IMG/VR virus record: IMGVR_UViG_3300031566_000065
Coordinates: 1 to 49,744 of that record
DNA: 49,744 nucleotides
Direction: 5' to 3' (one strand)
Source of the DNA: a virus
Shown here: one piece after another, positions 1-49,744 of the stretch
Numbering within the stretch: the first letter of the stretch is position 1
How the letters are laid out: each line of letters begins with the position of its first letter
The notes under the pieces: model-generated
What the model saw: the letters and a program-made list of their open reading frames with translations, nothing else
What the model was told of the DNA's origin: nothing
Database searches by the model: none
Translations under genes and position numbers: made by a program

Positions 1-39
1 TACCCTATCTAATAAGGTTTGTAATTCTATTGTTGTCAT
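1..39 (-). CDS. Partial CDS, N-terminus only
   Basis: An ATG on the minus strand at 39 opens a frame that stays open to the left edge (first residues MTTIELQTLLDRV). It follows an A-rich leader and a hairpin site, as the other small genes do. Only 13 codons are visible, so no function can be given. Confidence 0.4.
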   Translation of the reverse strand, partial: MTTIELQTLLDRV

Positions 40-61
40 ATATTTAAGTTTTGTGTTTCAA

Positions 62-100
62 TTCCGTAAAAAATAACGAGCGTTTACCGCCATCCGTTAA
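62..100 (-). repeat. attC-like cassette site (short)
   Basis: Read on the minus strand, the site begins with TTAACGG, which contains the stop codon of the gene ending at 97. It continues with GCG-GTAAA-CGC and ends in CGTTATT. It is a short AAC...GTT element of the type seen after many small genes here. Confidence 0.35.
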
Positions 101-459
101 TATTGACGTTCCCACGTTGCATTTTTCTCATCTTGACGAACTTCACGTAATGATTTTTCTTTATCATTATCAAGCCTGTCAATTAAATTACTTAAAACGA
201 TGTGGAAAAGATATGGTTTTTGATTAGGATTGTGATTATGCCCAATTAAACAAAATTTAATTTCTTTGCCTTCTTTATAAACCCCTATCCAGCATCTTTC
301 GAATACTGTTGTGTTATTTAATTGATACATCATTTCTATATCGTATGCATTATGTCTAAATTTTAGCTCATTTTGATCTCGCAAAGTTTCATTTTTGAAC
401 CTTTCCTTTACATCTTCAATAATTGCAGTGCATATGTATGCTATGTCTATTTCTAGCAT
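97..459 (-). CDS. Hypothetical phage protein, 120 aa
   Basis: A soluble, charged protein with no recognised motif. Its ATG lies 2 nt past the stop of the 49-aa gene upstream, which suggests one transcript. Its TAA stop is embedded in the TTAACGG box of the hairpin site that follows. No function is assigned. Confidence 0.7.
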   Translation of the reverse strand: MLEIDIAYICTAIIEDVKERFKNETLRDQNELKFRHNAYDIEMMYQLNNTTVFERCWIGVYKEGKEIKFCLIGHNHNPNQKPYLFHIVLSNLIDRLDNDKEKSLREVRQDEKNATWERQY

Positions 460-461
460 AA

Positions 462-611
462 TTAAACGAGTTTGTGTAAATTACCAATAGCCCCGGCAAC
501 TTTAACAAATGTCTTATTTTTTTCTTTTACTCTTTGTGCTTGCTGCGCTTTTATTATTGAAGATTTCATTTTTTTTATATCTTCAAATTCTTGTTCAGTG
601 TTGTATCTCAT
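462..611 (-). CDS. Small hypothetical protein, 49 aa
   Basis: Starts MRYNTEQEFEDIKK and ends GNLHKLV. It is Lys- and Gln-rich and probably helical. It is too short for a standard ORF cutoff, but it fills the gap between a good promoter (637-668) and the 120-aa gene, with an A-rich leader. It would be the first gene of a leftward unit starting inside the end of the NinG-like gene. Confidence 0.55.
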   Translation of the reverse strand: MRYNTEQEFEDIKKMKSSIIKAQQAQRVKEKNKTFVKVAGAIGNLHKLV

Positions 612-636
612 GTCTTTAATTTTTAGTTAATAACAA

Positions 637-668
637 CAAATATAAATCTAGTATTTGACATATCCAAA
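637..668 (-). promoter_or_regulatory. Bacteroidota-type promoter with ATATGTCA motif
   Basis: The minus strand reads TTTG, a 20-bp spacer, then TATATTTG, matching -33 TTTG and -7 TAnnTTTG. The spacer carries ATATGTCA just after the -33 box, a motif shared with other promoters in this window. It ends against the stop codon of the NinG-like gene and would drive the genes at 611 and 459. Confidence 0.6.
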
Positions 669-1064
669 TTAATTGCTTTTTAATTCTTTTTTATAGTGAG
701 AGATTTTCTCAATAATTTCAGAACGTGTATATTTATAGCCATTCATTTTATAATTATCAGCTTCACGTTTAAGTTTATTAAAATTAATATCACCTATTCT
801 TTCATGTAAATTATTGGTATAGTGTATCAAATGTGATTCATCAAAACAATTACAGGCAGAGCATTCACCATGTACGTTATTTTCATCAAATCTTAATCCA
901 TCGTACCCTTGAACAGGGTAATAATGCCCTGCTTGTAATAATTTGTAATTACCGCAACTTATACAAGGTTTGCCCTCATCTCTCCTTCTAATGAAAGTAT
1001 TGAAAATTATTTGTAATTCTGCCTTTAATTTAGGCAGCGTTTTTGTTTTAACTTTTTTAGCCAC
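669..1064 (-). CDS. ninG: NinG/Rap-like recombination protein
   Basis: Resembles the lambda NinG (Rap) family, proteins that act on recombination junctions in phage recombination. Visible features are the zinc-type motif C34-x2-C37 (CISCG), the AGHYYP segment around H47, and C68-x2-C71, followed by a basic helical C-terminus. The length (131 aa) is shorter than lambda NinG (about 200 aa) but common for Bacteroidota phage members. It overlaps the NinB-like gene by 8 bp and sits in the same operon as the exonuclease. Confidence 0.75.
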   Translation of the reverse strand: MAKKVKTKTLPKLKAELQIIFNTFIRRRDEGKPCISCGNYKLLQAGHYYPVQGYDGLRFDENNVHGECSACNCFDESHLIHYTNNLHERIGDINFNKLKREADNYKMNGYKYTRSEIIEKISHYKKELKSN

Positions 1065-1497
1065 GTTCTTTATATTTTAGTTTTTTGATTAATTCATCTA
1101 TCTTGTTTGGAAATGATATTTCAAATCCTTTTTCTGCAAAATGATTTGTTAGAACGTCTAATATTTGATTAATTTTAAACGTGTCCAGTTTAGTTGTTGA
1201 TTTAATATTAAACATTGCTATTTGAATAGGTCTCCATATTCTTTCTTTTACTAATACTTCTGTGTAAGGTATTTCTATTACTTCTCCTGTGAAATCGTCA
1301 ATGTATTTAAAACTTATACCATGCTCCAGAAATGCCTGAACTATAAATTTAAAATACAAATGTAACGCCCTATTTTGTAAAGAAGTCCGAGTATTTGTTA
1401 AAACTTCAATTTGAATAATTAACCCTTTTTCAGAATACTCGGACAACTTTTTAAAAGCTTCTGCTTTGCCTTGCTTGCTTGCTAAATTATAAGGCAT
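1057..1497 (-). CDS. NinB-like recombination protein (probable)
   Basis: 146 aa. The segment TRTSLQNRALHLYFKFIVQ (about residues 36-54) resembles the RS-x-x-QNA core of lambda NinB (Orf), a ssDNA-binding recombination mediator. It lies directly upstream of the NinG-like gene (8-bp overlap), as ninB and ninG co-occur in lambdoid phages, and overlaps the coiled-coil gene by 11 bp. The identification rests on this motif and on context. Confidence 0.5.
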   Translation of the reverse strand: MPYNLASKQGKAEAFKKLSEYSEKGLIIQIEVLTNTRTSLQNRALHLYFKFIVQAFLEHGISFKYIDDFTGEVIEIPYTEVLVKERIWRPIQIAMFNIKSTTKLDTFKINQILDVLTNHFAEKGFEISFPNKIDELIKKLKYKERG

Positions 1498-2761
1498 TAG
1501 CTTTTTCTTTAATATAATTAGTAGTCTTAGAAATCAAAACAACTATATTTTTCAAAATCTCATCAGCTTCAACGCTTTTCAGTTCAGGCATTTTTATTTC
1601 GCTTAATTTAACAGCCAATGCCAAAAGTTTATCTTTGTCAGGAGCTAAAATTGCAGCTTTTTCAGCTTTTTTTCGTGCAAGTTCATCATCAATTAATTTT
1701 TGCTTTTCAATTCGTTCAGCTTCTTCTTTTGCTTTTAATTCAGCTTTTAAACGCTGGATTTCTTCTGCTTCTTTGCGTTCTTTTTCGGCTTTTAATGCCT
1801 TTTCTTTTCTCTCATATTCCCAATGCTGCTCAGCTCCTATTTTGATATCTGAAAATTCTTTTTGATATTCTTTCTCATCGAGATTAAGGAGTTTATTATA
1901 ATCGCGTATAAAAATAATATACGGAGCTAGCTCTTTGTTTCTGGATTCGTTTCTTAACTTTAAAGCCTGTTCTTTTTTTCGATTTTCATCAGCTTCTTTT
2001 TCGAGCCTTTCTTTTTCTTTTCTTATTAACTCTTGTTTTTTCTCGTGTTCTTTTTTTTCTGACTTTATCCTGTTCATGAAATTTTCAAAATCAGTGTCAG
2101 ATACCTCTCCAAAATTCATACTTTGCTCAAATACCGACCAAAATTGATAATAAGGTAAAGCTAATTGATTTCTTTCGTTGTGAAGCTTTGTTTTTCGTTC
2201 TTGCTCCAATCTTTTTTCTTCTGCTTCCTTTAAAGCTTTTTGATTATCTTCATACGCTTTCTTTTTGCTCTCAAAATAAGCGTTCCATACATCATCTTCC
2301 ATTGAAGCTAAATCTCTTTCGCCAGCATCCGGCAAGTATAAAGAAAGTAATTCAACTCTTTCTAACTGCAAAGCTTCAAGCCTTTTTTGTTCCTGAATTT
2401 CAAAGAATTTTTCTTTCTCTAATAAAATACTTTCGTGAGCTTCGTTTATTTGAATTTCAGCTCTGTTTACAGCATCAATTAATTGAGACATTCGTAAAGG
2501 AACTTCTTTCACTGCTTTATGCCACTTACTAATGCCTTGCGTTCTATTTTTTTGAAAGGCAGTTCTTAAGGCTTTAAATACTGAAATATTCTCTAAGCTT
2601 ATTTCAAGCTTAGAAACTTCTTGAAACTCTTCAATTAATAAAGCTCTTTCGTCAATAAAAGGCTTTAAGCCTAAAGTTAACTGTTCAGCTTGATTAATAT
2701 CTACATTGCATTTTGTTGCAATTTCTGATAATTCTTGTTTTTCTGTTTTTACTAATTCCAT
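1487..2761 (-). CDS. Coiled-coil recombination-module protein, 424 aa
   Basis: Residues about 90-290 and 330-375 are long Lys/Glu/Ala/Leu helices typical of coiled coils; the N-terminal 80 residues look globular. Similar coiled-coil proteins (DUF1351-like) sit beside exonucleases and annealing proteins in phages, so a structural or annealing role in recombination is an inference from position. It lies between the NinB-like gene and the exonuclease. Confidence 0.65.
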   Translation of the reverse strand: MELVKTEKQELSEIATKCNVDINQAEQLTLGLKPFIDERALLIEEFQEVSKLEISLENISVFKALRTAFQKNRTQGISKWHKAVKEVPLRMSQLIDAVNRAEIQINEAHESILLEKEKFFEIQEQKRLEALQLERVELLSLYLPDAGERDLASMEDDVWNAYFESKKKAYEDNQKALKEAEEKRLEQERKTKLHNERNQLALPYYQFWSVFEQSMNFGEVSDTDFENFMNRIKSEKKEHEKKQELIRKEKERLEKEADENRKKEQALKLRNESRNKELAPYIIFIRDYNKLLNLDEKEYQKEFSDIKIGAEQHWEYERKEKALKAEKERKEAEEIQRLKAELKAKEEAERIEKQKLIDDELARKKAEKAAILAPDKDKLLALAVKLSEIKMPELKSVEADEILKNIVVLISKTTNYIKEKANAL

Positions 2762-2772
2762 AGTTTTAATTA

Positions 2773-3411
2773 TTATAAGTTTTTAATTCGTTCAATCTCT
2801 TTTTTAACCTCAATTTTAGCCTCGTTAAGGCGTTCAATAATTCTTTGAATAGTCGTATTATCTCTCTCGACAATTATATCTAAAGGCTTTAGATTAGGAT
2901 GAAAAGAGGTAAATACATTGTATGATCTGTTAGTAACTAATAATTCAAATTGCAACTGTTTATCATATACGCCTATTATCGGATTCTTGCCCTCTTTAAA
3001 TTTTGTTAAATATTCCTTATGAGTGCTGAATATTGGGCATTTAATTTGATGTAGAGCATCATCGTTTATCAGACCGTCAGGGCTGCACAACGTCCAATCA
3101 TCCATTATCACAACACCAACTTTTTTTACTACTTGAAGATGCCTTATTTCGTAATCTTCACGCGCCAACCCTTCTAATTCGTGCCCTCTATTCGTAAACG
3201 CATTCCCTTTAAATAAATTGTTTTCGCATGACTGTCCGGTTATTCGCTCTTCAACTATTCTATTTATTAAAGATTCATAGCCTTTTGTTTTTTTATCCAT
3301 CAGCAAATCGCTTGCAATAGATGCGCTAAACATCCCTAATTTGATTTCGAGCCATTCGTCAGAATCTTGTTCAATATCATATCTATATATCGGGCTATTC
3401 ATTTGAGTCAA
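2773..3411 (-). CDS. YqaJ/lambda-type exonuclease with Gln in the catalytic motif
   Basis: A PD-(D/E)XK exonuclease of the YqaJ/lambda Exo family, which resects DNA ends for single-strand annealing recombination. Visible are QDSDEWLEIKLGMFSAS (residues 15-31), the helix GHELEGLAREDYE (76-88), SPDG with D112, and HQIKCP (121-126) with K124. The family normally has Glu in the last motif (EIKCP), but here it is Gln122. Length 212 aa is normal. It overlaps the 172-aa gene upstream by 17 bp. Confidence 0.85.
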   Translation of the reverse strand: MTQMNSPIYRYDIEQDSDEWLEIKLGMFSASIASDLLMDKKTKGYESLINRIVEERITGQSCENNLFKGNAFTNRGHELEGLAREDYEIRHLQVVKKVGVVIMDDWTLCSPDGLINDDALHQIKCPIFSTHKEYLTKFKEGKNPIIGVYDKQLQFELLVTNRSYNVFTSFHPNLKPLDIIVERDNTTIQRIIERLNEAKIEVKKEIERIKNL

Positions 3412-3913
3412 AGATTAGTTTATCCTCTGTTTCTTTGTCGAAAGAATAATATTTTTTCAACTCCTCCACAGTCTTCCCGTCTTTTAAAAACTGAACGGCC
3501 GCCTTGTATTTATCAGGAGCTAATGTTGTTTTTATTTTTGGCTCAGAGGGCTGTGTTTGCCTTATTCTTAATCCTTCAACCGTATCGCTTCCAAATTTAA
3601 CACTTGCATCAACATATACCTGAATTTTTATATTTACCCAATCTTCTAAATGTGTTTTGTTGCCTGCAAACTTTTTGATAGTTTTAGAGTTCGTCACATT
3701 TAAGATCATTGGTTTTGTGCCGGAAATATGTTTTCCTTTTTCGTCAAATTTTGATCCTTTAAATATAGCAACATTACAAAACTTCTTTCCTGATTGGGTC
3801 ATGCATTCTTTATAAACTACCTTTTCGATAGTTAGTATTAAATCCTTGTCATCTATGTCGCTTGATGACAAGTAATCGGATTTAAAAGCTTTTTTCCAAT
3901 GAGTTTTCTCCAT
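3395..3913 (-). CDS. Exonuclease-associated conserved phage protein, 172 aa
   Basis: Starts MEKTHWKKAFKSDYL. Residues 25-105 look like alternating strands (LILTIEKVVYKE, MILNVTNSKTIKKF, NIKIQVYVDAS), compatible with an OB-like fold, followed by a linker and a small helical domain. Relatives sit next to exonucleases in Bacteroidota phages. An ssDNA-binding or annealing role is inferred from position and predicted fold only. Confidence 0.65.
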   Translation of the reverse strand: MEKTHWKKAFKSDYLSSSDIDDKDLILTIEKVVYKECMTQSGKKFCNVAIFKGSKFDEKGKHISGTKPMILNVTNSKTIKKFAGNKTHLEDWVNIKIQVYVDASVKFGSDTVEGLRIRQTQPSEPKIKTTLAPDKYKAAVQFLKDGKTVEELKKYYSFDKETEDKLIFDSNE

Positions 3914-3917
3914 AGTT

Positions 3918-4103
3918 TTAGTTTTTAAAATGATAATTTACATCCCTATTAAGTTCTTCAAATTTGCATTTAGTCTTTTTAAGAATGCTTAAATACAATG
4001 AACACTCTTCTTTATTCGTGCTCGGGTCGTGAATCTTATCAAAAATAATTTGATAAAGTACCGCCTTTTCTTTTTCGGTTAGATTAGTCGTTTTTATTTT
4101 CAT
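3918..4103 (-). CDS. Hypothetical protein, 61 aa
   Basis: A small, charged, mostly helical protein (MKIKTTNLTEKEKAVLYQII). It overlaps the next upstream gene by 20 bp and precedes the 172-aa gene by 4 nt, so it is translated within the recombination operon. Confidence 0.6.
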   Translation of the reverse strand: MKIKTTNLTEKEKAVLYQIIFDKIHDPSTNKEECSLYLSILKKTKCKFEELNRDVNYHFKN

Positions 4104-4320
4104 CCTTTTGTTGGTAGTTATAAAAATGCTGAGAAAGGCTCTTTCCTGCTTCTTTTAATTGCTTAACAGCTGCTGTAATGTCTATCCCTGAAAAATTATC
4201 CAAAGATTTTATTAAAGTGCTTAAGCCTAAATTAAACTCGTTCAACTCATCTACAGTCATTGTTTTTTTAACTGAGTTCACGCTCCCGCTTATTACTACC
4301 GCGTTGTTTTTTTCGTCCAT
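4084..4320 (-). CDS. Hypothetical protein, 78 aa
   Basis: The N-terminus MDEKNNAVVISG is followed by amphipathic helices and a polar tail (NYQQKDENKND). No known motif. It sits in the recombination operon, 11 nt after the first gene. Confidence 0.6.
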   Translation of the reverse strand: MDEKNNAVVISGSVNSVKKTMTVDELNEFNLGLSTLIKSLDNFSGIDITAAVKQLKEAGKSLSQHFYNYQQKDENKND

Positions 4321-4331
4321 GATAAATTTAT

Positions 4332-4586
4332 TTAATTAGGAAATATTTTACTTTTAACACTGGTTGGTATGCCAGCTTTTTCTGCTGAATCTAACAAAAA
4401 ATTCAAAATGTCTCTCGGGTCTGTTAACTCAACCCCTATTTTTATCATATCCTTTAAGACCCAAGTGTCGCTATCATTGTCAACTATATGCAACATTTTT
4501 TCTGTTGAATCCGGCAATAAGATTATCTCTCTGTAACTTTCCCCGAACGCCCTAGGGTCATTGTCTTTAATTAAAATTATTTTCAT
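4332..4586 (-). CDS. First gene of the recombination operon, 84 aa
   Basis: A small alpha/beta protein (MKIILIKDNDPRAFGESY) with no recognised family. It follows a clear promoter (4618-4648) by about 30 nt, so it is probably the first gene of a leftward operon running down to about 669. Confidence 0.65.
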   Translation of the reverse strand: MKIILIKDNDPRAFGESYREIILLPDSTEKMLHIVDNDSDTWVLKDMIKIGVELTDPRDILNFLLDSAEKAGIPTSVKSKIFPN

Positions 4587-4617
4587 GATCTTAGTTTTTT
4601 AGTTATTATTTATATGT

Positions 4618-4648
4618 CAAAGATAAGTATAATAATTGACATGTCAAA
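4618..4648 (-). promoter_or_regulatory. Promoter of the recombination operon with palindromic operator
   Basis: The minus strand has TTTG, a 19-bp spacer and TATCTTTG, matching the Bacteroidota consensus. The perfect palindrome TTGACATGTCAA (4636-4647) overlaps the -33 box and spacer, and a second half-site TTTGACATAT overlaps the -7 box. A repressor bound here would block the promoter. Confidence 0.65.
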
Positions 4649-4752
4649 ATAAATAACGATTATTTTTATTAATAAAAACATTACTTTTATATGAGCCTGA
4701 TTTTAAAGCGTTTAGATGCAAAATGTAACACAAAAGGTTATTTTATTTTATG

Positions 4753-5049
4753 TTAACCCCTAACAAAATAATCATTAATATTATGTAATAAATAGTTCAT
4801 TTCTGATTCAAGCCTTGCCATTGCACACGGTGTGTTTGTATAGTCGTGTTTCATTATTTTTACTTTAAAAGACATAGCGAATATGGTTTCGGTAACATTT
4901 GAAGATATTAAAAATCCTAAGTTTTTAGTATATCTATATTCCCTTTCTGGGAATTTGATAACAAAAGAATCTTCATCTTTTTTGCCGTTAGCCTCAATAA
5001 ATGCTATTATTTGTCGGTATAGCACGTATTTTTTAAATGTATTTTTCAT
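4753..5049 (-). CDS. Hypothetical protein, 98 aa
   Basis: Basic at the N-terminus (MKNTFKKYVLYRQII), then a predicted alpha/beta body. Its ATG overlaps the stop of the HTH gene (ATGA), so the two form one unit. The stop TAA is part of GTTAACAT, and the following ACATAAAATA matches the start of several hairpin sites in this window, which suggests a decayed cassette site at 4700-4756. Confidence 0.6.
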   Translation of the reverse strand: MKNTFKKYVLYRQIIAFIEANGKKDEDSFVIKFPEREYRYTKNLGFLISSNVTETIFAMSFKVKIMKHDYTNTPCAMARLESEMNYLLHNINDYFVRG

Positions 5050-5240
5050 ATTTTTATTTTTTTGTGTGTGTCTTCTTTTCTTATTCTGTAAATTGTTTTC
5101 AAAGCTATATACATGTTAAATTCAATATCAAACACTTTTTTTATGCTTGAAACTTTAACGCCTTTATGCAGCATTAATTTAATTAATGCTATTTGTTCTT
5201 CTGTAAATCGCTGTTTAGGCGCACCTTTAATGTTTGTCAT
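5046..5240 (-). CDS. Resolvase/Hin-type helix-turn-helix protein, 64 aa
   Basis: KGAPKQRFTEEQIALIKLM...GVKVSSIKKVFDIEF...ALKTIYRI resembles the DNA-binding C-terminal domain of serine recombinases of the Hin family (a GRPxxL-like start, then HTH). No recombinase catalytic domain is present. It is coupled by ATGA to the 98-aa gene. It is likely a small DNA-binding regulator; its target is unknown. Confidence 0.6.
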   Translation of the reverse strand: MTNIKGAPKQRFTEEQIALIKLMLHKGVKVSSIKKVFDIEFNMYIALKTIYRIRKEDTHKKIKI

Positions 5241-5285
5241 GCTGTTTTATATTTGTTTATTATTGATTTATTATTTTATTTTTAA

Positions 5286-5338
5286 ATTGTTAGTACTTTA
5301 TAGCGTACGGAAATGGACGTGCGCTCTATTTTATGTTG
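5286..5338 (-). repeat. Hairpin cassette element, copy with inverted centre
   Basis: The flanks ATTGTTAGTACTTTAT and CTATTTTATGTTG surround a 24-bp imperfect palindrome (5302-5325) containing GTACGGAAATGGACGTG. The copy at 49353-49405 has the same flanks in the same orientation, but its centre is the reverse complement of this one, with one mismatch. Confidence 0.65.
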
Positions 5339-5441
5339 TATGCAATGCCTAAAATAAAGTTGTTTAAGTTAAATTTTAGGCTGCTGTGCATTTATTAAAA
5401 AAGGCACAGCATACAACACATTATATAGGTAATGCAACGTG
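5334..5441 (-). repeat. Nested inverted repeat after the 62-aa gene
   Basis: The outer arms TGTTGTATGC (5334-5343) and GCATACAACA enclose the inner arms GCCTAAAAT and ATTTTAGGC. The adjoining segment, read on the minus strand as GCATTACCTATATAATGTG, recurs with few changes in the site at 37475-37590 (GCACATTACCTATGTACTG). The shared block marks one sub-family of the cassette sites. Confidence 0.5.
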
Positions 5442-5483
5442 CATTTAATCAGCATTGGTGCAAGTTTTATTTTTGCCAAAGCG

Positions 5484-5672
5484 CTATTTATCATTCTCAT
5501 TAACATTTAAAACTATCTTATGCCCTGTTCTGCATCCCATCCCATAAGTTGAATCAACATAGGCTTTTATCTGTAAGTTTTCCATTTTTTCAACTGCATC
5601 TGTTTCAAATGAGTTTTCTGGTGTTAACACTATTTCAGTTCTACCATTCTCAATTACTATTTTTGTTTTCAT
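5484..5672 (-). CDS. Hypothetical protein, 62 aa (cassette gene)
   Basis: A small beta-rich protein (KTKIVIENGRTEIVLTPENS ... GHKIVLNVNEND). No family recognised. It stands alone between two hairpin sites, like its neighbours. Confidence 0.55.
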   Translation of the reverse strand: MKTKIVIENGRTEIVLTPENSFETDAVEKMENLQIKAYVDSTYGMGCRTGHKIVLNVNENDK

Positions 5673-5728
5673 TTTAATTTAGTTTTATGCCCCACGCTCA
5701 AAAAATAAAACGGGAGCGGTTATACATT

Positions 5729-5786
5729 TAATTAACTTTCGTGCAGCTTGGAGGGTTGCACTCCCCATATAATTGTACCGTTAGGC
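5729..5786 (-). repeat. attC-like cassette site
   Basis: Minus-strand order: GCCTAACGG just after the stop of the 59-aa gene, then GTGCA, loop, TGCAC, GAAA, GTTAATT. The right end GCACGAAAGTTAATTAAATG recurs almost unchanged at 39950-39970. Confidence 0.55.
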
Positions 5787-5790
5787 ACAA

Positions 5791-5970
5791 TTAAATTATT
5801 AATTTCTGTGCTTTATCATCCGCAATTTTTCTAATTCTATCAGACCACCCCATTCCGTCTACATCAAGGTATTTTATGTAATATCCATTAGTTGTTTTCA
5901 TTAAAATTGCTAACGAATCTGGTTCTTTAGATTCATCATACTTTACTATAAATTGTTTTAATATTTCCAT
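5791..5970 (-). CDS. Small hypothetical protein, 59 aa (cassette gene)
   Basis: Starts MEILKQFIVKYDESKEPDSL; the middle TTNGYYIKYLDVDGMGW suggests a short beta sheet followed by a helix. It begins after the A-rich leader of the upstream hairpin site and ends 5 nt before GCCTAACGG. It is under 60 codons and easily missed. Function unknown. Confidence 0.55.
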   Translation of the reverse strand: MEILKQFIVKYDESKEPDSLAILMKTTNGYYIKYLDVDGMGWSDRIRKIADDKAQKLII

Positions 5971-6050
5971 AATTTAAAAGTGCCTAATAATGGCTAAAGT
6001 TAATAGCCTAACTAGGTCTTGTTATAATTTGATGGTTAGTAATTAAGGCT

Positions 6051-6177
6051 ACTAACCTTAGCCTAAGCGTTGTGAGTAATGCCTTTTTACATTTGTGTTG
6101 TACCTTAATCTTAAACTTTGTAACTATTTAAAACTAAGGCACAACTCACAACAACGCTTCATAAAGCATACTGTTAG
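6051..6177 (-). repeat. attC-like cassette site, long arms
   Basis: On the plus strand ACTAACC is followed by AAGCGTTGTGAG, a loop of about 70 nt with its own stem (TTGTACCTTA / TAAGGCACAA), then CTCACAACAACGCTT and GTTAG. A second smaller repeat, CTAAC...GTTAG, lies at 6008-6040 region. It follows the 84-aa gene on the minus strand. Confidence 0.55.
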
Positions 6178-6208
6178 TTAGCTCGTATAAGCATTTTTCC
6201 AGTCATCC

Positions 6209-6463
6209 CTAATCAGGCAAATTAACTTTCTTCTTATTAGCATCTTGCCAATCAATAAATTCATTGTACCTATTACCAACACTATCAATATGCTCTTGCG
6301 CACAATTAGTTTCTTCGCACTTGCCAAAGTATTCCCAAATAGCAGCAATACTGTTTTGATCTTTTGCAGTTAACACAAATATTGGAGTGCCGTTTTTCTC
6401 TGCATCTGCAATAATCTTCTTGTCTTTATCTGTCATGTTTTTATTGTTATGCCCTCGCTTCAT
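6209..6463 (-). CDS. Hypothetical protein, 84 aa (cassette gene)
   Basis: A soluble protein with a KDKKIIADAEKNGTPIFVLTAKD segment and two Cys (CEETNC). No family recognised. It is a single gene flanked by hairpin sites. Confidence 0.6.
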   Translation of the reverse strand: MKRGHNNKNMTDKDKKIIADAEKNGTPIFVLTAKDQNSIAAIWEYFGKCEETNCAQEHIDSVGNRYNEFIDWQDANKKKVNLPD

Positions 6464-6484
6464 TACTCAGGCGGTTTATATTCG

Positions 6485-6536
6485 TATTTAATTCTGTACT
6501 AAATTGCTGTACGCTTCATAAGCTTGTCCGTTATAA
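6485..6536 (-). repeat. attC-like cassette site
   Basis: Read on the minus strand, TATAACGGACAAGCTTATG runs into AAGCGTACAG and the short repeat GTAC...GTAC. The AAGCTTATGAAGCG segment resembles the start of the site at 6051-6177 (GCTTTATGAAGCG). The GTT end is not obvious. Confidence 0.4.
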
Positions 6537-6548
6537 ACAAATAAAAAA

Positions 6549-6785
6549 TTAATCTCTATACTCTTTAATCAACTCCCTTCGCTCATCAAAATATTTAACC
6601 TTCCAATGCGGGTGGCAATTATCAGAGTGTTTATTCCCTTCAAATCTTACCGCTAAGTTTCCGTTGTAATCACCTGTAACTATTCCTTTTTTACCATCAA
6701 CTTCTACTGCCATATTTCGCTTTAAGAAGTTCAATCCTCGCTGTTCTTTCATGTATTCAAACATCTGTTTGTTAAATCTTGCCAT
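6549..6785 (-). CDS. Small SH3/KOW-like phage protein, 78 aa (cassette gene)
   Basis: The stretch VEVDGKKGIVTGDYNGNLAV looks like a small beta-barrel (KOW/SH3-like) that often carries a G-I-V-x-G turn. The N-terminus is basic and helical, the C-terminus charged. A nucleic-acid or protein-binding adaptor is possible; no specific role can be assigned. Confidence 0.6.
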   Translation of the reverse strand: MARFNKQMFEYMKEQRGLNFLKRNMAVEVDGKKGIVTGDYNGNLAVRFEGNKHSDNCHPHWKVKYFDERRELIKEYRD

Positions 6786-6807
6786 AATATTAATTTTTAA
6801 TTTGTTT

Positions 6808-6861
6808 CTCGTTTATAATTTTTCGGGTTAATCCCGTACTTTTCATACACGGCACGTTATT
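6808..6861 (-). repeat. attC-like cassette site
   Basis: On the minus strand AATAACGTGCC, whose TAA is the stop codon of the 61-aa gene, is followed by GTGTATGAAAAGTACGGG and the small hairpin CGGGATTAACCCG. The right side runs into the A-rich leader of the 78-aa gene. Confidence 0.45.
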
Positions 6862-7042
6862 TATTCCAAAGAATATAATCCCTTGATGCTTCTAATAGCT
6901 TAAGCATAGAGCTTGATTCTCTCTTAAATTGATTAAATTCCAAATTCATAACCTCGATGTATTTTGAAATTAATACATCGTTTTTCGTTGAATAAATAAG
7001 GTCCGTTAATTCGTTTCTTAGCTTAGTTAAGTTTTCTATCAT
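6857..7042 (-). CDS. Hypothetical helical protein, 61 aa
   Basis: Starts MIENLTKLRNELTDLIYSTK; predicted to be all helical. It has its own promoter at 7064-7095. The stop codon TAA forms part of the AATAAC box of the hairpin site downstream. Confidence 0.6.
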   Translation of the reverse strand: MIENLTKLRNELTDLIYSTKNDVLISKYIEVMNLEFNQFKRESSSMLKLLEASRDYILWNK

Positions 7043-7063
7043 AATTTATATTAGTTTAAAGCA

Positions 7064-7151
7064 CAAATCTACACTTTTATATTGACATATGCAAGTTTAT
7101 TTAAAAATATGTCATTTTATTTTTATTTAATATTTATTTGACATATATTTG
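7064..7151. promoter_or_regulatory. Divergent promoter region with TGACATAT motifs
   Basis: The minus promoter reads CTTG, a 20-bp spacer, TAGATTTG (7064-7095) and serves the 61-aa gene. A plus -7 box TATATTTG lies at 7144-7151, though its -33 box is poor. TTGACATAT occurs at 7083-7091 and 7138-7146, and ATATGTCA at 7107-7114. The three copies look like operators for one repressor controlling both directions. Confidence 0.55.
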
Positions 7152-7173
7152 CAGTGTAAATAAAATTAAAATT

Positions 7174-7233
7174 ATGATTGATGTAAATGGAATTGAAATA
7201 AAAGTAGGACAAAAAGTAAAAACACGGATTTAA
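7174..7233 (+). pseudogene. 19-codon remnant (MIDVNGIEIKVGQKVK...)
   Basis: The frame MIDVNGIEIKVGQKVKTRI stops after 19 codons, 23 nt downstream of a TATATTTG box. The start resembles a family of small Bacteroidota phage proteins that normally runs much longer, so this looks like a truncated gene or a short leader peptide before the 139-aa gene. Confidence 0.4.
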
Positions 7234-7247
7234 AAAACTGAACAATT

Positions 7248-7667
7248 ATGAATGATGAATTAAGAGATTTAGCTGAAATAATGCAGGAAGAACATGAGAA
7301 GCAAGTAGCCGATTGGACTAAGGCAAAAGAAGAATTAGACGGACTGATAGAGCCGAAATATTTTGACTTTGCAGAAAGCCATGAAAGTTACGGGAGCGAG
7401 GGCATTGTAAACATTATTGAAGTAAAAGAAAGGAAAAGTGGATATCAATCTTATCCGCATTGTAGAGAATTTGGAACTAATGAGCGTAGGCTTTATATGA
7501 AACATACCACAGAATTAGAAACTGAAAGTGGTGAGTCAAAATATGAAGGCTCGGATATAGTGTACTGGGTTTGGCAAACAGTAGGGTATTGTGAAGATGA
7601 CTACAGTGGATTTCTTCTTTTGCCGATGATAGATGGTAGATATTGGAAAATTAGCTACAGTTGTTAG
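7248..7667 (+). CDS. Hypothetical protein, 139 aa (plus-strand cassette gene)
   Basis: An acidic protein with a helical N-terminus (MNDELRDLAEIMQEEHEKQV) and a beta-rich C-terminus (IVYWVWQTVGYCEDDYSGFL). It is one of four plus-strand genes in a block of mostly minus-strand ones. A plus-oriented hairpin site follows its stop. Confidence 0.65.
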   Translation: MNDELRDLAEIMQEEHEKQVADWTKAKEELDGLIEPKYFDFAESHESYGSEGIVNIIEVKERKSGYQSYPHCREFGTNERRLYMKHTTELETESGESKYEGSDIVYWVWQTVGYCEDDYSGFLLLPMIDGRYWKISYSC

Positions 7668-7690
7668 TGTTTTTATTATTTATATACCAT

Positions 7691-7808
7691 GTTGTGTTGC
7701 TGTTTTAATGCAACACAACGGTGGCAATAAGGCACGTTTGGCTATTCATAACTTGTCAAATTATTACCGAACTTTGCAGCCAAATGGGCTTTATTGCGTG
7801 TTATCGGC
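7691..7808 (+). repeat. attC-like cassette site, plus orientation
   Basis: A first hairpin GTTGTGTTGC / GCAACACAAC (7691-7719) is followed by ACAACGGTGGCAATAAGGC ... GCTTTATTGCGTGTTATCGG. The AAC box at 7717-7719 and GTT box at 7800-7802 bracket arms GGCAATAA / TTATTGC plus an inner AGCCAAA pair. The ends match the site at 8250-8335. Confidence 0.6.
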
Positions 7809-7850
7809 TGCCTTTTATTATTAAATTTTAAAATTTTAAATAATTACAAA

Positions 7851-8240
7851 ATGAAAATTGAAAATTCAAAAATTACAATGTCAATCAATCCTGAATATAC
7901 AGAGATTGAAATAACCGATTCTGATTCTAATACAGCTATTGCAAAAGTAAAATTAACACCTGAACAATTATCAGCAATTTTATCAAGACAAGGATATGTA
8001 AATTGTGAATGTTCAACAGGAGATTTGACAAGAGTTGGGAAAAAGCACGAAAACAAGTATTTTGAGTTTGAAATAACTTATTCAAAAACTAAAGAAGATT
8101 TATCACTTGCTTGTAATGAGGCATTATTCCAACAAAATATGCACGAATGGGTATCAGATAATTACTATCAATCTCAAAATTCTTTCTTTTCAAAAGATGG
8201 TAAGGATTATGCCCGTACTGTTATTCGTAGGTGGGTTTAA
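7851..8240 (+). CDS. Hypothetical protein, 129 aa (plus-strand cassette gene)
   Basis: ATG at 7851 (MKIENSKITMSINPEYTEIE) is preferred over a TTG at 7794 because the latter lies inside the hairpin site and the ATG has an A-rich leader. The protein is beta-strand rich at the N-terminus. Function unknown. Confidence 0.6.
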   Translation: MKIENSKITMSINPEYTEIEITDSDSNTAIAKVKLTPEQLSAILSRQGYVNCECSTGDLTRVGKKHENKYFEFEITYSKTKEDLSLACNEALFQQNMHEWVSDNYYQSQNSFFSKDGKDYARTVIRRWV

Positions 8241-8249
8241 GGTTGCCGA

Positions 8250-8335
8250 TAACGTTGGCAATATGAAACGGTTGCCTAGTAAGACGTTTCAAATTTACTA
8301 ACAGCCTATCGGCAACCGTTTCATATTGCGTGTTA
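8250..8335 (+). repeat. attC-like cassette site with perfect 19-bp arms
   Basis: The arms GCAATATGAAACGGTTGCC (8258-8276) and GGCAACCGTTTCATATTGC (8311-8329) are fully complementary. A TAAC box lies at 8250-8253 and TGTTATG at 8331-8337, with unequal unpaired spacers (GTTG and GT) between box and arm. This is the layout of R and L boxes in a folded integron attC site. It begins 10 nt after the stop of the 129-aa gene. Confidence 0.65.
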
Positions 8336-8425
8336 TGTATTTGGCGCATTATTAAGCACTTAGTTTGCTACGAAGTAAGGTAATTTTATTATTTTTTTAG
8401 GGTGGGTTATTTTTCTTTAAAATTA

Positions 8426-8457
8426 TTTGTTTGTTACGAAACTATTACGTAACTTTG
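8426..8457 (+). promoter_or_regulatory. Plus-strand promoter with CGTAAC inverted repeat
   Basis: TTTG (8426-8429), a 20-bp spacer and TAACTTTG (8450-8457) match the Bacteroidota consensus. GTTACG and CGTAAC form an inverted repeat across the spacer, and TTACGTAA is a palindrome, suggesting an operator for the RHH-like product of this operon. Confidence 0.6.
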
Positions 8458-8482
8458 ACGTAAATAAATTAAATATAATGCT

Positions 8483-8920
8483 ATGAAAAATATTTATGAA
8501 AAAGCAATAGAAATGTTGAAGCCTGAGTATTTAAAATGCACAGGTATTGACAATGTTGAAAGAGAGTTAAAGCTTTCACTTGGGAATTATAGAATAAAAT
8601 TTGAAGGTTTTGAATTTGTATTTAATGAATCTGGGGATGGATATGAAAGATTTATTAAGATAATGAAAAAAGATATTGGATTTACTTTTAAAGTAATGAA
8701 AAATGACCCCGAAGATTTAAACAGAATGCAATATGTATACGATGTTACAGTTGCAGCAAAAAACGAACAGTTGTTATTGCCATTTGCTAAAAAAGTAATG
8801 CCCGACTGGAAGAAAATTGATAAGAAATTTCCGGGTAAAGTTTCAAAAATCGAATACGATTCTTTAAATATTCACGATAAAAATGCAGTTGTAAACTTAT
8901 TAAATACATTGACTGCATGA
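8483..8920 (+). CDS. Hypothetical protein, 145 aa
   Basis: Starts MKNIYEKAIEMLKPEYLKC; mixed alpha/beta, no recognised motif. It shares a promoter with, and overlaps (ATGA) the small RHH-like gene, an arrangement seen in toxin-antitoxin or autoregulated pairs. No toxin fold is recognisable, so this stays an idea. Confidence 0.6.
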   Translation: MKNIYEKAIEMLKPEYLKCTGIDNVERELKLSLGNYRIKFEGFEFVFNESGDGYERFIKIMKKDIGFTFKVMKNDPEDLNRMQYVYDVTVAAKNEQLLLPFAKKVMPDWKKIDKKFPGKVSKIEYDSLNIHDKNAVVNLLNTLTA

Positions 8921-9087
8921 AAACAATTGAAAAGGTAGAACTTGCCGACCAAGAACATGCAGATTATTTAAAAGCATGCAAAGAACTTAACCGAAGTATG
9001 AGAGGTCAAACATCTCAACTTATTCGTGAATTTTTAAAGCGGGTTGGCAAAAAAAATAATAAAATTACTCCTACTGAACCTGATTAG
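8917..9087 (+). CDS. Ribbon-helix-helix-like small protein, 56 aa
   Basis: KVELADQEHADYLKACKELN then RSMRGQTSQLIREFLKRV fits a strand followed by two helices of the Arc/CopG class, with a disordered tail NKITPTEPD. The start overlaps the stop of the 145-aa gene by 4 bp. It could repress the 8426 promoter through the CGTAAC repeat. Confidence 0.5.
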   Translation: MKTIEKVELADQEHADYLKACKELNRSMRGQTSQLIREFLKRVGKKNNKITPTEPD

Positions 9088-9090
9088 AAG

Positions 9091-9160
9091 TACGGCATTG
9101 CGCTTGTACATAACACCGATATATATGTAACGTCCGTTTTCGGACAGTGCTAAGTAATTA
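9091..9160 (+). repeat. Hairpin cassette element, plus orientation
   Basis: Contains ATATATGTAACGTCCG, loop TTTT, CGGACAGTGCTAAGTAATTA. On the minus strand the same block recurs at 33040-33095 (TATATGTAACGTCCG), 37475-37505 and 39601-39636 (CGGACAGTGCTAAGTAATTA). The hairpin GTCCG-TTTT-CGGAC is perfect. Confidence 0.6.
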
Positions 9161-9210
9161 ATTTTTAAACAAATAGCTTATGAATTAAAAAGCAGCGGGA
9201 ACAGTAAACT

Positions 9211-9239
9211 AAAAAAGCCTGATATTATTCAGGCTTTTT
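9211..9239. terminator. Bidirectional intrinsic terminator
   Basis: A perfect 11-bp stem, AAAAAGCCTGA and TCAGGCTTTTT, with a 6-nt loop lies between the converging RHH operon and the leftward late operon. Its A and T tracts serve both directions, and the minus-strand stop of the spanin gene abuts it. Confidence 0.85.
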
Positions 9240-9794
9240 CTATTTTCGTTTAATCCATTTTATATACTTAACGAACAATCCAAAAAATATTAAGATAACA
9301 ACAATTAACCCCGTTATTTTAACCCATTTTATTATCGTTTTAATCCTTGATTCCTTTTCTTTAATAGTTATACCTTGATTGATATTAACAGTCCTTAATT
9401 CCCTTATAATTGCATCTTTTAATAGCACTGAGTCTTTATATATAAGAGTCAGTGTAGTATCAATTGTTATTTCTGCATTTATACGGCTGTTTTTTATCCA
9501 TATTTTAGCTTCAATCCCTTTGTTTGTTTTTATGACTGTGTCCGAGGAGAAATTATTAAACTTAACTGGTTCTGCTTTAATTGTTATAGGTTCATTTATA
9601 TCTAAACTCTCGTTGAAATCAATAATAAACGTAGTGTCTATGTATATTATTGTATCTAACCTTATTATTGTTTCTGTTATTGTAGTGTCTAATTTGAAGC
9701 ATTCAGGGCATTTCTGCTTTGCTTTACGTACATGGAATGAAGCCGAACAACTAGACAGGAATAAAACTAAAATAAGATAAGTTAGTTTTTTCAT
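9240..9794 (-). CDS. Candidate unimolecular spanin (lipoprotein with C-terminal TM)
   Basis: A lipoprotein signal MKKLTYLILVLFLSSC places the lipid anchor on Cys16. Residues 17-150 are beta-strand rich and Thr/Ile-rich, and a transmembrane helix lies near 158-178 with a KWIKRK cytoplasmic tail. An outer-membrane anchor plus an inner-membrane anchor in one chain is the plan of u-spanins such as phage T1 gp11, which disrupt the outer membrane in lysis. It is the last gene of the operon next to holin and endolysin. Confidence 0.65.
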   Translation of the reverse strand: MKKLTYLILVLFLSSCSASFHVRKAKQKCPECFKLDTTITETIIRLDTIIYIDTTFIIDFNESLDINEPITIKAEPVKFNNFSSDTVIKTNKGIEAKIWIKNSRINAEITIDTTLTLIYKDSVLLKDAIIRELRTVNINQGITIKEKESRIKTIIKWVKITGLIVVILIFFGLFVKYIKWIKRK

Positions 9795-10009
9795 TTCTTG
9801 TTTATTAATTCATTTTTATCAGAACTTCCTTTACTAGATCCGTAAAAGTAACCAACTATTGTTGCAAATGCTCCAATCAATGATCCAATTGCAAGATTTA
9901 TCGTACTTTCAAAAGTTCCTTGTTTAATCAAATACCACAAAATTGTAAAAAATCCTACTACAACTAATGCGCCAAGGACGTACATAAAGATTTCTTTTCC
10001 TGTTTTCAT
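9791..10009 (-). CDS. Holin-like protein, 72 aa
   Basis: Two predicted transmembrane helices (about residues 8-27 and 35-55), then GYFYGSSKGSSDK and a charged tail. Size, topology and position between the spanin and endolysin genes fit a small holin. It overlaps the spanin gene by 4 bp. Confidence 0.65.
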   Translation of the reverse strand: MKTGKEIFMYVLGALVVVGFFTILWYLIKQGTFESTINLAIGSLIGAFATIVGYFYGSSKGSSDKNELINKK

Positions 10010-10026
10010 AATTTATATTTTTTAAG

Positions 10027-10566
10027 TTAAACTTCTATTGGTTTTACAAATCCTAAAAGCCTTAAGCCTGTATTTTTATAAAAATCATATTCCCTTTTCT
10101 TTTCGTAAACTCCTTGCCCTTCTCTGCTTCCTGCGGCATTCGTATTTCCTTCGACGGTATCAAAATACAACTGGTGTACTCCGGTAACTATGCCAACATG
10201 CCCCGTAAACCACGATCCGTTTTTTACAGGTTCGTTATTTTTATAGCTTTGCCAAAAAACAATATTGCCCGGTTCTGGCTTATTCGAAACTTTAAATCCT
10301 TTTGCATTTTTGAAGTTTGTATATGTTTTATAGGCGTTTTCAGAAAAGATTTTTTGCAATTTGTAAATATAAGTACTGTCTAATTTCCCATATGCCTCAC
10401 ACACCACCAATTCAGCAAATAAAGAACACCACGCCTCTCCGCTGTCAAATCCAACACCTTTCATTTTCTCCTCAAAAATAGCATTTTCAAATCCTGCATT
10501 TTTGCCAACCTCTTTCATTCCTATGTATGATTTGGCTGTTTGTACTATTAAATCTCGTATGTTCAT
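10027..10566 (-). CDS. CHAP-domain endolysin
   Basis: A NlpC/P60-superfamily CHAP peptidase of 179 aa. The catalytic Cys47 is in GEAWCSLF, His123 in GHVGIV, and Glu139-Asn141 in VEGNTN. The N-terminus IVQTAKSYIGMKEVG resembles amidase/CHAP endolysins of Bacteroidota phages. No signal peptide, so it would need a holin to reach the cell wall. Confidence 0.85.
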   Translation of the reverse strand: MNIRDLIVQTAKSYIGMKEVGKNAGFENAIFEEKMKGVGFDSGEAWCSLFAELVVCEAYGKLDSTYIYKLQKIFSENAYKTYTNFKNAKGFKVSNKPEPGNIVFWQSYKNNEPVKNGSWFTGHVGIVTGVHQLYFDTVEGNTNAAGSREGQGVYEKKREYDFYKNTGLRLLGFVKPIEV

Positions 10567-10847
10567 TATTTAACTCTTTTAAGTAACTCTTTTATATCTG
10601 CTCTTTGCTCTCTCGTTTCTTCGTTCTGTGCTTTTAAAAGATTTTTTATTTCAATAATTTGATTGTTGAACGATTCTTTTAATACTGCATCCCCGTCTTT
10701 GTATGCTGTAATTATTTTGGCATTTTCAGTATCAACATATATTTTATCAGCTTTCGCTCTGACTATTGTTTGTGACATAATTATATATGTCACTAGAATA
10801 CTAAATATAGCGGTTATTACTTGCTTGATCCAGTCGCTTTTTGCCAT
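10566..10847 (-). CDS. Membrane-anchored coiled-coil protein of the lysis cassette, 93 aa
   Basis: A transmembrane helix near residues 9-27 is followed by a periplasmic coiled coil (residues 45-93, KESFNNQIIEIKNLLKAQNE). The topology resembles i-spanins or XhlA-like proteins. With a u-spanin candidate nearby it may instead be an accessory of the holin. The start overlaps the neighbouring membrane gene by 31 bp. Confidence 0.6.
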   Translation of the reverse strand: MAKSDWIKQVITAIFSILVTYIIMSQTIVRAKADKIYVDTENAKIITAYKDGDAVLKESFNNQIIEIKNLLKAQNEETREQRADIKELLKRVK

Positions 10848-11266
10848 AACTTGATAATTTTAGGTAAAGATAATATGATTCCTGTTACTCCCAATAACAA
10901 ATATCTAACTGCATCAATAAACGTATCATTAACTGACTTTAGAAATAAATCATAATCCATGTTTATTTTTAAAAGCAAATTAACAATCATAGTTATAAAA
11001 AATCCACAAAATACAAATGAAACATACATTGTGTATTTATCGAAAGACTTCAAGGCCTCGTTTAAGCTGATTAATAAAGCTCCTGAGTGCCAAAATACAA
11101 AATAGAATATAGTCCAATTAGTTGATTTCTCGGGGGCGTATTCCGAAAATGCAACCTCTCCGAAAATAACCATAATTAATCCTATATGTGTGAGATATTT
11201 ACTCACCTGTTGGTTTTGTTGGAATTTCTGGTATCCCTTCACCTTCAACTGGCTCAGGGTTACCAC
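10817..11266 (-). CDS. Multi-spanning membrane protein, holin candidate, 149 aa
   Basis: Three to four hydrophobic helices (about residues 29-40, 51-65, 80-97, 120-135) and a basic C-terminus. The longest frame starts at 11266, but it overlaps a 31-aa ORF. A GTG at 11206 (VSKYLTHIGLI) is a plausible alternative start that overlaps the small ORF's stop by a few bases. It lies in the lysis cassette. Confidence 0.55.
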   Translation of the reverse strand: MVTLSQLKVKGYQKFQQNQQVSKYLTHIGLIMVIFGEVAFSEYAPEKSTNWTIFYFVFWHSGALLISLNEALKSFDKYTMYVSFVFCGFFITMIVNLLLKINMDYDLFLKSVNDTFIDAVRYLLLGVTGIILSLPKIIKLWQKATGSSK

Positions 11267-11294
11267 CTTTTTTGATTAAAACTTCTTTTTTCAT
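11199..11294 (-). CDS. Small Pro/Glu-rich ORF, 31 aa
   Basis: MKKEVLIKKGGNPEPVEGEG followed by IPEIPTKPTGE. It has an A-rich leader and an ATG spaced from the kelch gene. It overlaps the first 68 bp of the longest frame of the membrane gene, so only one of the two starts can be fully right. Confidence 0.4.
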   Translation of the reverse strand: MKKEVLIKKGGNPEPVEGEGIPEIPTKPTGE

Positions 11295-11377
11295 GTTGTT
11301 TAATTTAAATGTAATTTATTGTTAAATGAAAATATTTATAGTGTAATCGGTGTTGTGGGTGGTGGATTAATTTCATT

Positions 11378-13114
11378 TTATAATACTTTTTTAAAACAGC
11401 GATTTGTATTACGAAAAACAGCAGCATTTTCTCCATCATAACTGCGCTGTACATTATTCCCACTAAACACATACAAAGTTCCATTTAAAATACCCATCGT
11501 ATGCCCTCTTAATGGATAAGGATAGTTATTAATAATTTCCTCAGTCCATGCATTTGTAGCAATATCATAAACTCGTAATGTATTAGTCAGTTTTTGATTG
11601 ACTGATGCAACCCTATCAACAACCCCTCCTAAGATATATATTTTACCATTATAAGCTCTTGCTTTAGTATAACTACCGCCTGTTGGTATCGCTGCTACTT
11701 CGTCCCATGTATCAGTAGCTGTATTATACCTTTGAACTCTTGTTGAAGATGTAAAATCAGGATATGTAGCCATACTTTCGTTTCCACTTATAGCATATAT
11801 ATATCCATTATATTGAGTCACATAATCACCTAAACACATTCCTACTGGTGCATCTGTTTTGGTAACATCCCAAGTGTCTGTAGATGGATCATATATTTGA
11901 ATTTTTGCATACACAGTTACTCCATCCCATCCACCAATTACATATACTTTACCATCATAAACACAGCCTCCCATATCTTCAATTGGAGTCGGTATATCTG
12001 TAAGTTGAGTCCATGAGTTTGCAACTGGATCATATTCGTAGCATTCAGCAATAATAACACTTTTACCGGCACCACTTAATAAATACATTTTTGTTCCTAC
12101 TGTCTCAATCACAAAAGACTGATATATGTTTGGTGCATTTGTTAATTGAGTATAGCTATCTGTTGTAGGGTTATACTTATAAAATTTATTAGTCAAAGTA
12201 CTACTCCCTTCAACAACTCCATCCAATCCACCTAGTATATATATTTCTCCATCATACTCACAACTATTATGTTGATTTACTCCATAGTCAATAGGGTAAT
12301 TAGCTATTTCTTCCCACTCTGTATCTATTATTGTATCTGTTGTTTTTAATACTTCTTCAAAATCTAATACCTTATTAAAAACACAAAGTTCTTGCATTTT
12401 ACCATCTAATTGATAATTGCTCCCAGGATTACCATCCCAATTACCAATCATAAAATCTTTTACTCCTGCCATTACAGAAGGAAAACTAGTATTAATTTCT
12501 GAACCAATAAACACTCCTTTATAATAGATGGATACCAAATCTTTATCACAAACAAAGGCTAAGTTATGAAAATTACTATCATCATAATTTACTGTTTGAC
12601 AGGTGACGTCCCCTCCAATTAATTGAATTGTTTCATCATCAGCAATTCCCCATAAAGCTCTATTTGGTGCATCAAAAACATAATTAAATATATAGCTACC
12701 TACCGTTCCATAATTATCAATAGAAAATTTCATGGTTACTGTATATTCTCTACCCATAAAAGAAGATAACGCACTTAATATAGTTAACCAATCCCCTGAA
12801 CTAAAATCAATACCACTATTTAAGGCTGGCTGGCTTGATTCAGTTGCTTGTGTAGCGTGGTTGTTTTTAAAATCGTACCACTTAGTTACAAATTGTGAAT
12901 CTCTTAATTTTGATCCTGCTTCGTGAAATAATAATAATAATGCTTTATTGTATAGTGGTTCACCTATTCTTTGCAAAAAAGCCTTTGTATTAGTTTCATT
13001 TTCCAGCGAACCCCCATCAGCCTCAACCGCTTGTTTATATAGAGTTAAACCAGCCGTCGGAAATAACGAAGCTGCTTTATTTGAAATATTACTATTTATG
13101 TTTACGTTTAACAT
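11378..13114 (-). CDS. Tail-associated LamG plus kelch-repeat protein, 578 aa
   Basis: The N-terminal 80 residues may attach to the virion. Residues about 100-260 look like a LamG/concanavalin-type sandwich (TVTMKFSIDNYGTVGSYIFN; VFIGSEINTS; FMIGNWDG). Residues about 268-560 carry five to six kelch repeats, with YDGKVYVIGGWDG and YNGKIYILGG motifs, forming a beta-propeller. This suggests receptor or glycan binding. In frame after the TAA, NEINPPPTTPITL follows, as if a proline-rich end had been lost to a stop. Confidence 0.7.
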   Translation of the reverse strand: MLNVNINSNISNKAASLFPTAGLTLYKQAVEADGGSLENETNTKAFLQRIGEPLYNKALLLLFHEAGSKLRDSQFVTKWYDFKNNHATQATESSQPALNSGIDFSSGDWLTILSALSSFMGREYTVTMKFSIDNYGTVGSYIFNYVFDAPNRALWGIADDETIQLIGGDVTCQTVNYDDSNFHNLAFVCDKDLVSIYYKGVFIGSEINTSFPSVMAGVKDFMIGNWDGNPGSNYQLDGKMQELCVFNKVLDFEEVLKTTDTIIDTEWEEIANYPIDYGVNQHNSCEYDGEIYILGGLDGVVEGSSTLTNKFYKYNPTTDSYTQLTNAPNIYQSFVIETVGTKMYLLSGAGKSVIIAECYEYDPVANSWTQLTDIPTPIEDMGGCVYDGKVYVIGGWDGVTVYAKIQIYDPSTDTWDVTKTDAPVGMCLGDYVTQYNGYIYAISGNESMATYPDFTSSTRVQRYNTATDTWDEVAAIPTGGSYTKARAYNGKIYILGGVVDRVASVNQKLTNTLRVYDIATNAWTEEIINNYPYPLRGHTMGILNGTLYVFSGNNVQRSYDGENAAVFRNTNRCFKKVL

Positions 13115-13115
13115 G

Positions 13116-15197
13116 TTATCTGTCTATTGCTGTTCTTACGTGTATATCCATTGACTGTACTGCATTATTTGCTCCTGTTGTTATTCTTATAATAAACCCG
13201 TCTCCATTAGCTCCATGAACGTATTCGCTCAAATCTGTACGCTTCCATGCAAAAGGCAACGCATTTGCTAAATTGTCTTTAGTACCCATGTCTACTGATC
13301 TTTTTGCTAAAACAGTTCCCCCCGGTACGAATCCCGAGGCTGCATAAGTCCATCCAGCAGTTGAATGTTTAAACAGTGTCATGTCAAAGTCAGTTGATGC
13401 CGCCCCCGCTAATCCTACAGCTTCAATGCCAGTTATATAAAAATTTCTGTTTCCTGAATCGTCATATTTAGCATATCCATAATTAAAAGTTAAAGAGTAA
13501 GTTGTTGGACTCCCGCTAGTTGTGATTAATTCAAAAGTAACTATACCATTAAATTTCTTGCCCTCAAAATATGCGTTTAGACTTGTTGTAGTAATATCTG
13601 TCAACACTGTATCAGCATCACTTACTATTATATTGCCTTCATCATCTACACTAGTTCCTGTCATTCTTAAACCGACCGTTCCTGAATTAACTGTGCCAGC
13701 GCCTCCGCAAACGATGAAAAAATGCGCAGCATACCCGACATTGGCAGTGCCATAAGTTACTGTTGTAGAGGCGTTTGTTAATGTTGCGCTTGTTGCGTTG
13801 GCTCTGTAAAATCCAGCTCTATAAAATTGACCGACCCCTATACCCTGAGACGTGAAATTGTAGTCCATCGACTCTACAAGCCTCGCCTCTTCGTATGTTA
13901 CGTTTACATATACTATCCCTTCCGTTGCATCAACTTTTATGCATTTACCAATATTCAACACCCTGCAAGGGTAAGCAGGTTTAGTATTTTGTAAAACACC
14001 TTCACCTAAATAAATGCTTGATGTTGTGCTTAAAGTAGATGTATTACCATGCCTAACCTCGCCTCTTACAGCGACGTATCCCCATGAATTATTTGGAATA
14101 TCCATAGTTGCTAATCCTGCAAAATTATCCGTAGTTTCGTGAACTCGGCAATCTGATAAGGCAATTGTGATTATACTATCACCATTAGACCCGCTTAAAT
14201 AAACAGGGTCAAAATTATCAATATCAGCACCCGAATTATTATAAACTTGTACCAAATCTTCCAGTGCGCCTTGCCATACTACATTATTGTTTCCCATCCC
14301 AAATTCAAATGTTCCATCTGATTCATTCCATCTGATAAAATGATTGTCTAATACTACGCTATCAGATATTTGAGCATATTTATTTACGTATAAATTAGAG
14401 TCTACAACTAAATGTCCTTTGTTGTGTGTTGTATCTACATTAAATGTTAATTCATCCGTTGCAAAATCACCGTAAATTATAGGGGTAGGATCGCTTGTAT
14501 TTGTAATGGCTAGTTTATTATTTCCTGTAATGTTCGTGCCTGCACCATTTCCTAAAAAAACATGCCCATACCCGCTTGAGTTATATCCTGCTTTAAATCC
14601 TACAGCTGTGCTACTATCGGAACTAATTATAGAAGATGCGCCAAAAGCTCTACTCCCAACAATGGTGGCGGCGTTTGAATTTTCTAAATATCTGGCGGCA
14701 TCCTCCCCTATTATTACATTAAAATCTCCCTCATTTCCATACCCGGCATCTACTCCTATTATTGTATTATATCCTCCTGCCTCTTCGTTTCCCATTGTGC
14801 CTTGACCTATCAGAATATTATTATATTCATTTTGCATTACTAATCTTCCATTATTAAAAGTAAAAAACCCAGTATATAAAAAATCAGTTCCGGCAGAATT
14901 CATGTAAGGAACTTGTCCGTCTGTTCCTGCTGAAAAAAAAGTATAAGCACCTATGCTATCACTAATTTCTTGACTTATGTCGGTTGATGTTGAATAATAA
15001 GATAAACTATCCAGTGTGGCATAATTTAATAGCAACTCTCTAACAAATTCGTTTGTTGTTAACGTGTCTCCCGTTGCAATATTAGTTACGGTGCTATCGT
15101 TTAAAGAAATAAAGTTTCTGATATATATTTCGTCAAATTCTTGACTTTTAGCATATATGCAAACAAATATTAATAATATTGTTAATAACTTTTTCAT
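13116..15197 (-). CDS. Large adhesin/tail-fibre-like protein with signal peptide, 693 aa
   Basis: It starts with a Sec signal MKKLLTILLIFVCIYAKSQ, which is odd for a virion protein. Residues about 130-225 have NxxIGxxAG-type repeats as in trimeric adhesin head domains (NTIIGVDAGYG; NVIIGEDAAR). Residues 300-690 are beta-rich. The position between the kelch protein and tail genes suggests a fibre, but the leader implies secretion or surface display on the host. Confidence 0.65.
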   Translation of the reverse strand: MKKLLTILLIFVCIYAKSQEFDEIYIRNFISLNDSTVTNIATGDTLTTNEFVRELLLNYATLDSLSYYSTSTDISQEISDSIGAYTFFSAGTDGQVPYMNSAGTDFLYTGFFTFNNGRLVMQNEYNNILIGQGTMGNEEAGGYNTIIGVDAGYGNEGDFNVIIGEDAARYLENSNAATIVGSRAFGASSIISSDSSTAVGFKAGYNSSGYGHVFLGNGAGTNITGNNKLAITNTSDPTPIIYGDFATDELTFNVDTTHNKGHLVVDSNLYVNKYAQISDSVVLDNHFIRWNESDGTFEFGMGNNNVVWQGALEDLVQVYNNSGADIDNFDPVYLSGSNGDSIITIALSDCRVHETTDNFAGLATMDIPNNSWGYVAVRGEVRHGNTSTLSTTSSIYLGEGVLQNTKPAYPCRVLNIGKCIKVDATEGIVYVNVTYEEARLVESMDYNFTSQGIGVGQFYRAGFYRANATSATLTNASTTVTYGTANVGYAAHFFIVCGGAGTVNSGTVGLRMTGTSVDDEGNIIVSDADTVLTDITTTSLNAYFEGKKFNGIVTFELITTSGSPTTYSLTFNYGYAKYDDSGNRNFYITGIEAVGLAGAASTDFDMTLFKHSTAGWTYAASGFVPGGTVLAKRSVDMGTKDNLANALPFAWKRTDLSEYVHGANGDGFIIRITTGANNAVQSMDIHVRTAIDR

Positions 15198-15667
15198 GAA
15201 TTATAATCTTTTCTGTAATTAATTATTATATCTACAACTCCTCCTGTTATAGTGAAAAATAATGTTTGGGATGCTAACCAGTATTTATTTAGAGCATTCC
15301 GGCTGGGGCTGCCATTAGTCGGAGTTCTTCCTGAAATAATATCGTTAGCCCCAGAAGTTGTGCCTACTTTAACATTAGGCGTGCCAGACACCCAAATAAA
15401 ATCTACTCCATCTAACGCCGTATCTGCTGGCAAGGCGGTAGTAAATGCCGTGCTTTTAGACTTTTCTTTTACCGTTGTCGTAGCTTGCGATTGATAAGAT
15501 TGTAGAGAAGAAATAGAGCTGTTTACTGCTGATAATAATGAAGATATCAATATTCTATGAGATATCCATCCTCCTGTGCCGTCTGGTAGTATTATGTACG
15601 TATATCCGCCTGCAATAATTGTTGTTATCGCTTTGTCGCTTAATTTTTCATCTATTGCTATTGCCAT
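15194..15667 (-). CDS. Hypothetical structural protein, 157 aa
   Basis: Gly/Ser/Thr-rich with a central helical stretch (SSLLSAVNSSISSLQSYQSQ). Residues 80-110 (DGVDFIWVSGTPNVKVG) recall carbohydrate-contact loops of fibre proteins. It overlaps the adhesin gene by 4 bp. A fibre or fibre-connector role is inferred from the neighbours. Confidence 0.55.
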   Translation of the reverse strand: MAIAIDEKLSDKAITTIIAGGYTYIILPDGTGGWISHRILISSLLSAVNSSISSLQSYQSQATTTVKEKSKSTAFTTALPADTALDGVDFIWVSGTPNVKVGTTSGANDIISGRTPTNGSPSRNALNKYWLASQTLFFTITGGVVDIIINYRKDYNS

Positions 15668-15972
15668 TAGTTAAATATAAAATTATTGCTATCTTCAAAC
15701 ACAAAATTATTGATAACTTCAAAAGCAAAGTTAACGCTTTTTTGAATGTTAACAAAATCATTATTAGGCTTTATGTTATTTAGTTTGAAAAAATCTTTTA
15801 TTTTCTGATTTCCTAAGCCTTCATTATTTATCGTTAATTTCTGCTTGGTGTATAATGCATCTGAAATAGATATATTATTATCCTTGCAAATATCTACTAA
15901 ATAATCAAGGTTTCCGAAATTTTCAAGGCATATATCAAAAATACTCTGCCCTGCCTGTACTGTTATTTCCAT
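15667..15972 (-). CDS. LysM-containing tail protein (gpX-like)
   Basis: The N-terminus VQAGQSIFDICLENFGNLDY is a LysM-type motif as in P2 gpX and other small baseplate/tail LysM proteins, with a second half KQKLTI. Sequence after residue 60 is repetitive (FVNIQKSVNFAFEVINNFVF). It adjoins the gp25-like gene. Confidence 0.65.
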   Translation of the reverse strand: MEITVQAGQSIFDICLENFGNLDYLVDICKDNNISISDALYTKQKLTINNEGLGNQKIKDFFKLNNIKPNNDFVNIQKSVNFAFEVINNFVFEDSNNFIFN

Positions 15973-15973
15973 G

Positions 15974-16282
15974 TTATTTTATTTTTTCAGCGTCTAATTC
16001 TATTTCTAAATTATCTCCTGATCCTATTATATTTAATAATTTAACATTGTAATTATCAAAGCTAAGATTTTCACGAATTAACTTTCTTTCAGTCAAAATA
16101 TTAATAGACCCGTTTAATTTTCTTCTTATACCATATCCTAATAAAGGAAATTCGTAAAATTGCCCCTTTTCTGCAAGCATTATCGCCTCTATGTTTTGAT
16201 CATCGCTTTGACCTATTGCGAAATCGTTATTTTCAAGGATAAGATCATTATTTGAATCTAATATTAAATCGTAGCTTATCAT
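15974..16282 (-). CDS. gp25/gpW-like baseplate wedge protein
   Basis: IGQSDDQNIEAIMLAEKGQF then YEFPLLGYGIRRKL matches the T4 gp25/P2 gpW family, a conserved wedge component of contractile-tail baseplates with lysozyme-like topology but no enzyme activity. Length 102 aa is typical. It overlaps the spike gene by 4 bp. Confidence 0.85.
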   Translation of the reverse strand: MISYDLILDSNNDLILENNDFAIGQSDDQNIEAIMLAEKGQFYEFPLLGYGIRRKLNGSINILTERKLIRENLSFDNYNVKLLNIIGSGDNLEIELDAEKIK

Positions 16283-16845
16283 CCGTGTACTATTTTATCG
16301 TTTTCAAATTCACTAACATTTGACGAAGGTACTGTTTTTGTTAAAAATCCAGATATTAAGATTGTTTTTAAAGCCAATCCTCCGTCCTGAGGAACAGGCG
16401 TCCATGCATTTAAATCTGTTTTTAATTGAGTAAATAAATCTTCATATTCTTTTAGCCTGTCTATTAAGTCGCTTACCTTTATCAATCCTCCGTAACTTCC
16501 ATCATTAAATGTGAATGAAGTTGATTTTATTATAACATCTTCTATTTCTGTATAGGAGCTTAAAAACCCATTGCCTTTACTCGTAAAAGACACGGTTACC
16601 AAGCTATTTAGTTTAGGTACTATAAAAAACCCTTTCGGATGACTGTCTTTTGGCTCGTCACTTGAATTAATAGCTATATCAGCCTCTAAGCTTACTTCAA
16701 CTATCCCAGCACTACCATCAACGGGGGCGCAATTGCATATCCTTTTATTAACATCAATGCTCGTTACAGTACACTGCTTAGAGTAAATATTATTTTGTTT
16801 ACTCCAAACATCAACAAATCCAAGTAATAAGTCTTTAGTTTTCAT
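16279..16845 (-). CDS. Baseplate spike-like protein (gpV-like), 188 aa
   Basis: Residues 20-110 alternate strands (CTVTSIDVNKRICNCAPVDG; FIVPKLNSLVTVSF) as in the OB domain of gpV/gp5 spikes. The second half has a helical hairpin (LIDRLKEYEDLFTQLKTDL) and ends in KIVHG. The order gp25-like, spike-like, hub supports a central spike role. It overlaps the hub gene by 11 bp. Confidence 0.6.
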   Translation of the reverse strand: MKTKDLLLGFVDVWSKQNNIYSKQCTVTSIDVNKRICNCAPVDGSAGIVEVSLEADIAINSSDEPKDSHPKGFFIVPKLNSLVTVSFTSKGNGFLSSYTEIEDVIIKSTSFTFNDGSYGGLIKVSDLIDRLKEYEDLFTQLKTDLNAWTPVPQDGGLALKTILISGFLTKTVPSSNVSEFENDKIVHG

Positions 16846-17812
16846 TTACTTTTGAATCTAATTCTATATTTTGTCTATACCCATTTAATCCAAAGCTAAC
16901 ATTTACAGATTTTATTAAATATTTACCGTTTTTTTCAGGAAATTTTAAATCTTCTATTTGTGCGAAATCTCCATGATTTACAACTGGCTCTCCAAATGTT
17001 GTAAAACTTCCTTTGTACCCTGTATAATACAAATTAGGCAACCACCTTTCCAGTAATGTGGTTAATTTTTCTTTAGTTAGCCCCGGAATGCTCATTGTAT
17101 TAAGATTCCCGCTTGGGTTTGTTTCAGACGTTTTTATTTTACCATTTTCATAAAATGTATATAGCTCTATTTTTGTTCCATCCGATCTCTGGCTAACTCC
17201 ATAGGCTATATTTTTCAATTCTGCTTCGTCTATTATAGCTAAGTCAGACCCGTCTATTATGTTTTTTTGAAATTTAAAGCTTTTTGTAACTCCGTTCCCG
17301 TCATAAGGCAACCCTGTATTTAAAACCCCGTCCCTAAACCATGAATTTAACTTATAAGTGCTTAGTAATTCCTGTAAAACTTGCATCATTGTTGATCCTT
17401 TAGATATAGAAAACCCTCCTAAATCTGCGTCGGCAACATTTATAACTCCTTTATAGTTATCTTCAATCAATGTTTTTAACGATACCCTTTTTTTTGCGTA
17501 AGATTCTAAAAACTGTTGTTTTAATTTAAACGCCTCGTCTTCGCACATCACTTTTAACGGAGAGTCAGGTATTAATTTGGATACATACCCGGTAAATCGA
17601 GTTACTAAATTAGGATAATAGCCTAGTTTTATAATTACAGGGTCGTTTACCTTTATAATGTCTTTTATTTGTATATTTCTTGATCTTATATTATTAGGTA
17701 ATGATATTACGGCGGTATCGGTCAGACTTTCCCAACTGCTATTTATTTCACAGTTAGTCACGAATGTAAATTTTAAATTACCTATTGTTATCTCTGAGTT
17801 AAGTCTTAACAT
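16835..17812 (-). CDS. gpD-like baseplate hub protein
   Basis: 325 aa, resembling P2 gpD/Mu gp44 late-control hub proteins. NPSGNLNTMSIPGLTKEKLT near residue 232 and the end segment GDFAQIEDLKFPEKNGKYLI fit the family. It would form the hub trimer under the tail tube. It overlaps the tape-measure start by 1 bp. Confidence 0.75.
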   Translation of the reverse strand: MLRLNSEITIGNLKFTFVTNCEINSSWESLTDTAVISLPNNIRSRNIQIKDIIKVNDPVIIKLGYYPNLVTRFTGYVSKLIPDSPLKVMCEDEAFKLKQQFLESYAKKRVSLKTLIEDNYKGVINVADADLGGFSISKGSTMMQVLQELLSTYKLNSWFRDGVLNTGLPYDGNGVTKSFKFQKNIIDGSDLAIIDEAELKNIAYGVSQRSDGTKIELYTFYENGKIKTSETNPSGNLNTMSIPGLTKEKLTTLLERWLPNLYYTGYKGSFTTFGEPVVNHGDFAQIEDLKFPEKNGKYLIKSVNVSFGLNGYRQNIELDSKVNEN

Positions 17813-19389
17813 TACCCTGCCGTTAGTTGTAAATCTGCTAATGCAATTTGAAGCTCTTCTTTTACTAAATTACCTGCTGCAATAGCTCCTTCTTTCATTG
17901 TTGTTGTGTTTACTGTTTCGATTCCTGTTATTTTCTGAATATTTATATTAAATACCTTTGGGGATGCTGCTGTTATTTTAGTTACTAAATCTTCATTTTC
18001 AACACTCCCTAAAATAGGGTCTACTTTTGTCGTTGCTTTTTTAGGGTTAATTAGCTCGTCCCTGTATTTATTAGCTATAACTATTAGTTCCTTAAATTTT
18101 TCTGTTTGTTCGTCTATTTCACGCCTTTTTGTTTTTATAGTAAACGGATTTTTCAAATCCCTGCGCTGTCTGGCTAACGATCCTAAAGTGCCCTGATAGC
18201 TTTTTATTAAATCTTCTGTAACTTTTATCTTATCTTCCATAGACTTCGCACTGTCTACGTAATATTTATCAGTTTTCTCAAATGCTGTTTGTGCTTTACT
18301 TTTACCTATTTCCGATGCAGTCTTATTTAATTCGTCCAGCTTGTCTATTAGAGCAGTTAAACCTTGAGTCGTATTTCTTAATAATTTAGAAATACCTCCT
18401 TCTCCTTTGTTTAGGTTTAAAATAAATCCTTCCCATGCCGACCCTAGTCTTTTTATGTCAGAGTTTAAATTATTTGTGTTTATACTAGCTTGCTCATACG
18501 CTATATTTGTGCCTGTCATTGCTACAGTTAAATCATCAAGCTTTGAACGCTCTTTTATCAAAGTTTGTGCCGCTATAACATTCTGTCTGTCAAACATTTT
18601 TGTTAATTCAGTAACGTCATCTTGAATAGGGGCTAGGTTTTTTAATGCTGCGGATAATCCTACTATTTTCGGGTTTAAATTCCTGTCAGTAGACGCTCCA
18701 AGTTTTAAGAATACATTTCTTAACATCATACCTGCCCTTTGACCTTTTAAATCTTTAGCGGATAATGTTTCAACTGATGCAGCTGCTTGCTCAACTGATA
18801 TGCTTAACGATTCAGCTATACCTCCAAATTCTTTTAATGACGCCGCCAAGTCTGGTATCTCTGCACTCGCCAATTTTGACCCTGCCGCTAAAACATTTAT
18901 AACTCTCGATGACTGATCGGCACTAAGATTAAACTGATTTAAAGCACTCGTTAAGGACATTGCGGCTTCTGGCAAAGTTAGTCCCGATGCTTCACTTAAC
19001 GCTATTGCTTCTTTAGTTGTTGCTGCTAAAGCTTCTTTATTGCTTAATAATTCAGGTTTTGCTGATGCTATTAACTTAAATGCTTGAACTGTCTCTATCG
19101 AGCTTTTGGTTGTAGCTTTCCCCATCTCGATAGCCTTTGATTTATAAAACTCCAAATCCTCTCCTGTAGCTCCTGTTATTGCTGAAAGATTAGAGATTGC
19201 TTCTTCAAAATCTGCTATTTTTTTAACTGAATTTATTAAGACTCCTCCTATTGCTGCAAATGTAACAAACCTCCCTATCATTCCACCCATAGACTTTTCA
19301 AACCTATTCACAGAATTGTTAGCGGTAGCCATTTTTGTAGAGAATTGATCCCTAAGGTCTAATACATATCTTACTTGATTGTTTTGCAT
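17812..19389 (-). CDS. Tail tape measure protein (TP901 type)
   Basis: 525 aa. Residues about 60-270 match the TP901 tape-measure core (DFEEAISNLSAITGATGEDL; VQAFKLIASAKPELL; FNLSADQSSRVINVLAAGSK), followed by helices and a disordered end. At about 1.5 angstrom per residue it predicts a tail near 80 nm. It starts within TAATG at the end of the frameshift extension. Confidence 0.85.
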   Translation of the reverse strand: MQNNQVRYVLDLRDQFSTKMATANNSVNRFEKSMGGMIGRFVTFAAIGGVLINSVKKIADFEEAISNLSAITGATGEDLEFYKSKAIEMGKATTKSSIETVQAFKLIASAKPELLSNKEALAATTKEAIALSEASGLTLPEAAMSLTSALNQFNLSADQSSRVINVLAAGSKLASAEIPDLAASLKEFGGIAESLSISVEQAAASVETLSAKDLKGQRAGMMLRNVFLKLGASTDRNLNPKIVGLSAALKNLAPIQDDVTELTKMFDRQNVIAAQTLIKERSKLDDLTVAMTGTNIAYEQASINTNNLNSDIKRLGSAWEGFILNLNKGEGGISKLLRNTTQGLTALIDKLDELNKTASEIGKSKAQTAFEKTDKYYVDSAKSMEDKIKVTEDLIKSYQGTLGSLARQRRDLKNPFTIKTKRREIDEQTEKFKELIVIANKYRDELINPKKATTKVDPILGSVENEDLVTKITAASPKVFNINIQKITGIETVNTTTMKEGAIAAGNLVKEELQIALADLQLTAG

Positions 19390-19957
19390 TATTCAAACTT
19401 TAAAGGTAATTGAGCAATAGGGATTAATCCGTGCTTAGATAGATATATTAAATCGTTCCAATATCTTGCTAAATCATCTATCGGGGTCATGCTTTTCATT
19501 ATATCTATTTTAAAATAAAATAGGATTAAAGCCATTTGTTGCCTTAATCCTAGTGTATCTTTTTTTAGCTTATTTTGAGCTATTTTTTTTTTATTTCCAC
19601 ATCTAAAGGCAAAACATACTCAGATAATCTTTGACAAATTAATAGTAATAGCTTTGGGTTTTCTTCTATTAATGAATCGTAAGAGATACAACATAGTTCC
19701 CATATTACTTTTCCTGAGGTAGCTAAACTCAATCTTCCTTTACTGTCGTACAGCTCGCCAAGAGAAGCCACTAACTGATCAAATGTTGGCTCTTGAATTT
19801 CGTACGATAGATATTTAAATTTAAGCGTTAATTCTGATATTTTTGCGTTATCCTTTACTGGGTCTAATATGCTTATAGCTTTTTTAATATCTTCGTTCCC
19901 ATACTCGAAAGTATACACGTCCGATTTCCTGCCATCTATTTTAAGAGCTTTGTACAT
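19389..19957 (-). CDS. Frameshifted tail assembly chaperone (gpGT-like), by -1 slip
   Basis: A run of ten A on the minus strand (19583-19592) ends the 125-aa frame just before TAG. In the -1 frame an open reading of 64 codons follows (IAQNKLKKDTLGLRQQMALI ... IPIAQLPLKFE) to a TAA that overlaps the tape-measure ATG. This is the lambda G/GT and P2 E/E' layout, where the longer form loads the tape measure. Confidence 0.75.
19580..19957 (-). CDS. Tail assembly chaperone, short form (gpG-like)
   Basis: 125 aa, unframeshifted product. Mixed alpha protein (DNAKISELTLKFKYLSYEIQ; GKVIWELCCISYDSLIEENP) ending DVEIKKK at the A10 slip site. It sits between the tube gene and the tape measure, the usual place of this pair. 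It overlaps the tube gene by 1 bp. Confidence 0.75.
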   Translation of the reverse strand: MYKALKIDGRKSDVYTFEYGNEDIKKAISILDPVKDNAKISELTLKFKYLSYEIQEPTFDQLVASLGELYDSKGRLSLATSGKVIWELCCISYDSLIEENPKLLLLICQRLSEYVLPLDVEIKKK

Positions 19958-20373
19958 TATCTATATTTTATATGTGAAGGCATTCCTGAAAATGTTCGCT
20001 TAATATCAGTATCACCTTGCGACGCTTCGACCCCATCATCTCCAAATTCAAAGTTTTTAATAATATGCGTAACTGGCTTTTGAGGATTTCCAAAAACTAT
20101 GACTATATCAAAAGGAGGAATGTTTAACAAATCTCCATTCGGCGCTACGTCCCTTAATGCTTCTGTGTCGTTCATTGATATATCAAATGAGGCATTATAC
20201 ATTTTAGCCCCACGACCCCGTGAAACTGGTTCATTGCCTGTACCATAGTTGTTTTCTTTTGCCTGTTCTGCTGTGTAATTTATTGCCGAAACGCTAGGCA
20301 ATGGAACGCCTAATGCTACAAAAGTTATGCTTACATAATCATATGCTTGCCCGTTTACTAAAGGTATACTCAT
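19957..20373 (-). CDS. Tail tube protein
   Basis: 138 aa, directly after the sheath gene. RGRGAKMYNASFDISMNDTE then IPPFDIVIVFGN and PVTHIIKNFEF fit Mu gpM-like tube subunits. It forms the inner tube enclosed by the sheath. Confidence 0.8.
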   Translation of the reverse strand: MSIPLVNGQAYDYVSITFVALGVPLPSVSAINYTAEQAKENNYGTGNEPVSRGRGAKMYNASFDISMNDTEALRDVAPNGDLLNIPPFDIVIVFGNPQKPVTHIIKNFEFGDDGVEASQGDTDIKRTFSGMPSHIKYR

Positions 20374-20384
20374 AATTTAATTTT

Positions 20385-21926
20385 TTATCCTACGTTTAAT
20401 GCGAATCCAATATTTACAGTAATCAGCCTTGCAACTCCCACCGGAACTATATGAATAGTTACCACGACCTCCGAGTTTGTTAGTACATTTTGATCAGGGT
20501 TTATAATTACAGAATTTGCAGGAAGTACACCGTCTTCATTAGTGCTTATATTTCCAGCTGTAGCCATATTTTCCAAAGCCCTGAATGCATCATTTTTAAA
20601 ATCTTCAATAGTTGATAAACTCAATTTTCCTGATGTTGCGTTTACGTATAACGGCGAGTTTATCTTAGGCACTAAGTTTTCTCTAACAAGCCTTGCAGCT
20701 TTGTCTATTGTACGCATATTTTCACCATATGCATAATCACTTGTTATTAGTGTGCAAGTTGGATAATCGTTATAAAAAGAGCTTACAACGTTAACTTCTT
20801 TTGTTAAATAAATATAACCCTTGTTTGTCAATTCTGTTAATGTAGCTTCTGACTGAACCGAATAGTACTCGCCTGTTACAAATTGAATTTCTTCGTATTC
20901 TGATCCGTGGATTTGGTTAAACTTACCTCTCCATCCAATATTCTCATGTACTGCCGCATTTGCTACCGTTCCTAATGTCGCACCTAAACTAGAAATAGAT
21001 ATTCCTGTTATTCCTGCTAAAGCCGCCCCGTTTCCGCCTTTGTCTTCCGATATAACAACAGATACATTTTTTGAGCTTAACGCTCTCATGTCTGCTAAAG
21101 CTGATAAAGTTGTAGCTGTAAAATCAGCTGTCAATAATACTGATGATAAAGGCTTATTTTGAGCCTCTAATGTCGTGCAATAGGTTTGAGAATTAGTTAC
21201 CATGCTTGATGCAAAAGTATCGGGTAAAAATACAGCACACTGTCTTAATTTCCCTGATGCATAATTTTGCAATAGAGACAATTCAGCCCCTGTGTAAGTG
21301 GTGTAAATCCCAATGTATAATATTCCTTGCGCTAATCCTGTTATTTTTTGTGCTAATGCAAAAAACTCTGAAACATGATAATAATTAATTGCAATAATAG
21401 ACCCAACTCCGCCGCTAAATTGTGTAACTGTTGTTGTTCCTACCCCAGAAGACGCTCCTGTTAATCCAGAATTTATTGATTCACCTTTTTTTGATGCCGC
21501 AATTAATGTTACTGTTGACGGAGTTCCATTTGTAGCACTAAATCCATGGTTGATGGTGTTTAGGTTTATGTTGTTAAATAATCCTGTTGCTATTAATGCT
21601 GTAGTGTCTCCACTCTGTTCGGTATAAGTTCCTAGTGTTATCTTCGTTGAACCTACAGGAGTTATGCTTGCAGTCCAAATATCTCCAGTAGCCCCTGCCG
21701 CCGTAATTTCAATTAATCCTCCAGTCGCTTTTACTTCATCCGTATGATTGTTGTTTATTCCTAACGCCTCTGCTTCTGCTAATGTAGTTACTTTTTTTAT
21801 CCTATCCGAAGACCCAAAGCCGGAAGGCAGAGATGATTGCTTAAACAAAAACCCAGAAATATAATCTTCGCCCGGTTGTTGCCTGCTTAACCCTCCGCTA
21901 GTTCTATTTATAGTTATCCCTGCCAT
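20385..21926 (-). CDS. Contractile tail sheath protein (DUF2586-like)
   Basis: 513 aa. The N-terminus MAGITINRTSGGLSRQQPGE with FLFKQSS and the C-terminal IHIVPVGVARLITVNIGFAL are characteristic of Bacteroidota phage sheath proteins. The middle has GGNGAALAGITG and INSPLYVNATSG segments. It forms the contractile sheath and is followed by the tube gene at 11 nt. Confidence 0.85.
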   Translation of the reverse strand: MAGITINRTSGGLSRQQPGEDYISGFLFKQSSLPSGFGSSDRIKKVTTLAEAEALGINNNHTDEVKATGGLIEITAAGATGDIWTASITPVGSTKITLGTYTEQSGDTTALIATGLFNNINLNTINHGFSATNGTPSTVTLIAASKKGESINSGLTGASSGVGTTTVTQFSGGVGSIIAINYYHVSEFFALAQKITGLAQGILYIGIYTTYTGAELSLLQNYASGKLRQCAVFLPDTFASSMVTNSQTYCTTLEAQNKPLSSVLLTADFTATTLSALADMRALSSKNVSVVISEDKGGNGAALAGITGISISSLGATLGTVANAAVHENIGWRGKFNQIHGSEYEEIQFVTGEYYSVQSEATLTELTNKGYIYLTKEVNVVSSFYNDYPTCTLITSDYAYGENMRTIDKAARLVRENLVPKINSPLYVNATSGKLSLSTIEDFKNDAFRALENMATAGNISTNEDGVLPANSVIINPDQNVLTNSEVVVTIHIVPVGVARLITVNIGFALNVG

Positions 21927-22243
21927 TATTTACTGTTTTTTGAGTGAAGGTTTTTTGATTCTTTTTTAGCCGCTTCTTCTTTTCCAATCTTATCCTCTTC
22001 AATCTTTTCTTTAGCTGCTTTAGCTTCCTTTGATACCGCCTCCTCTTTTTTAGCCGCTTCCTCTGCCGCCTCTAAGAAGTCGCTAATTGTTATATGATAA
22101 TATTTCTTTTCATCTTTACAATAATATCTTGCATCACTTTCGGCATTAAAAAAATGCTTATCCTCTGTAGCAAATATTTCTTTCCTATTGTCGTTAGAAT
22201 CAAAGTACTGCCTTGCTATAATTAATAACTCTTTTTTAGTCAT
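21926..22243 (-). CDS. Structural-module protein with K/E/A-rich tail, 105 aa
   Basis: ATG at 22243 (MTKKELLIIARQYFDSNDNR) is preferred over 22276, which lies in the terminator hairpin. Residues about 55-105 are low-complexity EEAAKKEEA, a probable single helix. Position between capsid and sheath suggests a head-tail role, but no family is recognised. Confidence 0.6.
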   Translation of the reverse strand: MTKKELLIIARQYFDSNDNRKEIFATEDKHFFNAESDARYYCKDEKKYYHITISDFLEAAEEAAKKEEAVSKEAKAAKEKIEEDKIGKEEAAKKESKNLHSKNSK

Positions 22244-22256
22244 AATAAAAAGTATT

Positions 22257-22274
22257 AAAAGGGGCTTCCGCCCC
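22257..22274 (-). terminator. Terminator-like hairpin after the capsid gene
   Basis: On the minus strand GGGGC-GGAA-GCCCC is followed by TTTTAATACTTTTT, just after the capsid stop. It probably reduces transcription from capsid into the tail genes and protects the capsid mRNA 3' end. Confidence 0.7.
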
Positions 22275-22281
22275 ATATGAA

Positions 22282-23223
22282 TTAACCGTTTGTTTCAACT
22301 AAGGCTACTATGCCTTTTTGATCTGTCCTGTCAAAAGCAGCTCCAAATCTTACTACTGATTCAATGACTGTACCGCCTAAATACCCGGCTGGTTTTCTGT
22401 TTATAATTGTTTCTGCATGACCTTCTGCGTGCCTAACCATTGATTGATGCCAGAATATAGCCGCTGCATTATCTGTTACTGCCAAAGCTTCATCAATCGC
22501 CCTTTTAATTGCCGCATCCACACTATACATTACTCCTGTTGAGTTAATGTCGTTATTTCTCATTAATAAATTCATGCCTAAGATGTACCCGATTTCGCCG
22601 TTTTTCAACTTTGATAATTCGCCCGTTTTATCAGTATCAACAAATTTGTCAATAAGTAACAAATCTTCAACCATTTCTGGTGTAAGAACGCCCCAAATCG
22701 AATCACGCCCCAATGTTGGTACATTCATTTTATTGAATTTTAATCTAACATTTTGCATATCCACCTCAATTATTCTCTTTCGTGTTCCTGTAGTTCCTGT
22801 TACCGCTGTAGTTCTTGTTGATGTACCAGTCGTTCTTACGATATTAGCGGCTAATGTAGCTCCCCAATTTGTAGCTGCAATATTCCCGGCTCTCGTTTCA
22901 ATTGACATAGCTAAAGATTGAGCTAAGTCAGTTATTTTATCGTAATTCAAAACGATATCCTCTTCTCTTGTAACCAAGTAAGGATTTGTATATAGTTGCT
23001 CAACCGGATAGCTTTTTATTGAATCAGTTCTGGTTGTTATAGCTAAAGGTAGTACAGGATTACCAGACAAAGCTGCTCCAACATCTCCTGATATTGGAAT
23101 TTGAACAGATTCAACATCTGCTCCTATTCCTGTTTCTGTTCTTGATTTCTTGTAAAATGCATTAACAGGAAATAGCTGTTTTTGCAGTTCGTTCGAAAAT
23201 TTAATTGGACTAATTTGTGCCAT
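22282..23223 (-). CDS. Major capsid protein
   Basis: 313 aa, highly likely the HK97-fold coat protein given position after the protease/scaffold and decoration genes. Segments IPISGDVGAALSG, WGVLTPEMVEDLLL and AAIFWHQSMVRHAEG are typical of Bacteroidota capsids. It is followed by a terminator, consistent with a high-expression gene. Confidence 0.8.
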   Translation of the reverse strand: MAQISPIKFSNELQKQLFPVNAFYKKSRTETGIGADVESVQIPISGDVGAALSGNPVLPLAITTRTDSIKSYPVEQLYTNPYLVTREEDIVLNYDKITDLAQSLAMSIETRAGNIAATNWGATLAANIVRTTGTSTRTTAVTGTTGTRKRIIEVDMQNVRLKFNKMNVPTLGRDSIWGVLTPEMVEDLLLIDKFVDTDKTGELSKLKNGEIGYILGMNLLMRNNDINSTGVMYSVDAAIKRAIDEALAVTDNAAAIFWHQSMVRHAEGHAETIINRKPAGYLGGTVIESVVRFGAAFDRTDQKGIVALVETNG

Positions 23224-23248
23224 TATATTTTATTTTTTAAATTTCTAA

Positions 23249-23836
23249 TTAAGACATTTGTTTCCATACGATATGAACCGTGCCTGTAGCTGTAACATCT
23301 CCTGCTCCTGCCCATCCGTCTGCACAATTTAAATATATTGTTTTTGCGCTTGCGGCTACGTTTAAAGCTATTCCGGTTACCGCTCCTGCTGTAACGCCTG
23401 TCATTTTAACTAAAGGTGTAGCTCCGCTTATTGCAGCACTTGCAGGGCTTCCGAGTACGTAATCTTCGAATGTAGTCGATAATACCGCTACAGCTCCCGA
23501 CCCTACTACAGAACCTAGTCCTATTTCTGGCGTATCCCCTACTATTGTAGTAGTCCCTGTGATTGCTAAACTAAAATAACTAGCTTCTATTAATTGAGCT
23601 CCCGCTGGTAACGTGTATAATAATGCTCCAAATGCTAAGTCTGCTGCACCTACCGCTGAACCAACTGCAAAATCAGTTAATGTTAATACCGTTTTGTGGT
23701 TTATTGCGTCTCCTTGTTCTACAACTGCAATGCCGTCTGCTGATGATACTGTTCCAACATTTACTGCTGTTAATGGCACGATTGGAGAAACTGCTGAATC
23801 TCCAAATGGCTGTCTGATTGTTCCTACTTCTGGCAT
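23249..23836 (-). CDS. Probable head decoration protein, 195 aa
   Basis: Ala/Gly/Thr/Val-rich, all-beta sequence (GSAVGAADLAFGALLYTLPA; VTGIALNVAASAKTIYL) with WAGAGDVTATGTVHIVW at the end. It is placed between the protease/scaffold and capsid genes, where decoration proteins often sit. No firm family match. Confidence 0.55.
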   Translation of the reverse strand: MPEVGTIRQPFGDSAVSPIVPLTAVNVGTVSSADGIAVVEQGDAINHKTVLTLTDFAVGSAVGAADLAFGALLYTLPAGAQLIEASYFSLAITGTTTIVGDTPEIGLGSVVGSGAVAVLSTTFEDYVLGSPASAAISGATPLVKMTGVTAGAVTGIALNVAASAKTIYLNCADGWAGAGDVTATGTVHIVWKQMS

Positions 23837-23841
23837 ATTTC

Positions 23842-24360
23842 TTATTTTATATTATTAAACGCATTTACATATTCTTCGTATTTCGCTGGTTCTTCACGGC
23901 TAATCCTTAAAGCTTCGGCTTTATTATTAGTTATTAAGTCTTGCCATTCTTCGCCAAGCCTCTGTTCTTTTGATTTTTTCTCAGAGATAACAGACGAATC
24001 TTGATTTGTTAGCTTGCTTAGAACATTTACTGCCTTTACTGGCATGTTTTCAACGAATAAATTAAATGCCTCGAGTCCTACATTTTTAGCATTTTCAATA
24101 AGAGATTCTTTGTTTTCTTCTAAAAACTTTCCTGATTCAATTGCAGAAAGTACGGCCGATTCAATAGCTTTGTTTTTATATTTATCAACCTCTGCTTTTA
24201 AATTCTGCATTTCTGTCAATTTTTCTGCTTCTGTTTTTTCAAAAGCTTTGATCCGATTTTCTGCAAGCTGTAAGTTGCTCCTATCCTTTTGAGCTTCTCT
24301 AAGGATAGAATCCGGCGTTGCGTCATCTGATAAATTGTAAAATTTAGATAATTCGCTCAT
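23842..24360 (-). CDS. Possible separately translated scaffold (internal start)
   Basis: In the same frame as the protease an ATG at 24360 (MSELSKFYNLSDDATPDSIL) follows the A-rich AAAAATTAACAAAATG and lies between the protease and coiled-coil parts. This mirrors lambda C/Nu3 and Mu I/Z. It is inferred from layout only. Confidence 0.4.
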   Translation of the reverse strand: MSELSKFYNLSDDATPDSILREAQKDRSNLQLAENRIKAFEKTEAEKLTEMQNLKAEVDKYKNKAIESAVLSAIESGKFLEENKESLIENAKNVGLEAFNLFVENMPVKAVNVLSKLTNQDSSVISEKKSKEQRLGEEWQDLITNNKAEALRISREEPAKYEEYVNAFNNIK

Positions 24361-25005
24361 TTTGTTAATTTTTGGTGTTTCTATTTTATTTATAAACTTA
24401 CTTTCGTCATCACAAACATTCATTATGTCAGAATAACTCATATTTTTAGTTATTGCCGGCTTCATTTTGCTTGGTAATATCTCGTCGATTAATCCGTATT
24501 CTTTTTGTTCTTCTGAGTTTAACATTCTGTCCTCTGTCATCATTTTTCTAGCTAAAGATTTAGTCATTTTTGTATTGCTAGCGTATATCTGTACTATTGA
24601 TTCCTTAAACTTTGTTAATTCGGATTTTTTTTTCTCATCTTTAATATCAGCCAAGGTCACGCCATCATAAGATGGGTCGTGTATAACTGCTGTAGAGTAA
24701 TCAATTGCAAATCTCTTACCGGGAGTTCCAGATGCAAGCACGGCACTCATTATGCTACCAGCCATGCCTCCATTAATTGTATGAATTTCGGCTTTACTGT
24801 TTAAATTCGATTCTATTATCGAAAATCCATTTATAATACCACCCCCTACGCTATTTATTCGCTCTCTGATTACTTTTGCCCCTATAGTATTCAGGAAATC
24901 AATTTCAGCAGCTATGTAATCACCGTTAAGTTCTTTGCCTACAACGCCTTTCAATGACAACTCGTAAACTCCTTCACCTTGATTTGTAAAATACTTTAAA
25001 TCCAT
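23842..25005 (-). CDS. ClpP-type prohead protease fused to scaffold
   Basis: 387 aa. Residues 1-180 form an S14 (ClpP-like) protease: Ser84 in GGMAGSIMSAVLASG, His109 in AVIHDP, Asp159 in MTEDRML before EYGLIDEI. Residues 220-345 are a long coiled coil (LQLAENRIKAFEKTEAEKLT) typical of scaffolds. It cleaves and assembles the prohead; the scaffold part may also be made separately from M216. Confidence 0.85.
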   Translation of the reverse strand: MDLKYFTNQGEGVYELSLKGVVGKELNGDYIAAEIDFLNTIGAKVIRERINSVGGGIINGFSIIESNLNSKAEIHTINGGMAGSIMSAVLASGTPGKRFAIDYSTAVIHDPSYDGVTLADIKDEKKKSELTKFKESIVQIYASNTKMTKSLARKMMTEDRMLNSEEQKEYGLIDEILPSKMKPAITKNMSYSDIMNVCDDESKFINKIETPKINKMSELSKFYNLSDDATPDSILREAQKDRSNLQLAENRIKAFEKTEAEKLTEMQNLKAEVDKYKNKAIESAVLSAIESGKFLEENKESLIENAKNVGLEAFNLFVENMPVKAVNVLSKLTNQDSSVISEKKSKEQRLGEEWQDLITNNKAEALRISREEPAKYEEYVNAFNNIK

Positions 25006-25070
25006 ACTTAAATTTTGTATAAAATTACGTATTTATATTAGTTTTTAAAATTTAAATTGCTTATTATCAT

Positions 25071-25087
25071 AAACTTATACAAAGTAC
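25071..25087 (-). promoter_or_regulatory. 17-bp repeat upstream of the head protease gene
   Basis: GTACTTTGTATAAGTTT on the minus strand, identical to a plus-strand copy at 31995-32011 in the promoter region of the plus-strand regulators. It may be an operator or activator site for head genes. Confidence 0.45.
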
Positions 25088-25089
25088 TT

Positions 25090-25359
25090 TTATCTGTATA
25101 GCCCAAAATCTGTTATTAATATAGCAGTACTCCCTGCGACTACCTTCCTTACTATTGCGTTCATGTCGCTCAACGTTTGTGCGTCTATATCTGTATCTAC
25201 GCTTCCTCCGGCATATGTTACAGTTACATTTCCTGCTGCTAATGGATTTATTAATTTAAATAAGGCAGGATTTGTTGTCAAATCATCTCCGTATGCATAA
25301 CTTACTTTATCTGTTACTTGGTACAATATTATTGCTCCATTTGCTGCTCTTGCTGTCAT
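25090..25359 (-). CDS. Hypothetical head-tail region protein, 89 aa
   Basis: A small Ala/Thr-rich protein (MTARAANGAIILYQVTDKVS) with a beta N-half and a helical middle. It lies between the protease and tail-completion genes. No family recognised. Confidence 0.6.
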   Translation of the reverse strand: MTARAANGAIILYQVTDKVSYAYGDDLTTNPALFKLINPLAAGNVTVTYAGGSVDTDIDAQTLSDMNAIVRKVVAGSTAILITDFGLYR

Positions 25360-25370
25360 AATTTTTATTT

Positions 25371-25877
25371 TTAATTTATTGTTTTATTTATTATCAATGT
25401 AACCGGAGCAGCGTCTTCTAAATCTTTACTTACTCCACACTCTGTAACTTTTGTTGAAAAAACTATTTCCCATATTCTTACATTATCGTTCGATATATCG
25501 TCTCTCTCCGAAATTCTTTGTAAGGGAGAAAATCCATCGCCAGAAACATTAGTTACTGCTCTATAAACTTTATTAATTAAGCTTAAGTCAGGCTTCCATG
25601 TTTCATTATTATCTTTCATTGAATGTTGAGCAATGTACACTGTTATTTCTATATTGCCTTTTTGTTCTTGTGTTAAATTTTGCCTATGAGCTGTCAACAT
25701 ACTTTCGTCCCATGTTATAGACGACATTTGCATCCATGCCTGAGGGTAATTTAATTGATGTATCTTTTCATTATTTAAATCTTGTGAATTATACTTTATA
25801 ACGTGCTTAATTTCGCTTATCGCCTCTAAAGTCGTTTCGATTATTGTATATAAATCATATTTTACATCTTCTGTCAT
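25371..25877 (-). CDS. Probable tail terminator/completion protein, 168 aa
   Basis: An alpha/beta protein (DLYTIIETTLEAISEIKHVI; GNIEITVYIAQHSMKD; IWEIVFSTKVTECG) of a size and position typical for tail terminator or Mu gp37-like proteins. It overlaps the gpG-like gene by 4 bp. The assignment is from context. Confidence 0.55.
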   Translation of the reverse strand: MTEDVKYDLYTIIETTLEAISEIKHVIKYNSQDLNNEKIHQLNYPQAWMQMSSITWDESMLTAHRQNLTQEQKGNIEITVYIAQHSMKDNNETWKPDLSLINKVYRAVTNVSGDGFSPLQRISERDDISNDNVRIWEIVFSTKVTECGVSKDLEDAAPVTLIINKTIN

Positions 25878-26314
25878 CGCATTACCTCATTTAGTTTTCT
25901 TTCTAATAATCTTATATTTTTTTCATTAAGTTCTTTAGAATCTCCTGCAAATTCTCGTTGTGGCATTTTGCGCCCGAGTCTATCAGTAGTTCCTTCGTTG
26001 TGCCTAATGGCATACGGTATTCTTTTTGTACCAAGAACTATCGCGCCCCATACTGCTTTTATTACCTGAAAATCACGTCTTAACGCTCCTTTATCTACTA
26101 ATATATTGCGCCCTTCATTTCTTTTTAATGTTGGCTTTCTTTTTTCCCACCCTCCTTTACTTGCATCTGTCTTACCTCCATTCTGCCTAAATCCTTCTAA
26201 GAAATGATTTAGCGAATTTTCAGCTATTACTTTCGGAATATCTTTTTTGAATTGCCTAAACTTTTTTGTTTTTACATTCAAATCAAATTTTCCGCTAACT
26301 CTTTTTATGCTCAT
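25874..26314 (-). CDS. Mu gpG-like virion morphogenesis protein
   Basis: 146 aa. ILVDKGALRRDFQV, YAIRHNEGTTDRLGRKMPQR and EFAGDSKEL match the phage virion morphogenesis (tail completion) family. It overlaps the minor head protein gene by 4 bp, as in Mu-like phages. Confidence 0.85.
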   Translation of the reverse strand: MSIKRVSGKFDLNVKTKKFRQFKKDIPKVIAENSLNHFLEGFRQNGGKTDASKGGWEKRKPTLKRNEGRNILVDKGALRRDFQVIKAVWGAIVLGTKRIPYAIRHNEGTTDRLGRKMPQREFAGDSKELNEKNIRLLERKLNEVMR

Positions 26315-27072
26315 TTATCAGGTATTTTAAATCCAAAATTATCTTTTAGCATAGGCTTGAATTTATTTTCAACCTTATAGTAAGGATGTGTTTTAGGATC
26401 GAAAATATAATCAACTTTGCCCGGGTTAACGCCAAATAATTTATCATCATTCAATTTTATGCCTTTAATATTCGTCTCGCTCCCTTCGCTTAATCGAACC
26501 ACGGTACATCTGCAATTCCACCCGTTTATAGGCATGTTTGTATCCCAAAAAGAATCGTTAACCGGTCTTATTATATTATCCCATTGTGCGTGATCGTCTC
26601 TTACTCTTTCGTCTGCTGCTGTTTGATATTGAAGCAAAGGAAACAACTCCTGATCTTCTTCGATTCCTATCCACTTATCTGCACTTTGAGACATCCCGAA
26701 CGCCGTGTCTTGCTCTGTTCTCAACCAGTCAACATTATACGTATTATCTATTCTTTGACCATGCTCCCTAAACTCTTTAAACGGTCTTTTCGCCCCGTCC
26801 TCGTTGAATATGAACATTGATAAATCTTTAACCTCGTTGAATGTTTTTGCTCCTGAGAATGTATATATATTATTCTGATAAGACAGTGCCTTCCCCGCCC
26901 TTACGCTTCCTTTTGTAAAATCTCCAACCCCTCCTCCAAATCCGTTATCAACCATTTTTATCAACTCACTATAAGTAAATTCAAAAATATTTTCCGGTAA
27001 ATTAAAAACAGACATGTCTCCGTTCCAGATACTTCTTAATATTTTTTCTATTTCTTTGTTAGTTAATGGCAT
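26311..27072 (-). CDS. Mu gp30 (F-like) minor head protein
   Basis: 253 aa. YQTAADERVRDDHAQWDNII then PINGWNCRCTVVRLSEG is the signature of the SPP1 gp7/Mu F family of minor head proteins acting in head morphogenesis or DNA ejection. It is shorter than many members. A plus-strand gene lies directly upstream. Confidence 0.85.
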   Translation of the reverse strand: MPLTNKEIEKILRSIWNGDMSVFNLPENIFEFTYSELIKMVDNGFGGGVGDFTKGSVRAGKALSYQNNIYTFSGAKTFNEVKDLSMFIFNEDGAKRPFKEFREHGQRIDNTYNVDWLRTEQDTAFGMSQSADKWIGIEEDQELFPLLQYQTAADERVRDDHAQWDNIIRPVNDSFWDTNMPINGWNCRCTVVRLSEGSETNIKGIKLNDDKLFGVNPGKVDYIFDPKTHPYYKVENKFKPMLKDNFGFKIPDK

Positions 27073-27138
27073 TTTTATTTTGTTTTATCAATATTTTGTA
27101 TTTATTTTGTATATATAACTAAACTAAAAAATTGAACC

Positions 27139-27594
27139 ATGAAGAAATTATTCATTTTATTACTTGTATTAAGTGCATTAAGTGCAAAATCTCAGTTTTA
27201 TACTAAATTTAAGCCCGTGTTCGATATCGAAATAGGAACTAAGGAGAGAACTCTTAATTTTTACGAAAGGAGTTTTATAAACAAATCTGCTTACAACTAT
27301 CCTGCTAATTCTTTTTATTCCGATATAAAAATAGGTGTTCGTTTCCATAACTTTTATTTAACAACAAATATAATTAGCAACTTTTCTTATTCTGGGCTTA
27401 ATAGCAAAACATTCACTCCTTTTTTATCGGAATACTATTTTGATTTATATTATAAGGCAAAATTTATTACATTTGGGTATCAGCATTTTTGCTCTCATGC
27501 TACAATATCTCAGGATAATATTAATTTTTCTGATACTAATTACATAAACGATTCTCATGACAAGATTTATATAAAATTTACTATTTTAAAATAA
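27139..27594 (+). CDS. Secreted/outer-membrane 'moron' protein, 151 aa
   Basis: The signal peptide MKKLFILLLVLSALSAKSQ is followed by an aromatic, beta-rich chain (YSDIKIGVRFHNFYLTTNII; YYKAKFITFGYQHFCSHATI) compatible with a small outer-membrane barrel. It is the only plus-strand gene inside the late block. It ends exactly where the minus-strand fibre gene ends. A lysogenic-conversion or superinfection-exclusion role is inference. Confidence 0.6.
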   Translation: MKKLFILLLVLSALSAKSQFYTKFKPVFDIEIGTKERTLNFYERSFINKSAYNYPANSFYSDIKIGVRFHNFYLTTNIISNFSYSGLNSKTFTPFLSEYYFDLYYKAKFITFGYQHFCSHATISQDNINFSDTNYINDSHDKIYIKFTILK

Positions 27595-28467
27595 CTATGG
27601 AATATGATTGATTATTATCCACCCTCTATTATATGACGTTTTATCAAATAGAGCATTGTCATAAAATAAAGCGTCTGGATTTCTTGATAATCGTATTTCT
27701 GTTGCTTCAATCTGTGATCGACCTCCTGCGTACTGAAAAGAAATTGATGATAATATTGGGCCAGCTATTAAATTTGACAGACTAGAAGGGAAAGAAGCCG
27801 CATCATCATCTTTGCGTATAATAACATTGTGATTTATTATTTTTGACAAAGATAAAGAATGTGCTACTGTGATAGTGTCGGTAGTATCCATATCCCAGTC
27901 TCCTATTTCTATCACACTGGTTAACATTCCTCCTACAACATCGGCTAAAGTGCCGGGGGAAATAGTTCTATTTATGTCTGTTAATGCCTGAGCTTCTGTC
28001 GTATCTGCAAGTTCGGAAGTTCCTCTCACTGATTGCGAAGCCTGAGGTAGTCTATTAACGCTTATGTTTGTAGTTCCTATATTTATGTTCGCTATAATTG
28101 CGTCTGGTAATCTTAACGCTCCAGAATAAGCTAAGCTGCCAGAGCCTGCTGTAACTGTCGCTCTATTCTTTGCCCATGTTTGTCTTGCTATTGTATCGTT
28201 AAATGTTTTATCTCCCGCTGTGTCGTATGTTGTTACTTTTTCAAAATGCGTTCCTGTAGCTGTGTGTGAGTCTACTTGCAATATTTCACCATCTAACATA
28301 ATATATCCTGCTGATACAGGACTCCCGGAAACGCCTGTTATAATATAATTGCTTCCGTATTCAGCAAACGCAGCAGTCAATGCTCTTTTATTTGCTTTAT
28401 TATTCCTGTCTAAATCGTCAAAAGATATATTAGGCTCACCCCCTGTGTATGTTAATTTTTCATCCAT
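27595..28467 (-). CDS. Tail fibre protein, 290 aa
   Basis: Residues about 140-185 (QSVRGTSELADTTEAQALTD then INRTISPGTLADV) match the repeat of P2 gpH-like fibres, and the C-terminal IEATEIRLSRNPDALFYDNA is beta-rich. It lies after the baseplate I/J-like genes in P2 order (J, I, H). Its stop abuts the stop of the plus-strand moron. Confidence 0.75.
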   Translation of the reverse strand: MDEKLTYTGGEPNISFDDLDRNNKANKRALTAAFAEYGSNYIITGVSGSPVSAGYIMLDGEILQVDSHTATGTHFEKVTTYDTAGDKTFNDTIARQTWAKNRATVTAGSGSLAYSGALRLPDAIIANINIGTTNISVNRLPQASQSVRGTSELADTTEAQALTDINRTISPGTLADVVGGMLTSVIEIGDWDMDTTDTITVAHSLSLSKIINHNVIIRKDDDAASFPSSLSNLIAGPILSSISFQYAGGRSQIEATEIRLSRNPDALFYDNALFDKTSYNRGWIIINHIP

Positions 28468-28470
28468 AAT

Positions 28471-28992
28471 TTAAAATGTTACTATATTAAACGTTTTTGC
28501 TGCTTCGCTATATCTTTTTACTTGCTTAGAAATGATGTTTGAGTCAAAGGATATTATAGCGGGTATATTTATTGTAAAATTATGTGTCGAAGATATAGAT
28601 TCACCTTGCAAATATAATGAAAACGGGATAGGTGATGATTCGCCTTGTAAATACAGGCTTATTGGCGTAGGGTCTGTTTCGCCTTCTAGGTAAAGATCAA
28701 GATTAATAGCTCCGTTAACTATATTATTTTCCGTGATAAATATCCGTTTTTGGTCTGGATCATAAATGTCATTTAGTAATGATTCTAATGCTAAATGTTG
28801 TCCGGTGTAGTCTAAATATGTAACAGTACTTATCTGGAAAGCTAACAAATCATCTGAAAGTTCTTGAATCGGAGCTAATATAGACCTAATATAAGGAACT
28901 ATTTTAGCCTCTAATCCAGCTTTTGTTTTTCTCCAAAAGCTAGGGATTAAATTTTCGCCAACATTAGCCCAGTATATATTAAAAATACTCAT
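28471..28992 (-). CDS. Baseplate gpI-like protein with LYLxGE repeats, 173 aa
   Basis: Its place after the J-like gene fits P2 gpI. Residues 100-132 hold three copies of a 13-residue unit LYLxGExxxxPxS (LYLEGETDPTPIS, LYLQGESSPIPFS, LYLQGES...), encoded by a 39-bp tandem repeat. The N-half is helical (PSFWRKTKAGLEAKIVPYIR). Confidence 0.6.
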   Translation of the reverse strand: MSIFNIYWANVGENLIPSFWRKTKAGLEAKIVPYIRSILAPIQELSDDLLAFQISTVTYLDYTGQHLALESLLNDIYDPDQKRIFITENNIVNGAINLDLYLEGETDPTPISLYLQGESSPIPFSLYLQGESISSTHNFTINIPAIISFDSNIISKQVKRYSEAAKTFNIVTF

Positions 28993-29870
28993 GATGTATA
29001 TGTTATAGTTGAGCTTAACAGAAAAGAAGGATCAGCTTTCATATATCCGGCAATCGAGCTGTATGATTGAGAAGTGGTTAATAATATGTCTGTATACGCT
29101 CCTCCGTTAGGTTTTGCTTCTACTGCTGTAGCTACTGCATTAATAACCCCTGTTGCTGCTGCAATTGCCGATGTGAGCTTCATTACCTGCATTGTTCCGT
29201 TAAAGTTTTCTGTTTGAAATGTTTGCAAAAAATTATTAACTGCATCCTCTACAGGCTTTGTTGCTCCATCGCTTATTAGCGTTCCTGTATTATCTAATAA
29301 TTCAGGATCATATGTAATAGTATAATACAATTTAATCAAATCTGGATTGTCAGACTTAAAAATAATAGGAGTGCCTGCAAATCGTTTAGATTTCCAGTAA
29401 TCCTCGAAAGTAGATAATTCAGTAGCCGATAACGGCTCAGCCACTCCGCTTGTAATTTTTGCAACCTTTATCGTAATTAGTCCGCCGGCTTCATCTGCTG
29501 CCGCTAGCTCAATAATCCTTTTATCTAGGTCAATTACGGGATAAACTATCGACTTCCCTTTTAATGTTATTAATATGCCGTTTTCATCTGTGTAAGTATT
29601 TCTAAAAACTAATTGATCTCCATACTGAAAATTTAAGCTTTCAGCCGCATACCATTTTAAAACCCCTGTAGGGATTTCCAACTTCCTTTCCTCTACATCG
29701 CTTCTTAATACGTCATATAAGTCTTCAATTACTTTTATTGCTACAGCACATATATAAAAAATCAAATTCCAAAACGCTGCCGAACTCGTAGATGTAACTC
29801 CTGATAGCCCAGCCTCTGCATTTTTCTGATCTATCATTGATTGCTTTATTTGCGCTATAGTTCTAGCCAT
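28989..29870 (-). CDS. Baseplate J-like protein
   Basis: 293 aa. The N-terminus MARTIAQIKQSMIDQKNAEA, the middle DYWKSKRFAGTPIIFKSDNP and VEDAVNNFLQTFQ fit the baseplate J family, which links wedge and hub. It overlaps the portal by 8 bp and the I-like gene by 4 bp. It is located far from the other baseplate genes (15974-17812). Confidence 0.7.
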   Translation of the reverse strand: MARTIAQIKQSMIDQKNAEAGLSGVTSTSSAAFWNLIFYICAVAIKVIEDLYDVLRSDVEERKLEIPTGVLKWYAAESLNFQYGDQLVFRNTYTDENGILITLKGKSIVYPVIDLDKRIIELAAADEAGGLITIKVAKITSGVAEPLSATELSTFEDYWKSKRFAGTPIIFKSDNPDLIKLYYTITYDPELLDNTGTLISDGATKPVEDAVNNFLQTFQTENFNGTMQVMKLTSAIAAATGVINAVATAVEAKPNGGAYTDILLTTSQSYSSIAGYMKADPSFLLSSTITYTS

Positions 29871-31167
29871 TTATTTTCTTTTTATACAAGTTTGCAACTT
29901 CATTCATTATTGATCCAATTTTATTATCAGGAATATTGATTTGATTTTCTTCAACTTCGTACCCTGTCTTTTTTCTTACTTCTTCTGAGGTAATAGCGTA
30001 TCCAGCTCTCTTTAATTTTTCTATATTGTCAACATGATTATTAATAGTTATCTGCTCTGAAAAATCCCATTGACAAAATATTTTTTTAGACGAAGATATA
30101 ATACCTACCTTTTTCATTCGTGGTATTAATTCTTTGTTTATTACTGTTGATATATCTAGTTTATCTGAATATATAAGGTCTTCGAATACTCCTTTATGTA
30201 CATCTGCTGATCCTGAGTATGATTTCTCATCTGTAGTCCCTGTTTGAGATAACACTATTTTACTGATTGCTTTATCGCATTTTTCGATAAGCATACCGTA
30301 AATATTATGAGGATCACCACCTCCTTTTTGTTCAATTATATTTATCTCATCCTGAAAATCGCCTATTATGTATGCCGCACCAGTTTGCGCCTCAAAAGAA
30401 TCTATTAAATTCTGTCTTCTGCCATTATCTCTTAAATCTGTTTTAGCAACTCTTAAAGGCATGCCAAACCTATCTGCGTGTTCAGACCATGATCCAAATA
30501 CAGACTTGTAAATAATGTAAGGGGCACATTTATTAATTATTCCTAAGTCAATCCTGCTCCCAACGCCTATAATCCATTTATTATAAGCAGGATCATCTAT
30601 ATCAATAGCATTTGAACCCCCTCTCATAAACGCAAGCCTTGAATCTAATAATATACTGTGATAATATGGTATTAAATTTTCTTCGGGGAATTTTTCAACA
30701 AAGTCATATGTTTTATTAACTATATCTCCTAATTGAATAACTTCGTAGCCGTAAAATTTAGATAACATTACGATACGCATAAAATCCCTAAACCAAGGTA
30801 GCGGATGCCCTTTAGGGTCTATAAATTTACCCATCTCTTCCTCGTCCTCGTCTCCTGATTCGTCCATTATCTTGAATGATCCAGTAATTGCTTTATTTAT
30901 TCTTGACTGCATAGCGGAAAATAATTGATAGTCATCAATAAAATCCTTATACATTTTCATTAATTCTTCTCGGTCTGGGTTGTCGATATCCTCGGCATTC
31001 TCAACGGCTGATCTCCATTCTCCTATATCCTTAGAAATGCGCTCTAATATTTCAGGACGTAATAATTTTAATACATTAGAGCTTTTTGTATTTTCTGTAG
31101 ATATATTTTTAAATTTATCTAATCCAGCGTTTATTCTTTTGTTTATATAGTCGTTTAATAATCCCAT
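29863..31167 (-). CDS. Portal protein (DUF935, Mu gp29-like)
   Basis: 434 aa. IGVGSRIDLGIINKCAPYII, WSEHADRFGMPLRVAKTDLR, DEINIIEQKGGGD and KAISKIVLSQTGTTDEKSYS are DUF935 signatures. The dodecameric portal forms the DNA entry vertex. The gene precedes the J-like gene and follows the DUF1320-like gene. Confidence 0.85.
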   Translation of the reverse strand: MGLLNDYINKRINAGLDKFKNISTENTKSSNVLKLLRPEILERISKDIGEWRSAVENAEDIDNPDREELMKMYKDFIDDYQLFSAMQSRINKAITGSFKIMDESGDEDEEEMGKFIDPKGHPLPWFRDFMRIVMLSKFYGYEVIQLGDIVNKTYDFVEKFPEENLIPYYHSILLDSRLAFMRGGSNAIDIDDPAYNKWIIGVGSRIDLGIINKCAPYIIYKSVFGSWSEHADRFGMPLRVAKTDLRDNGRRQNLIDSFEAQTGAAYIIGDFQDEINIIEQKGGGDPHNIYGMLIEKCDKAISKIVLSQTGTTDEKSYSGSADVHKGVFEDLIYSDKLDISTVINKELIPRMKKVGIISSSKKIFCQWDFSEQITINNHVDNIEKLKRAGYAITSEEVRKKTGYEVEENQINIPDNKIGSIMNEVANLYKKKING

Positions 31168-31168
31168 A

Positions 31169-31942
31169 TTAATATCTGTATGATGTAATTGGCGACGATC
31201 CGTAACTGAATCTTTGTGTATTCTGTTCTATTTCATCGTCTTCATTCAGTTTTACGTCTAAATTAGGCGTTATTTTGCCGTTCGATACCTTTTCAAGCCA
31301 TGCTATAGCGTGTTCAGACTTATCCTTATTCCCTGCGCCGTCGTATCTTATTTGGCGAATTTCAGGGATATTCCTTGGAGTTATTCGTGAAAATAAATTA
31401 TAAAGCGTAACGTCTATTACAACCGTTTTTAATTTCTGATTTCGATTATCTCCTGCCGTGAATTTCGTTGCATCTGTTGGCAAATCTCCTGCTGTAGTAG
31501 CTAAAATGCAAGTATAAAAAGTGTTATTGTCTGCTTTTAAATCCCATTTAGTAGGAGCTGTTTTTGGCGTTTCAGCTAATGCTATTGAGGTGTTGGCTAT
31601 ATATATCTTCTCATCCTTTTCGGGGCTTATTCCAATATCAAAACTAACCTGATCGCCTAAAGCATAGGTTAATGTTGCGCTGTATATAGTCGGATTCCAG
31701 AAAACTCTATCACCAACAGCATAAGTGCTTGTTTTGGAATATACCTTAACTGCTCTAAACGCCTTATCCTCATCGTATCTGTGCCTTATATATCCTGCTA
31801 CTTCCTCTACCGCCTCAGATATTGAATCATTTACTATACGATCAGTTACGTTTGTTAATTCGTCTAAATAATCAGCTTGTATTAAGCTTAAAAAATCATA
31901 CTTTACCAAAAATTTACTCATTACGTCAAGTATTTTTGTCAA
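31169..31942 (-). CDS. DUF1320-like head-tail connector with inserted domain
   Basis: 257 aa. The N-part (SEAVEEVAGYIRHRYDEDKA, residues 42-61) and the C-part (VVIDVTLYNLFSRITPRNIP; DKSEHAIAWLEKVSNGKITP) match Mu gp36/DUF1320. Between them, residues 66-168 contain repeats TYAVGDRVFWNPTIYSA and TYALGDQVSFDIG and an ending TAPTKWDL, reminiscent of chitin-binding CBM5/12-type modules. DUF1320 proteins are usually about 140 aa, so the insert is extra. Confidence 0.7.
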   Translation of the reverse strand: MTKILDVMSKFLVKYDFLSLIQADYLDELTNVTDRIVNDSISEAVEEVAGYIRHRYDEDKAFRAVKVYSKTSTYAVGDRVFWNPTIYSATLTYALGDQVSFDIGISPEKDEKIYIANTSIALAETPKTAPTKWDLKADNNTFYTCILATTAGDLPTDATKFTAGDNRNQKLKTVVIDVTLYNLFSRITPRNIPEIRQIRYDGAGNKDKSEHAIAWLEKVSNGKITPNLDVKLNEDDEIEQNTQRFSYGSSPITSYRY

Positions 31943-31994
31943 AATTACTCATTATATTGTAATATAACAATTTGATTAATACATATGTATAAAT

Positions 31995-32040
31995 GTACTT
32001 TGTATAAGTTTGATAATTTAATTAATAATTCATACATTTG
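31995..32040 (+). promoter_or_regulatory. Promoter of the plus-strand regulator operon
   Basis: TTTG (32009-32012), a 20-bp spacer and TACATTTG (32033-32040) match the consensus closely. The 17-bp repeat GTACTTTGTATAAGTTT (31995-32011) overlaps the -33 box and recurs upstream of the head protease gene. The palindrome ACATATGTAT lies just upstream. Confidence 0.65.
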
Positions 32041-32056
32041 TACAAACATAATTGTC

Positions 32057-32233
32057 ATGGATGAACGGATAATTAAACTAATAACCCACCAATTGCAAAA
32101 CAATTTAACAGACTTAGAATTATCTCAAAAAATAGGAATAAGCAGGCAAACGCTGTACCATATAAAAAAAGGAGTCCCTGTCTTTAAATACACTGAGACA
32201 TTATTTATTAAATATTTAAACAGTATCCAATGA
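32057..32233 (+). CDS. Small HTH (Cro/XRE-like) regulator, 58 aa
   Basis: The start MDERIIKL at 32057 is chosen over 31985, because the promoter -7 box lies between them. LTDLELSQKIGISRQTLYHI is a clear helix-turn-helix. It overlaps the next gene (ATGA). The position on the plus strand between early and late minus operons suggests a switch regulator. Confidence 0.7.
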   Translation: MDERIIKLITHQLQNNLTDLELSQKIGISRQTLYHIKKGVPVFKYTETLFIKYLNSIQ

Positions 32234-32508
32234 CAGAAAATCAGAAAATTACTTCAAATATTCTTTTTATTCAAAGAAAACCTTATAAGACGTGCCTAAA
32301 AAGTTACTGCAAAATTAATTTTATAAAACAGTCCGATATAGCAAAATCATTAAATCTAACTAAACAAGAATTTTCAGATTTTTTAACAGGTAAAAAAAAC
32401 GCCTCTCCGTCGAAAGGCGTTTTAAGTTATGAAGATTTTAAAAGAAGTATAAATAATGAATTAGGAATTGATTTTATTTATTTTTGCAATACTTTCATTA
32501 TTACGTAA
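32230..32508 (+). CDS. Second HTH-type regulator of the operon, 92 aa
   Basis: Residues 33-55 (IKQSDIAKSLNLTKQEFSDF LTGKK) form an XRE-type HTH. The flanks are basic and the C-terminus hydrophobic (IDFIYFCNTFIIT). It is coupled to the first regulator by a 4-bp overlap. An antisense terminator hairpin lies inside the gene at 32392-32423. Confidence 0.65.
   Translation: MTENQKITSNILFIQRKPYKTCLKSYCKINFIKQSDIAKSLNLTKQEFSDFLTGKKNASPSKGVLSYEDFKRSINNELGIDFIYFCNTFIIT
32392..32423 (-). terminator. Intrinsic terminator for the minus strand, inside a plus-strand gene
   Basis: AAAACGCC and GGCGTTTT form an 8-bp stem around 12 nt. Read on the minus strand it is followed by T8, so it would end transcripts from the 32540-33604 operon before the late genes at 31942. 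Confidence 0.6.
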
Positions 32509-32539
32509 TTAGTCTACATTGCTCACGGGGTGAAGACGG

Positions 32540-32872
32540 TTATTTTTTCAATAACATCATTGATATTTCTCGCATATCCTTAAGATGTTCCTGAGTTGCT
32601 TCTAACTTGCCTTTGATTAAGTTTTCATTTTCTGTACTGTAATTACTTTTGCTTAGAGATTCCTTTAAGGCATTAAGCCAAATATCTTTCTGCGTTAACG
32701 GTATTTTAAATAACGGCATTACTTTATCATTTGCGGCACACGTATTTTCTAGCGTATACTCTACTAAAAAATTCCCGTCATACCCTATGATAATAACATT
32801 ATCGCCTAATTTTTTTTTGCCGTAAATACTGCAAGTAAAATTGTCGTAATTATCAATAATAAGTATTTCCAT
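32540..32872 (-). CDS. Hypothetical early protein, 110 aa
   Basis: The N-half is beta-rich (MEILIIDNYDNFTCSIYGKK), followed by a helical C-half (KGKLEATQEHLKDMREISMM). No family recognised. It sits downstream of the 49-aa gene in a short operon. Confidence 0.6.
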   Translation of the reverse strand: MEILIIDNYDNFTCSIYGKKKLGDNVIIIGYDGNFLVEYTLENTCAANDKVMPLFKIPLTQKDIWLNALKESLSKSNYSTENENLIKGKLEATQEHLKDMREISMMLLKK

Positions 32873-32876
32873 GTCT

Positions 32877-33026
32877 TTACCTTTTGTTTTTGTGATTATT
32901 AATCCAATATCTGATTATTCCGGTCATGTTCTTTTTTCCTAATACTTCTTTTGAAATATTATTTAAATCTACTACCTCTTCCTCGGTCAAGCTGAATGAA
33001 GGGTTTGTTTTTGTTGTTTTGCTCAT
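32877..33026 (-). CDS. Small RHH-like protein, 49 aa
   Basis: FSLTEEEVVDLNNISKEVLG then KKNMTGIIRYWINNHKNKR resembles the two helices of a ribbon-helix-helix domain with a short strand before them. It ends 4 nt before the 110-aa gene. Too short for a usual ORF cutoff, but fits the gap and has an A-rich leader. Confidence 0.5.
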   Translation of the reverse strand: MSKTTKTNPSFSLTEEEVVDLNNISKEVLGKKNMTGIIRYWINNHKNKR

Positions 33027-33039
33027 TTTTTAATATTTA

Positions 33040-33104
33040 ATTGAATTTTAATTACTTATAACGTACGAAATCGGACGTTACATATACCCACATGTTGTAC
33101 ACAA
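33040..33104 (-). repeat. Hairpin cassette element
   Basis: TAACGTACG-AAAT-CGGACGTTA (33059-33080) is a palindrome with one mismatch. On the minus strand it reads TATATGTAACGTCCGATTTC then GTACGTTATAAGTAATTA, the same element as at 9091-9160. It follows the 102-aa gene's stop. Confidence 0.6.
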
Positions 33105-33413
33105 TTAAAGGCTATTGTGTATTCTATGCATCTGTACTGCTTGGTCGCCTTTTCCTGCAACTGCCAACATATTCGCCATTTTAAAAACAATAGCCTTAAA
33201 CTGTTCGCTTTGCTGTACAACATCAGGTATAGTTAATTGCCTATCTCCCGTATCAGCTTTTTGGCTATCGCACAGTTCGGTTACAAATTCACCCACCTTT
33301 TTTATTTGAAATTTAAGTTGTGTTTTTGCGTGTCCTACATTTCCAGATGTCAGCCTATCAATTCTATTAATTAAATCAACTATATTTATATCAATTCGTT
33401 CTTTTAAATCCAT
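33105..33413 (-). CDS. Hypothetical protein, 102 aa
   Basis: A helical protein (MDLKERIDINIVDLINRIDR; FKAIVFKMANMLAVAGKGDQ). Its stop is followed by a hairpin element, and its start overlaps the 66-aa gene by 10 bp. Function unknown. Confidence 0.6.
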   Translation of the reverse strand: MDLKERIDINIVDLINRIDRLTSGNVGHAKTQLKFQIKKVGEFVTELCDSQKADTGDRQLTIPDVVQQSEQFKAIVFKMANMLAVAGKGDQAVQMHRIHNSL

Positions 33414-33604
33414 CGCTCAGACATTTTAACTTGTTCAAAAGTTGACCCAAGATAGTAACCACTTCCATTTTTAAATTTATGGCTTTCGTATGCAACAACA
33501 TATTTATCAACGCCATTTGTATCAGGTTCAATTACAATAATCATTCGTTTGTTTGGATATTTATCCATTATTTCTTTTGAAATTTTATCAAATTCTGTTT
33601 GCAT
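33404..33604 (-). CDS. Hypothetical protein, 66 aa
   Basis: MQTEFDKISKEIMDKYPNKR then a beta-rich MIIVIEPDTNGVDKYVVAYE. It is the first gene after the promoter/operator at 33644-33683. No family recognised. Confidence 0.6.
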   Translation of the reverse strand: MQTEFDKISKEIMDKYPNKRMIIVIEPDTNGVDKYVVAYESHKFKNGSGYYLGSTFEQVKMSERWI

Positions 33605-33643
33605 TATTTATGTTTTTAAAGTTTAAAATTACATTTATCTATG

Positions 33644-33683
33644 CAAAGATAATAAATATTTTGTATATACCAAATATATACAA
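33644..33683 (-). promoter_or_regulatory. Promoter with TTGTATATA palindromic operator
   Basis: The minus strand reads TTTG, a 19-bp spacer, TATCTTTG (33644-33651). The perfect inverted repeat TTGTATATA-CCAAA-TATATACAA (33661-33683) covers the -33 box, so a bound repressor would block it. Confidence 0.65.
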
Positions 33684-33684
33684 T

Positions 33685-33714
33685 AAAAAAGTTGCCGATT
33701 TTTCAACCGGCAAC
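33685..33714 (-). terminator. Intrinsic terminator ending the packaging operon
   Basis: GTTGCCG (33691-33697) and CGGCAAC (33708-33714) form a stem followed on the minus strand by T6. It separates the 33753 gene from the early operon. Confidence 0.8.
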
Positions 33715-33752
33715 CTAAACTAAAACTAAGATATAATGAAGAAATAAAAAGC

Positions 33753-34364
33753 CTATTCTAATTCCTCTAAATTTATTGGAGTATCACTTACTGCTTGAAA
33801 TGAAAAAGGTATCTGATTACGAAAACCTTCTATCTGAGGCATTGCGAATGTCTCTATAACTATTTGATTGATTCCAAATATTTCATTTAAATACTGGCTT
33901 ATTACGTCTATTTGTTGCGGCACTTGCATAACTTCTTTGAATGCTATAATGTCGCTCAATGGGATTACGTTTGATTTATTAGATATAAATCCTTTGCCAT
34001 TTATTTCAAAATCCCCATCACTTACATATTCTTTTACTGTTCCGTTCCTGCCTTGAATTGCCGTTTTGACTATGTTTTTAGATTGGCTTACTTCAAGGAT
34101 TACTGTTGCATTTTTTATGCCACCGAAACTTATATCATTGCCCTGTAAGTCAATATATCTCCCTTCTGGAAATTCAAGTATATCCATTATCGGCGTACCA
34201 TATTCAGAGTTTCCAATCGATTGCTCTATTTCTATATTTGACAAAGATAAATTAAATGCAGTGCTTCTTAATGCTTGTATAGCCCCGCTTGTTATAGCAA
34301 ATGGTCTGGGGGATATATCAAATATGCCTGAATTTTCTGGTATTTTAAAAAACTTTACTGCCAT
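33753..34364 (-). CDS. Bacteroidota phage structural protein (DUF6046-like)
   Basis: The start MAVKFFKIPENSGIF at 34364 is preferred, since the longer frame from 34406 runs back into the terminase. GRYIDLQGNDISFGGIKNAT and VKEYVSDGDFEINGKGFI resemble the DUF6046 family found in Bacteroidota phages and tail-like particles. A baseplate or tail role is likely but not shown. Confidence 0.6.
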   Translation of the reverse strand: MAVKFFKIPENSGIFDISPRPFAITSGAIQALRSTAFNLSLSNIEIEQSIGNSEYGTPIMDILEFPEGRYIDLQGNDISFGGIKNATVILEVSQSKNIVKTAIQGRNGTVKEYVSDGDFEINGKGFISNKSNVIPLSDIIAFKEVMQVPQQIDVISQYLNEIFGINQIVIETFAMPQIEGFRNQIPFSFQAVSDTPINLEELE

Positions 34365-34380
34365 GCGACAAAGATATAAA

Positions 34381-35967
34381 TTAATATTGTTTTTTCCTAT
34401 AGCCAATAACTGGCATTATAAACTCGCCTCTCATTTGGAATTCACGATATTCTCTGCTAAATGCTTGCGTTATTAAATAATCGAAAGTATCGCTAGTGTG
34501 CCCGTATTTTTCATATCTTATTCCCGTTCTTACGTCTGTTTCTTTTGTTTTGTATTTAGTTCCGTCGGGGGCTTCTTTCGTAAACCTAAAGTCATTTATT
34601 GAGTTATGGCACGAATTATCTATAAAAAAATTAATGCCTCCGTAATTAACTTCAAAGACCTCGTTTATAAAACTGCCCCTCATTGCAATTGACGGGTTTG
34701 CCATTGGTAGTCTTATTGAAGGGTTTAATTTTTCTATATATTTACAAAACAATGTAAAAAAGTTTTGCCCTTTTTCTAATTTAGTGTCCTCTTTTTTACT
34801 TGTAGCATCACCGTATACGAAAACTCCTGACTTATGATTGCCGTATTTTTTCAAAAATTCCAAAGCTAATTCTTTCAATGTATTTTTCGGATGAGTCAGG
34901 CAAAATTCATCTATTTGGTATATACTACTTCCTATTATTTGGTATAAAGTTCCTGTTATATACGGATTGACATTTTCGTCAAGCGATATATGAAGTGCTA
35001 CAGTTGAATTGTAGACACATTCCTGTATATGAACAGATTCTTTAAAGCTTTTATAAAACTCATTACCTGATTCCATTATCTTAGGATTTTGCTGTTGCAA
35101 TGCTTCAAACTTTACAATATTCCTTTGCCTCGCCTCCATTGCTGATAAGTAAGAATGCATTTCCTCCCATAACACCTCGCCGATTTTTCTAGGATCGTTC
35201 GGATTTGAATCGTCTGTTTTTATTCGAGGGAATGTTATTACCTCCCAATTTCTAGCATCTTCATGATTGCTATATTTTAAAATCCTGCCCGCTAAGTCAT
35301 CAATATTCCATCTTGTAAGAGTAATTAATATTTGACTATTATTGTTTAGTCTTGTTTCTAATTCGGTTGTGTACCATTCCCATAATTTTTCCCTGTACGT
35401 TTGAGAACCAGCCTCTTCTGCTCCTTTTATTGGGTCATCTATCAATGCAATGTCTACAGGATTTCCAGTTATACCGCCTCCGACACCTACCGATATAAAC
35501 GACCCATTTTTATCAACAATCTCAAACGTTTCGGAATTTCTCAAATACGAGCCTTTTGAATCGGTTGATACATTTCTGTTATTAAGCTTCGTCTCTGGAA
35601 ATATGTCGCTGTAAGAGTTGTTTGATATTATCCGCTGTACTTGCCTATTAAATTTAGATGCAAATGTTGAATTATAGGCGCAAAGGGCTATTCTTAGATT
35701 TGGATTTCGCCCTAACATGTATGCAGGAAGTCTTCTGGACGTTAATTCACTTTTACCATGTTGTGGAGGCATAAACACCATCATCCTTTTTATTTCCCCG
35801 TTAGCAAATTTATTTAGTTTATCACATAGATATTTATGATGCCAATTTACTAAGTAGTTTTCTTTTGTGTATAATGTAAATGCTAGTATATCCGATTTGG
35901 CTTTAATGCATAATTTTTGACGTTCTAAAGCGTAAAGTTCTTCTAATGCCCCTAATTCATCCATCAT
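34381..35967 (-). CDS. terL: Terminase large subunit
   Basis: 528 aa. Walker A PPQHGKSE (residues 67-74), Walker B VDIALIDDP (171-179) and coupling motif LITLTRW (214-220). The nuclease half has ALHISLDENVN with D330 and VFVYGDATSKKED with D387. It pumps and cuts DNA at the portal. It follows terS directly. Confidence 0.92.
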   Translation of the reverse strand: MMDELGALEELYALERQKLCIKAKSDILAFTLYTKENYLVNWHHKYLCDKLNKFANGEIKRMMVFMPPQHGKSELTSRRLPAYMLGRNPNLRIALCAYNSTFASKFNRQVQRIISNNSYSDIFPETKLNNRNVSTDSKGSYLRNSETFEIVDKNGSFISVGVGGGITGNPVDIALIDDPIKGAEEAGSQTYREKLWEWYTTELETRLNNNSQILITLTRWNIDDLAGRILKYSNHEDARNWEVITFPRIKTDDSNPNDPRKIGEVLWEEMHSYLSAMEARQRNIVKFEALQQQNPKIMESGNEFYKSFKESVHIQECVYNSTVALHISLDENVNPYITGTLYQIIGSSIYQIDEFCLTHPKNTLKELALEFLKKYGNHKSGVFVYGDATSKKEDTKLEKGQNFFTLFCKYIEKLNPSIRLPMANPSIAMRGSFINEVFEVNYGGINFFIDNSCHNSINDFRFTKEAPDGTKYKTKETDVRTGIRYEKYGHTSDTFDYLITQAFSREYREFQMRGEFIMPVIGYRKKQY

Positions 35968-36426
35968 TTACTTAATGCCTAATTTATCTTTCAATTCCCT
36001 TATGCGTTCTTCTCTTTTTTCTTCGGTAAGTGATTTCAGCTCCTTATCTCCAGACGTTAAATCCTGCCTATCCGTCCACTTGTGATTAGACTTTAAATTA
36101 ACTATTCCAGTAGCTTCTCTTATAAATCCTTTTTTTGTGTTGGAATAACAATTTTGTTCTAGGTTGTTTATCAGTACGTTATACTTTCGGCTTAAGCTTG
36201 GAAATCTTTTAATTAAGTGCCTAAATATCTCGTGAAAAGTTCCAAGTTCTCTGGCGACTTCTCCTATAAAATCAAATTCATATCCCTCTACTTCTCTTTT
36301 TTCAACGCCCTTAATTAATGTCTGTATCGTTGTTTCATTCGTTAGCTCTATGGCATCATTAAAAAGGTTTATGGCTCTTTTTATGCTCCATTTTTCTGCG
36401 TTTTTATTCCCGTACGGTGCAGCCAT
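35968..36426 (-). CDS. terS: Terminase small subunit
   Basis: 152 aa. MAAPYGNKNAEKWSIKRAIN is a common small-terminase start, with a helical centre (EVARELGTFHEIFRHLIKRF) and a charged C-tail (TEEKREERIRELKDKLG). It abuts terL. It recognises the packaging site. Confidence 0.75.
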   Translation of the reverse strand: MAAPYGNKNAEKWSIKRAINLFNDAIELTNETTIQTLIKGVEKREVEGYEFDFIGEVARELGTFHEIFRHLIKRFPSLSRKYNVLINNLEQNCYSNTKKGFIREATGIVNLKSNHKWTDRQDLTSGDKELKSLTEEKREERIRELKDKLGIK

Positions 36427-36448
36427 TATTTTTTATATTTCAATGTTG

Positions 36449-36772
36449 TTAAATTTCGTTACTAATTCTCTCTAGCTCCTGTATTTCTTCTTTTGTAAAA
36501 TCTCCAAAATATCCTGCTCCTATAAAGTCAACTCCCTCGAACTCCCTTATGTGATTAATGTATTTTTCAAGTAATTTTTTATAACAAATGTTTGGTTTAT
36601 AGTTTTTATAATCTGAATGTTTTATAGTTTTTAATACTTCTGCGTTTATTTTTAAATTTTTATCTATGTCAGTATTATAAGCAATACTTATTGGTGTATC
36701 ATTAATTCCGTAAATTAGATATCCTCCACGATTTATAAGTTTATTTAATTCTGCTTTTTGTATATCGGTCAT
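36449..36772 (-). CDS. Hypothetical protein upstream of terS, 107 aa
   Basis: Starts MTDIQKAELNKLINRGGYLI and ends TKEEIQELERISNEI. Mixed alpha/beta, no recognised family. It is the first gene after the promoter at 36858-36889, so it leads the packaging operon. Confidence 0.6.
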   Translation of the reverse strand: MTDIQKAELNKLINRGGYLIYGINDTPISIAYNTDIDKNLKINAEVLKTIKHSDYKNYKPNICYKKLLEKYINHIREFEGVDFIGAGYFGDFTKEEIQELERISNEI

Positions 36773-36857
36773 AATGTTGCAATATTGTAGATTTTCTAAT
36801 CTTTTAGTTTTCAGCTATTTAGTCTCATTCTCTCAGTACAAAAACAAAACTATTATG

Positions 36858-36889
36858 CAAATGTACAAATTAATGTTGAGATTTGCAAC
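36858..36889 (-). promoter_or_regulatory. Promoter of the packaging operon
   Basis: Minus-strand GTTG, a 20-bp spacer and TACATTTG (36858-36865). The spacer TTGCAAATCTCAACATTAAT resembles that of the promoter at 42151-42180 (TTGCAAATTCAAATATTAAT), suggesting shared control. Confidence 0.55.
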
Positions 36890-36919
36890 TAAGTGTTTCC
36901 ATGTTAGCTTTTATTAAAG

Positions 36920-37087
36920 TTAGTCTATGTAATTAACTCTATGTAGCGGGCTTTTACTATACCAGTCTTTTATGTCTTCAAATCTTTGCTTGTCATCTTC
37001 CCAATAGAATTTTTCAAACTTTTTATAATCTTTTACAAAAAATTCAACGCAAACGCTGCTTCTGTTTATGCTTAAATCTATTTCCAT
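36920..37087 (-). CDS. Small hypothetical protein, 55 aa
   Basis: MEIDLSINRSSVCVEFFVKD then YKKFEKFYWEDDKQRFEDIK, ending VNYID. It begins 2 nt after the stop of the 123-aa gene and has a plausible beta-alpha pattern. Function unknown. Confidence 0.55.
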   Translation of the reverse strand: MEIDLSINRSSVCVEFFVKDYKKFEKFYWEDDKQRFEDIKDWYSKSPLHRVNYID

Positions 37088-37089
37088 GT

Positions 37090-37461
37090 CTATTTTTTAA
37101 GTTGATTAAGCGTTTCTGTTGTTACAATTATTTTTGTCGGCGCATTTTCAATAGCTTTTTTAAGTGCTTGTAATAATTCCTTTTTACTTTTGCATAAATG
37201 TTCTATTGCTTTATAAGGCGTTAATCCTCTAACCATTGATTCAAAAATACTTCTAAATTCGGCATCGTATTGAAACTCCTCAAAAAATTCCTCTGTAAAT
37301 TTTGATTTTAATACGAATTGATCTGTAATATTTTGCTGGCTGTCCAAATAAAAATCAACCATAAAGCATTTTAAAGAATGTATTGTAATGTTTGTTCCTG
37401 TTCCAAATCCTGCATTGGATATGTACTTTTCTGCTTTTTCGTTTAATTCGCTTCTATTCAT
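37090..37461 (-). CDS. Hypothetical protein, 123 aa
   Basis: A helical, acidic protein (TEEFFEEFQYDAEFRSIFES) with an N-terminal MNRSELNEKAEKYISNAGFG. No family recognised. It stands next to a hairpin cassette element at its 5' side. Confidence 0.6.
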   Translation of the reverse strand: MNRSELNEKAEKYISNAGFGTGTNITIHSLKCFMVDFYLDSQQNITDQFVLKSKFTEEFFEEFQYDAEFRSIFESMVRGLTPYKAIEHLCKSKKELLQALKKAIENAPTKIIVTTETLNQLKK

Positions 37462-37474
37462 AATACTTTATTTT

Positions 37475-37590
37475 TATGTCCGGTTTCGGACGTTACATAT
37501 ATTTATTTGTTGTGCTTCATTAAAACGCCACTTCGTTAAGCACAACACAGTACATAGGTAATGTGCTTGCTTTTCAAATGGGCGTTAGTG
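37475..37590 (-). repeat. attC-like cassette site with GTCCG hairpin
   Basis: Minus-strand order: ACTAACGCC, then AAGCAAGCACA, loop TTACCTATGTACTG, TGTTGTGCTT, then GGCGTTTTA. AACGCC and GGCGTT pair, as do AAGCACA and TGTGCTT. This is an R-L...L-R order like attC. A second hairpin GTCCG-GTTT-CGGAC lies at 37478-37491. Confidence 0.6.
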
Positions 37591-37962
37591 CTATTTTGGA
37601 GGAGTAAAATTAATTTTCCTTCCCACCGCACGTTCATATTCGTCAACTAATCTTTGTTTAACTTCCTTAGTTAAGTATCTGCAAGGTTTCTCACCTTTAA
37701 TAACCTCCAATCCATGCACACTGCTATCATACGCCGTGTAGTTTCGCATTCCGTGGCTTATATCCGCTTTTGTAAACGGCATCCATCTACCGAAGTGGTG
37801 TTCTACGTGGCATTTTTTACCATTTCTTTTCCTGTAGGTGTCTTGTTGGTTTACAAAAGCTTTCATTGTGCTAAAATTAACGTCAAACACTTTGTATTTA
37901 CTGTCAATCTTCACGGCTTCCATTTCTGCCAAATATTGTTTTGTTCTATAATTAAATTGCAT
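37591..37962 (-). CDS. Hypothetical protein, 123 aa (cassette gene)
   Basis: His/Arg/Lys-rich (RKRNGKKCHVEHHFGRWMPF), with an alpha-helical C-terminus (KEVKQRLVDEYERAVGRKIN). A nucleic-acid or phosphate ligand is possible from charge alone; no family recognised. Confidence 0.6.
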   Translation of the reverse strand: MQFNYRTKQYLAEMEAVKIDSKYKVFDVNFSTMKAFVNQQDTYRKRNGKKCHVEHHFGRWMPFTKADISHGMRNYTAYDSSVHGLEVIKGEKPCRYLTKEVKQRLVDEYERAVGRKINFTPPK

Positions 37963-37989
37963 GCGCTAAAAAATTAATTTTACTTGATC

Positions 37990-38047
37990 TTCGTAGGTAG
38001 CTTAGTAGGTTATCGAAAAAGCACACTACCCATGTACTAATTCGTTA
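37990..38047 (-). repeat. attC-like cassette site, decayed right end
   Basis: Minus-strand TATAACG (the TAA is the stop codon of the zinc-ribbon gene) is followed by AATTAGTA ... TACTAAG and GGTAG ... CTACC pairs. The GTT end is not clear. Confidence 0.4.
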
Positions 38048-38302
38048 TAGTTCAGTTTGCCATTTTTCAGAACACGACATGCATACAAATGTTCCGTTCG
38101 GTGTCATTACCCAGTTGCGTTTTTTGCATTTAGGGCAAACCGAAACAATAACACCATTCGCTTGCAGTCGTTCTTTAATCCAATCTTCTGCATCTTTATG
38201 TAAATCTGATTCAGGGTGCATTACGTATTTGCAAAATTCTCTAATTTCATTGGCTGCAAATTCCTCTTTTGTCGTTTCCTTTTTCTCGTTTAAGTCGCTC
38301 AT
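38045..38302 (-). CDS. Zinc-ribbon phage protein, 85 aa
   Basis: CPKCKKRNWV and CMSCSEKW form a C-x2-C ... C-x2-C zinc ribbon at residues about 56-80. The first half is helical and acidic. A DNA or RNA binding role is plausible. The stop codon forms part of the AAC box of the hairpin site. Confidence 0.65.
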   Translation of the reverse strand: MSDLNEKKETTKEEFAANEIREFCKYVMHPESDLHKDAEDWIKERLQANGVIVSVCPKCKKRNWVMTPNGTFVCMSCSEKWQTEL

Positions 38303-38331
38303 TATTTCTGTATTTTAAGTTTTGTAATCCG

Positions 38332-38386
38332 TTTCAACTTTAGTGCTATTTGGTAAAGCGGTCAGCACTTACAACCATACGTTATA
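38332..38386 (-). repeat. attC-like cassette site
   Basis: Minus-strand TATAACGTATGG, then AGTGCT (arm), 16-nt loop, AGCACT (arm), AAA, GTTGAAACGG. The arm AGCACTAAAGTTGAAAC resembles GCACGAAAGTTAATT at 5729-5786. Confidence 0.55.
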
Positions 38387-38393
38387 CTGAAGT

Positions 38394-38687
38394 TTAGCAG
38401 AGCATTGAGTTTAACTTCTCATTTAATTCTTGTAATTTTTCTTTTACCAACTCAATTAAACCGTTACGTATTTGATTAGGCACTTCAATTTCTTGTATAT
38501 GAGTACCAATTCCAAAAAACCTACTACCAAAAGGCGATATTTTAACATCAACTTTTTTTGTCATTAAAACATTAGTCGATGGTATCGCCATTGATTTTTC
38601 ATCAAACGTCACAACGATTGATAAGAAATGTTCTAATTTCCTAATTTCTTCTTGCAAATAATTTGCTTTTTCTAATTTCTCATTCAT
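38394..38687 (-). CDS. Hypothetical protein, 97 aa (cassette gene)
   Basis: Helical ends (MNEKLEKANYLQEEIRKLEH; LIELVKEKLQELNEKLNSML) flank a beta-rich middle (VTFDEKSMAIPSTNVLMTKK). No family recognised. It ends 7 nt before the AAC box of the site downstream. Confidence 0.6.
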   Translation of the reverse strand: MNEKLEKANYLQEEIRKLEHFLSIVVTFDEKSMAIPSTNVLMTKKVDVKISPFGSRFFGIGTHIQEIEVPNQIRNGLIELVKEKLQELNEKLNSMLC

Positions 38688-38760
38688 AAAATATCTATTA
38701 AATTAATTATTAAAAAACCGACCGTTTTAACAGGTTAAAAATTAAAAACATATCATCATT

Positions 38761-39237
38761 TCAATAAACCAAATTAACCAAAACTTTACCACTAACACTT
38801 TTAAATTCTGGATCAGTTTCAGTTGAAGCTAATATTACATAACTTCCAGACATGCTTACTTTTATGTTGTAAGGTATCGATCCATTTTTAGATTCTAATT
38901 CAAGTATAATGCAGTCTATTTTATAGGTTGTTTCTATTCTGAAAATGTATTCTTTTTGATCAATCATATTCCAGTTATCAACTTGCTCCTTTATCATACA
39001 CATGTTTTTATACTGATCTATTTCACAGCTCGAGAGTATTAATATAAGCATTAAGAATTTGCTCAACACGTTTATTGCGTGTTTAATTTTACATACCTCG
39101 TGAAATGCGTGTGCCTTTTCTTGTTGAGGCGTTTTAAAAGAAACTGCATGTTTTAACAAAAGCTTTTTTTGCTCTTCTATTTCTTTTTTGATTTCTTCTT
39201 TTGAAATCTTTTTTTCAAAAATATGTTTTAGTTTCAT
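38761..39237 (-). CDS. Protein with internal lipobox, 158 aa
   Basis: Residues 1-55 are a charged, soluble segment (KISKEEIKKEIEEQKKLLLK). Residues 57-71 read NVLSKFLMLILILSSC, a lipoprotein-like hydrophobic stretch ending at a lipobox Cys. The rest is beta-rich. It looks as if a cytoplasmic N-terminus had been joined to a lipoprotein; an internal start near M63 is another reading. Confidence 0.5.
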   Translation of the reverse strand: MKLKHIFEKKISKEEIKKEIEEQKKLLLKHAVSFKTPQQEKAHAFHEVCKIKHAINVLSKFLMLILILSSCEIDQYKNMCMIKEQVDNWNMIDQKEYIFRIETTYKIDCIILELESKNGSIPYNIKVSMSGSYVILASTETDPEFKSVSGKVLVNLVY

Positions 39238-39241
39238 ATAT

Positions 39242-39469
39242 TTATACTTTTAATTCAAACAATTGACCAGTACAATTATTACACATCTTGTCGTACTCTC
39301 TTGAAAAATATTTACACTTCCGACAATCGTATAACGATGCACTACATTCTAAAGCTTCTTCAATAGCATCCAAGCAACTCATATATGCTGCAACATGCAT
39401 ATTTTTAGGTGTTATATTCTTTTTAGCAAGATGTTTTTTAAGGAGCTTTTCGGCTTTCGATTCTTTCAT
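39242..39469 (-). CDS. Cysteine-rich (zinc-ribbon-like) protein, 75 aa
   Basis: CRKCKYF and CNNCTG at residues about 49-68 suggest a C-x2-C ... C-x2-C zinc site. The N-terminus is basic and helical. It follows the 33-aa membrane peptide gene by 4 nt. Confidence 0.6.
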   Translation of the reverse strand: MKESKAEKLLKKHLAKKNITPKNMHVAAYMSCLDAIEEALECSASLYDCRKCKYFSREYDKMCNNCTGQLFELKV

Positions 39470-39473
39470 TGTC

Positions 39474-39575
39474 TTAAATTTTAATTATTAGCTCAAAAGC
39501 TAATACTATTCCGTACATTAACGCTGTAAGGAGTATTGCTTTGATTATGTAAATTATGTATTTTCTTACTGTCAT
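39474..39575 (-). CDS. Small membrane peptide, 33 aa
   Basis: MTVRKYIIYIIKAILLTALM then YGIVLAFELIIKI is one transmembrane helix with a basic N-terminus. It lies at close spacing (4 nt) to the zinc protein gene and follows the cassette element, so it is likely translated. Function unknown. Confidence 0.45.
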   Translation of the reverse strand: MTVRKYIIYIIKAILLTALMYGIVLAFELIIKI

Positions 39576-39604
39576 TATGCTTGGTTATTAGTTTAAAAAT
39601 TAAT

Positions 39605-39650
39605 TACTTAGCACTGTCCGATAACGGACGTGCGCTCTATTTTATGTTAG
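39605..39650 (-). repeat. Hairpin cassette element
   Basis: Minus-strand GCTAACATAAAATAGAGCGC then ACGTCCG-TTAT-CGGACAGTGCT and AAGTAATTA. Its left half matches the elements at 5286 and 49353, its right half the one at 9091, so it appears a hybrid. The TAA of GCTAAC is the stop codon of the 93-aa gene. Confidence 0.6.
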
Positions 39651-39928
39651 CAACCATTGAGTGCAAGTAATACACAAAGCCCACCCACGGCAAAACCTAT
39701 CATTAAATTAAATACTTTCCAGTTTATGTAGCCGCCATCAACTTTATTCATCTGTTCAATTACCTTTTGCATTTCAAACCAAATATGGCTGTATGCTTGT
39801 TGTTTCCCTGCCTGTAGCAAATACCCCTCGCACTTTTTCTCAGGGTTCTTGTTCGCTTCTTCTTTAATAGAATCAACGGTTGCTAACAAGCGGTCATAAC
39901 CAATTTTGTTTATCTCTTTTTGTTTCAT
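39647..39928 (-). CDS. C-terminal membrane protein, 93 aa (cassette gene)
   Basis: A soluble helical N-part (NKIGYDRLLATVDSIKEEAN) and a C-terminal transmembrane helix (NLMIGFAVGGLCVLLALNGC). Its stop codon lies in the AAC box. No family recognised. Confidence 0.6.
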   Translation of the reverse strand: MKQKEINKIGYDRLLATVDSIKEEANKNPEKKCEGYLLQAGKQQAYSHIWFEMQKVIEQMNKVDGGYINWKVFNLMIGFAVGGLCVLLALNGC

Positions 39929-39957
39929 TGTACTATATTTTAAGTGTTTTGCATTTA

Positions 39958-40014
39958 AGTTACTTTCGTGCGGTATTCAGCAACAAAACTGATCATACCG
40001 CATCTACGTTAGCG
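39958..40014 (-). repeat. attC-like cassette site
   Basis: Minus-strand CGCTAACGTAGA, then TGCGGTAT, an 18-nt loop, ATACCGCA, CGAAAGTAACTTAAATG. The arms pair perfectly over 8 bp. The R' box reads GTAAC instead of GTT, so it may be mutated. Confidence 0.55.
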
Positions 40015-40020
40015 TCCATG

Positions 40021-40245
40021 CTAAAGAAACCGATAAACATCATGTGCCGTTTTCCCTCTTTTTACTAAACCATCTTCAATTAGGTTTTCTAAAGTCCTTG
40101 AAGCAGTAAAGTAGCCAGTTGAACACTTTCTTTGTATTAGCGATATTGAAATATCATCGCCACTTTTGAACATTCCAAATACCTTAGTTCTTGTTTCAAT
40201 ATCTGATTTGAATTGTTCTGCTGTTAAATTTGATTTTGTTTTCAT
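40021..40245 (-). CDS. FtsK-gamma-like winged-helix protein, 74 aa (cassette gene)
   Basis: Residues 34-62 (ISISLIQRKCSTGYFTASRT then LENLIEDGLVKR) resemble the DNA-recognition winged helix of FtsK/SpoIIIE gamma domains (SxLQRxFxIGYNRAxRLIExLE). No motor domain is present. Start M at 40245 (MKTKSNLTAEQF) is chosen, as the longer frame reads back into the site region. It might bind chromosome-polarity sequences. Confidence 0.55.
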   Translation of the reverse strand: MKTKSNLTAEQFKSDIETRTKVFGMFKSGDDISISLIQRKCSTGYFTASRTLENLIEDGLVKRGKTAHDVYRFL

Positions 40246-40287
40246 TTTATAATTAAGTTTTAAATTTCTAAAATAAAGCACGAAACG

Positions 40288-40380
40288 CTAACAAATGCTA
40301 TATGCAACACGGCAAAAAAGCACTTGTGTAACTTGATAAATTCTACTATGCCGTGCAGCACATAGCAAAACCGTTATAGC
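40288..40380 (-). repeat. attC-like cassette site, long arms
   Basis: Minus-strand GGCTATAACGGTTT, then TGCTATGTGCTGCACGGCA (40349-40367), a 34-nt loop, TGCCGTGTTGCATATAGCA (40296-40314), TTT, GTTAGCG. The arms match at 16 of 19 positions. The unequal spacers and mismatches in the arm are the layout of an attC fold. Confidence 0.65.
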
Positions 40381-40383
40381 CAA

Positions 40384-40680
40384 TTATAATATGGCATCGT
40401 AGCTATTAATAAAAATATCTGGTTTGCATGGGTAATGATGAACCCCGTCAGGTTCTGTGATAATCCAATCACCTTCGATAACTTTTGTTTCTTGATTATG
40501 GATAGTAATAACTCTGCCAAACCATGCTGAAATATATCTTGTTTCTGGGTTATACGACCCACTTGTCATCATCAATCCATTTGGATAATTTTGACCATCG
40601 AATAAAATTGACTCTAAAAGTTCTCTAGTTATTTGGTAAGCCTCAATTTCAACTGGTTTTTTTCTAAATTTTTGTATCAT
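40384..40680 (-). CDS. Conserved phage protein of PGDYG-like family, 98 aa
   Basis: Starts MIQKFRKKPVEIEAYQITRE and has GDWIITEPDGVHHYPCKPDI. This combination recurs in a large set of phage proteins of unknown function ('KFRKKPV...GDYI...YPCKPDIF'). A small beta barrel is likely. It lies next to the ASCH-like gene. Confidence 0.7.
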   Translation of the reverse strand: MIQKFRKKPVEIEAYQITRELLESILFDGQNYPNGLMMTSGSYNPETRYISAWFGRVITIHNQETKVIEGDWIITEPDGVHHYPCKPDIFINSYDAIL

Positions 40681-40708
40681 TTTAATTAGTAATTAAGTGA
40701 ATAAAAGG

Positions 40709-40803
40709 CTATAACAATTTATAAAAATAATAGCGCGTATAGCCTTTACGCTTTTATTTATCGGTTGTGGTTGCGCTACTATTCTTACAAGTAGCCGTTA
40801 GCA
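40709..40803 (-). repeat. attC-like cassette site, AATARTAGC family
   Basis: Minus-strand TGCTAACGGC, then AATAGTAGCGC ... GCGCTATTATT (10 of 11 paired), TTTATAAATT, GTTATAGCC. The site at 43206-43333 shares AATAGTAGCC / GGCTATTATT and the spacer TTTATTTATT. Confidence 0.6.
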
Positions 40804-40809
40804 AACAGC

Positions 40810-41352
40810 TTAATAGCGGTAGTGCGTAAAATGAATAATTGCCATTGGCTTTTCGCTTCGTACTTTGAACCAGTCACAAAAATTATCAAATGAAAGTCCA
40901 TCGTTTTTAGCGATTTCTTCCCAATTAATCATCTTTCCATTTACAGGAGCAAACACAAAATTTGTTGGGTCTTCTAATTTCTGTATTCCTATTTCTTCAA
41001 GTTTATAAAGTTCAACTTGTTTTGAACGATAAGGCATCCCGCTCCAATAACGAATAGAAAGAATTGCTTTTCCTTCATTTATTTGCTTTGCTCTTTTTTC
41101 CCATAACTCATAATTCGACCTAATTGTATGTATTTTAGGATTTTTAAAATCACAATCATTACAGTCACCGGGGCAGAAAACTCCGCAAGCTATTTTTTCA
41201 GTAAAATAAGTTTGGTCTCCTGCTCGTTTATGTTTTTTAGGAAAATATCTTGATACGGTTAAAACATAGGTCTTAACAAAAGCCGATTTGCTAACACTCG
41301 CTATATTTAATGCGGGTTTTGTAGTAGTTTGTAAGGTTGTATCTTCGTTCAT
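40810..41352 (-). CDS. ASCH/PUA-like phage protein, 180 aa (cassette gene)
   Basis: SAFVKTYVLTVSRYFPKKHK, KIHTIRSNYELWEKRAKQIN and LSIRYWSGMPYRSKQ match a conserved phage family with an ASCH-like core (HTIR, then strand-rich), and CGVFCPGDCNDCDF adds cysteines. ASCH/PUA folds bind nucleic acid or nucleotides; the role in phages is unknown. Confidence 0.65.
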   Translation of the reverse strand: MNEDTTLQTTTKPALNIASVSKSAFVKTYVLTVSRYFPKKHKRAGDQTYFTEKIACGVFCPGDCNDCDFKNPKIHTIRSNYELWEKRAKQINEGKAILSIRYWSGMPYRSKQVELYKLEEIGIQKLEDPTNFVFAPVNGKMINWEEIAKNDGLSFDNFCDWFKVRSEKPMAIIHFTHYRY

Positions 41353-41375
41353 AATTTTATGTATTTTGATAAATT

Positions 41376-41418
41376 TGTACTCGTAAATCCCGCACTAAAA
41401 CATAGCGGAAACGTTAGT
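41376..41418 (-). repeat. attC-like cassette site (short)
   Basis: Minus-strand AACTAACGTTTCCGC, then TATGTTTTAGT and GCGGGATTTACG, with CCGC / GCGG pairing and a TTTACGAGTACAAATTTAT end. The TAA of ACTAAC is the stop codon of the 126-aa gene. Confidence 0.45.
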
Positions 41419-41794
41419 TGCAAGGCTGAACAATCCATCGTTCATCAAATTTAAACCATACACCTCCGCATCTAATTTGTTTATTGTTCAAATCTAAAGT
41501 CGCTGTATCTCCAACTTTGCAATATCTCTCAGTTATCGGAGTTTGCAAAACTGTAACAAGCCCAGCAACTAACAACGTGTCATACCCCATTGGGGTTGCA
41601 ACGCTTTTTTGATTGTTTTGTAAGTCATTCATCTTTATTGCTTTTAATTCAAGTTCTTTTTGATATAATTTTTGTTTTAGTATCAAAATGTTTTTCATGT
41701 TAAAAATTCTATTTTCAACACTTTCATTAGCCATAAAAATAGACTCTAAATCATAAATTCTATTTCTAATTTGCAATGGAGTTAAATCCTTCAT
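41414..41794 (-). CDS. Hypothetical protein, 126 aa (cassette gene)
   Basis: The N-half is a coiled coil (LTPLQIRNRIYDLESIFMAN) and the C-half a small beta domain (ITERYCKVGDTATLDLNNKQ; VWFKFDERWIVQPCN). No family recognised. The stop codon is in the AAC box of the site downstream. Confidence 0.6.
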   Translation of the reverse strand: MKDLTPLQIRNRIYDLESIFMANESVENRIFNMKNILILKQKLYQKELELKAIKMNDLQNNQKSVATPMGYDTLLVAGLVTVLQTPITERYCKVGDTATLDLNNKQIRCGGVWFKFDERWIVQPCN

Positions 41795-41820
41795 GATGTT
41801 TAGTTGTTAGTTTTACTGCC

Positions 41821-41841
41821 AAAACCTCCTTTGATCGGAGG
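41821..41841 (-). terminator. Possible terminator hairpin CCTCC/GGAGG
   Basis: CCTCC (41825-41829) and GGAGG (41837-41841) form a 5-bp stem, followed on the minus strand by TTTTGG. It lies in the 69-bp gap between two minus-strand genes. Confidence 0.45.
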
Positions 41842-41863
41842 CATAGCAAGGTTTATTGAATTA

Positions 41864-42103
41864 TTACCAATTTATTAACGAATCATCATCCCCACAAGAC
41901 TCACAAATAGCAACAATAACTATTTCTTTACCTGCTTCAAAATATGCTTTCATTCCGTGCGTTTGCCCGCATTCGCACCTTGTTTCGCAATCTTCAATGT
42001 AAGTTTCGTTATTCAAATTATCTTCATTGGCATTTTCGGTTAACCAACTTTGTAATATTTCGATTGCTTTTTCTGTTGTTTTTACTGTTGCTAACGTTTT
42101 CAT
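41864..42103 (-). CDS. Zinc-binding phage protein, 79 aa
   Basis: CRCECGQTHGM is not a perfect ribbon, but CECGxTHG and CESCGDDDS suggest a zinc site; the N-terminus is helical (VKTTEKAIEILQSWLTENAN). Related small proteins occur in many Bacteroidota phages. It has its own promoter at 42151-42180. Confidence 0.55.
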   Translation of the reverse strand: MKTLATVKTTEKAIEILQSWLTENANEDNLNNETYIEDCETRCECGQTHGMKAYFEAGKEIVIVAICESCGDDDSLINW

Positions 42104-42150
42104 GATTTCTAGTTTTTAAAATTCGAGCAACATCGCTCACATTTCTTATA

Positions 42151-42180
42151 CAAATATACAATTAATATTTGAATTTGCAA
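42151..42180 (-). promoter_or_regulatory. Promoter upstream of the 79-aa gene
   Basis: Minus-strand ATTG, a 19-bp spacer and TATATTTG (42151-42158). The spacer GCAAATTCAAATATTAATTG resembles that of the packaging promoter at 36858-36889, so the two may be co-regulated. Confidence 0.5.
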
Positions 42181-42188
42181 TACTTTTA

Positions 42189-42377
42189 TTATTTATTTTC
42201 ATATTTAAGATACTTTTTTTTCAAATCCCTTATAAACTCACGGATTTTAGTCACTTCATTTAACGGGACCCGATCCGAAAAAGATACAAATTTCTCTGTA
42301 TATACCGGTTTAGTTCCTGCATTTTCCCGCTTGCCTCCTGAGTTTTTCGGAGTACCGTCTTTTTTTAATTTTGGCAT
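42189..42377 (-). CDS. Small basic phage protein, 62 aa
   Basis: MPKLKKDGTPKNSGGKRENA then GTKPVYTEKFVSFSDRVPLN. This basic start recurs in a set of phage proteins of unknown function. The basic, Gly-rich start might bind nucleic acid. It is preceded by a hairpin site and its own leader. Confidence 0.55.
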   Translation of the reverse strand: MPKLKKDGTPKNSGGKRENAGTKPVYTEKFVSFSDRVPLNEVTKIREFIRDLKKKYLKYENK

Positions 42378-42407
42378 TTTATTATTTTGTTAGTTGATTA
42401 TTAATAA

Positions 42408-42450
42408 TTTAGAACCGTACGATTTCGTACGTTCTCTCTATTTCATGTTA
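42408..42450 (-). repeat. Hairpin cassette element, GTACG type
   Basis: AGAACCGTACG-ATTT-CGTACGTTCT (42411-42435) is nearly a perfect palindrome, then CTCTATTTCATGTTAGG. The right side matches CTATTTTATGTTAG at 39631-39650. The stop codon of the 132-aa gene is in GCCTAACAT. Confidence 0.6.
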
Positions 42451-42846
42451 GGCGTAATTGCGAAATAGCGCTTCTGCATCTTTGTAAGTTGGTTGCATAG
42501 CTGGGAGTAATTCTTTCCATCTGCCACGCCACAAAAAGCCCAATCTGCGTATTTCTGCTGTGTACCACCATTCACCACCCGAATTGCTGACACATATTCG
42601 TTTTTCATATAGCTTTTTGTTATCTAAACGCAACGTACGCCTAACAATATCTATAGGTAATGTGTTTTTGCTCGCATCAACATTTTTGCCCTCACACACT
42701 AAACTATAAGCTCTCATTAGTTCTTGGTAGTCATCTTCACTTATTACCCTACAATCAACTCTTGGAAACTTCTGAAAATCACCTAATCTTAATTTGTTGC
42801 TTCCTGCTTTTATTAGTTCAGGTTCTATAAATTTTTTTGCCATCAC
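42448..42846 (-). CDS. Hypothetical protein, 132 aa (cassette gene)
   Basis: MMAKKFIEPELIKAGSNKLR, with a Trp-rich segment GGEWWYTAEIRRLGFLWRGR. No family recognised. Its stop codon is part of the AAC box of the following element. Confidence 0.6.
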   Translation of the reverse strand: MMAKKFIEPELIKAGSNKLRLGDFQKFPRVDCRVISEDDYQELMRAYSLVCEGKNVDASKNTLPIDIVRRTLRLDNKKLYEKRICVSNSGGEWWYTAEIRRLGFLWRGRWKELLPAMQPTYKDAEALFRNYA

Positions 42847-42870
42847 ACTCGTATTTTAAAGTTTATATTT

Positions 42871-42928
42871 ACGTTCAAATTTTGTGCGTAATTTCGGGAA
42901 CACACTACCCATAGATTTACCGTTAGGG
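42871..42928 (-). repeat. attC-like cassette site
   Basis: Minus-strand CCCTAACGGTAAATC, then GTGTG, a loop, CGCAC, AAAATTTGAACG. The end CGCACAAAATTTGAACG resembles GCACTAAAGTTGAAAC at 38332-38349. Pairing in the arms is short. Confidence 0.5.
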
Positions 42929-42932
42929 TGCA

Positions 42933-43193
42933 TTAATCCCTACGCTCATTTAACCAATCATCAGCGATAATAATTGTTTTTTTATTATCATTTACCCAGT
43001 AATTATAACAATTACTACATTTTTCTATTTCAATCCAGTGAGTTTCATTGTCTCTAAAAAAATCAATTTTATCTTTTAACTGTATCGCTAAGTCATTTTT
43101 ATCATTGTAATCTAAAAACATCAAATCTTGCCAACCCTCAGAATTTAGTAACTCTTCGAATCTTTTTAATTTACCAAAGAACCTTTTTTCCAT
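42933..43193 (-). CDS. Hypothetical protein, 86 aa (cassette gene)
   Basis: The start MEKRFFGKLKRFEELL at 43193 is chosen over a GTG upstream that lies in the GTT box of the site. It has CSNCYNYW and a C-terminal KTIIIADDWLNERRD. No family recognised. Confidence 0.6.
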   Translation of the reverse strand: MEKRFFGKLKRFEELLNSEGWQDLMFLDYNDKNDLAIQLKDKIDFFRDNETHWIEIEKCSNCYNYWVNDNKKTIIIADDWLNERRD

Positions 43194-43205
43194 AAAATAA
43201 CGCAC

Positions 43206-43333
43206 CCTAACAATAAATAAAAATAATAGCCTGCTAAGGTGCTTTGTATTAAGCTATTATTAGGTTTGTAATATTTGTATTTCAATCTAAATTTGTGCTG
43301 TAAATCGGCTACTATTCTTATACCAACGTTATA
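43206..43333 (-). repeat. attC-like cassette site, AATARTAGC family
   Basis: Minus-strand TATAACGTTGGTATAAG, then AATAGTAGCC (43307-43316), a long loop, GGCTATTATT (43222-43231), TTTATTTATT, GTTAGGG. This is the same family as 40709-40803. It contains a spurious 65-aa frame. Confidence 0.6.
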
Positions 43334-43340
43334 AACAAGG

Positions 43341-43685
43341 CTAACCCTGCACATTCCCAACAATCAAGTTTATCAATCCTTTTACCTTCTCAATTGTCAA
43401 ATATCCATCATAATCATAATTGTGTAGGCAAATAAGGTCTGTAATATTGCTCTCGTCTTGGTCATCAGTTTCACAGACCCAAAGTATTTCGTTTGGCGTG
43501 CCTACACAACCCACGCTTAGTTGTCTATGTCGTCCTAGCTTGTATATAAGAGTATTGGTTACTGTAAAGTGCGGTATCTTTTCAAACCCCACGCTCAACA
43601 AATCACCCTCACAAAGCCAAGTGTATAACAACGCATCATACGCTATTGGCTTGCTGTTATTTGTAGTCTCATTCTCTTTATTCAT
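43341..43685 (-). CDS. Hypothetical protein, 114 aa (cassette gene)
   Basis: IAYDALLYTWLCEGDLLSVG then LGRHRQLSVGCVGTPNEILW. Mixed alpha/beta, no family recognised. It has a leader (TACAAAACTTTAAAATACAG) like that of the gene at 38302. Confidence 0.6.
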   Translation of the reverse strand: MNKENETTNNSKPIAYDALLYTWLCEGDLLSVGFEKIPHFTVTNTLIYKLGRHRQLSVGCVGTPNEILWVCETDDQDESNITDLICLHNYDYDGYLTIEKVKGLINLIVGNVQG

Positions 43686-43710
43686 TTTATCTGTATTTTA
43701 AAGTTTTGTA

Positions 43711-43750
43711 ATTCTAATTAAAAGCCAACAGTAGCATATACCAACGTTAA
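43711..43750 (-). repeat. Partial attC-like site before the replication module
   Basis: Minus-strand CTTAACGTTGGTATATGC then TACTGTTGGC. The start TTAACGTTGGTATA matches the site at 43206-43333 (TATAACGTTGGTATA), but the second half is missing. It marks the last cassette before the replication genes. Confidence 0.4.
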
Positions 43751-43765
43751 GCAAATATAAACAAT

Positions 43766-43885
43766 TTATTTTGATTTTGAAATACTTTTGTATCTTTTAT
43801 CTTCATCTTGATAAAATAAAATATAATTGCTTTCCGGTACCTGAACTGATCCGATTAAAATAAATATTATTGATATGTATTTCAT
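43766..43885 (-). CDS. Small protein, 39 aa
   Basis: MKYISIIFILIGSVQVPESN then YILFYQDEDKRYKSISKSK. A short hydrophobic start and a charged end. The ATG overlaps the TGA of the upstream gene (ATGA), a coupling common here, so translation is likely. Function unknown. Confidence 0.45.
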   Translation of the reverse strand: MKYISIIFILIGSVQVPESNYILFYQDEDKRYKSISKSK

Positions 43886-44094
43886 TTTTTTACTTTTTTT
43901 ACTTCTTCAATACTCTTAATGTCCTTATATTTTATCGGAATTTCTATTTCCGACTTGTTAGGATTGAACAATATTTGATTTGCTGTTGAGGCAGTTATTA
44001 CTCCTGTTTGACTGTGTTCAAATCCGTTTCCCGACACGTTGTAATTAAGTCGTATCATTTTGCCTTTGTACGGTTTTATTAATTTAGCGTTCAT
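43882..44094 (-). CDS. Hypothetical protein, 70 aa, next to the DnaA-like gene
   Basis: MNAKLIKPYKGKMIRLNYNV at 44094 is preferred over the longest start (44121). A beta-rich barrel pattern (GVITASTANQILFNPNKSEI) ends in a basic KKVKK. It overlaps the DnaA-domain gene by 11 bp. Probably part of the replication operon. Confidence 0.6.
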   Translation of the reverse strand: MNAKLIKPYKGKMIRLNYNVSGNGFEHSQTGVITASTANQILFNPNKSEIEIPIKYKDIKSIEEVKKVKK

Positions 44095-44569
44095 TATTGT
44101 ATTTTTTATATTCGAAATCAAATCTATTTATGATTTCAAAAAACGTTTCTTTAAATCTCCTATCTGTTGATATTAAATTGTCAATAGTTATATGAGAATG
44201 AATTACTGTTGCGTGGCTTTTATTCCCGATAATTTCGCCTATCTTATCAAGCGACAATTTCGAGTTATCCATGTAAATTGTATGCAATATTTGCCTTTTA
44301 ATTACCGCCTCCCTTTTCCTTGTTTTTGAATTGAAGTTATATTCGTTTGATCCTATTAATTGATTTATGTACATTGAAATACTTATCAAATCGCTTTCAT
44401 TTAACAGTTTGATTTTTTTAAAAGTTGTTGCTATTTCATTTCCTTTGCTTTTTAAAAATGCTAAAGACTCCAGGAGTTTATTATATAATTTTATATATAA
44501 TTCAGATGGACTGGATTCAAGCAGGATAGATATTCTCTGCATGTAATTTAATGTTTGCGTTCTGGTCAT
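44084..44569 (-). CDS. DnaA domain IV-like replication protein, 161 aa
   Basis: Residues 105-130 (LSLDKIGEIIGNKSHATVIH then SHITID) match the helix-turn-helix of DnaA domain IV ([20 protein letters not shown]). The rest is helical and there is no AAA+ domain. It probably binds a DnaA-box-like origin or loads the helicase, next to the DnaB helicase gene. Confidence 0.75.
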   Translation of the reverse strand: MTRTQTLNYMQRISILLESSPSELYIKLYNKLLESLAFLKSKGNEIATTFKKIKLLNESDLISISMYINQLIGSNEYNFNSKTRKREAVIKRQILHTIYMDNSKLSLDKIGEIIGNKSHATVIHSHITIDNLISTDRRFKETFFEIINRFDFEYKKYNNER

Positions 44570-44573
44570 AGCT

Positions 44574-44729
44574 TTAAGTTTTAGTTATTAATTCAAAAAG
44601 TTTAGGCATTTTATCCTCGATATTTCGAAATATAAAATCTGCCTTTTGTTTTATTGATAATTCAGGATTCTTTTCTTTTATAGGCTTTTCTTCCTGCCTT
44701 GGGAATTGGTTTGATTTTATAGTTACCAT
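44574..44729 (-). CDS. Small protein between helicase and DnaA-like gene, 51 aa
   Basis: MVTIKSNQFPRQEEKPIKEK then NPELSIKQKADFIFRNIEDK. Basic, then a helical end. It overlaps the helicase stop by 7 bp, so translation is coupled. It may be an adaptor of the replication complex; that is inference. Confidence 0.5.
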   Translation of the reverse strand: MVTIKSNQFPRQEEKPIKEKNPELSIKQKADFIFRNIEDKMPKLFELITKT

Positions 44730-46141
44730 GGTGGATCGTTATTAAAATTTCTATTTTCTGTTATACTGTGATAGTTTTCTGGTATATCTGATATCTCATA
44801 AAAATTATTAACATACTCATTGCAATAAACAGTAATAACGCCAAGTGATCCGTTTCTTTTTTTAGCTATATCTATAAATACTTTTCTATTTTCCTCTATA
44901 CTATAATCAATTTCATTCCCTTCATTATCATATCTATCCCTTGAAACAAAAATAACATTATCTGCATCTTGTTCAATATTTCCTGAATCCCTTAAATCGC
45001 TTAATTTGTGTCTTCCATTGCCTCTTTTTTCTATATCTCTACTCAGTTGACTTAGTAAAATAATAGGAAAATTATATTTCATTGCCAACTTCTTCAACTC
45101 CCTTGTGATAGTTCCTATTTCGTTGTTTTTAGTTGATTTGTCCGTACCTTCCATTAATTGTAAATAATCTATTATAACAAGCCCTAGAGTTCCTTTTTTA
45201 AATTTTTTTCTTATAACTGATTTTATGTAACTTATTGTAATATCCATTTCATCGTTTATGTGAATAGGCAGGTTTGATATTCTTGCAGCAGCTTTTTCAA
45301 GTTCTTCCCAATTAACATCCTTTCCTGACTGATAGTTATAAGGGTTTATTGTTGTTTCTCCTAAAAGTATACGATCAGTTAATTGAGTTGAACTCATTTC
45401 TAAACTAAATATGTCAACATCTACTAACATTTTTGCACACGCTTTTGCAAAAAATAAAGCTAAAGCGGTTTTACCTATAGAGGGTCTGGCTGCAACCATT
45501 GTCATTTCAGTCTTAACCCATCCTATAAATATTTTATTCATAGACCCTAATCCTGTTGTATATGCAATTTGAAGCCCTGCCTTTCTTGCTACAACTCTTT
45601 TCTCATATTCATCCATACTAGTTTTTACATTTTCTTTAAACGACTTGACACTGCCATTTAATGATATGTCATTAATTTTATCAAAAGATGTATAACTATA
45701 ATCCATTATGTCGTTTACATCAATTGAATCATCGTAGCACTTTGTCATTATTTCGTTTGAAACTGTAATTATAGACCGACTAATATATTTTTGAGCAACT
45801 ATCAAGGCATAATATTCAATATTAACAGCAGATGACACTTTTGTAGTCAAGTTTGAAATATAGTATACACCCCCGCATTCGTCCAGTAATGCTTTGTTTT
45901 GCAAATTTTCTGTAACTGTTAATATATCTACAGGGCTGTAATTTTCTGATAGATCAATAATTGATTGATATATTTTTTGATGCGAATCTTTGTAAAACAT
46001 TTCTGGTTTTAATATATTAGAGACATCTAAAAAGCTATCAGATTCTAACATTAATAACCCTAAAATAGCCTCTTCAAAATCTACTGCCTGAGGAGGTAAT
46101 TTGCCATATTCAGAAAGTATTATATTATTGTTTTTATTCAT
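44723..46141 (-). CDS. DnaB-type replicative helicase
   Basis: 472 aa. The N-terminal DnaB domain (LPPQAVDFEEAILGLLM) and a RecA-type motor with Walker A ARPSIGKT (218-225), Walker B LVIIDYLQLM (321-330) and ILLSQLSRD (361-369). It unwinds phage DNA and would be loaded by the DUF4373-type and DnaA-like partners. Confidence 0.9.
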   Translation of the reverse strand: MNKNNNIILSEYGKLPPQAVDFEEAILGLLMLESDSFLDVSNILKPEMFYKDSHQKIYQSIIDLSENYSPVDILTVTENLQNKALLDECGGVYYISNLTTKVSSAVNIEYYALIVAQKYISRSIITVSNEIMTKCYDDSIDVNDIMDYSYTSFDKINDISLNGSVKSFKENVKTSMDEYEKRVVARKAGLQIAYTTGLGSMNKIFIGWVKTEMTMVAARPSIGKTALALFFAKACAKMLVDVDIFSLEMSSTQLTDRILLGETTINPYNYQSGKDVNWEELEKAAARISNLPIHINDEMDITISYIKSVIRKKFKKGTLGLVIIDYLQLMEGTDKSTKNNEIGTITRELKKLAMKYNFPIILLSQLSRDIEKRGNGRHKLSDLRDSGNIEQDADNVIFVSRDRYDNEGNEIDYSIEENRKVFIDIAKKRNGSLGVITVYCNEYVNNFYEISDIPENYHSITENRNFNNDPPW

Positions 46142-46868
46142 TTTTCTTTAGTTTTTCTTTAGTTTTTTTTGCTGCAAGCTCTAAGGGGCTTAATTGATTA
46201 GTATTTTTAGTTTCTACTTTACTAAATCCTTTGTCTTTATGCATCCAACTCCGCAAAGCTTCCAAGGCTTCATTAAAAGTTTTATTCAAGCCATAACGCC
46301 CTATAAACTCAACACAAAATTTTTGCTTAAGTTCTTCAAAATTTCCAGAATATAAAGTAAATTCTTTCATTTCGTCAATTTGTTGTTGTTGTAGTTCGTC
46401 TAAAAGCTTTTTTAATTGAGGTGCAGAATCTATAACCGTATTCTTATTTTCCTCTACTACCTTTACTTTACTTTCCTTTACTTTACTTGTATTACATTCG
46501 CTTTTCATTTCTTTTACGTTCGTATTACGTTCGTATTTATCCCATCTCTTTTTAACTGATACTCTGGCTTTTTCGCTTTTCTCGATCCTCTTTTTTAATC
46601 TTGCCATTGCTGTATTTGACCATAATTTTAAATCATCAATTTCAAACAAACCGTAATTTTCTATTATGTCTTTTATAAGTTCGTTATTTGTTCGTAATTC
46701 AAACGCTATACGTTCGTATTCAGATCGTAACAAATACCCTCCCTCTTCATATAACATTTCAATAATACACCAATATGCACCAATACCCTCTAGTTTGCGT
46801 TTCATAAACAATTTGACAAGTTTTGTGTCATTTCTGGCGTTATAGTCGTGTGAAAAATATTCTTTCAT
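46134..46868 (-). CDS. DUF4373 (Lin1244/Lin1753-type) replication protein
   Basis: 244 aa. MKEYFSHDYNARNDTKLVKL and the EGIGAYWCIIEMLYEEGGYL core are the DUF4373 winged-helix domain; a Lys/Ser linker and a helical C-part (KKLLDELQQQQIDEMKEFTL; LNKTFNEALEALRSWMHKDK) follow, as in helicase loaders. It overlaps the helicase by 8 bp. Confidence 0.75.
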   Translation of the reverse strand: MKEYFSHDYNARNDTKLVKLFMKRKLEGIGAYWCIIEMLYEEGGYLLRSEYERIAFELRTNNELIKDIIENYGLFEIDDLKLWSNTAMARLKKRIEKSEKARVSVKKRWDKYERNTNVKEMKSECNTSKVKESKVKVVEENKNTVIDSAPQLKKLLDELQQQQIDEMKEFTLYSGNFEELKQKFCVEFIGRYGLNKTFNEALEALRSWMHKDKGFSKVETKNTNQLSPLELAAKKTKEKLKKNE

Positions 46869-46869
46869 G

Positions 46870-47184
46870 TTATGGTAATTTAGCGCAATTACAACTATTG
46901 CACAGTGTTTGTAAATTTACTTTTGTATTACAGTATGTGAATCTTTTTTCTTGAAAACATCTTACAACGGACATTATATGATCAACAGTTAAATTCAACT
47001 CAGTTCCACATTTAACACATTTATAACTATCTCTACCAAATACAATACTTCTAACCAATGGTTTAGCCACAAATCCAGATGAGGAAGCTCTAAAGGTCTT
47101 ATAAGCTAACTTCTTGTCGATAGATTTAATTTTCAACATCGTTCCAAACTGAGGATTCCAGATTGGGAATTTTTTGTATGTCAT
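46870..47184 (-). CDS. HNH endonuclease
   Basis: 104 aa. FGRDSYKCVKCG (C56, C59), LTVDHI (D68-H69), NLQTLCNSCNCAK (N90, C95, C98). The zinc-stabilised HNH finger cuts DNA. In phages such a gene can be a homing enzyme or a packaging aid; here it lies 1 nt before the DUF4373 gene. Confidence 0.8.
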   Translation of the reverse strand: MTYKKFPIWNPQFGTMLKIKSIDKKLAYKTFRASSSGFVAKPLVRSIVFGRDSYKCVKCGTELNLTVDHIMSVVRCFQEKRFTYCNTKVNLQTLCNSCNCAKLP

Positions 47185-47202
47185 ATGTCACAAATATAAA
47201 AA

Positions 47203-47270
47203 CCCCCACAAATAAAAAATACAGGTGACCAATTTTTGCGAAACTGCCTGTATTTTTCTACCTGTGAGGG
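47203..47270. terminator. Large hairpin with terminator properties
   Basis: AAAAATACAGG (47215-47225) pairs with CCTGTATTTTT (47247-47257) over 11 bp. The outer arms CCCCCACA (47203-47210) and TGTGAGGG (47263-47270) extend it. A/T tracts in both directions suit a bidirectional terminator, but a structured RNA is also possible. Confidence 0.6.
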
Positions 47271-47356
47271 TATATTGTTAAGTATGTAAAATCTTTTTGT
47301 CATGGTCATTTTTATAGTTTCGCAATTACAAATATAGTGTTTTTTTATTAATTTAT

Positions 47357-47626
47357 CTATTTATTTAAATATAAATCTATTAAAAGATCCTCAGGGGTTT
47401 GGTTTTTATCAAGCATTTCATATACAAACCCTTCTGGATATTCGTTTTCTTCGTCTTTTTGCATTATTTTATCGCAGGTATTACAATAATATACAGAATT
47501 AAAATCACCTTCGTAAATCCCAGCCCAGTAATTCATTTTAGTTTTTGGAGGGAATTTTCTAAAACAAGAAAAACACTTATGTTCTTTTCTTGTTCTTACT
47601 TTATTGTTTTGTAATGTTACAGCCAT
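47357..47626 (-). CDS. Zinc-ribbon phage protein, 89 aa
   Basis: CFSCFRKFPP (C-x2-C) and CNTCDKIM make a zinc ribbon, with NYWAGIYEGDFNSVYY between. The C-terminus is acidic (NQTPEDLLIDLYLNK). Similar proteins occur in many phages; the role is unknown. Confidence 0.65.
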   Translation of the reverse strand: MAVTLQNNKVRTRKEHKCFSCFRKFPPKTKMNYWAGIYEGDFNSVYYCNTCDKIMQKDEENEYPEGFVYEMLDKNQTPEDLLIDLYLNK

Positions 47627-47638
47627 AATTTGTATCTT

Positions 47639-47899
47639 TTAGTTTAAATTAGCTTTATTTTTTACACATTCAAACAAATCAACCCTTCTTGTTATGTGAA
47701 TAGTTTTTTCTGAAAAGCAAATTGTTGATATCGAATAATACTTTAACCATTCTGGTTGATAATGAAAATCTTCATTAAACTGTATTTTCGCTTTTATACA
47801 TAAACTTAATAACTCAGCGTAATGAATTGATATAACCTTACAATTATGTTTTGTTTCTATCTCTTTTGATATGGCTTTTAATATTATGTCGTCTGTCAT
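47639..47899 (-). CDS. Hypothetical protein, 86 aa
   Basis: MTDDIILKAISKEIETKHNC, then a beta-rich part (KIQFNEDFHYQPEWLKYYSI). No family recognised. It is part of a run of small early genes. Confidence 0.6.
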   Translation of the reverse strand: MTDDIILKAISKEIETKHNCKVISIHYAELLSLCIKAKIQFNEDFHYQPEWLKYYSISTICFSEKTIHITRRVDLFECVKNKANLN

Positions 47900-47926
47900 A
47901 ATAATGTATTTTATTTATTGTCAAAT

Positions 47927-47971
47927 TTAAAAAGGAAAATAATCAACATTATTGCGTTCAGGTCTTGCCAT
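47927..47971 (-). pseudogene. DUF4373 N-terminal remnant (MARPERNNVDYFPF)
   Basis: A frame of 14 codons, MARPERNNVDYFPF, stops at TAA. MARPxxxxxDYFPF is the start of Lin1244/Lin1753-type replication proteins (compare MKEYFSHDYNARND at 46868). It looks like the stub of a second, deleted copy. Confidence 0.5.
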
Positions 47972-47985
47972 TTTATATTTATTTA

Positions 47986-48453
47986 CTATGAAAATACAAC
48001 TACTCCATTATCTTTTGCACATTTAAAAATCTCTAACCAATCAGCGTAAATACCAAATGCATAGATATTATTTTTCAATATATATTTTGCTGTTGCTAAG
48101 TACTCTAAAAAGTCATTGTATAACTTTTCACTTGTTTCCCAGTCTATACACCCTTCATTATCAGCAAATTCAAAGAACTCATAAAATGGAGTATCTGGAG
48201 TTATTTTACTATAAAATTGAACCCATTCACCGCTTTCAAATCCTAACATATTACAAAGCATTCTTCTAAAATCATTATGAGAAGAACATGGGTAGGATAT
48301 CCCGCAATTTTGCTTAACTCCTTTGTATCTCTTATTTTTTTGTAGGTTTTTTATTCGATCATCCCACCTTTTATCTATAACATATGCAATGAAATCAAAG
48401 TCATCGCTTTTTGTTATTTTTATGTTTTTGTATACTTTTACACTTAAGCCCAT
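47986..48453 (-). CDS. Conserved phage protein of unknown function, 155 aa
   Basis: MGLSVKVYKNIKITKSDDFD then AYVIDKRWDDRIKNLQKNKR, NCGISYPCSSHNDFRRMLCN. This arrangement recurs in a phage family with an aromatic-rich middle and a C-terminal DWETSEKLYNDFLEYLATA helix. Function unknown. Confidence 0.6.
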   Translation of the reverse strand: MGLSVKVYKNIKITKSDDFDFIAYVIDKRWDDRIKNLQKNKRYKGVKQNCGISYPCSSHNDFRRMLCNMLGFESGEWVQFYSKITPDTPFYEFFEFADNEGCIDWETSEKLYNDFLEYLATAKYILKNNIYAFGIYADWLEIFKCAKDNGVVVFS

Positions 48454-48476
48454 AATATTATTAGTTTTATATTTAT

Positions 48477-48839
48477 TTAAAAAGGTAAATCATTTTCGGT
48501 TGTTTGTTTGTCTGCTTTTTTATCGCTAGTTTTTTCTACTTTTACGTAAGTGACAAATTTATCTTTTGCATCAAAAAACTTAAACATGCCGTTATAATAT
48601 TCACGAATCATCTTTTTTAGTATTTTCTTAGAAATATATTTGCTATAAATCTTATACGACTTAGTTCTAAATATTAATTTATAATCACTTTCATAATCGC
48701 TAAAATTACATTGTTTACCTTTTTTATGCTCAATACCAATAAGACTCCTTTGATCTACAAAGCCTAAAATTCTGGCTATAATTACGCCTAAATTTTCTGA
48801 CTCACGAGAAGTTTTTGTATAATCTGTTAAATTTTTCAT
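48477..48839 (-). CDS. Basic protein with SSB-like C-terminal tail, 120 aa
   Basis: The body is basic and mixed alpha/beta (KTSRESENLGVIIARILGFV; FRTKSYKIYSKYISKKILKK). The end, TSDKKADKQTTENDLPF, has the acidic-hydrophobic tip (ENDLPF) of bacterial SSB, which binds RecO, PriA and others. It could be a divergent ssDNA-binding protein or a protein that mimics the SSB tail. Confidence 0.55.
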   Translation of the reverse strand: MKNLTDYTKTSRESENLGVIIARILGFVDQRSLIGIEHKKGKQCNFSDYESDYKLIFRTKSYKIYSKYISKKILKKMIREYYNGMFKFFDAKDKFVTYVKVEKTSDKKADKQTTENDLPF

Positions 48840-48879
48840 AATTATGTATTTACATTTGTAAATTTTACAATAAAAAAAA

Positions 48880-49038
48880 TTACATACTTTGAACTAATTC
48901 TAATTCTCTTTCAGTAATATCATTGCATTCGATTTTTTTATCCAACGTAGGTCTACTGACTCCTAATTTCTCAGAAACTTTGATTTTAGTTAATTTTGAC
49001 CTAGCTATTAATAATAAAAGTTTATCGCTGTTTTTCAT
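48880..49038 (-). CDS. Small HTH regulator, 52 aa
   Basis: LIARSKLTKIKVSEKLGVSR then PTLDKKIECNDITERELELV is an HTH (KVSEKLGVSRPTLDK). It has a strong promoter at 49111-49141. It is a candidate early regulator, possibly the repressor of the TTGACATGTCAA operators. Confidence 0.6.
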   Translation of the reverse strand: MKNSDKLLLLIARSKLTKIKVSEKLGVSRPTLDKKIECNDITERELELVQSM

Positions 49039-49110
49039 TTGTAAATTTTTAGTTCTAAAATAAGTGCCATTGCTGACACTTACTGTTATTATAAATCATT
49101 TTTGACAATT

Positions 49111-49141
49111 CAAATCTACGAATAATAATTTATATTTCAAA
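49111..49141 (-). promoter_or_regulatory. Promoter of the 52-aa HTH gene
   Basis: Minus-strand TTTG (49138-49141), a 19-bp spacer and TAGATTTG (49111-49118). An inverted repeat AAGTG ... CACTT lies downstream near 49060-49080. It serves the regulator gene at 49038. Confidence 0.6.
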
Positions 49142-49173
49142 GCTTTTTATAAAATAATAATGTAAAGTTTTTG

Positions 49174-49211
49174 TAAAAAACAGCGGGATTTTTTGAGAAC
49201 ACCTCCCGCTG
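49174..49211 (-). terminator. Intrinsic terminator of the small transcript
   Basis: CAGCGGGA (49181-49188) and TCCCGCTG (49204-49211) form an 8-bp stem. On the minus strand T6 follows. It would stop transcription from the 49299 promoter before the HTH gene. Confidence 0.75.
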
Positions 49212-49292
49212 ATTACTGCCATGAAACTAAACTAATTATGAAAAAACTAACCCATCGTAAAATAATTTAAATTTAAAATCGTACGTGCTTTT
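49175..49292 (-). ncRNA. Candidate small RNA, about 118 nt
   Basis: A promoter (49299-49330) and a terminator (49174-49211) on the minus strand frame about 118 nt with no sound ORF. The only frame is MAVISGRCSQ..., which runs past the terminator. A small RNA or a leader is likely. Together with the promoters and the cassette element, this accounts for the gene-free stretch 49039-49413. Confidence 0.4.
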
Positions 49293-49298
49293 GAACTA

Positions 49299-49330
49299 CA
49301 AATGTACAATTAATTTTAATACATGTCAAG
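49299..49330 (-). promoter_or_regulatory. Promoter with TTGACATGT motif
   Basis: Minus-strand CTTG, a 20-bp spacer and TACATTTG (49299-49306). The spacer starts ACATGT, so CTTGACATGT overlaps the -33 box as in the recombination-operon promoter. Its transcript would run to the terminator at 49174-49211. Confidence 0.55.
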
Positions 49331-49345
49331 TGTTTTTTATTTTAT

Positions 49346-49410
49346 TTTTAAATTGTTAGTACTTTATAGCGCACGTCTATTTCCGTACGCTCTATTTTAT
49401 GTTATACACA
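49346..49410 (-). repeat. Hairpin cassette element, copy with centre inverted against 5286-5338
   Basis: Flanks ATTGTTAGTACTTTAT and CTATTTTATGTTA, identical in orientation to 5286-5338. The 24-bp centre (49368-49391) is the reverse complement of that at 5302-5325, with one mismatch. It follows the methylase stop. Confidence 0.65.
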
Positions 49411-49413
49411 ACC

Positions 49414-49744
49414 TTAAAACAGGCTCGGTGCATCTTTGAAAGTTTTAATTCGTTTGTTCGACATTTCCACATATTTTTGCTCAATATCAAATCCGATTGC
49501 TTTTCTGCCCTCTTTTATACTCATTGCCATCTCTGTGCCACTTCCTGCAAACGGAACTACTACAAGGTCATTTTTTCGGCTACAAGTTAAAATTAAGGCT
49601 CGTGTGAGTTTTTCGGGCTTCTTTGTATCGTGGTCGTATTTCCCTGTTTTGTGTCCTTCTTGTGAAAACTCTAATACTTCTTCATACTTGTTTGGATTAT
49701 AGAAAAACCTCCGCAACTCTTCGTAATCCTTCCGCAACTCTTCG
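49414..49744 (-). CDS. DNA methyltransferase (N4/N6 type), C-terminal part
   Basis: The frame is open to the right edge (EELRKDYEELRRFFYNPNKY). VVVPFAGSGTEMAMSIKEGR is motif I, with the SAM-binding FxGxG; RKAIGFDIEQKYVEMSNKRI follows. Motif I near the C-terminus fits the beta class. The repeated KDYEELR segment is a feature of Bacteroidota phage methylases. It modifies adenine or cytosine, perhaps against host restriction. Confidence 0.8.
   Translation of the reverse strand, partial: EELRKDYEELRRFFYNPNKYEEVLEFSQEGHKTGKYDHDTKKPEKLTRALILTCSRKNDLVVVPFAGSGTEMAMSIKEGRKAIGFDIEQKYVEMSNKRIKTFKDAPSLF

Follow-up and report, generated by a model that had tools for sequence, protein, structure and literature searches.

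A Bacteroidota myophage from IMG/VR appears to host integron-type cassette arrays without an integrase of its own, anchored at attI-like elements and served by a recombinase acting in trans, a reading to which we assign a probability of roughly two in three. The window analyzed is the whole 49,744-nt stretch of its record (IMGVR_UViG_3300031566_000065; 49.7 kb). The genome would be a multi-array CALIN, in which each cassette consists of a single small gene plus an attC hairpin and any given array is tethered to one of the attI-like element's seven copies; a recombinase from the host or from another element would join cassettes to that element at G↓TT. The original prediction that no integron integrase lies in the window held across the whole record, in which no tyrosine recombinase was detected (no PF00589 match). 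The intI gene of a complete integron was therefore not found, and the record carries at least two attC sites without intI, the arrangement of a CALIN.

Sites were detected using a scripted scan and a Markov null, with a scanner and thresholds devised after some sites had already been seen. Across the whole genome, seven sites scored at least 17 compared with 0.054 expected per Markov-shuffled window, and six scored at least 19 compared with 0.018 expected. All seven sit between small genes in the cassette regions. They share the architecture of attC, with pairable outer R boxes (AAC..GTT), unpaired spacers, inner L arms and a variable terminal loop that differs widely in length. Relative to the strict R'' (RYYYAAC) and R' (GTTRRRY) motifs, AAC/GTT and GTTA/GTTG are kept, and several sites deviate from RRRY (GTTATGT, GTTATCG). 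It is extremely improbable that these are inverted repeats that arose by chance in AT-rich intergenic sequence, given the counts, their confinement to cassette regions and the occurrence of near-identical sites in independent phages, even though five of the eight sites first proposed in one block fail.

That block, at 5286-9160, was predicted to hold at least eight attC-like sites, of which two fully fit and one is atypical. The two plus-strand sites at 8249-8336 (scored at 8251-8334) and 7717-7802 show the full AAC-spacer-L''...L'-spacer-GTT layout. The former, with an R box, 4/2-nt spacers and a score of 24, bears out the 19-bp arms described for 8250-8335, which are perfect (8258-8276/8311-8329); the latter scores 19.2, and its L boxes are of the family seen at L006 3331-3386. 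On the minus strand, 6051-6178 is an atypical attC-like inverted repeat with a 6-bp R box and abnormal 14/8-nt spacers, scoring 18.8 with relaxed spacers. The other five (near 5286-5470, 5690-5800, 6440-6560, 6785-6870 and 9085-9165) scored at most 9.4 or gave no call, even with relaxed spacers, leaving most sites in this block degenerate. Two inverted repeats, at 5324-5428 and at 6069-6152, read GTT..AAC in place of AAC..GTT.

The small genes of the block are, as predicted, real open reading frames, with few or no database matches. Cassette-like genes occupy the minus strand from 5484 to 7042 (5484-5672, 5791-5970, 6209-6463, 6549-6785 and 6857-7042), with mostly degenerate intervening sites, and cassette genes the plus strand from 7248 to 9087 (7248-7667, 7851-8240 and 8483-8920, plus 8917-9087). 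No relatives of the cassette proteins 6549-6785 and 8483-8920, or of 10027-10566, were found in viral or genome scans. At the nucleotide level, the block matched phage records only over 57 bases of Cellulophaga phage phi17:1, and an Rfam search of 4-10 kb gave a sole, sub-threshold chance match to mir-722 on the 19-bp hairpin. The 24-base attC core AACGTTGGTATAAGAATAGTAGCC had no match in a scan of genome contigs that did not reach host chromosomes, and a plasmid search for cassettes in common gave no Bacteroidota matches.

A larger array at 39.9-43.7 kb had been missed, with five sites scoring at least 17 and one scoring 15.0 on the minus strand of 39,885-43,748. These are 39885-40010 (score 21.8), 40290-40375 (22.0), 40713-40799 (19.6), 41293-41415 (21.4), 43209-43330 (17.4; 75% identity to L056 3872-3995 over exactly the site) and the weaker 43627-43748 (15.0). 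The minus-strand cassette genes of this region (39647-43685) are 39647-39928, 40021-40242, 40384-40680, 40810-41352, 41414-41794, 42448-42846, 42933-43193 and 43341-43685; within the same span, 41864-42377 look like non-cassette phage genes. Sites and coding sequence overlap: the L' arm and R box of the first site form part of the coding sequence of the ORF that follows it, 39647-39928 (GYDRLLAT), the start codon of ORF 40810-41352 lies inside 41293-41415, and the 3' half of the weaker site is translated in ORF 43341-43685 (IAYDALLY). We discarded the idea that attC codes for N-termini in a single constant phase, as codon positions 1 and 3 were both found. Further minus-strand cassette-like genes at 37591-38687 (37591-37962, 38045-38302 and 38394-38687) have YAAC half-sites only. 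In 19 of 20 cassette-like genes across the genome, the stop codon has a YAAC box at a distance of -3 to +43 nt.

The arrays are flanked by copies of one element, present seven times here and twice in L056, whose aligned copies agree as far as G↓TT and diverge beyond it; by inspection, no common sequence was seen at the opposite array ends. Type A copies (..GGACGTGCGCTCTATTTTATG↓TT) lie on the plus strand at 5281-5335, from which an array extends to higher coordinates; at 39592-39646, the start of the 39.6-41.8 kb array; at 42393-42447, a variant at the start of the 42.4-43.7 kb array; and at 49347-49401, where the 16-bp core is inverted relative to the 5281-5335 copy and the element adjoins a DNA methyltransferase-like ORF. 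Type B copies (CGGACGTTACATATA-N7-G↓TT) lie on the plus strand at 33040-33094 and at 37455-37509, the latter with a counterpart at the equivalent position in the sibling L056, and on the minus strand at 9114-9168. This last copy faces the reverse way, anchors the plus-strand array and overlaps the supposed site at 9091-9160, which is a copy of this element and not an attC. Judged by sequence, the seven elements probably act as dispersed attI sites, apparently a new arrangement. Against this role, the element also serves as leader to the next phage gene. Docking of arrays on attI-like elements that face opposite ways (plus at 5335, minus at 9114) accounts for the mixed gene orientation, which had seemed unlike a normal array; where an element faces against phage transcription, the genes of its array would run in the same direction as phage genes.

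Gene orientation relative to attC was consistent across phages. The 3' end of the gene abuts the crossover (AACG) side at 63 of 64 phage sites, with the AACG end assigned as R' on the model of class 1 and Vibrio attC; a Chryseobacterium plasmid has the opposite orientation at both of its scorable sites (2/2). Start codons fall inside the site by 19 to 0. Phage cassettes thus do not carry attC at the 3' end of their own gene as ordinary cassettes do, and their reversed orientation looks new. Constant elements occur at gene 3' ends, and many sites contain a start codon; it is therefore more likely that a site moves together with the gene after it, which disfavors the original view of the site as the 3' tail of the preceding gene. 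In the canonical attC direction, genes would then be inverted, with their 3' ends by a crossover that probably falls at the TAA↓CG end, and the hairpin would form a 5' leader, sometimes including the start codon.

Conventionally, the hairpin would belong to the upstream gene and the crossover would lie at the GTTA end, with forward cassettes of a host integron taken up by chance and the repeats unrelated. We judge this unlikely. It has precedent in the 17 phage CALINs found by Qi et al. (PMC9892861), one of which (P12002L) has divergent sites, and it would suit the leader just past GTTA that window positions 8329-8412 have in common with L146 despite differing hairpins. It is opposed by the copies examined, in which the switch from constant element to variable sequence falls at the 3' ends of genes, by the orientation bias and its reversal in the plasmid (at only two scorable sites) and by the 19 start codons inside hairpins.

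The anchored-array reading draws further support from other phages. The same site type occurs in about 25 viral contigs, with comparison contigs chosen partly by a 16-base attC pattern, and in the isolates Cellulophaga phi17:1 and phi19:3 and Polaribacter P12002L and Leef_1; the same class is also present in a 462-kb phage. The consensus of 67 sites, collected without redundancy from other viral contigs, reads TAACG, a 4-6 nt spacer, L arms, a 2-3 nt spacer and GTTA. Strand asymmetry is evident in 52 sites from other phages, where mismatches cluster at L-arm positions 6-8 and 12-14, with wobbles largely of the type G(5').T(3') and rarely T.G. A viral scan with AACATRAAATAGAGNG returned 87 stretches, mostly chance, with one true relative, the sibling L056. 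Its packaging genes are 99.3% identical over 2,988 bp with different genes on both sides, so the exchange was recent. A homologous gene with different neighbors was also found. Together with the site statistics and the spread of the site class, these exchanges support the predicted entry of genes as mobile cassettes and suggest that these phages change accessory genes via integron recombination.

Some observations would suit shuffling of genes at short repeats by phage or host homologous recombination with no integrase, the hairpins and leaders being common regulatory sequences (terminators, leaders). The two halves of the attI-like element are reshuffled between copies at a palindrome, a pattern that homologous recombination could produce; other L056 gene exchanges are not all at attC or attI-like sites; and ORF 2773-3411 resembles, by sequence inspection, a recombination exonuclease. 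Between window positions 8329-9114 and L146, the leader just past GTTA and the gene tail up to TAAC are conserved around differing hairpins and gene bodies, which does not fit a simple single-crossover cassette. We nonetheless consider such shuffling quite unlikely: the R-box, spacer and strand-asymmetric stem layout is kept across unrelated phages, homology between phages often spans exactly one attC, and an attC from Polaribacter phage P12002L has been reported as a working substrate of class 1 IntI1 (PMC9892861).

Phage integron cassettes were already known (Qi et al. 2023), with integrons reported in 21 of 10,705 phage genomes (PMC9892861), and integrons are reported to be very rare in complete Bacteroidetes genomes (PMC9024848). 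Like the CALINs of Qi et al., which occur in virulent phages and include the IntI1-functional site of P12002L, the present clusters are integrase-free, with small genes and sites in more than one direction; relative to the parts of that study considered here, several arrays, a repeated attI-like anchor and consistent gene inversion are additional. R and L boxes, the G↓TT crossover (putative here), one-gene cassettes and attI-anchored arrays (attI-like here) are common to class 1 integrons and the Vibrio superintegron, whereas the reversed genes, the lack of intI in the genome and the several attI-like copies in place of one are not. Treponema integrons also have atypical gene orientation (PMC3607928), but in their case transcription of intI runs toward attI and the cassettes, while here the cassette genes themselves are inverted. 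If true, dispersed attI-like docking and inverted cassettes would alter the picture of one attI and one promoter. Should Bacteroidota phages carry the site class as often as these contigs suggest, they would regularly exchange accessory genes by integron recombination, and such sites may escape search tools built around other attC types.

The recombinase acting on these arrays may be a XerA-like enzyme or a host IntI. XerA-like recombinases of 268-275 aa occur in four attC-bearing contigs, near the crossover-side array end in three. The best family match of array-adjacent Bacteroidota recombinases is XerA-like NF040815 (NCBIfam; 181-224 bits), and those of related contigs fall below the IntI cut-off (TIGR02249; 122-207 versus 265 bits). 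An IntI-specific insertion in the catalytic domain has been described (PMC8138268), and the alignment of the L139 recombinase with the Vibrio IntI structure 2a3v leaves out residues 181-242. The recombinases that accompany some related arrays are XerA-like and without this insertion, which looks new. Those NF040815 members that have been studied, archaeal XerA among them, resolve chromosome dimers, and a role at attC is putative here; if such an enzyme acts on attC, it would test which part of IntI is needed to recognize folded single-stranded DNA. That a Bacteroidota phage lineage evolved its own integron platform, with dispersed attI, inverted cassettes whose attC forms the leader and start region and XerA-like enzymes without the insertion considered essential for integron integrases, is a possible but doubtful extension. 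A XerA-like recombinase is also present in Polaribacter phage Leef_1 and in the Chryseobacterium plasmid array.

We searched the window for outer AAC..GTT boxes set off from inner arms by short unpaired spacers, with a scanner written only after the window had been seen. It found seven attC sites scoring at least 17, compared to a mean of 0.054 per window across 56 Markov-shuffled windows, and six scoring at least 19 compared to 0.018. Only two of the seven high-scoring sites (7717–7802 and 8251–8334) fell in the block at 5286–9160, for which the original prediction had claimed at least eight; one additional atypical candidate at 6051–6178, with spacers of 14 and 8 nt, scored 18.8 with relaxed spacers only, and five candidates failed. 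The 19-bp arms predicted for the site at 8250–8335 were verified as perfect (8258–8276 and 8311–8329), and the ORFs of the block are indeed small, with few or no database matches. A second array lies outside the predicted block, on the minus strand at 39,885–43,748, with five good sites and one weaker site.

Sites of this class also occur in other phages. Among 35 viral stretches matched by a 16-base attC pattern, ~25 AT-rich ones bear attC sites; pattern-retrieved contigs and earlier loci together gave 67 non-redundant sites, the contigs being chosen in part by the attC pattern itself. Sites in this set share a layout of TAACG, a 4–6-nt spacer, L arms, a 2–3-nt spacer and GTTA, and in the other viral contigs arm mismatches cluster at positions 6–8 and 12–14. 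Homology between contigs frequently spans one attC site exactly, as expected if related sites accompany different genes. Isolates with this site class include Cellulophaga phages phi17:1 and phi19:3 and Polaribacter phages P12002L and Leef_1. Six attC-type sites stand in tandem in LR756500.1, the unannotated record of a 462-kb phage (L156 12609–15101). For P12002L, Qi et al. (PMC9892861) showed recombination of one of two tested attC sites by class 1 IntI1. The window, a 49,744-base IMG/VR contig, encodes terminase, portal, head protease, major head protein, tail sheath and tape measure, a head and tail gene set that identifies a contractile-tailed phage; both its relatives and the class of its attC sites indicate Bacteroidota.

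The crossover R' box of class 1 and Vibrio attC sites is CGTTA (complement TAACG); 2,515 plasmid records contained the aadA attC sequence. Of the 64 sites that could be scored in phage contigs, 63 have the gene 3' end next to the TAACG end, and start codons inside the site numbered 19 on the gene strand and 0 on the other. Taking TAACG as the crossover end, by comparison with class 1 and Vibrio sites, the phage cassettes are inverted relative to ordinary ones, with attC as a 5' leader, whereas a Chryseobacterium plasmid array keeps the ordinary arrangement (2/2 scorable sites). ORFs starting within the preceding attC loop were seen in the window (39647–39928, 40810–41352 and 43341–43685) and in contigs L004 (259–507 and 1185–1412) and L006 (2582–2938). 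Translation of such ORFs takes in the L' arm and R box (for example, GYDRLLATV, IAYDALLYT and TYDALLATV), and the reading phase varies.

We infer that a palindromic element, with seven copies in the window and two in its sibling contig L056, acts as attI. When aligned at G|TT, all copies agree to the left of it, with a GTCCG..CGGAC-type palindrome followed by type A GCTCTATTTTATG or type B TTACATATA-N7-G, and diverge on the other side, into the 3' end of a cassette-like gene. The far ends of the arrays had no common sequence by inspection. An attI-anchored array has this appearance, one end being conserved up to a fixed point of crossover and the other heterogeneous. Six copies face one way (5335, 39646, 42447, 49401, 37509 and 33094) and one, at 9114, faces the other. 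The minus-strand genes at 5484–7042 would belong to element 5335 and the plus-strand genes at 7248–9087 to element 9114. The opposite facing of these two copies would explain the mixed gene orientation of the block. Two observations weigh against the attI role: the element doubles as a leader for the phage gene that follows, and its two halves occur in different combinations among the copies. Two type-A copies share their flanks but differ in the orientation of the 16-bp palindromic core (5308–5323 and 49374–49389), which lies between GCG and CGC (TACGGAAATGGACGTG versus CACGTCTATTTCCGTA). GTTGT..ACAAC inverted repeats (window 5324–5428, 6069–6152, 7690–7720 and 37508–37545; L056 236–266), several of which stop exactly at an attI-like crossover, may be terminators or a different site type.

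No match to the tyrosine recombinase family PF00589 was found anywhere in the 49,744-base window, in agreement with the predicted absence of an integron integrase; 4 of 25 attC-bearing viral contigs had matches. Small XerA-like recombinases (268–275 aa), found in four contigs (from the 25-contig set plus one earlier contig), are candidate enzymes for attC recombination. For those scored, the best-scoring family was NCBIfam NF040815, and they fell below the TIGR02249 integron-integrase cut-off. Aligned to Vibrio IntI, the recombinase of contig L139 skips residues 181–242, the approximate place of the integrase-specific insertion, which has been termed essential for integron function (PMC8138268). 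A host IntI possibly acts at attC instead. In three contigs (G025, G030 and G035) the XerA-like candidate sits at the crossover-side end of the array, its gene start ~250–400 bases from the first attC site; in the fourth it lies ~1.5 kb from the nearest attC. Such recombinases also occur in Leef_1 and the Chryseobacterium plasmid array. In that plasmid (NZ_CP041688.1; L149 9599–19720), the XerA-like gene is followed by the ordinary-oriented cassettes, with three near-identical sites. In phi19:3 (L155 8243–10504), two attC-type sites, unannotated in the record, adjoin an annotated tyrosine recombinase. Integron cassettes and CALINs (attC clusters without intI) are known in phages, including a Polaribacter phage; in the open-access full text searched, we found no report of dispersed attI-like elements, consistent cassette inversion or the XerA-like association.

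The gene at 7248–7667 has homologues in two other viral contigs, where the genes around it differ and further attC sites lie close by. The window shares a 2,988-base stretch of packaging genes (window 33,627–36,614) with L056 at 99.3% identity, but the genes to either side of it differ, attC sites included; judging from this comparison, their gene exchange is recent. The same core with different accessory genes thus supports the predicted exchange, but some changes lie away from attC sites. Between the window and viral contig L146, cassette ends are 84–85% identical (leader 8329–8412/6793–6709; tail 9028–9114/6141–6055) around an unrelated gene. Only the leader after GTTA and the gene tail before TAAC are common across 8329–9114, the hairpins and gene bodies differing, which does not fit neatly into the inverted-cassette scheme. 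At 7174–7232, an apparent truncated gene start (MIDVNGIEIKVGQKV) is joined directly to the leader of the 7248–7667 cassette; the homologue in viral contig L003 holds an attC at this position instead.

Follow-up and report, generated by a model that had tools for sequence, protein, structure and literature searches.

Integrons are regarded as bacterial devices. The window analysed here, the whole 49,744-nucleotide stretch of a viral record (IMG/VR IMGVR_UViG_3300031566_000065), carries two blocks of small genes with hairpin sites between them, and the question that it raises is whether one mechanism filled both blocks, as a sequence-only reading had proposed, and what that mechanism is. Judged from the sequence, both blocks are very probably integron-like cassette arrays, with a layout that is the reverse of a classical integron's, in the genome of a contractile-tailed phage. 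The host of this phage is probably a member of the Bacteroidota.

Cassettes and array ends of the two blocks

Block 2 was observed to hold a minus-strand row of small genes at 37.45-43.75 kb (16 ORFs of at least 62 aa) with hairpin sites of one design between them, as had been described, and the two sites given as examples (40293-40372 and 40716-40796) are real hairpins. The row itself is genuine; it is not a single block, and block 2 (37452-43748) divides into three sub-arrays of integron-like cassettes, with a GTCCG element closing each of them. These elements were found where GTCCG hairpins had been noticed (37452-37511 and 39589-39648) and also at 42390-42449, and they are array ends, not a sub-family of sites between cassettes. 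Each looks like an insertion point, with AAC|ATAAAATAGAG as the candidate junction. A cassette starts with GTTNNNNNN(N) and ends with its reverse complement NNNNNNNAAC, and hairpin 'bodies' join the cassettes. Eight such GTT..AAC core pairs, with 8-10 perfect bases, were found at cassette ends in block 2; the scan also returned chance pairs elsewhere, and these eight count because they coincide with gene ends.

All features of block 2 lie on the minus strand. At the upstream end of the array (43328-43748) an AAC is present at 43746-43748, and the body holds the start of ORF 43341-43685; the cassette here comprises an in-ORF core GTTATA (43629), the gene and the end TATAAC (43328), with a core match of 6 bases only. 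Next to it are an attC-like hairpin body (43212-43327, arms AATAGTAGCC and GGCTATTATT), whose site type is also found in Cellulophaga phage phi19:3, and a core-paired cassette (42922-43211, GTTAGGGTGC to GCACCCTAAC, gene 42933-43193), whose ends border other genes in many viral contigs. ORF 42448-42846 begins in a long body (42646-42921, arms ATCTATGGGTAGTGTGTT and AACACATTACCTATAGAT), which holds its N-terminal part, and its C-terminal part is in the core-paired cassette at 42447-42645 (GTTAGGCGTA to TACGCCTAAC); the attI-like element at 42390-42449 closes this sub-array.

The second sub-array contains a core-paired cassette with the C-terminal part of ORF 41414-41794 (41413-41573, GTTAGTTGC to GCAACTAAC), a body with the ATG of ORF 40810-41352 (41296-41412, MNEDTTLQTTTKPALNIAS) and a further core-paired cassette (40797-41295, GTTAGCAAA to TTTGCTAAC); the match of this ORF to phrog_8581 begins only at residue 27. 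The hairpin body at 40716-40796 shares with that at 43212-43327 the AATARTAGC arms noticed earlier. It is followed by a core-paired cassette (40373-40715, GTTATAGCC to GGCTATAAC, gene 40384-40680), a hairpin body (40293-40372) with a relative in the 462-kb phage LR756500, and another core-paired cassette (40008-40292, GTTAGCGT to ACGCTAAC), whose gene (40021-40281) encodes a winged-helix-like product matching FtsK gamma at 27.2 bits, under the cut-off of 30.6. A body with the start of ORF 39647-39928 (39888-40007, MKQKEINKIGYDRLL), a core-paired cassette (39646-39887, GTTAGCAACC to GGTTGCTAAC) and the attI-like element at 39589-39648 complete it. In the third sub-array, a long body (37547-38043, arms AGTACATGGGTAGTGTGCTT and AAGCACATTACCTATGTACT) has gene 37591-37962 in its loop, and similar bodies occur in the related loci L019 and L033; it is followed by a core-paired mini cassette with no gene (37509-37546, GTTGTGCTT to AAGCACAAC) and the attI-like element at 37452-37511.

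The GCACnAAAGTTGAA motifs, previously taken for a kind of site end, fit exactly only at the 38332 copy and sit inside long bodies, the second arm lying further on and often within the next ORF. A separate family of 'short' sites, which we had considered, was given up once the second arm and the core of these sites proved to lie within the ORF that comes next. Clear cassette ends were not seen at genes 42189-42377, 41864-42103, 39242-39469 and 38761-39237, and the genes at 38045, 38394 and 43341 have no clear core pair, so that parts of the arrays are decayed or misread. Searches of the block 2 proteins against Pfam gave no family over its cut-off, Rfam and tRNA scans of the window gave no matches, and known phages searched by DNA with each block gave short matches only.

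A covariance model based solely on the three block 2 array ends detected both array ends of block 1, at 9112-9172 on the plus strand (E 1.2e-6) and at 5271-5337 on the minus strand (E 0.0015), and two new array ends as well. An identical stretch of 23 nt is shared by 5315-5337 and 39626-39648 (expectation from shuffles, 0). The plus strand of block 1 carries a cassette (7800-8253, GTTATCGGC to GCCGATAAC, gene 7851-8240), a hairpin body with a 19-bp perfect stem (8254-8331) and a second cassette (8332-9114, GTTATGTA to TACATAAC, genes 8483-9087), and its minus strand carries two mini cassettes (5335-5417, GTTGTATGC to GCATACAAC; 6069-6152, GTTGTGAGT to ACTCACAAC). Terminal inverted repeats are of one kind in the two blocks. 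A profile made from block 2 alone finds the ends of block 1, so that the outcome named beforehand as refuting the proposal of one mechanism did not occur, and the shared kind of repeat supports the proposal independently. The mechanism supported by our analysis, which the sequence-only reading had missed, is site-specific recombination of an integron-like kind in which the polarity of the genes is inverted. The comparison of gene content that it had suggested gave no homologues of block 2 genes beside the replicative helicase of relatives: none of those found via DnaB has them, and at this place L005 has an array site and other genes.

Of 30 block genes, 7 had ends of their own that paired over at least 8 bases, whereas the 870 mispaired combinations gave 17 such pairings (p 5e-6 by Fisher's test); the script used shortened some cores. 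A single-gene permutation test on block 2 only was weak (p 0.04) because cores inside ORFs were not then allowed for. Among 3858 ORFs of related loci there were 57 matches of 9 bases and 73 of 10, compared with 2.4 and 1.6 in mispaired controls. The pairing has a fixed break at position 11 and resumes at positions 12-14, and the repeat sequence is private to each cassette, not family-wide. Across the core, the frame of the gene stayed open in 235 of 433 cassettes, and the other frames in 117 and 113. Many bodies appear to provide the gene that follows with its start codon, and translation would run from this codon through a short N-terminal peptide and the core into the gene of the cassette.

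Polarity, integrase and cassette gain or loss

When homologous cassettes of related phages were compared, the upstream hairpin stayed with the gene in 15 pairs, some of them not independent, and the reverse was seen in 0; both bodies were kept in 62 other pairs and neither in 31. The loci for this test were found through the integrase, an earlier set having been biased by the search pattern. The gene strand was the better-folding strand in 134 of 155 bodies (p 3e-22) and in 1 of 8 of the canonical control; among the window bodies alone it was more stable in 5 of 7, which is not uniform. As the coding strand folds better, the genes point toward attI. After these polarity tests we gave up our reading in which the sites were standard attC, placed on the gene strand. 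The arrays have attC hairpins with complementary cores, longer than canonical, a G/TT start and one better-folding strand; they do not have the integron order of a gene followed by its own attC at the 3' end.

In about 80 viral loci such arrays are followed by a XerA/IntI-like recombinase of ~268 aa without the IntI insert, preceded by a conserved TAAC|TAYTATATATAAA. Around the integrase of 81 loci, 127 cassettes lay upstream on the same strand, 2 downstream and 8 on the other strand, and AAC with a TATAT motif was immediately ahead of the integrase in 69 of 77. An attI beside the integrase, where cassettes enter, is present in the relatives, as judged from this motif and from the Freya variation described below, and absent from the window contig, in which no integrase or tyrosine recombinase was found. 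Core-paired cassettes number eight in block 2 and four in block 1; a CALIN needs two or more attC sites with no integrase close by, and the contig is CALIN-like in this sense. The GTCCG elements resemble the integrase-linked attI in position and A/T-richness only.

Against TIGR02249, the integrases of the relatives scored 96-151 bits (cut-off 265; two true IntI controls 394 and 509), and the alignment confirmed that the IntI insert is absent, which sets them apart from an integron IntI. Five array integrases scored 146-189 bits against NF040815 (XerA, the best NCBIfam model), under the curated cut-off of 220. In a tree made by a quick method the contig integrases were separate from two IntI and two Xer proteins, the branching and the place of Leef being unsure. 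A pattern search of limited reach in bacterial genomes returned one clear array-type match, on a short contig of a Bacteroidales MAG (L210), and a distant one (L211); plasmid homologues (Chryseobacterium, Persicobacter and a tet(X3) plasmid) had no convincing array.

These results bear on the view that the blocks hold ordinary cassettes of a bacterial integron, a CALIN in the usual sense, in which each gene has its own attC behind it and owes its transfer to a classical IntI. GTTA.. core ends, hairpins and the cassette signature are common to integrons, phage CALINs are known, and Polaribacter phage P12002L, which carries cassettes of the window kind, has a site that IntI1 recombined in an assay (PMC9892861). 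It is contradicted by the polarity tests, as the body moves with the downstream gene and the strand bias runs counter to that of a canonical array; the cores pair over 9-10 bases, not mostly 7, and the associated integrases have no IntI insert and score under the IntI cut-off. We regard this view as unlikely.

The gain and loss of cassettes could be followed in cultivated phages. All 43,978 bases of Polaribacter phage Freya_1 match Freya_10 at 100%, and what Freya_1 lacks is a segment of 4,942 bases that lies in Freya_10 exactly between ..ACAAC| and |ACCCCTATAAC ahead of the integrase; this AAC/attI junction is also where Freya_2 and Freya_6 differ. The junctions are base-exact at AAC and have almost no homology in their flanks, and target bases were not seen to be duplicated. 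It could be argued that the hairpins are terminators or regulatory elements, which intergenic hairpins can be, in blocks that vary by ordinary homologous or illegitimate recombination, given that phage genomes are mosaic and small early genes often variable. This is very improbable, since it leaves unexplained the cassette-specific complementarity of a gene's end to its own beginning, the base-exact junctions and the recombinase at the array end. Successive insertion of MITE-like elements, to which the 9-10 bp terminal inverted repeats might point, is the least credible, as family-wide repeats and, at the Freya junctions, target duplications are both absent, and variation in the arrays is confined to a fixed end, next to a tyrosine recombinase.

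We therefore return to integron-like arrays of inverted polarity. A cassette consists of a hairpin body, GTTNNNNNN(N), the gene and NNNNNNNAAC, in that order. A XerA/IntI-type tyrosine recombinase would recognise the folded single-stranded hairpin together with the terminal inverted repeat, and would join the AAC ends of cassettes to one another or to an insertion site, namely the T/A-rich attI beside the integrase gene in relatives and the putative GTCCG sites in the window phage. The coding strand is the better-folding 'bottom' strand, with the genes facing attI. Since the window contig has no integrase, its arrays may be served in trans by the host or a co-infecting phage.

Comparison with known systems

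On balance we favour the view that these arrays form a separate, virus-borne class of integron in Bacteroidota phages, with its own XerA-like integrase, a TATATA attI and inverted cassettes. The sites would also act as modules for starting translation, and a captured gene would on insertion be fused to an N-terminus encoded by the site. Transfer of cassettes and sites would take place between phages of ~40 kb and >400 kb, and phages without an integrase, such as that of the window, would keep several insertion points served in trans. If true, the reversed cassettes are a second solution to expressing captured genes, a site can bring its own start signal, and viruses have a route to trade small genes such as those for DNA methyltransferases. 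Since Freya and Leef phages are in cultivation, gain and loss can be tested directly, and the finding of conserved cassette ends on unrelated genes is relevant to the origin of cassettes.

We found no account in the literature of an inverted, phage-encoded integron class, and complete integrons are reported to be rare in Bacteroidetes (PMC9024848). Qi et al. 2023 reported phage CALINs, including that of P12002L, with mixed site direction and with no dedicated integrase, attI or inverted polarity described (PMC9892861); like these, the window is from a phage of virulent type in which attC-like sites are clustered and an integrase is absent. The array integrase resembles XerA recombinases (NF040815) in size and domain layout, but differs in its sub-threshold score and its location beside cassette arrays. 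As in class 1 and chromosomal integrons, small promoterless genes are arrayed with a cassette-specific inverted core (GTT../..AAC), the sites are imperfect hairpins with one better-folding strand, a tyrosine recombinase lies beside attI, and changes occur at the attI end. Unlike in integrons, the genes run opposite to the site orientation and the hairpin is 5' of its own gene; the cores pair over 9-10 bases and, after the break, over 3-4 more; the integrase, without the IntI insert, is co-directional with the cassettes and lies behind the array; and the sites often carry a start codon.

Cassettes of the phage and their ends

The window spans an entire virus record of 49,744 bases, which encodes a tail sheath, tape measure, portal, terminase and DnaB, and the phage is of the contractile-tailed type. 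Since its short DNA matches to known phages are with Cellulophaga phages and uncultured huge phages, its host is likely to belong to the Bacteroidota. The sequence-only reading had described about ten small genes separated by sites of one design in block 2, and this largely held: the minus strand of the block (37452-43748) carries 16 small ORFs, most of them lacking a known domain. A promoter-like sequence of the TATATTTG type, judged by eye, lies between two sub-arrays at 42104-42188, 5' of the gene 41864-42103.

Read in the direction of the gene, the sequence at the gene end closes with NNNNNNNAAC and is reverse-complementary to a GTTNNNNNNN located before or within the start of the same gene. 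Complementary ends of this kind are what a cassette able to circularise should have. The cores in block 2 are GTTAGGGTGC, GTTAGGCGTA, GTTAGTTGC, GTTAGCAAA, GTTATAGCC, GTTAGCGT and GTTAGCAACC, together with GTTGTGCTT in a gene-less mini cassette of 38 nt; the other array region, block 1, has cores GTTATCGGC and GTTATGTA and two mini cassettes. Among 3858 ORFs of related loci, own-core matches of 9 bases numbered 57 against 2.4 in mispaired controls, and those of 10 bases 73 against 1.6. In 440 unique cassettes, chosen for at least 9 paired bases, core pairing was observed to break at position 11 (G.T in 64%), to return at positions 12-14 (76-80%) and to be lost by position 16.

Polarity and the intervening bodies

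Each body is a hairpin spanning the AAC of one cassette to the GTT of the next. When homologous cassettes in differing contexts were compared, only the upstream body was kept in 15 pairs and only the downstream body in 0 (both in 62, neither in 31). Of 155 unique bodies, 134 folded better as the gene strand than as the complementary strand (Wilcoxon p 3e-22), as against 1/8 in the canonical control. A G comes next after the gene's AAC in 297/440 cassettes, and TT or GT mostly precede GTT in the same set; these flanking bases mirror the AACAA..CGTT of canonical integrons. Upstream-body retention, the folding bias and the mirrored flanks together indicate that the genes run antisense to attC sites as classically oriented.

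At several sites of the window, the other arm of the body lies 64-450 nt off, within or past the following start codon. In ORFs 42448-42846, 40810-41352 and 39647-39928 the ATG comes from such a body, as does an N-terminal peptide whose frame continues across the core, and the phrog_8581 alignment of the 40810-41352 product begins only at residue 27. Unrelated proteins begin with MIELPQKPTLPIHGV or near variants, derived from one body family. The core and its preceding 45 nt were open in the gene frame in 235 of 433 cassettes (117 and 113 in the other frames). We infer that translation begins at body-borne start codons. The common N-terminus of that family, about 15 residues (MI[EK]..PTLPIHGV), occurs on unrelated proteins including DNA methyltransferase-like ones, at the related loci L008, L011, L013, L014, L021, L023, L025, L028, L031 and L034.

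Array ends, integrases and natural variation

The GTCCG elements (37452-37511, 39589-39648 and 42390-42449, all minus strand) stand immediately after the final AAC of each sub-array, and hold the position that attI has in integrase-bearing phages. A model built from these three recovered both block 1 ends (5271-5337, minus strand; 9112-9172, plus strand), which supports the earlier proposal that one mechanism filled both blocks. The model also detected two minus-strand elements outside both blocks, at 33037-33096 (E 4.6e-5) and 49337-49403 (E 0.0017). The former is preceded by a possible cassette with core GTTGTACA, within ORF 33105-33413. No tyrosine recombinase was found on the window contig, and its arrays would therefore rely either on an integrase provided in trans or on genome sequence missing from the record.

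Searching for the integrase yielded 144 viral loci, and 80 were retained; cassette positions were counted in 81 loci (79 viral, 2 from genomes). Signature cassettes, those with the cassette-end signature, lay upstream of the integrase on the same strand in 127 cases, downstream in 2 and on the opposite strand in 8. TAAC followed by TAYTATATATAAA, or a near variant, was present immediately 5' of the integrase in 69/77. In 3/40 array-bearing records the integron integrase model matched strongly, though in separate pieces; the integrase of ~268 aa lies directly behind a signature cassette in two of these records and behind a gene-less mini cassette in the third (L116). On the Acinetobacter plasmid pJAT2044 (L215), a tyrosine recombinase adjoining tet(X3) is ~49% identical to the array integrases; no convincing array was found near it.

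Polaribacter phage Freya isolates all come from a single host strain and measure between 44.0 and 48.9 kb (PMC8776804); that paper mentions an integrase, and the words 'integron' and 'cassette' do not occur in its text. Freya_1 and Freya_10 are 100% identical across all 43,978 Freya_1 bases, and the 4,942 bases absent from Freya_1 are bounded exactly by TTTACAAC and ACCCCTATAACAAC, at a junction 46 nt upstream of the integrase start where Freya_2 and Freya_6 carry different cassettes. The length difference would reflect either gain or loss of these bases. Freya_1, 10, 6 and 2 (L223, L224, L225, L226) are near-identical, and their cassette content varies just 5' of the integrase. In Leef_1 the integrase is likewise directly preceded by cassettes. 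The Freya isolates are cultivated material and can be used for tests.

Relation to known integrons

Phage CALINs, P12002L among them, have already been reported, and IntI1 recombined a P12002L site (PMC9892861). We found that P12002L carries core-paired cassettes of the same kind as those of the window; the site directions reported for this phage are mixed, which may be a consequence of inverted polarity. In this Polaribacter phage (L035) the cassettes lie at 29237-30011 and 30952-31120, around the methyltransferase region, and the site precedes the gene on its 5' side. Huge phages share cassettes and sites, namely the 462-kb phage LR756500 (L002) and a 429-kb viral contig (L107) that seems to represent almost the same stretch as L002.

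In the open-access literature searched, no description of inverted cassettes together with a phage integrase was found, a negative which is no proof of the novelty of this class. The canonical integron array of a Shewanella prophage has own-cassette matches that are mostly 7 bases long. The array integrases share the N-terminal domain family PF13495 with IntI, but score under the integron integrase cut-off and are without the IntI insert. On sequence comparison, the window system would be a variant of the integron kind, new as far as the open-access literature shows.
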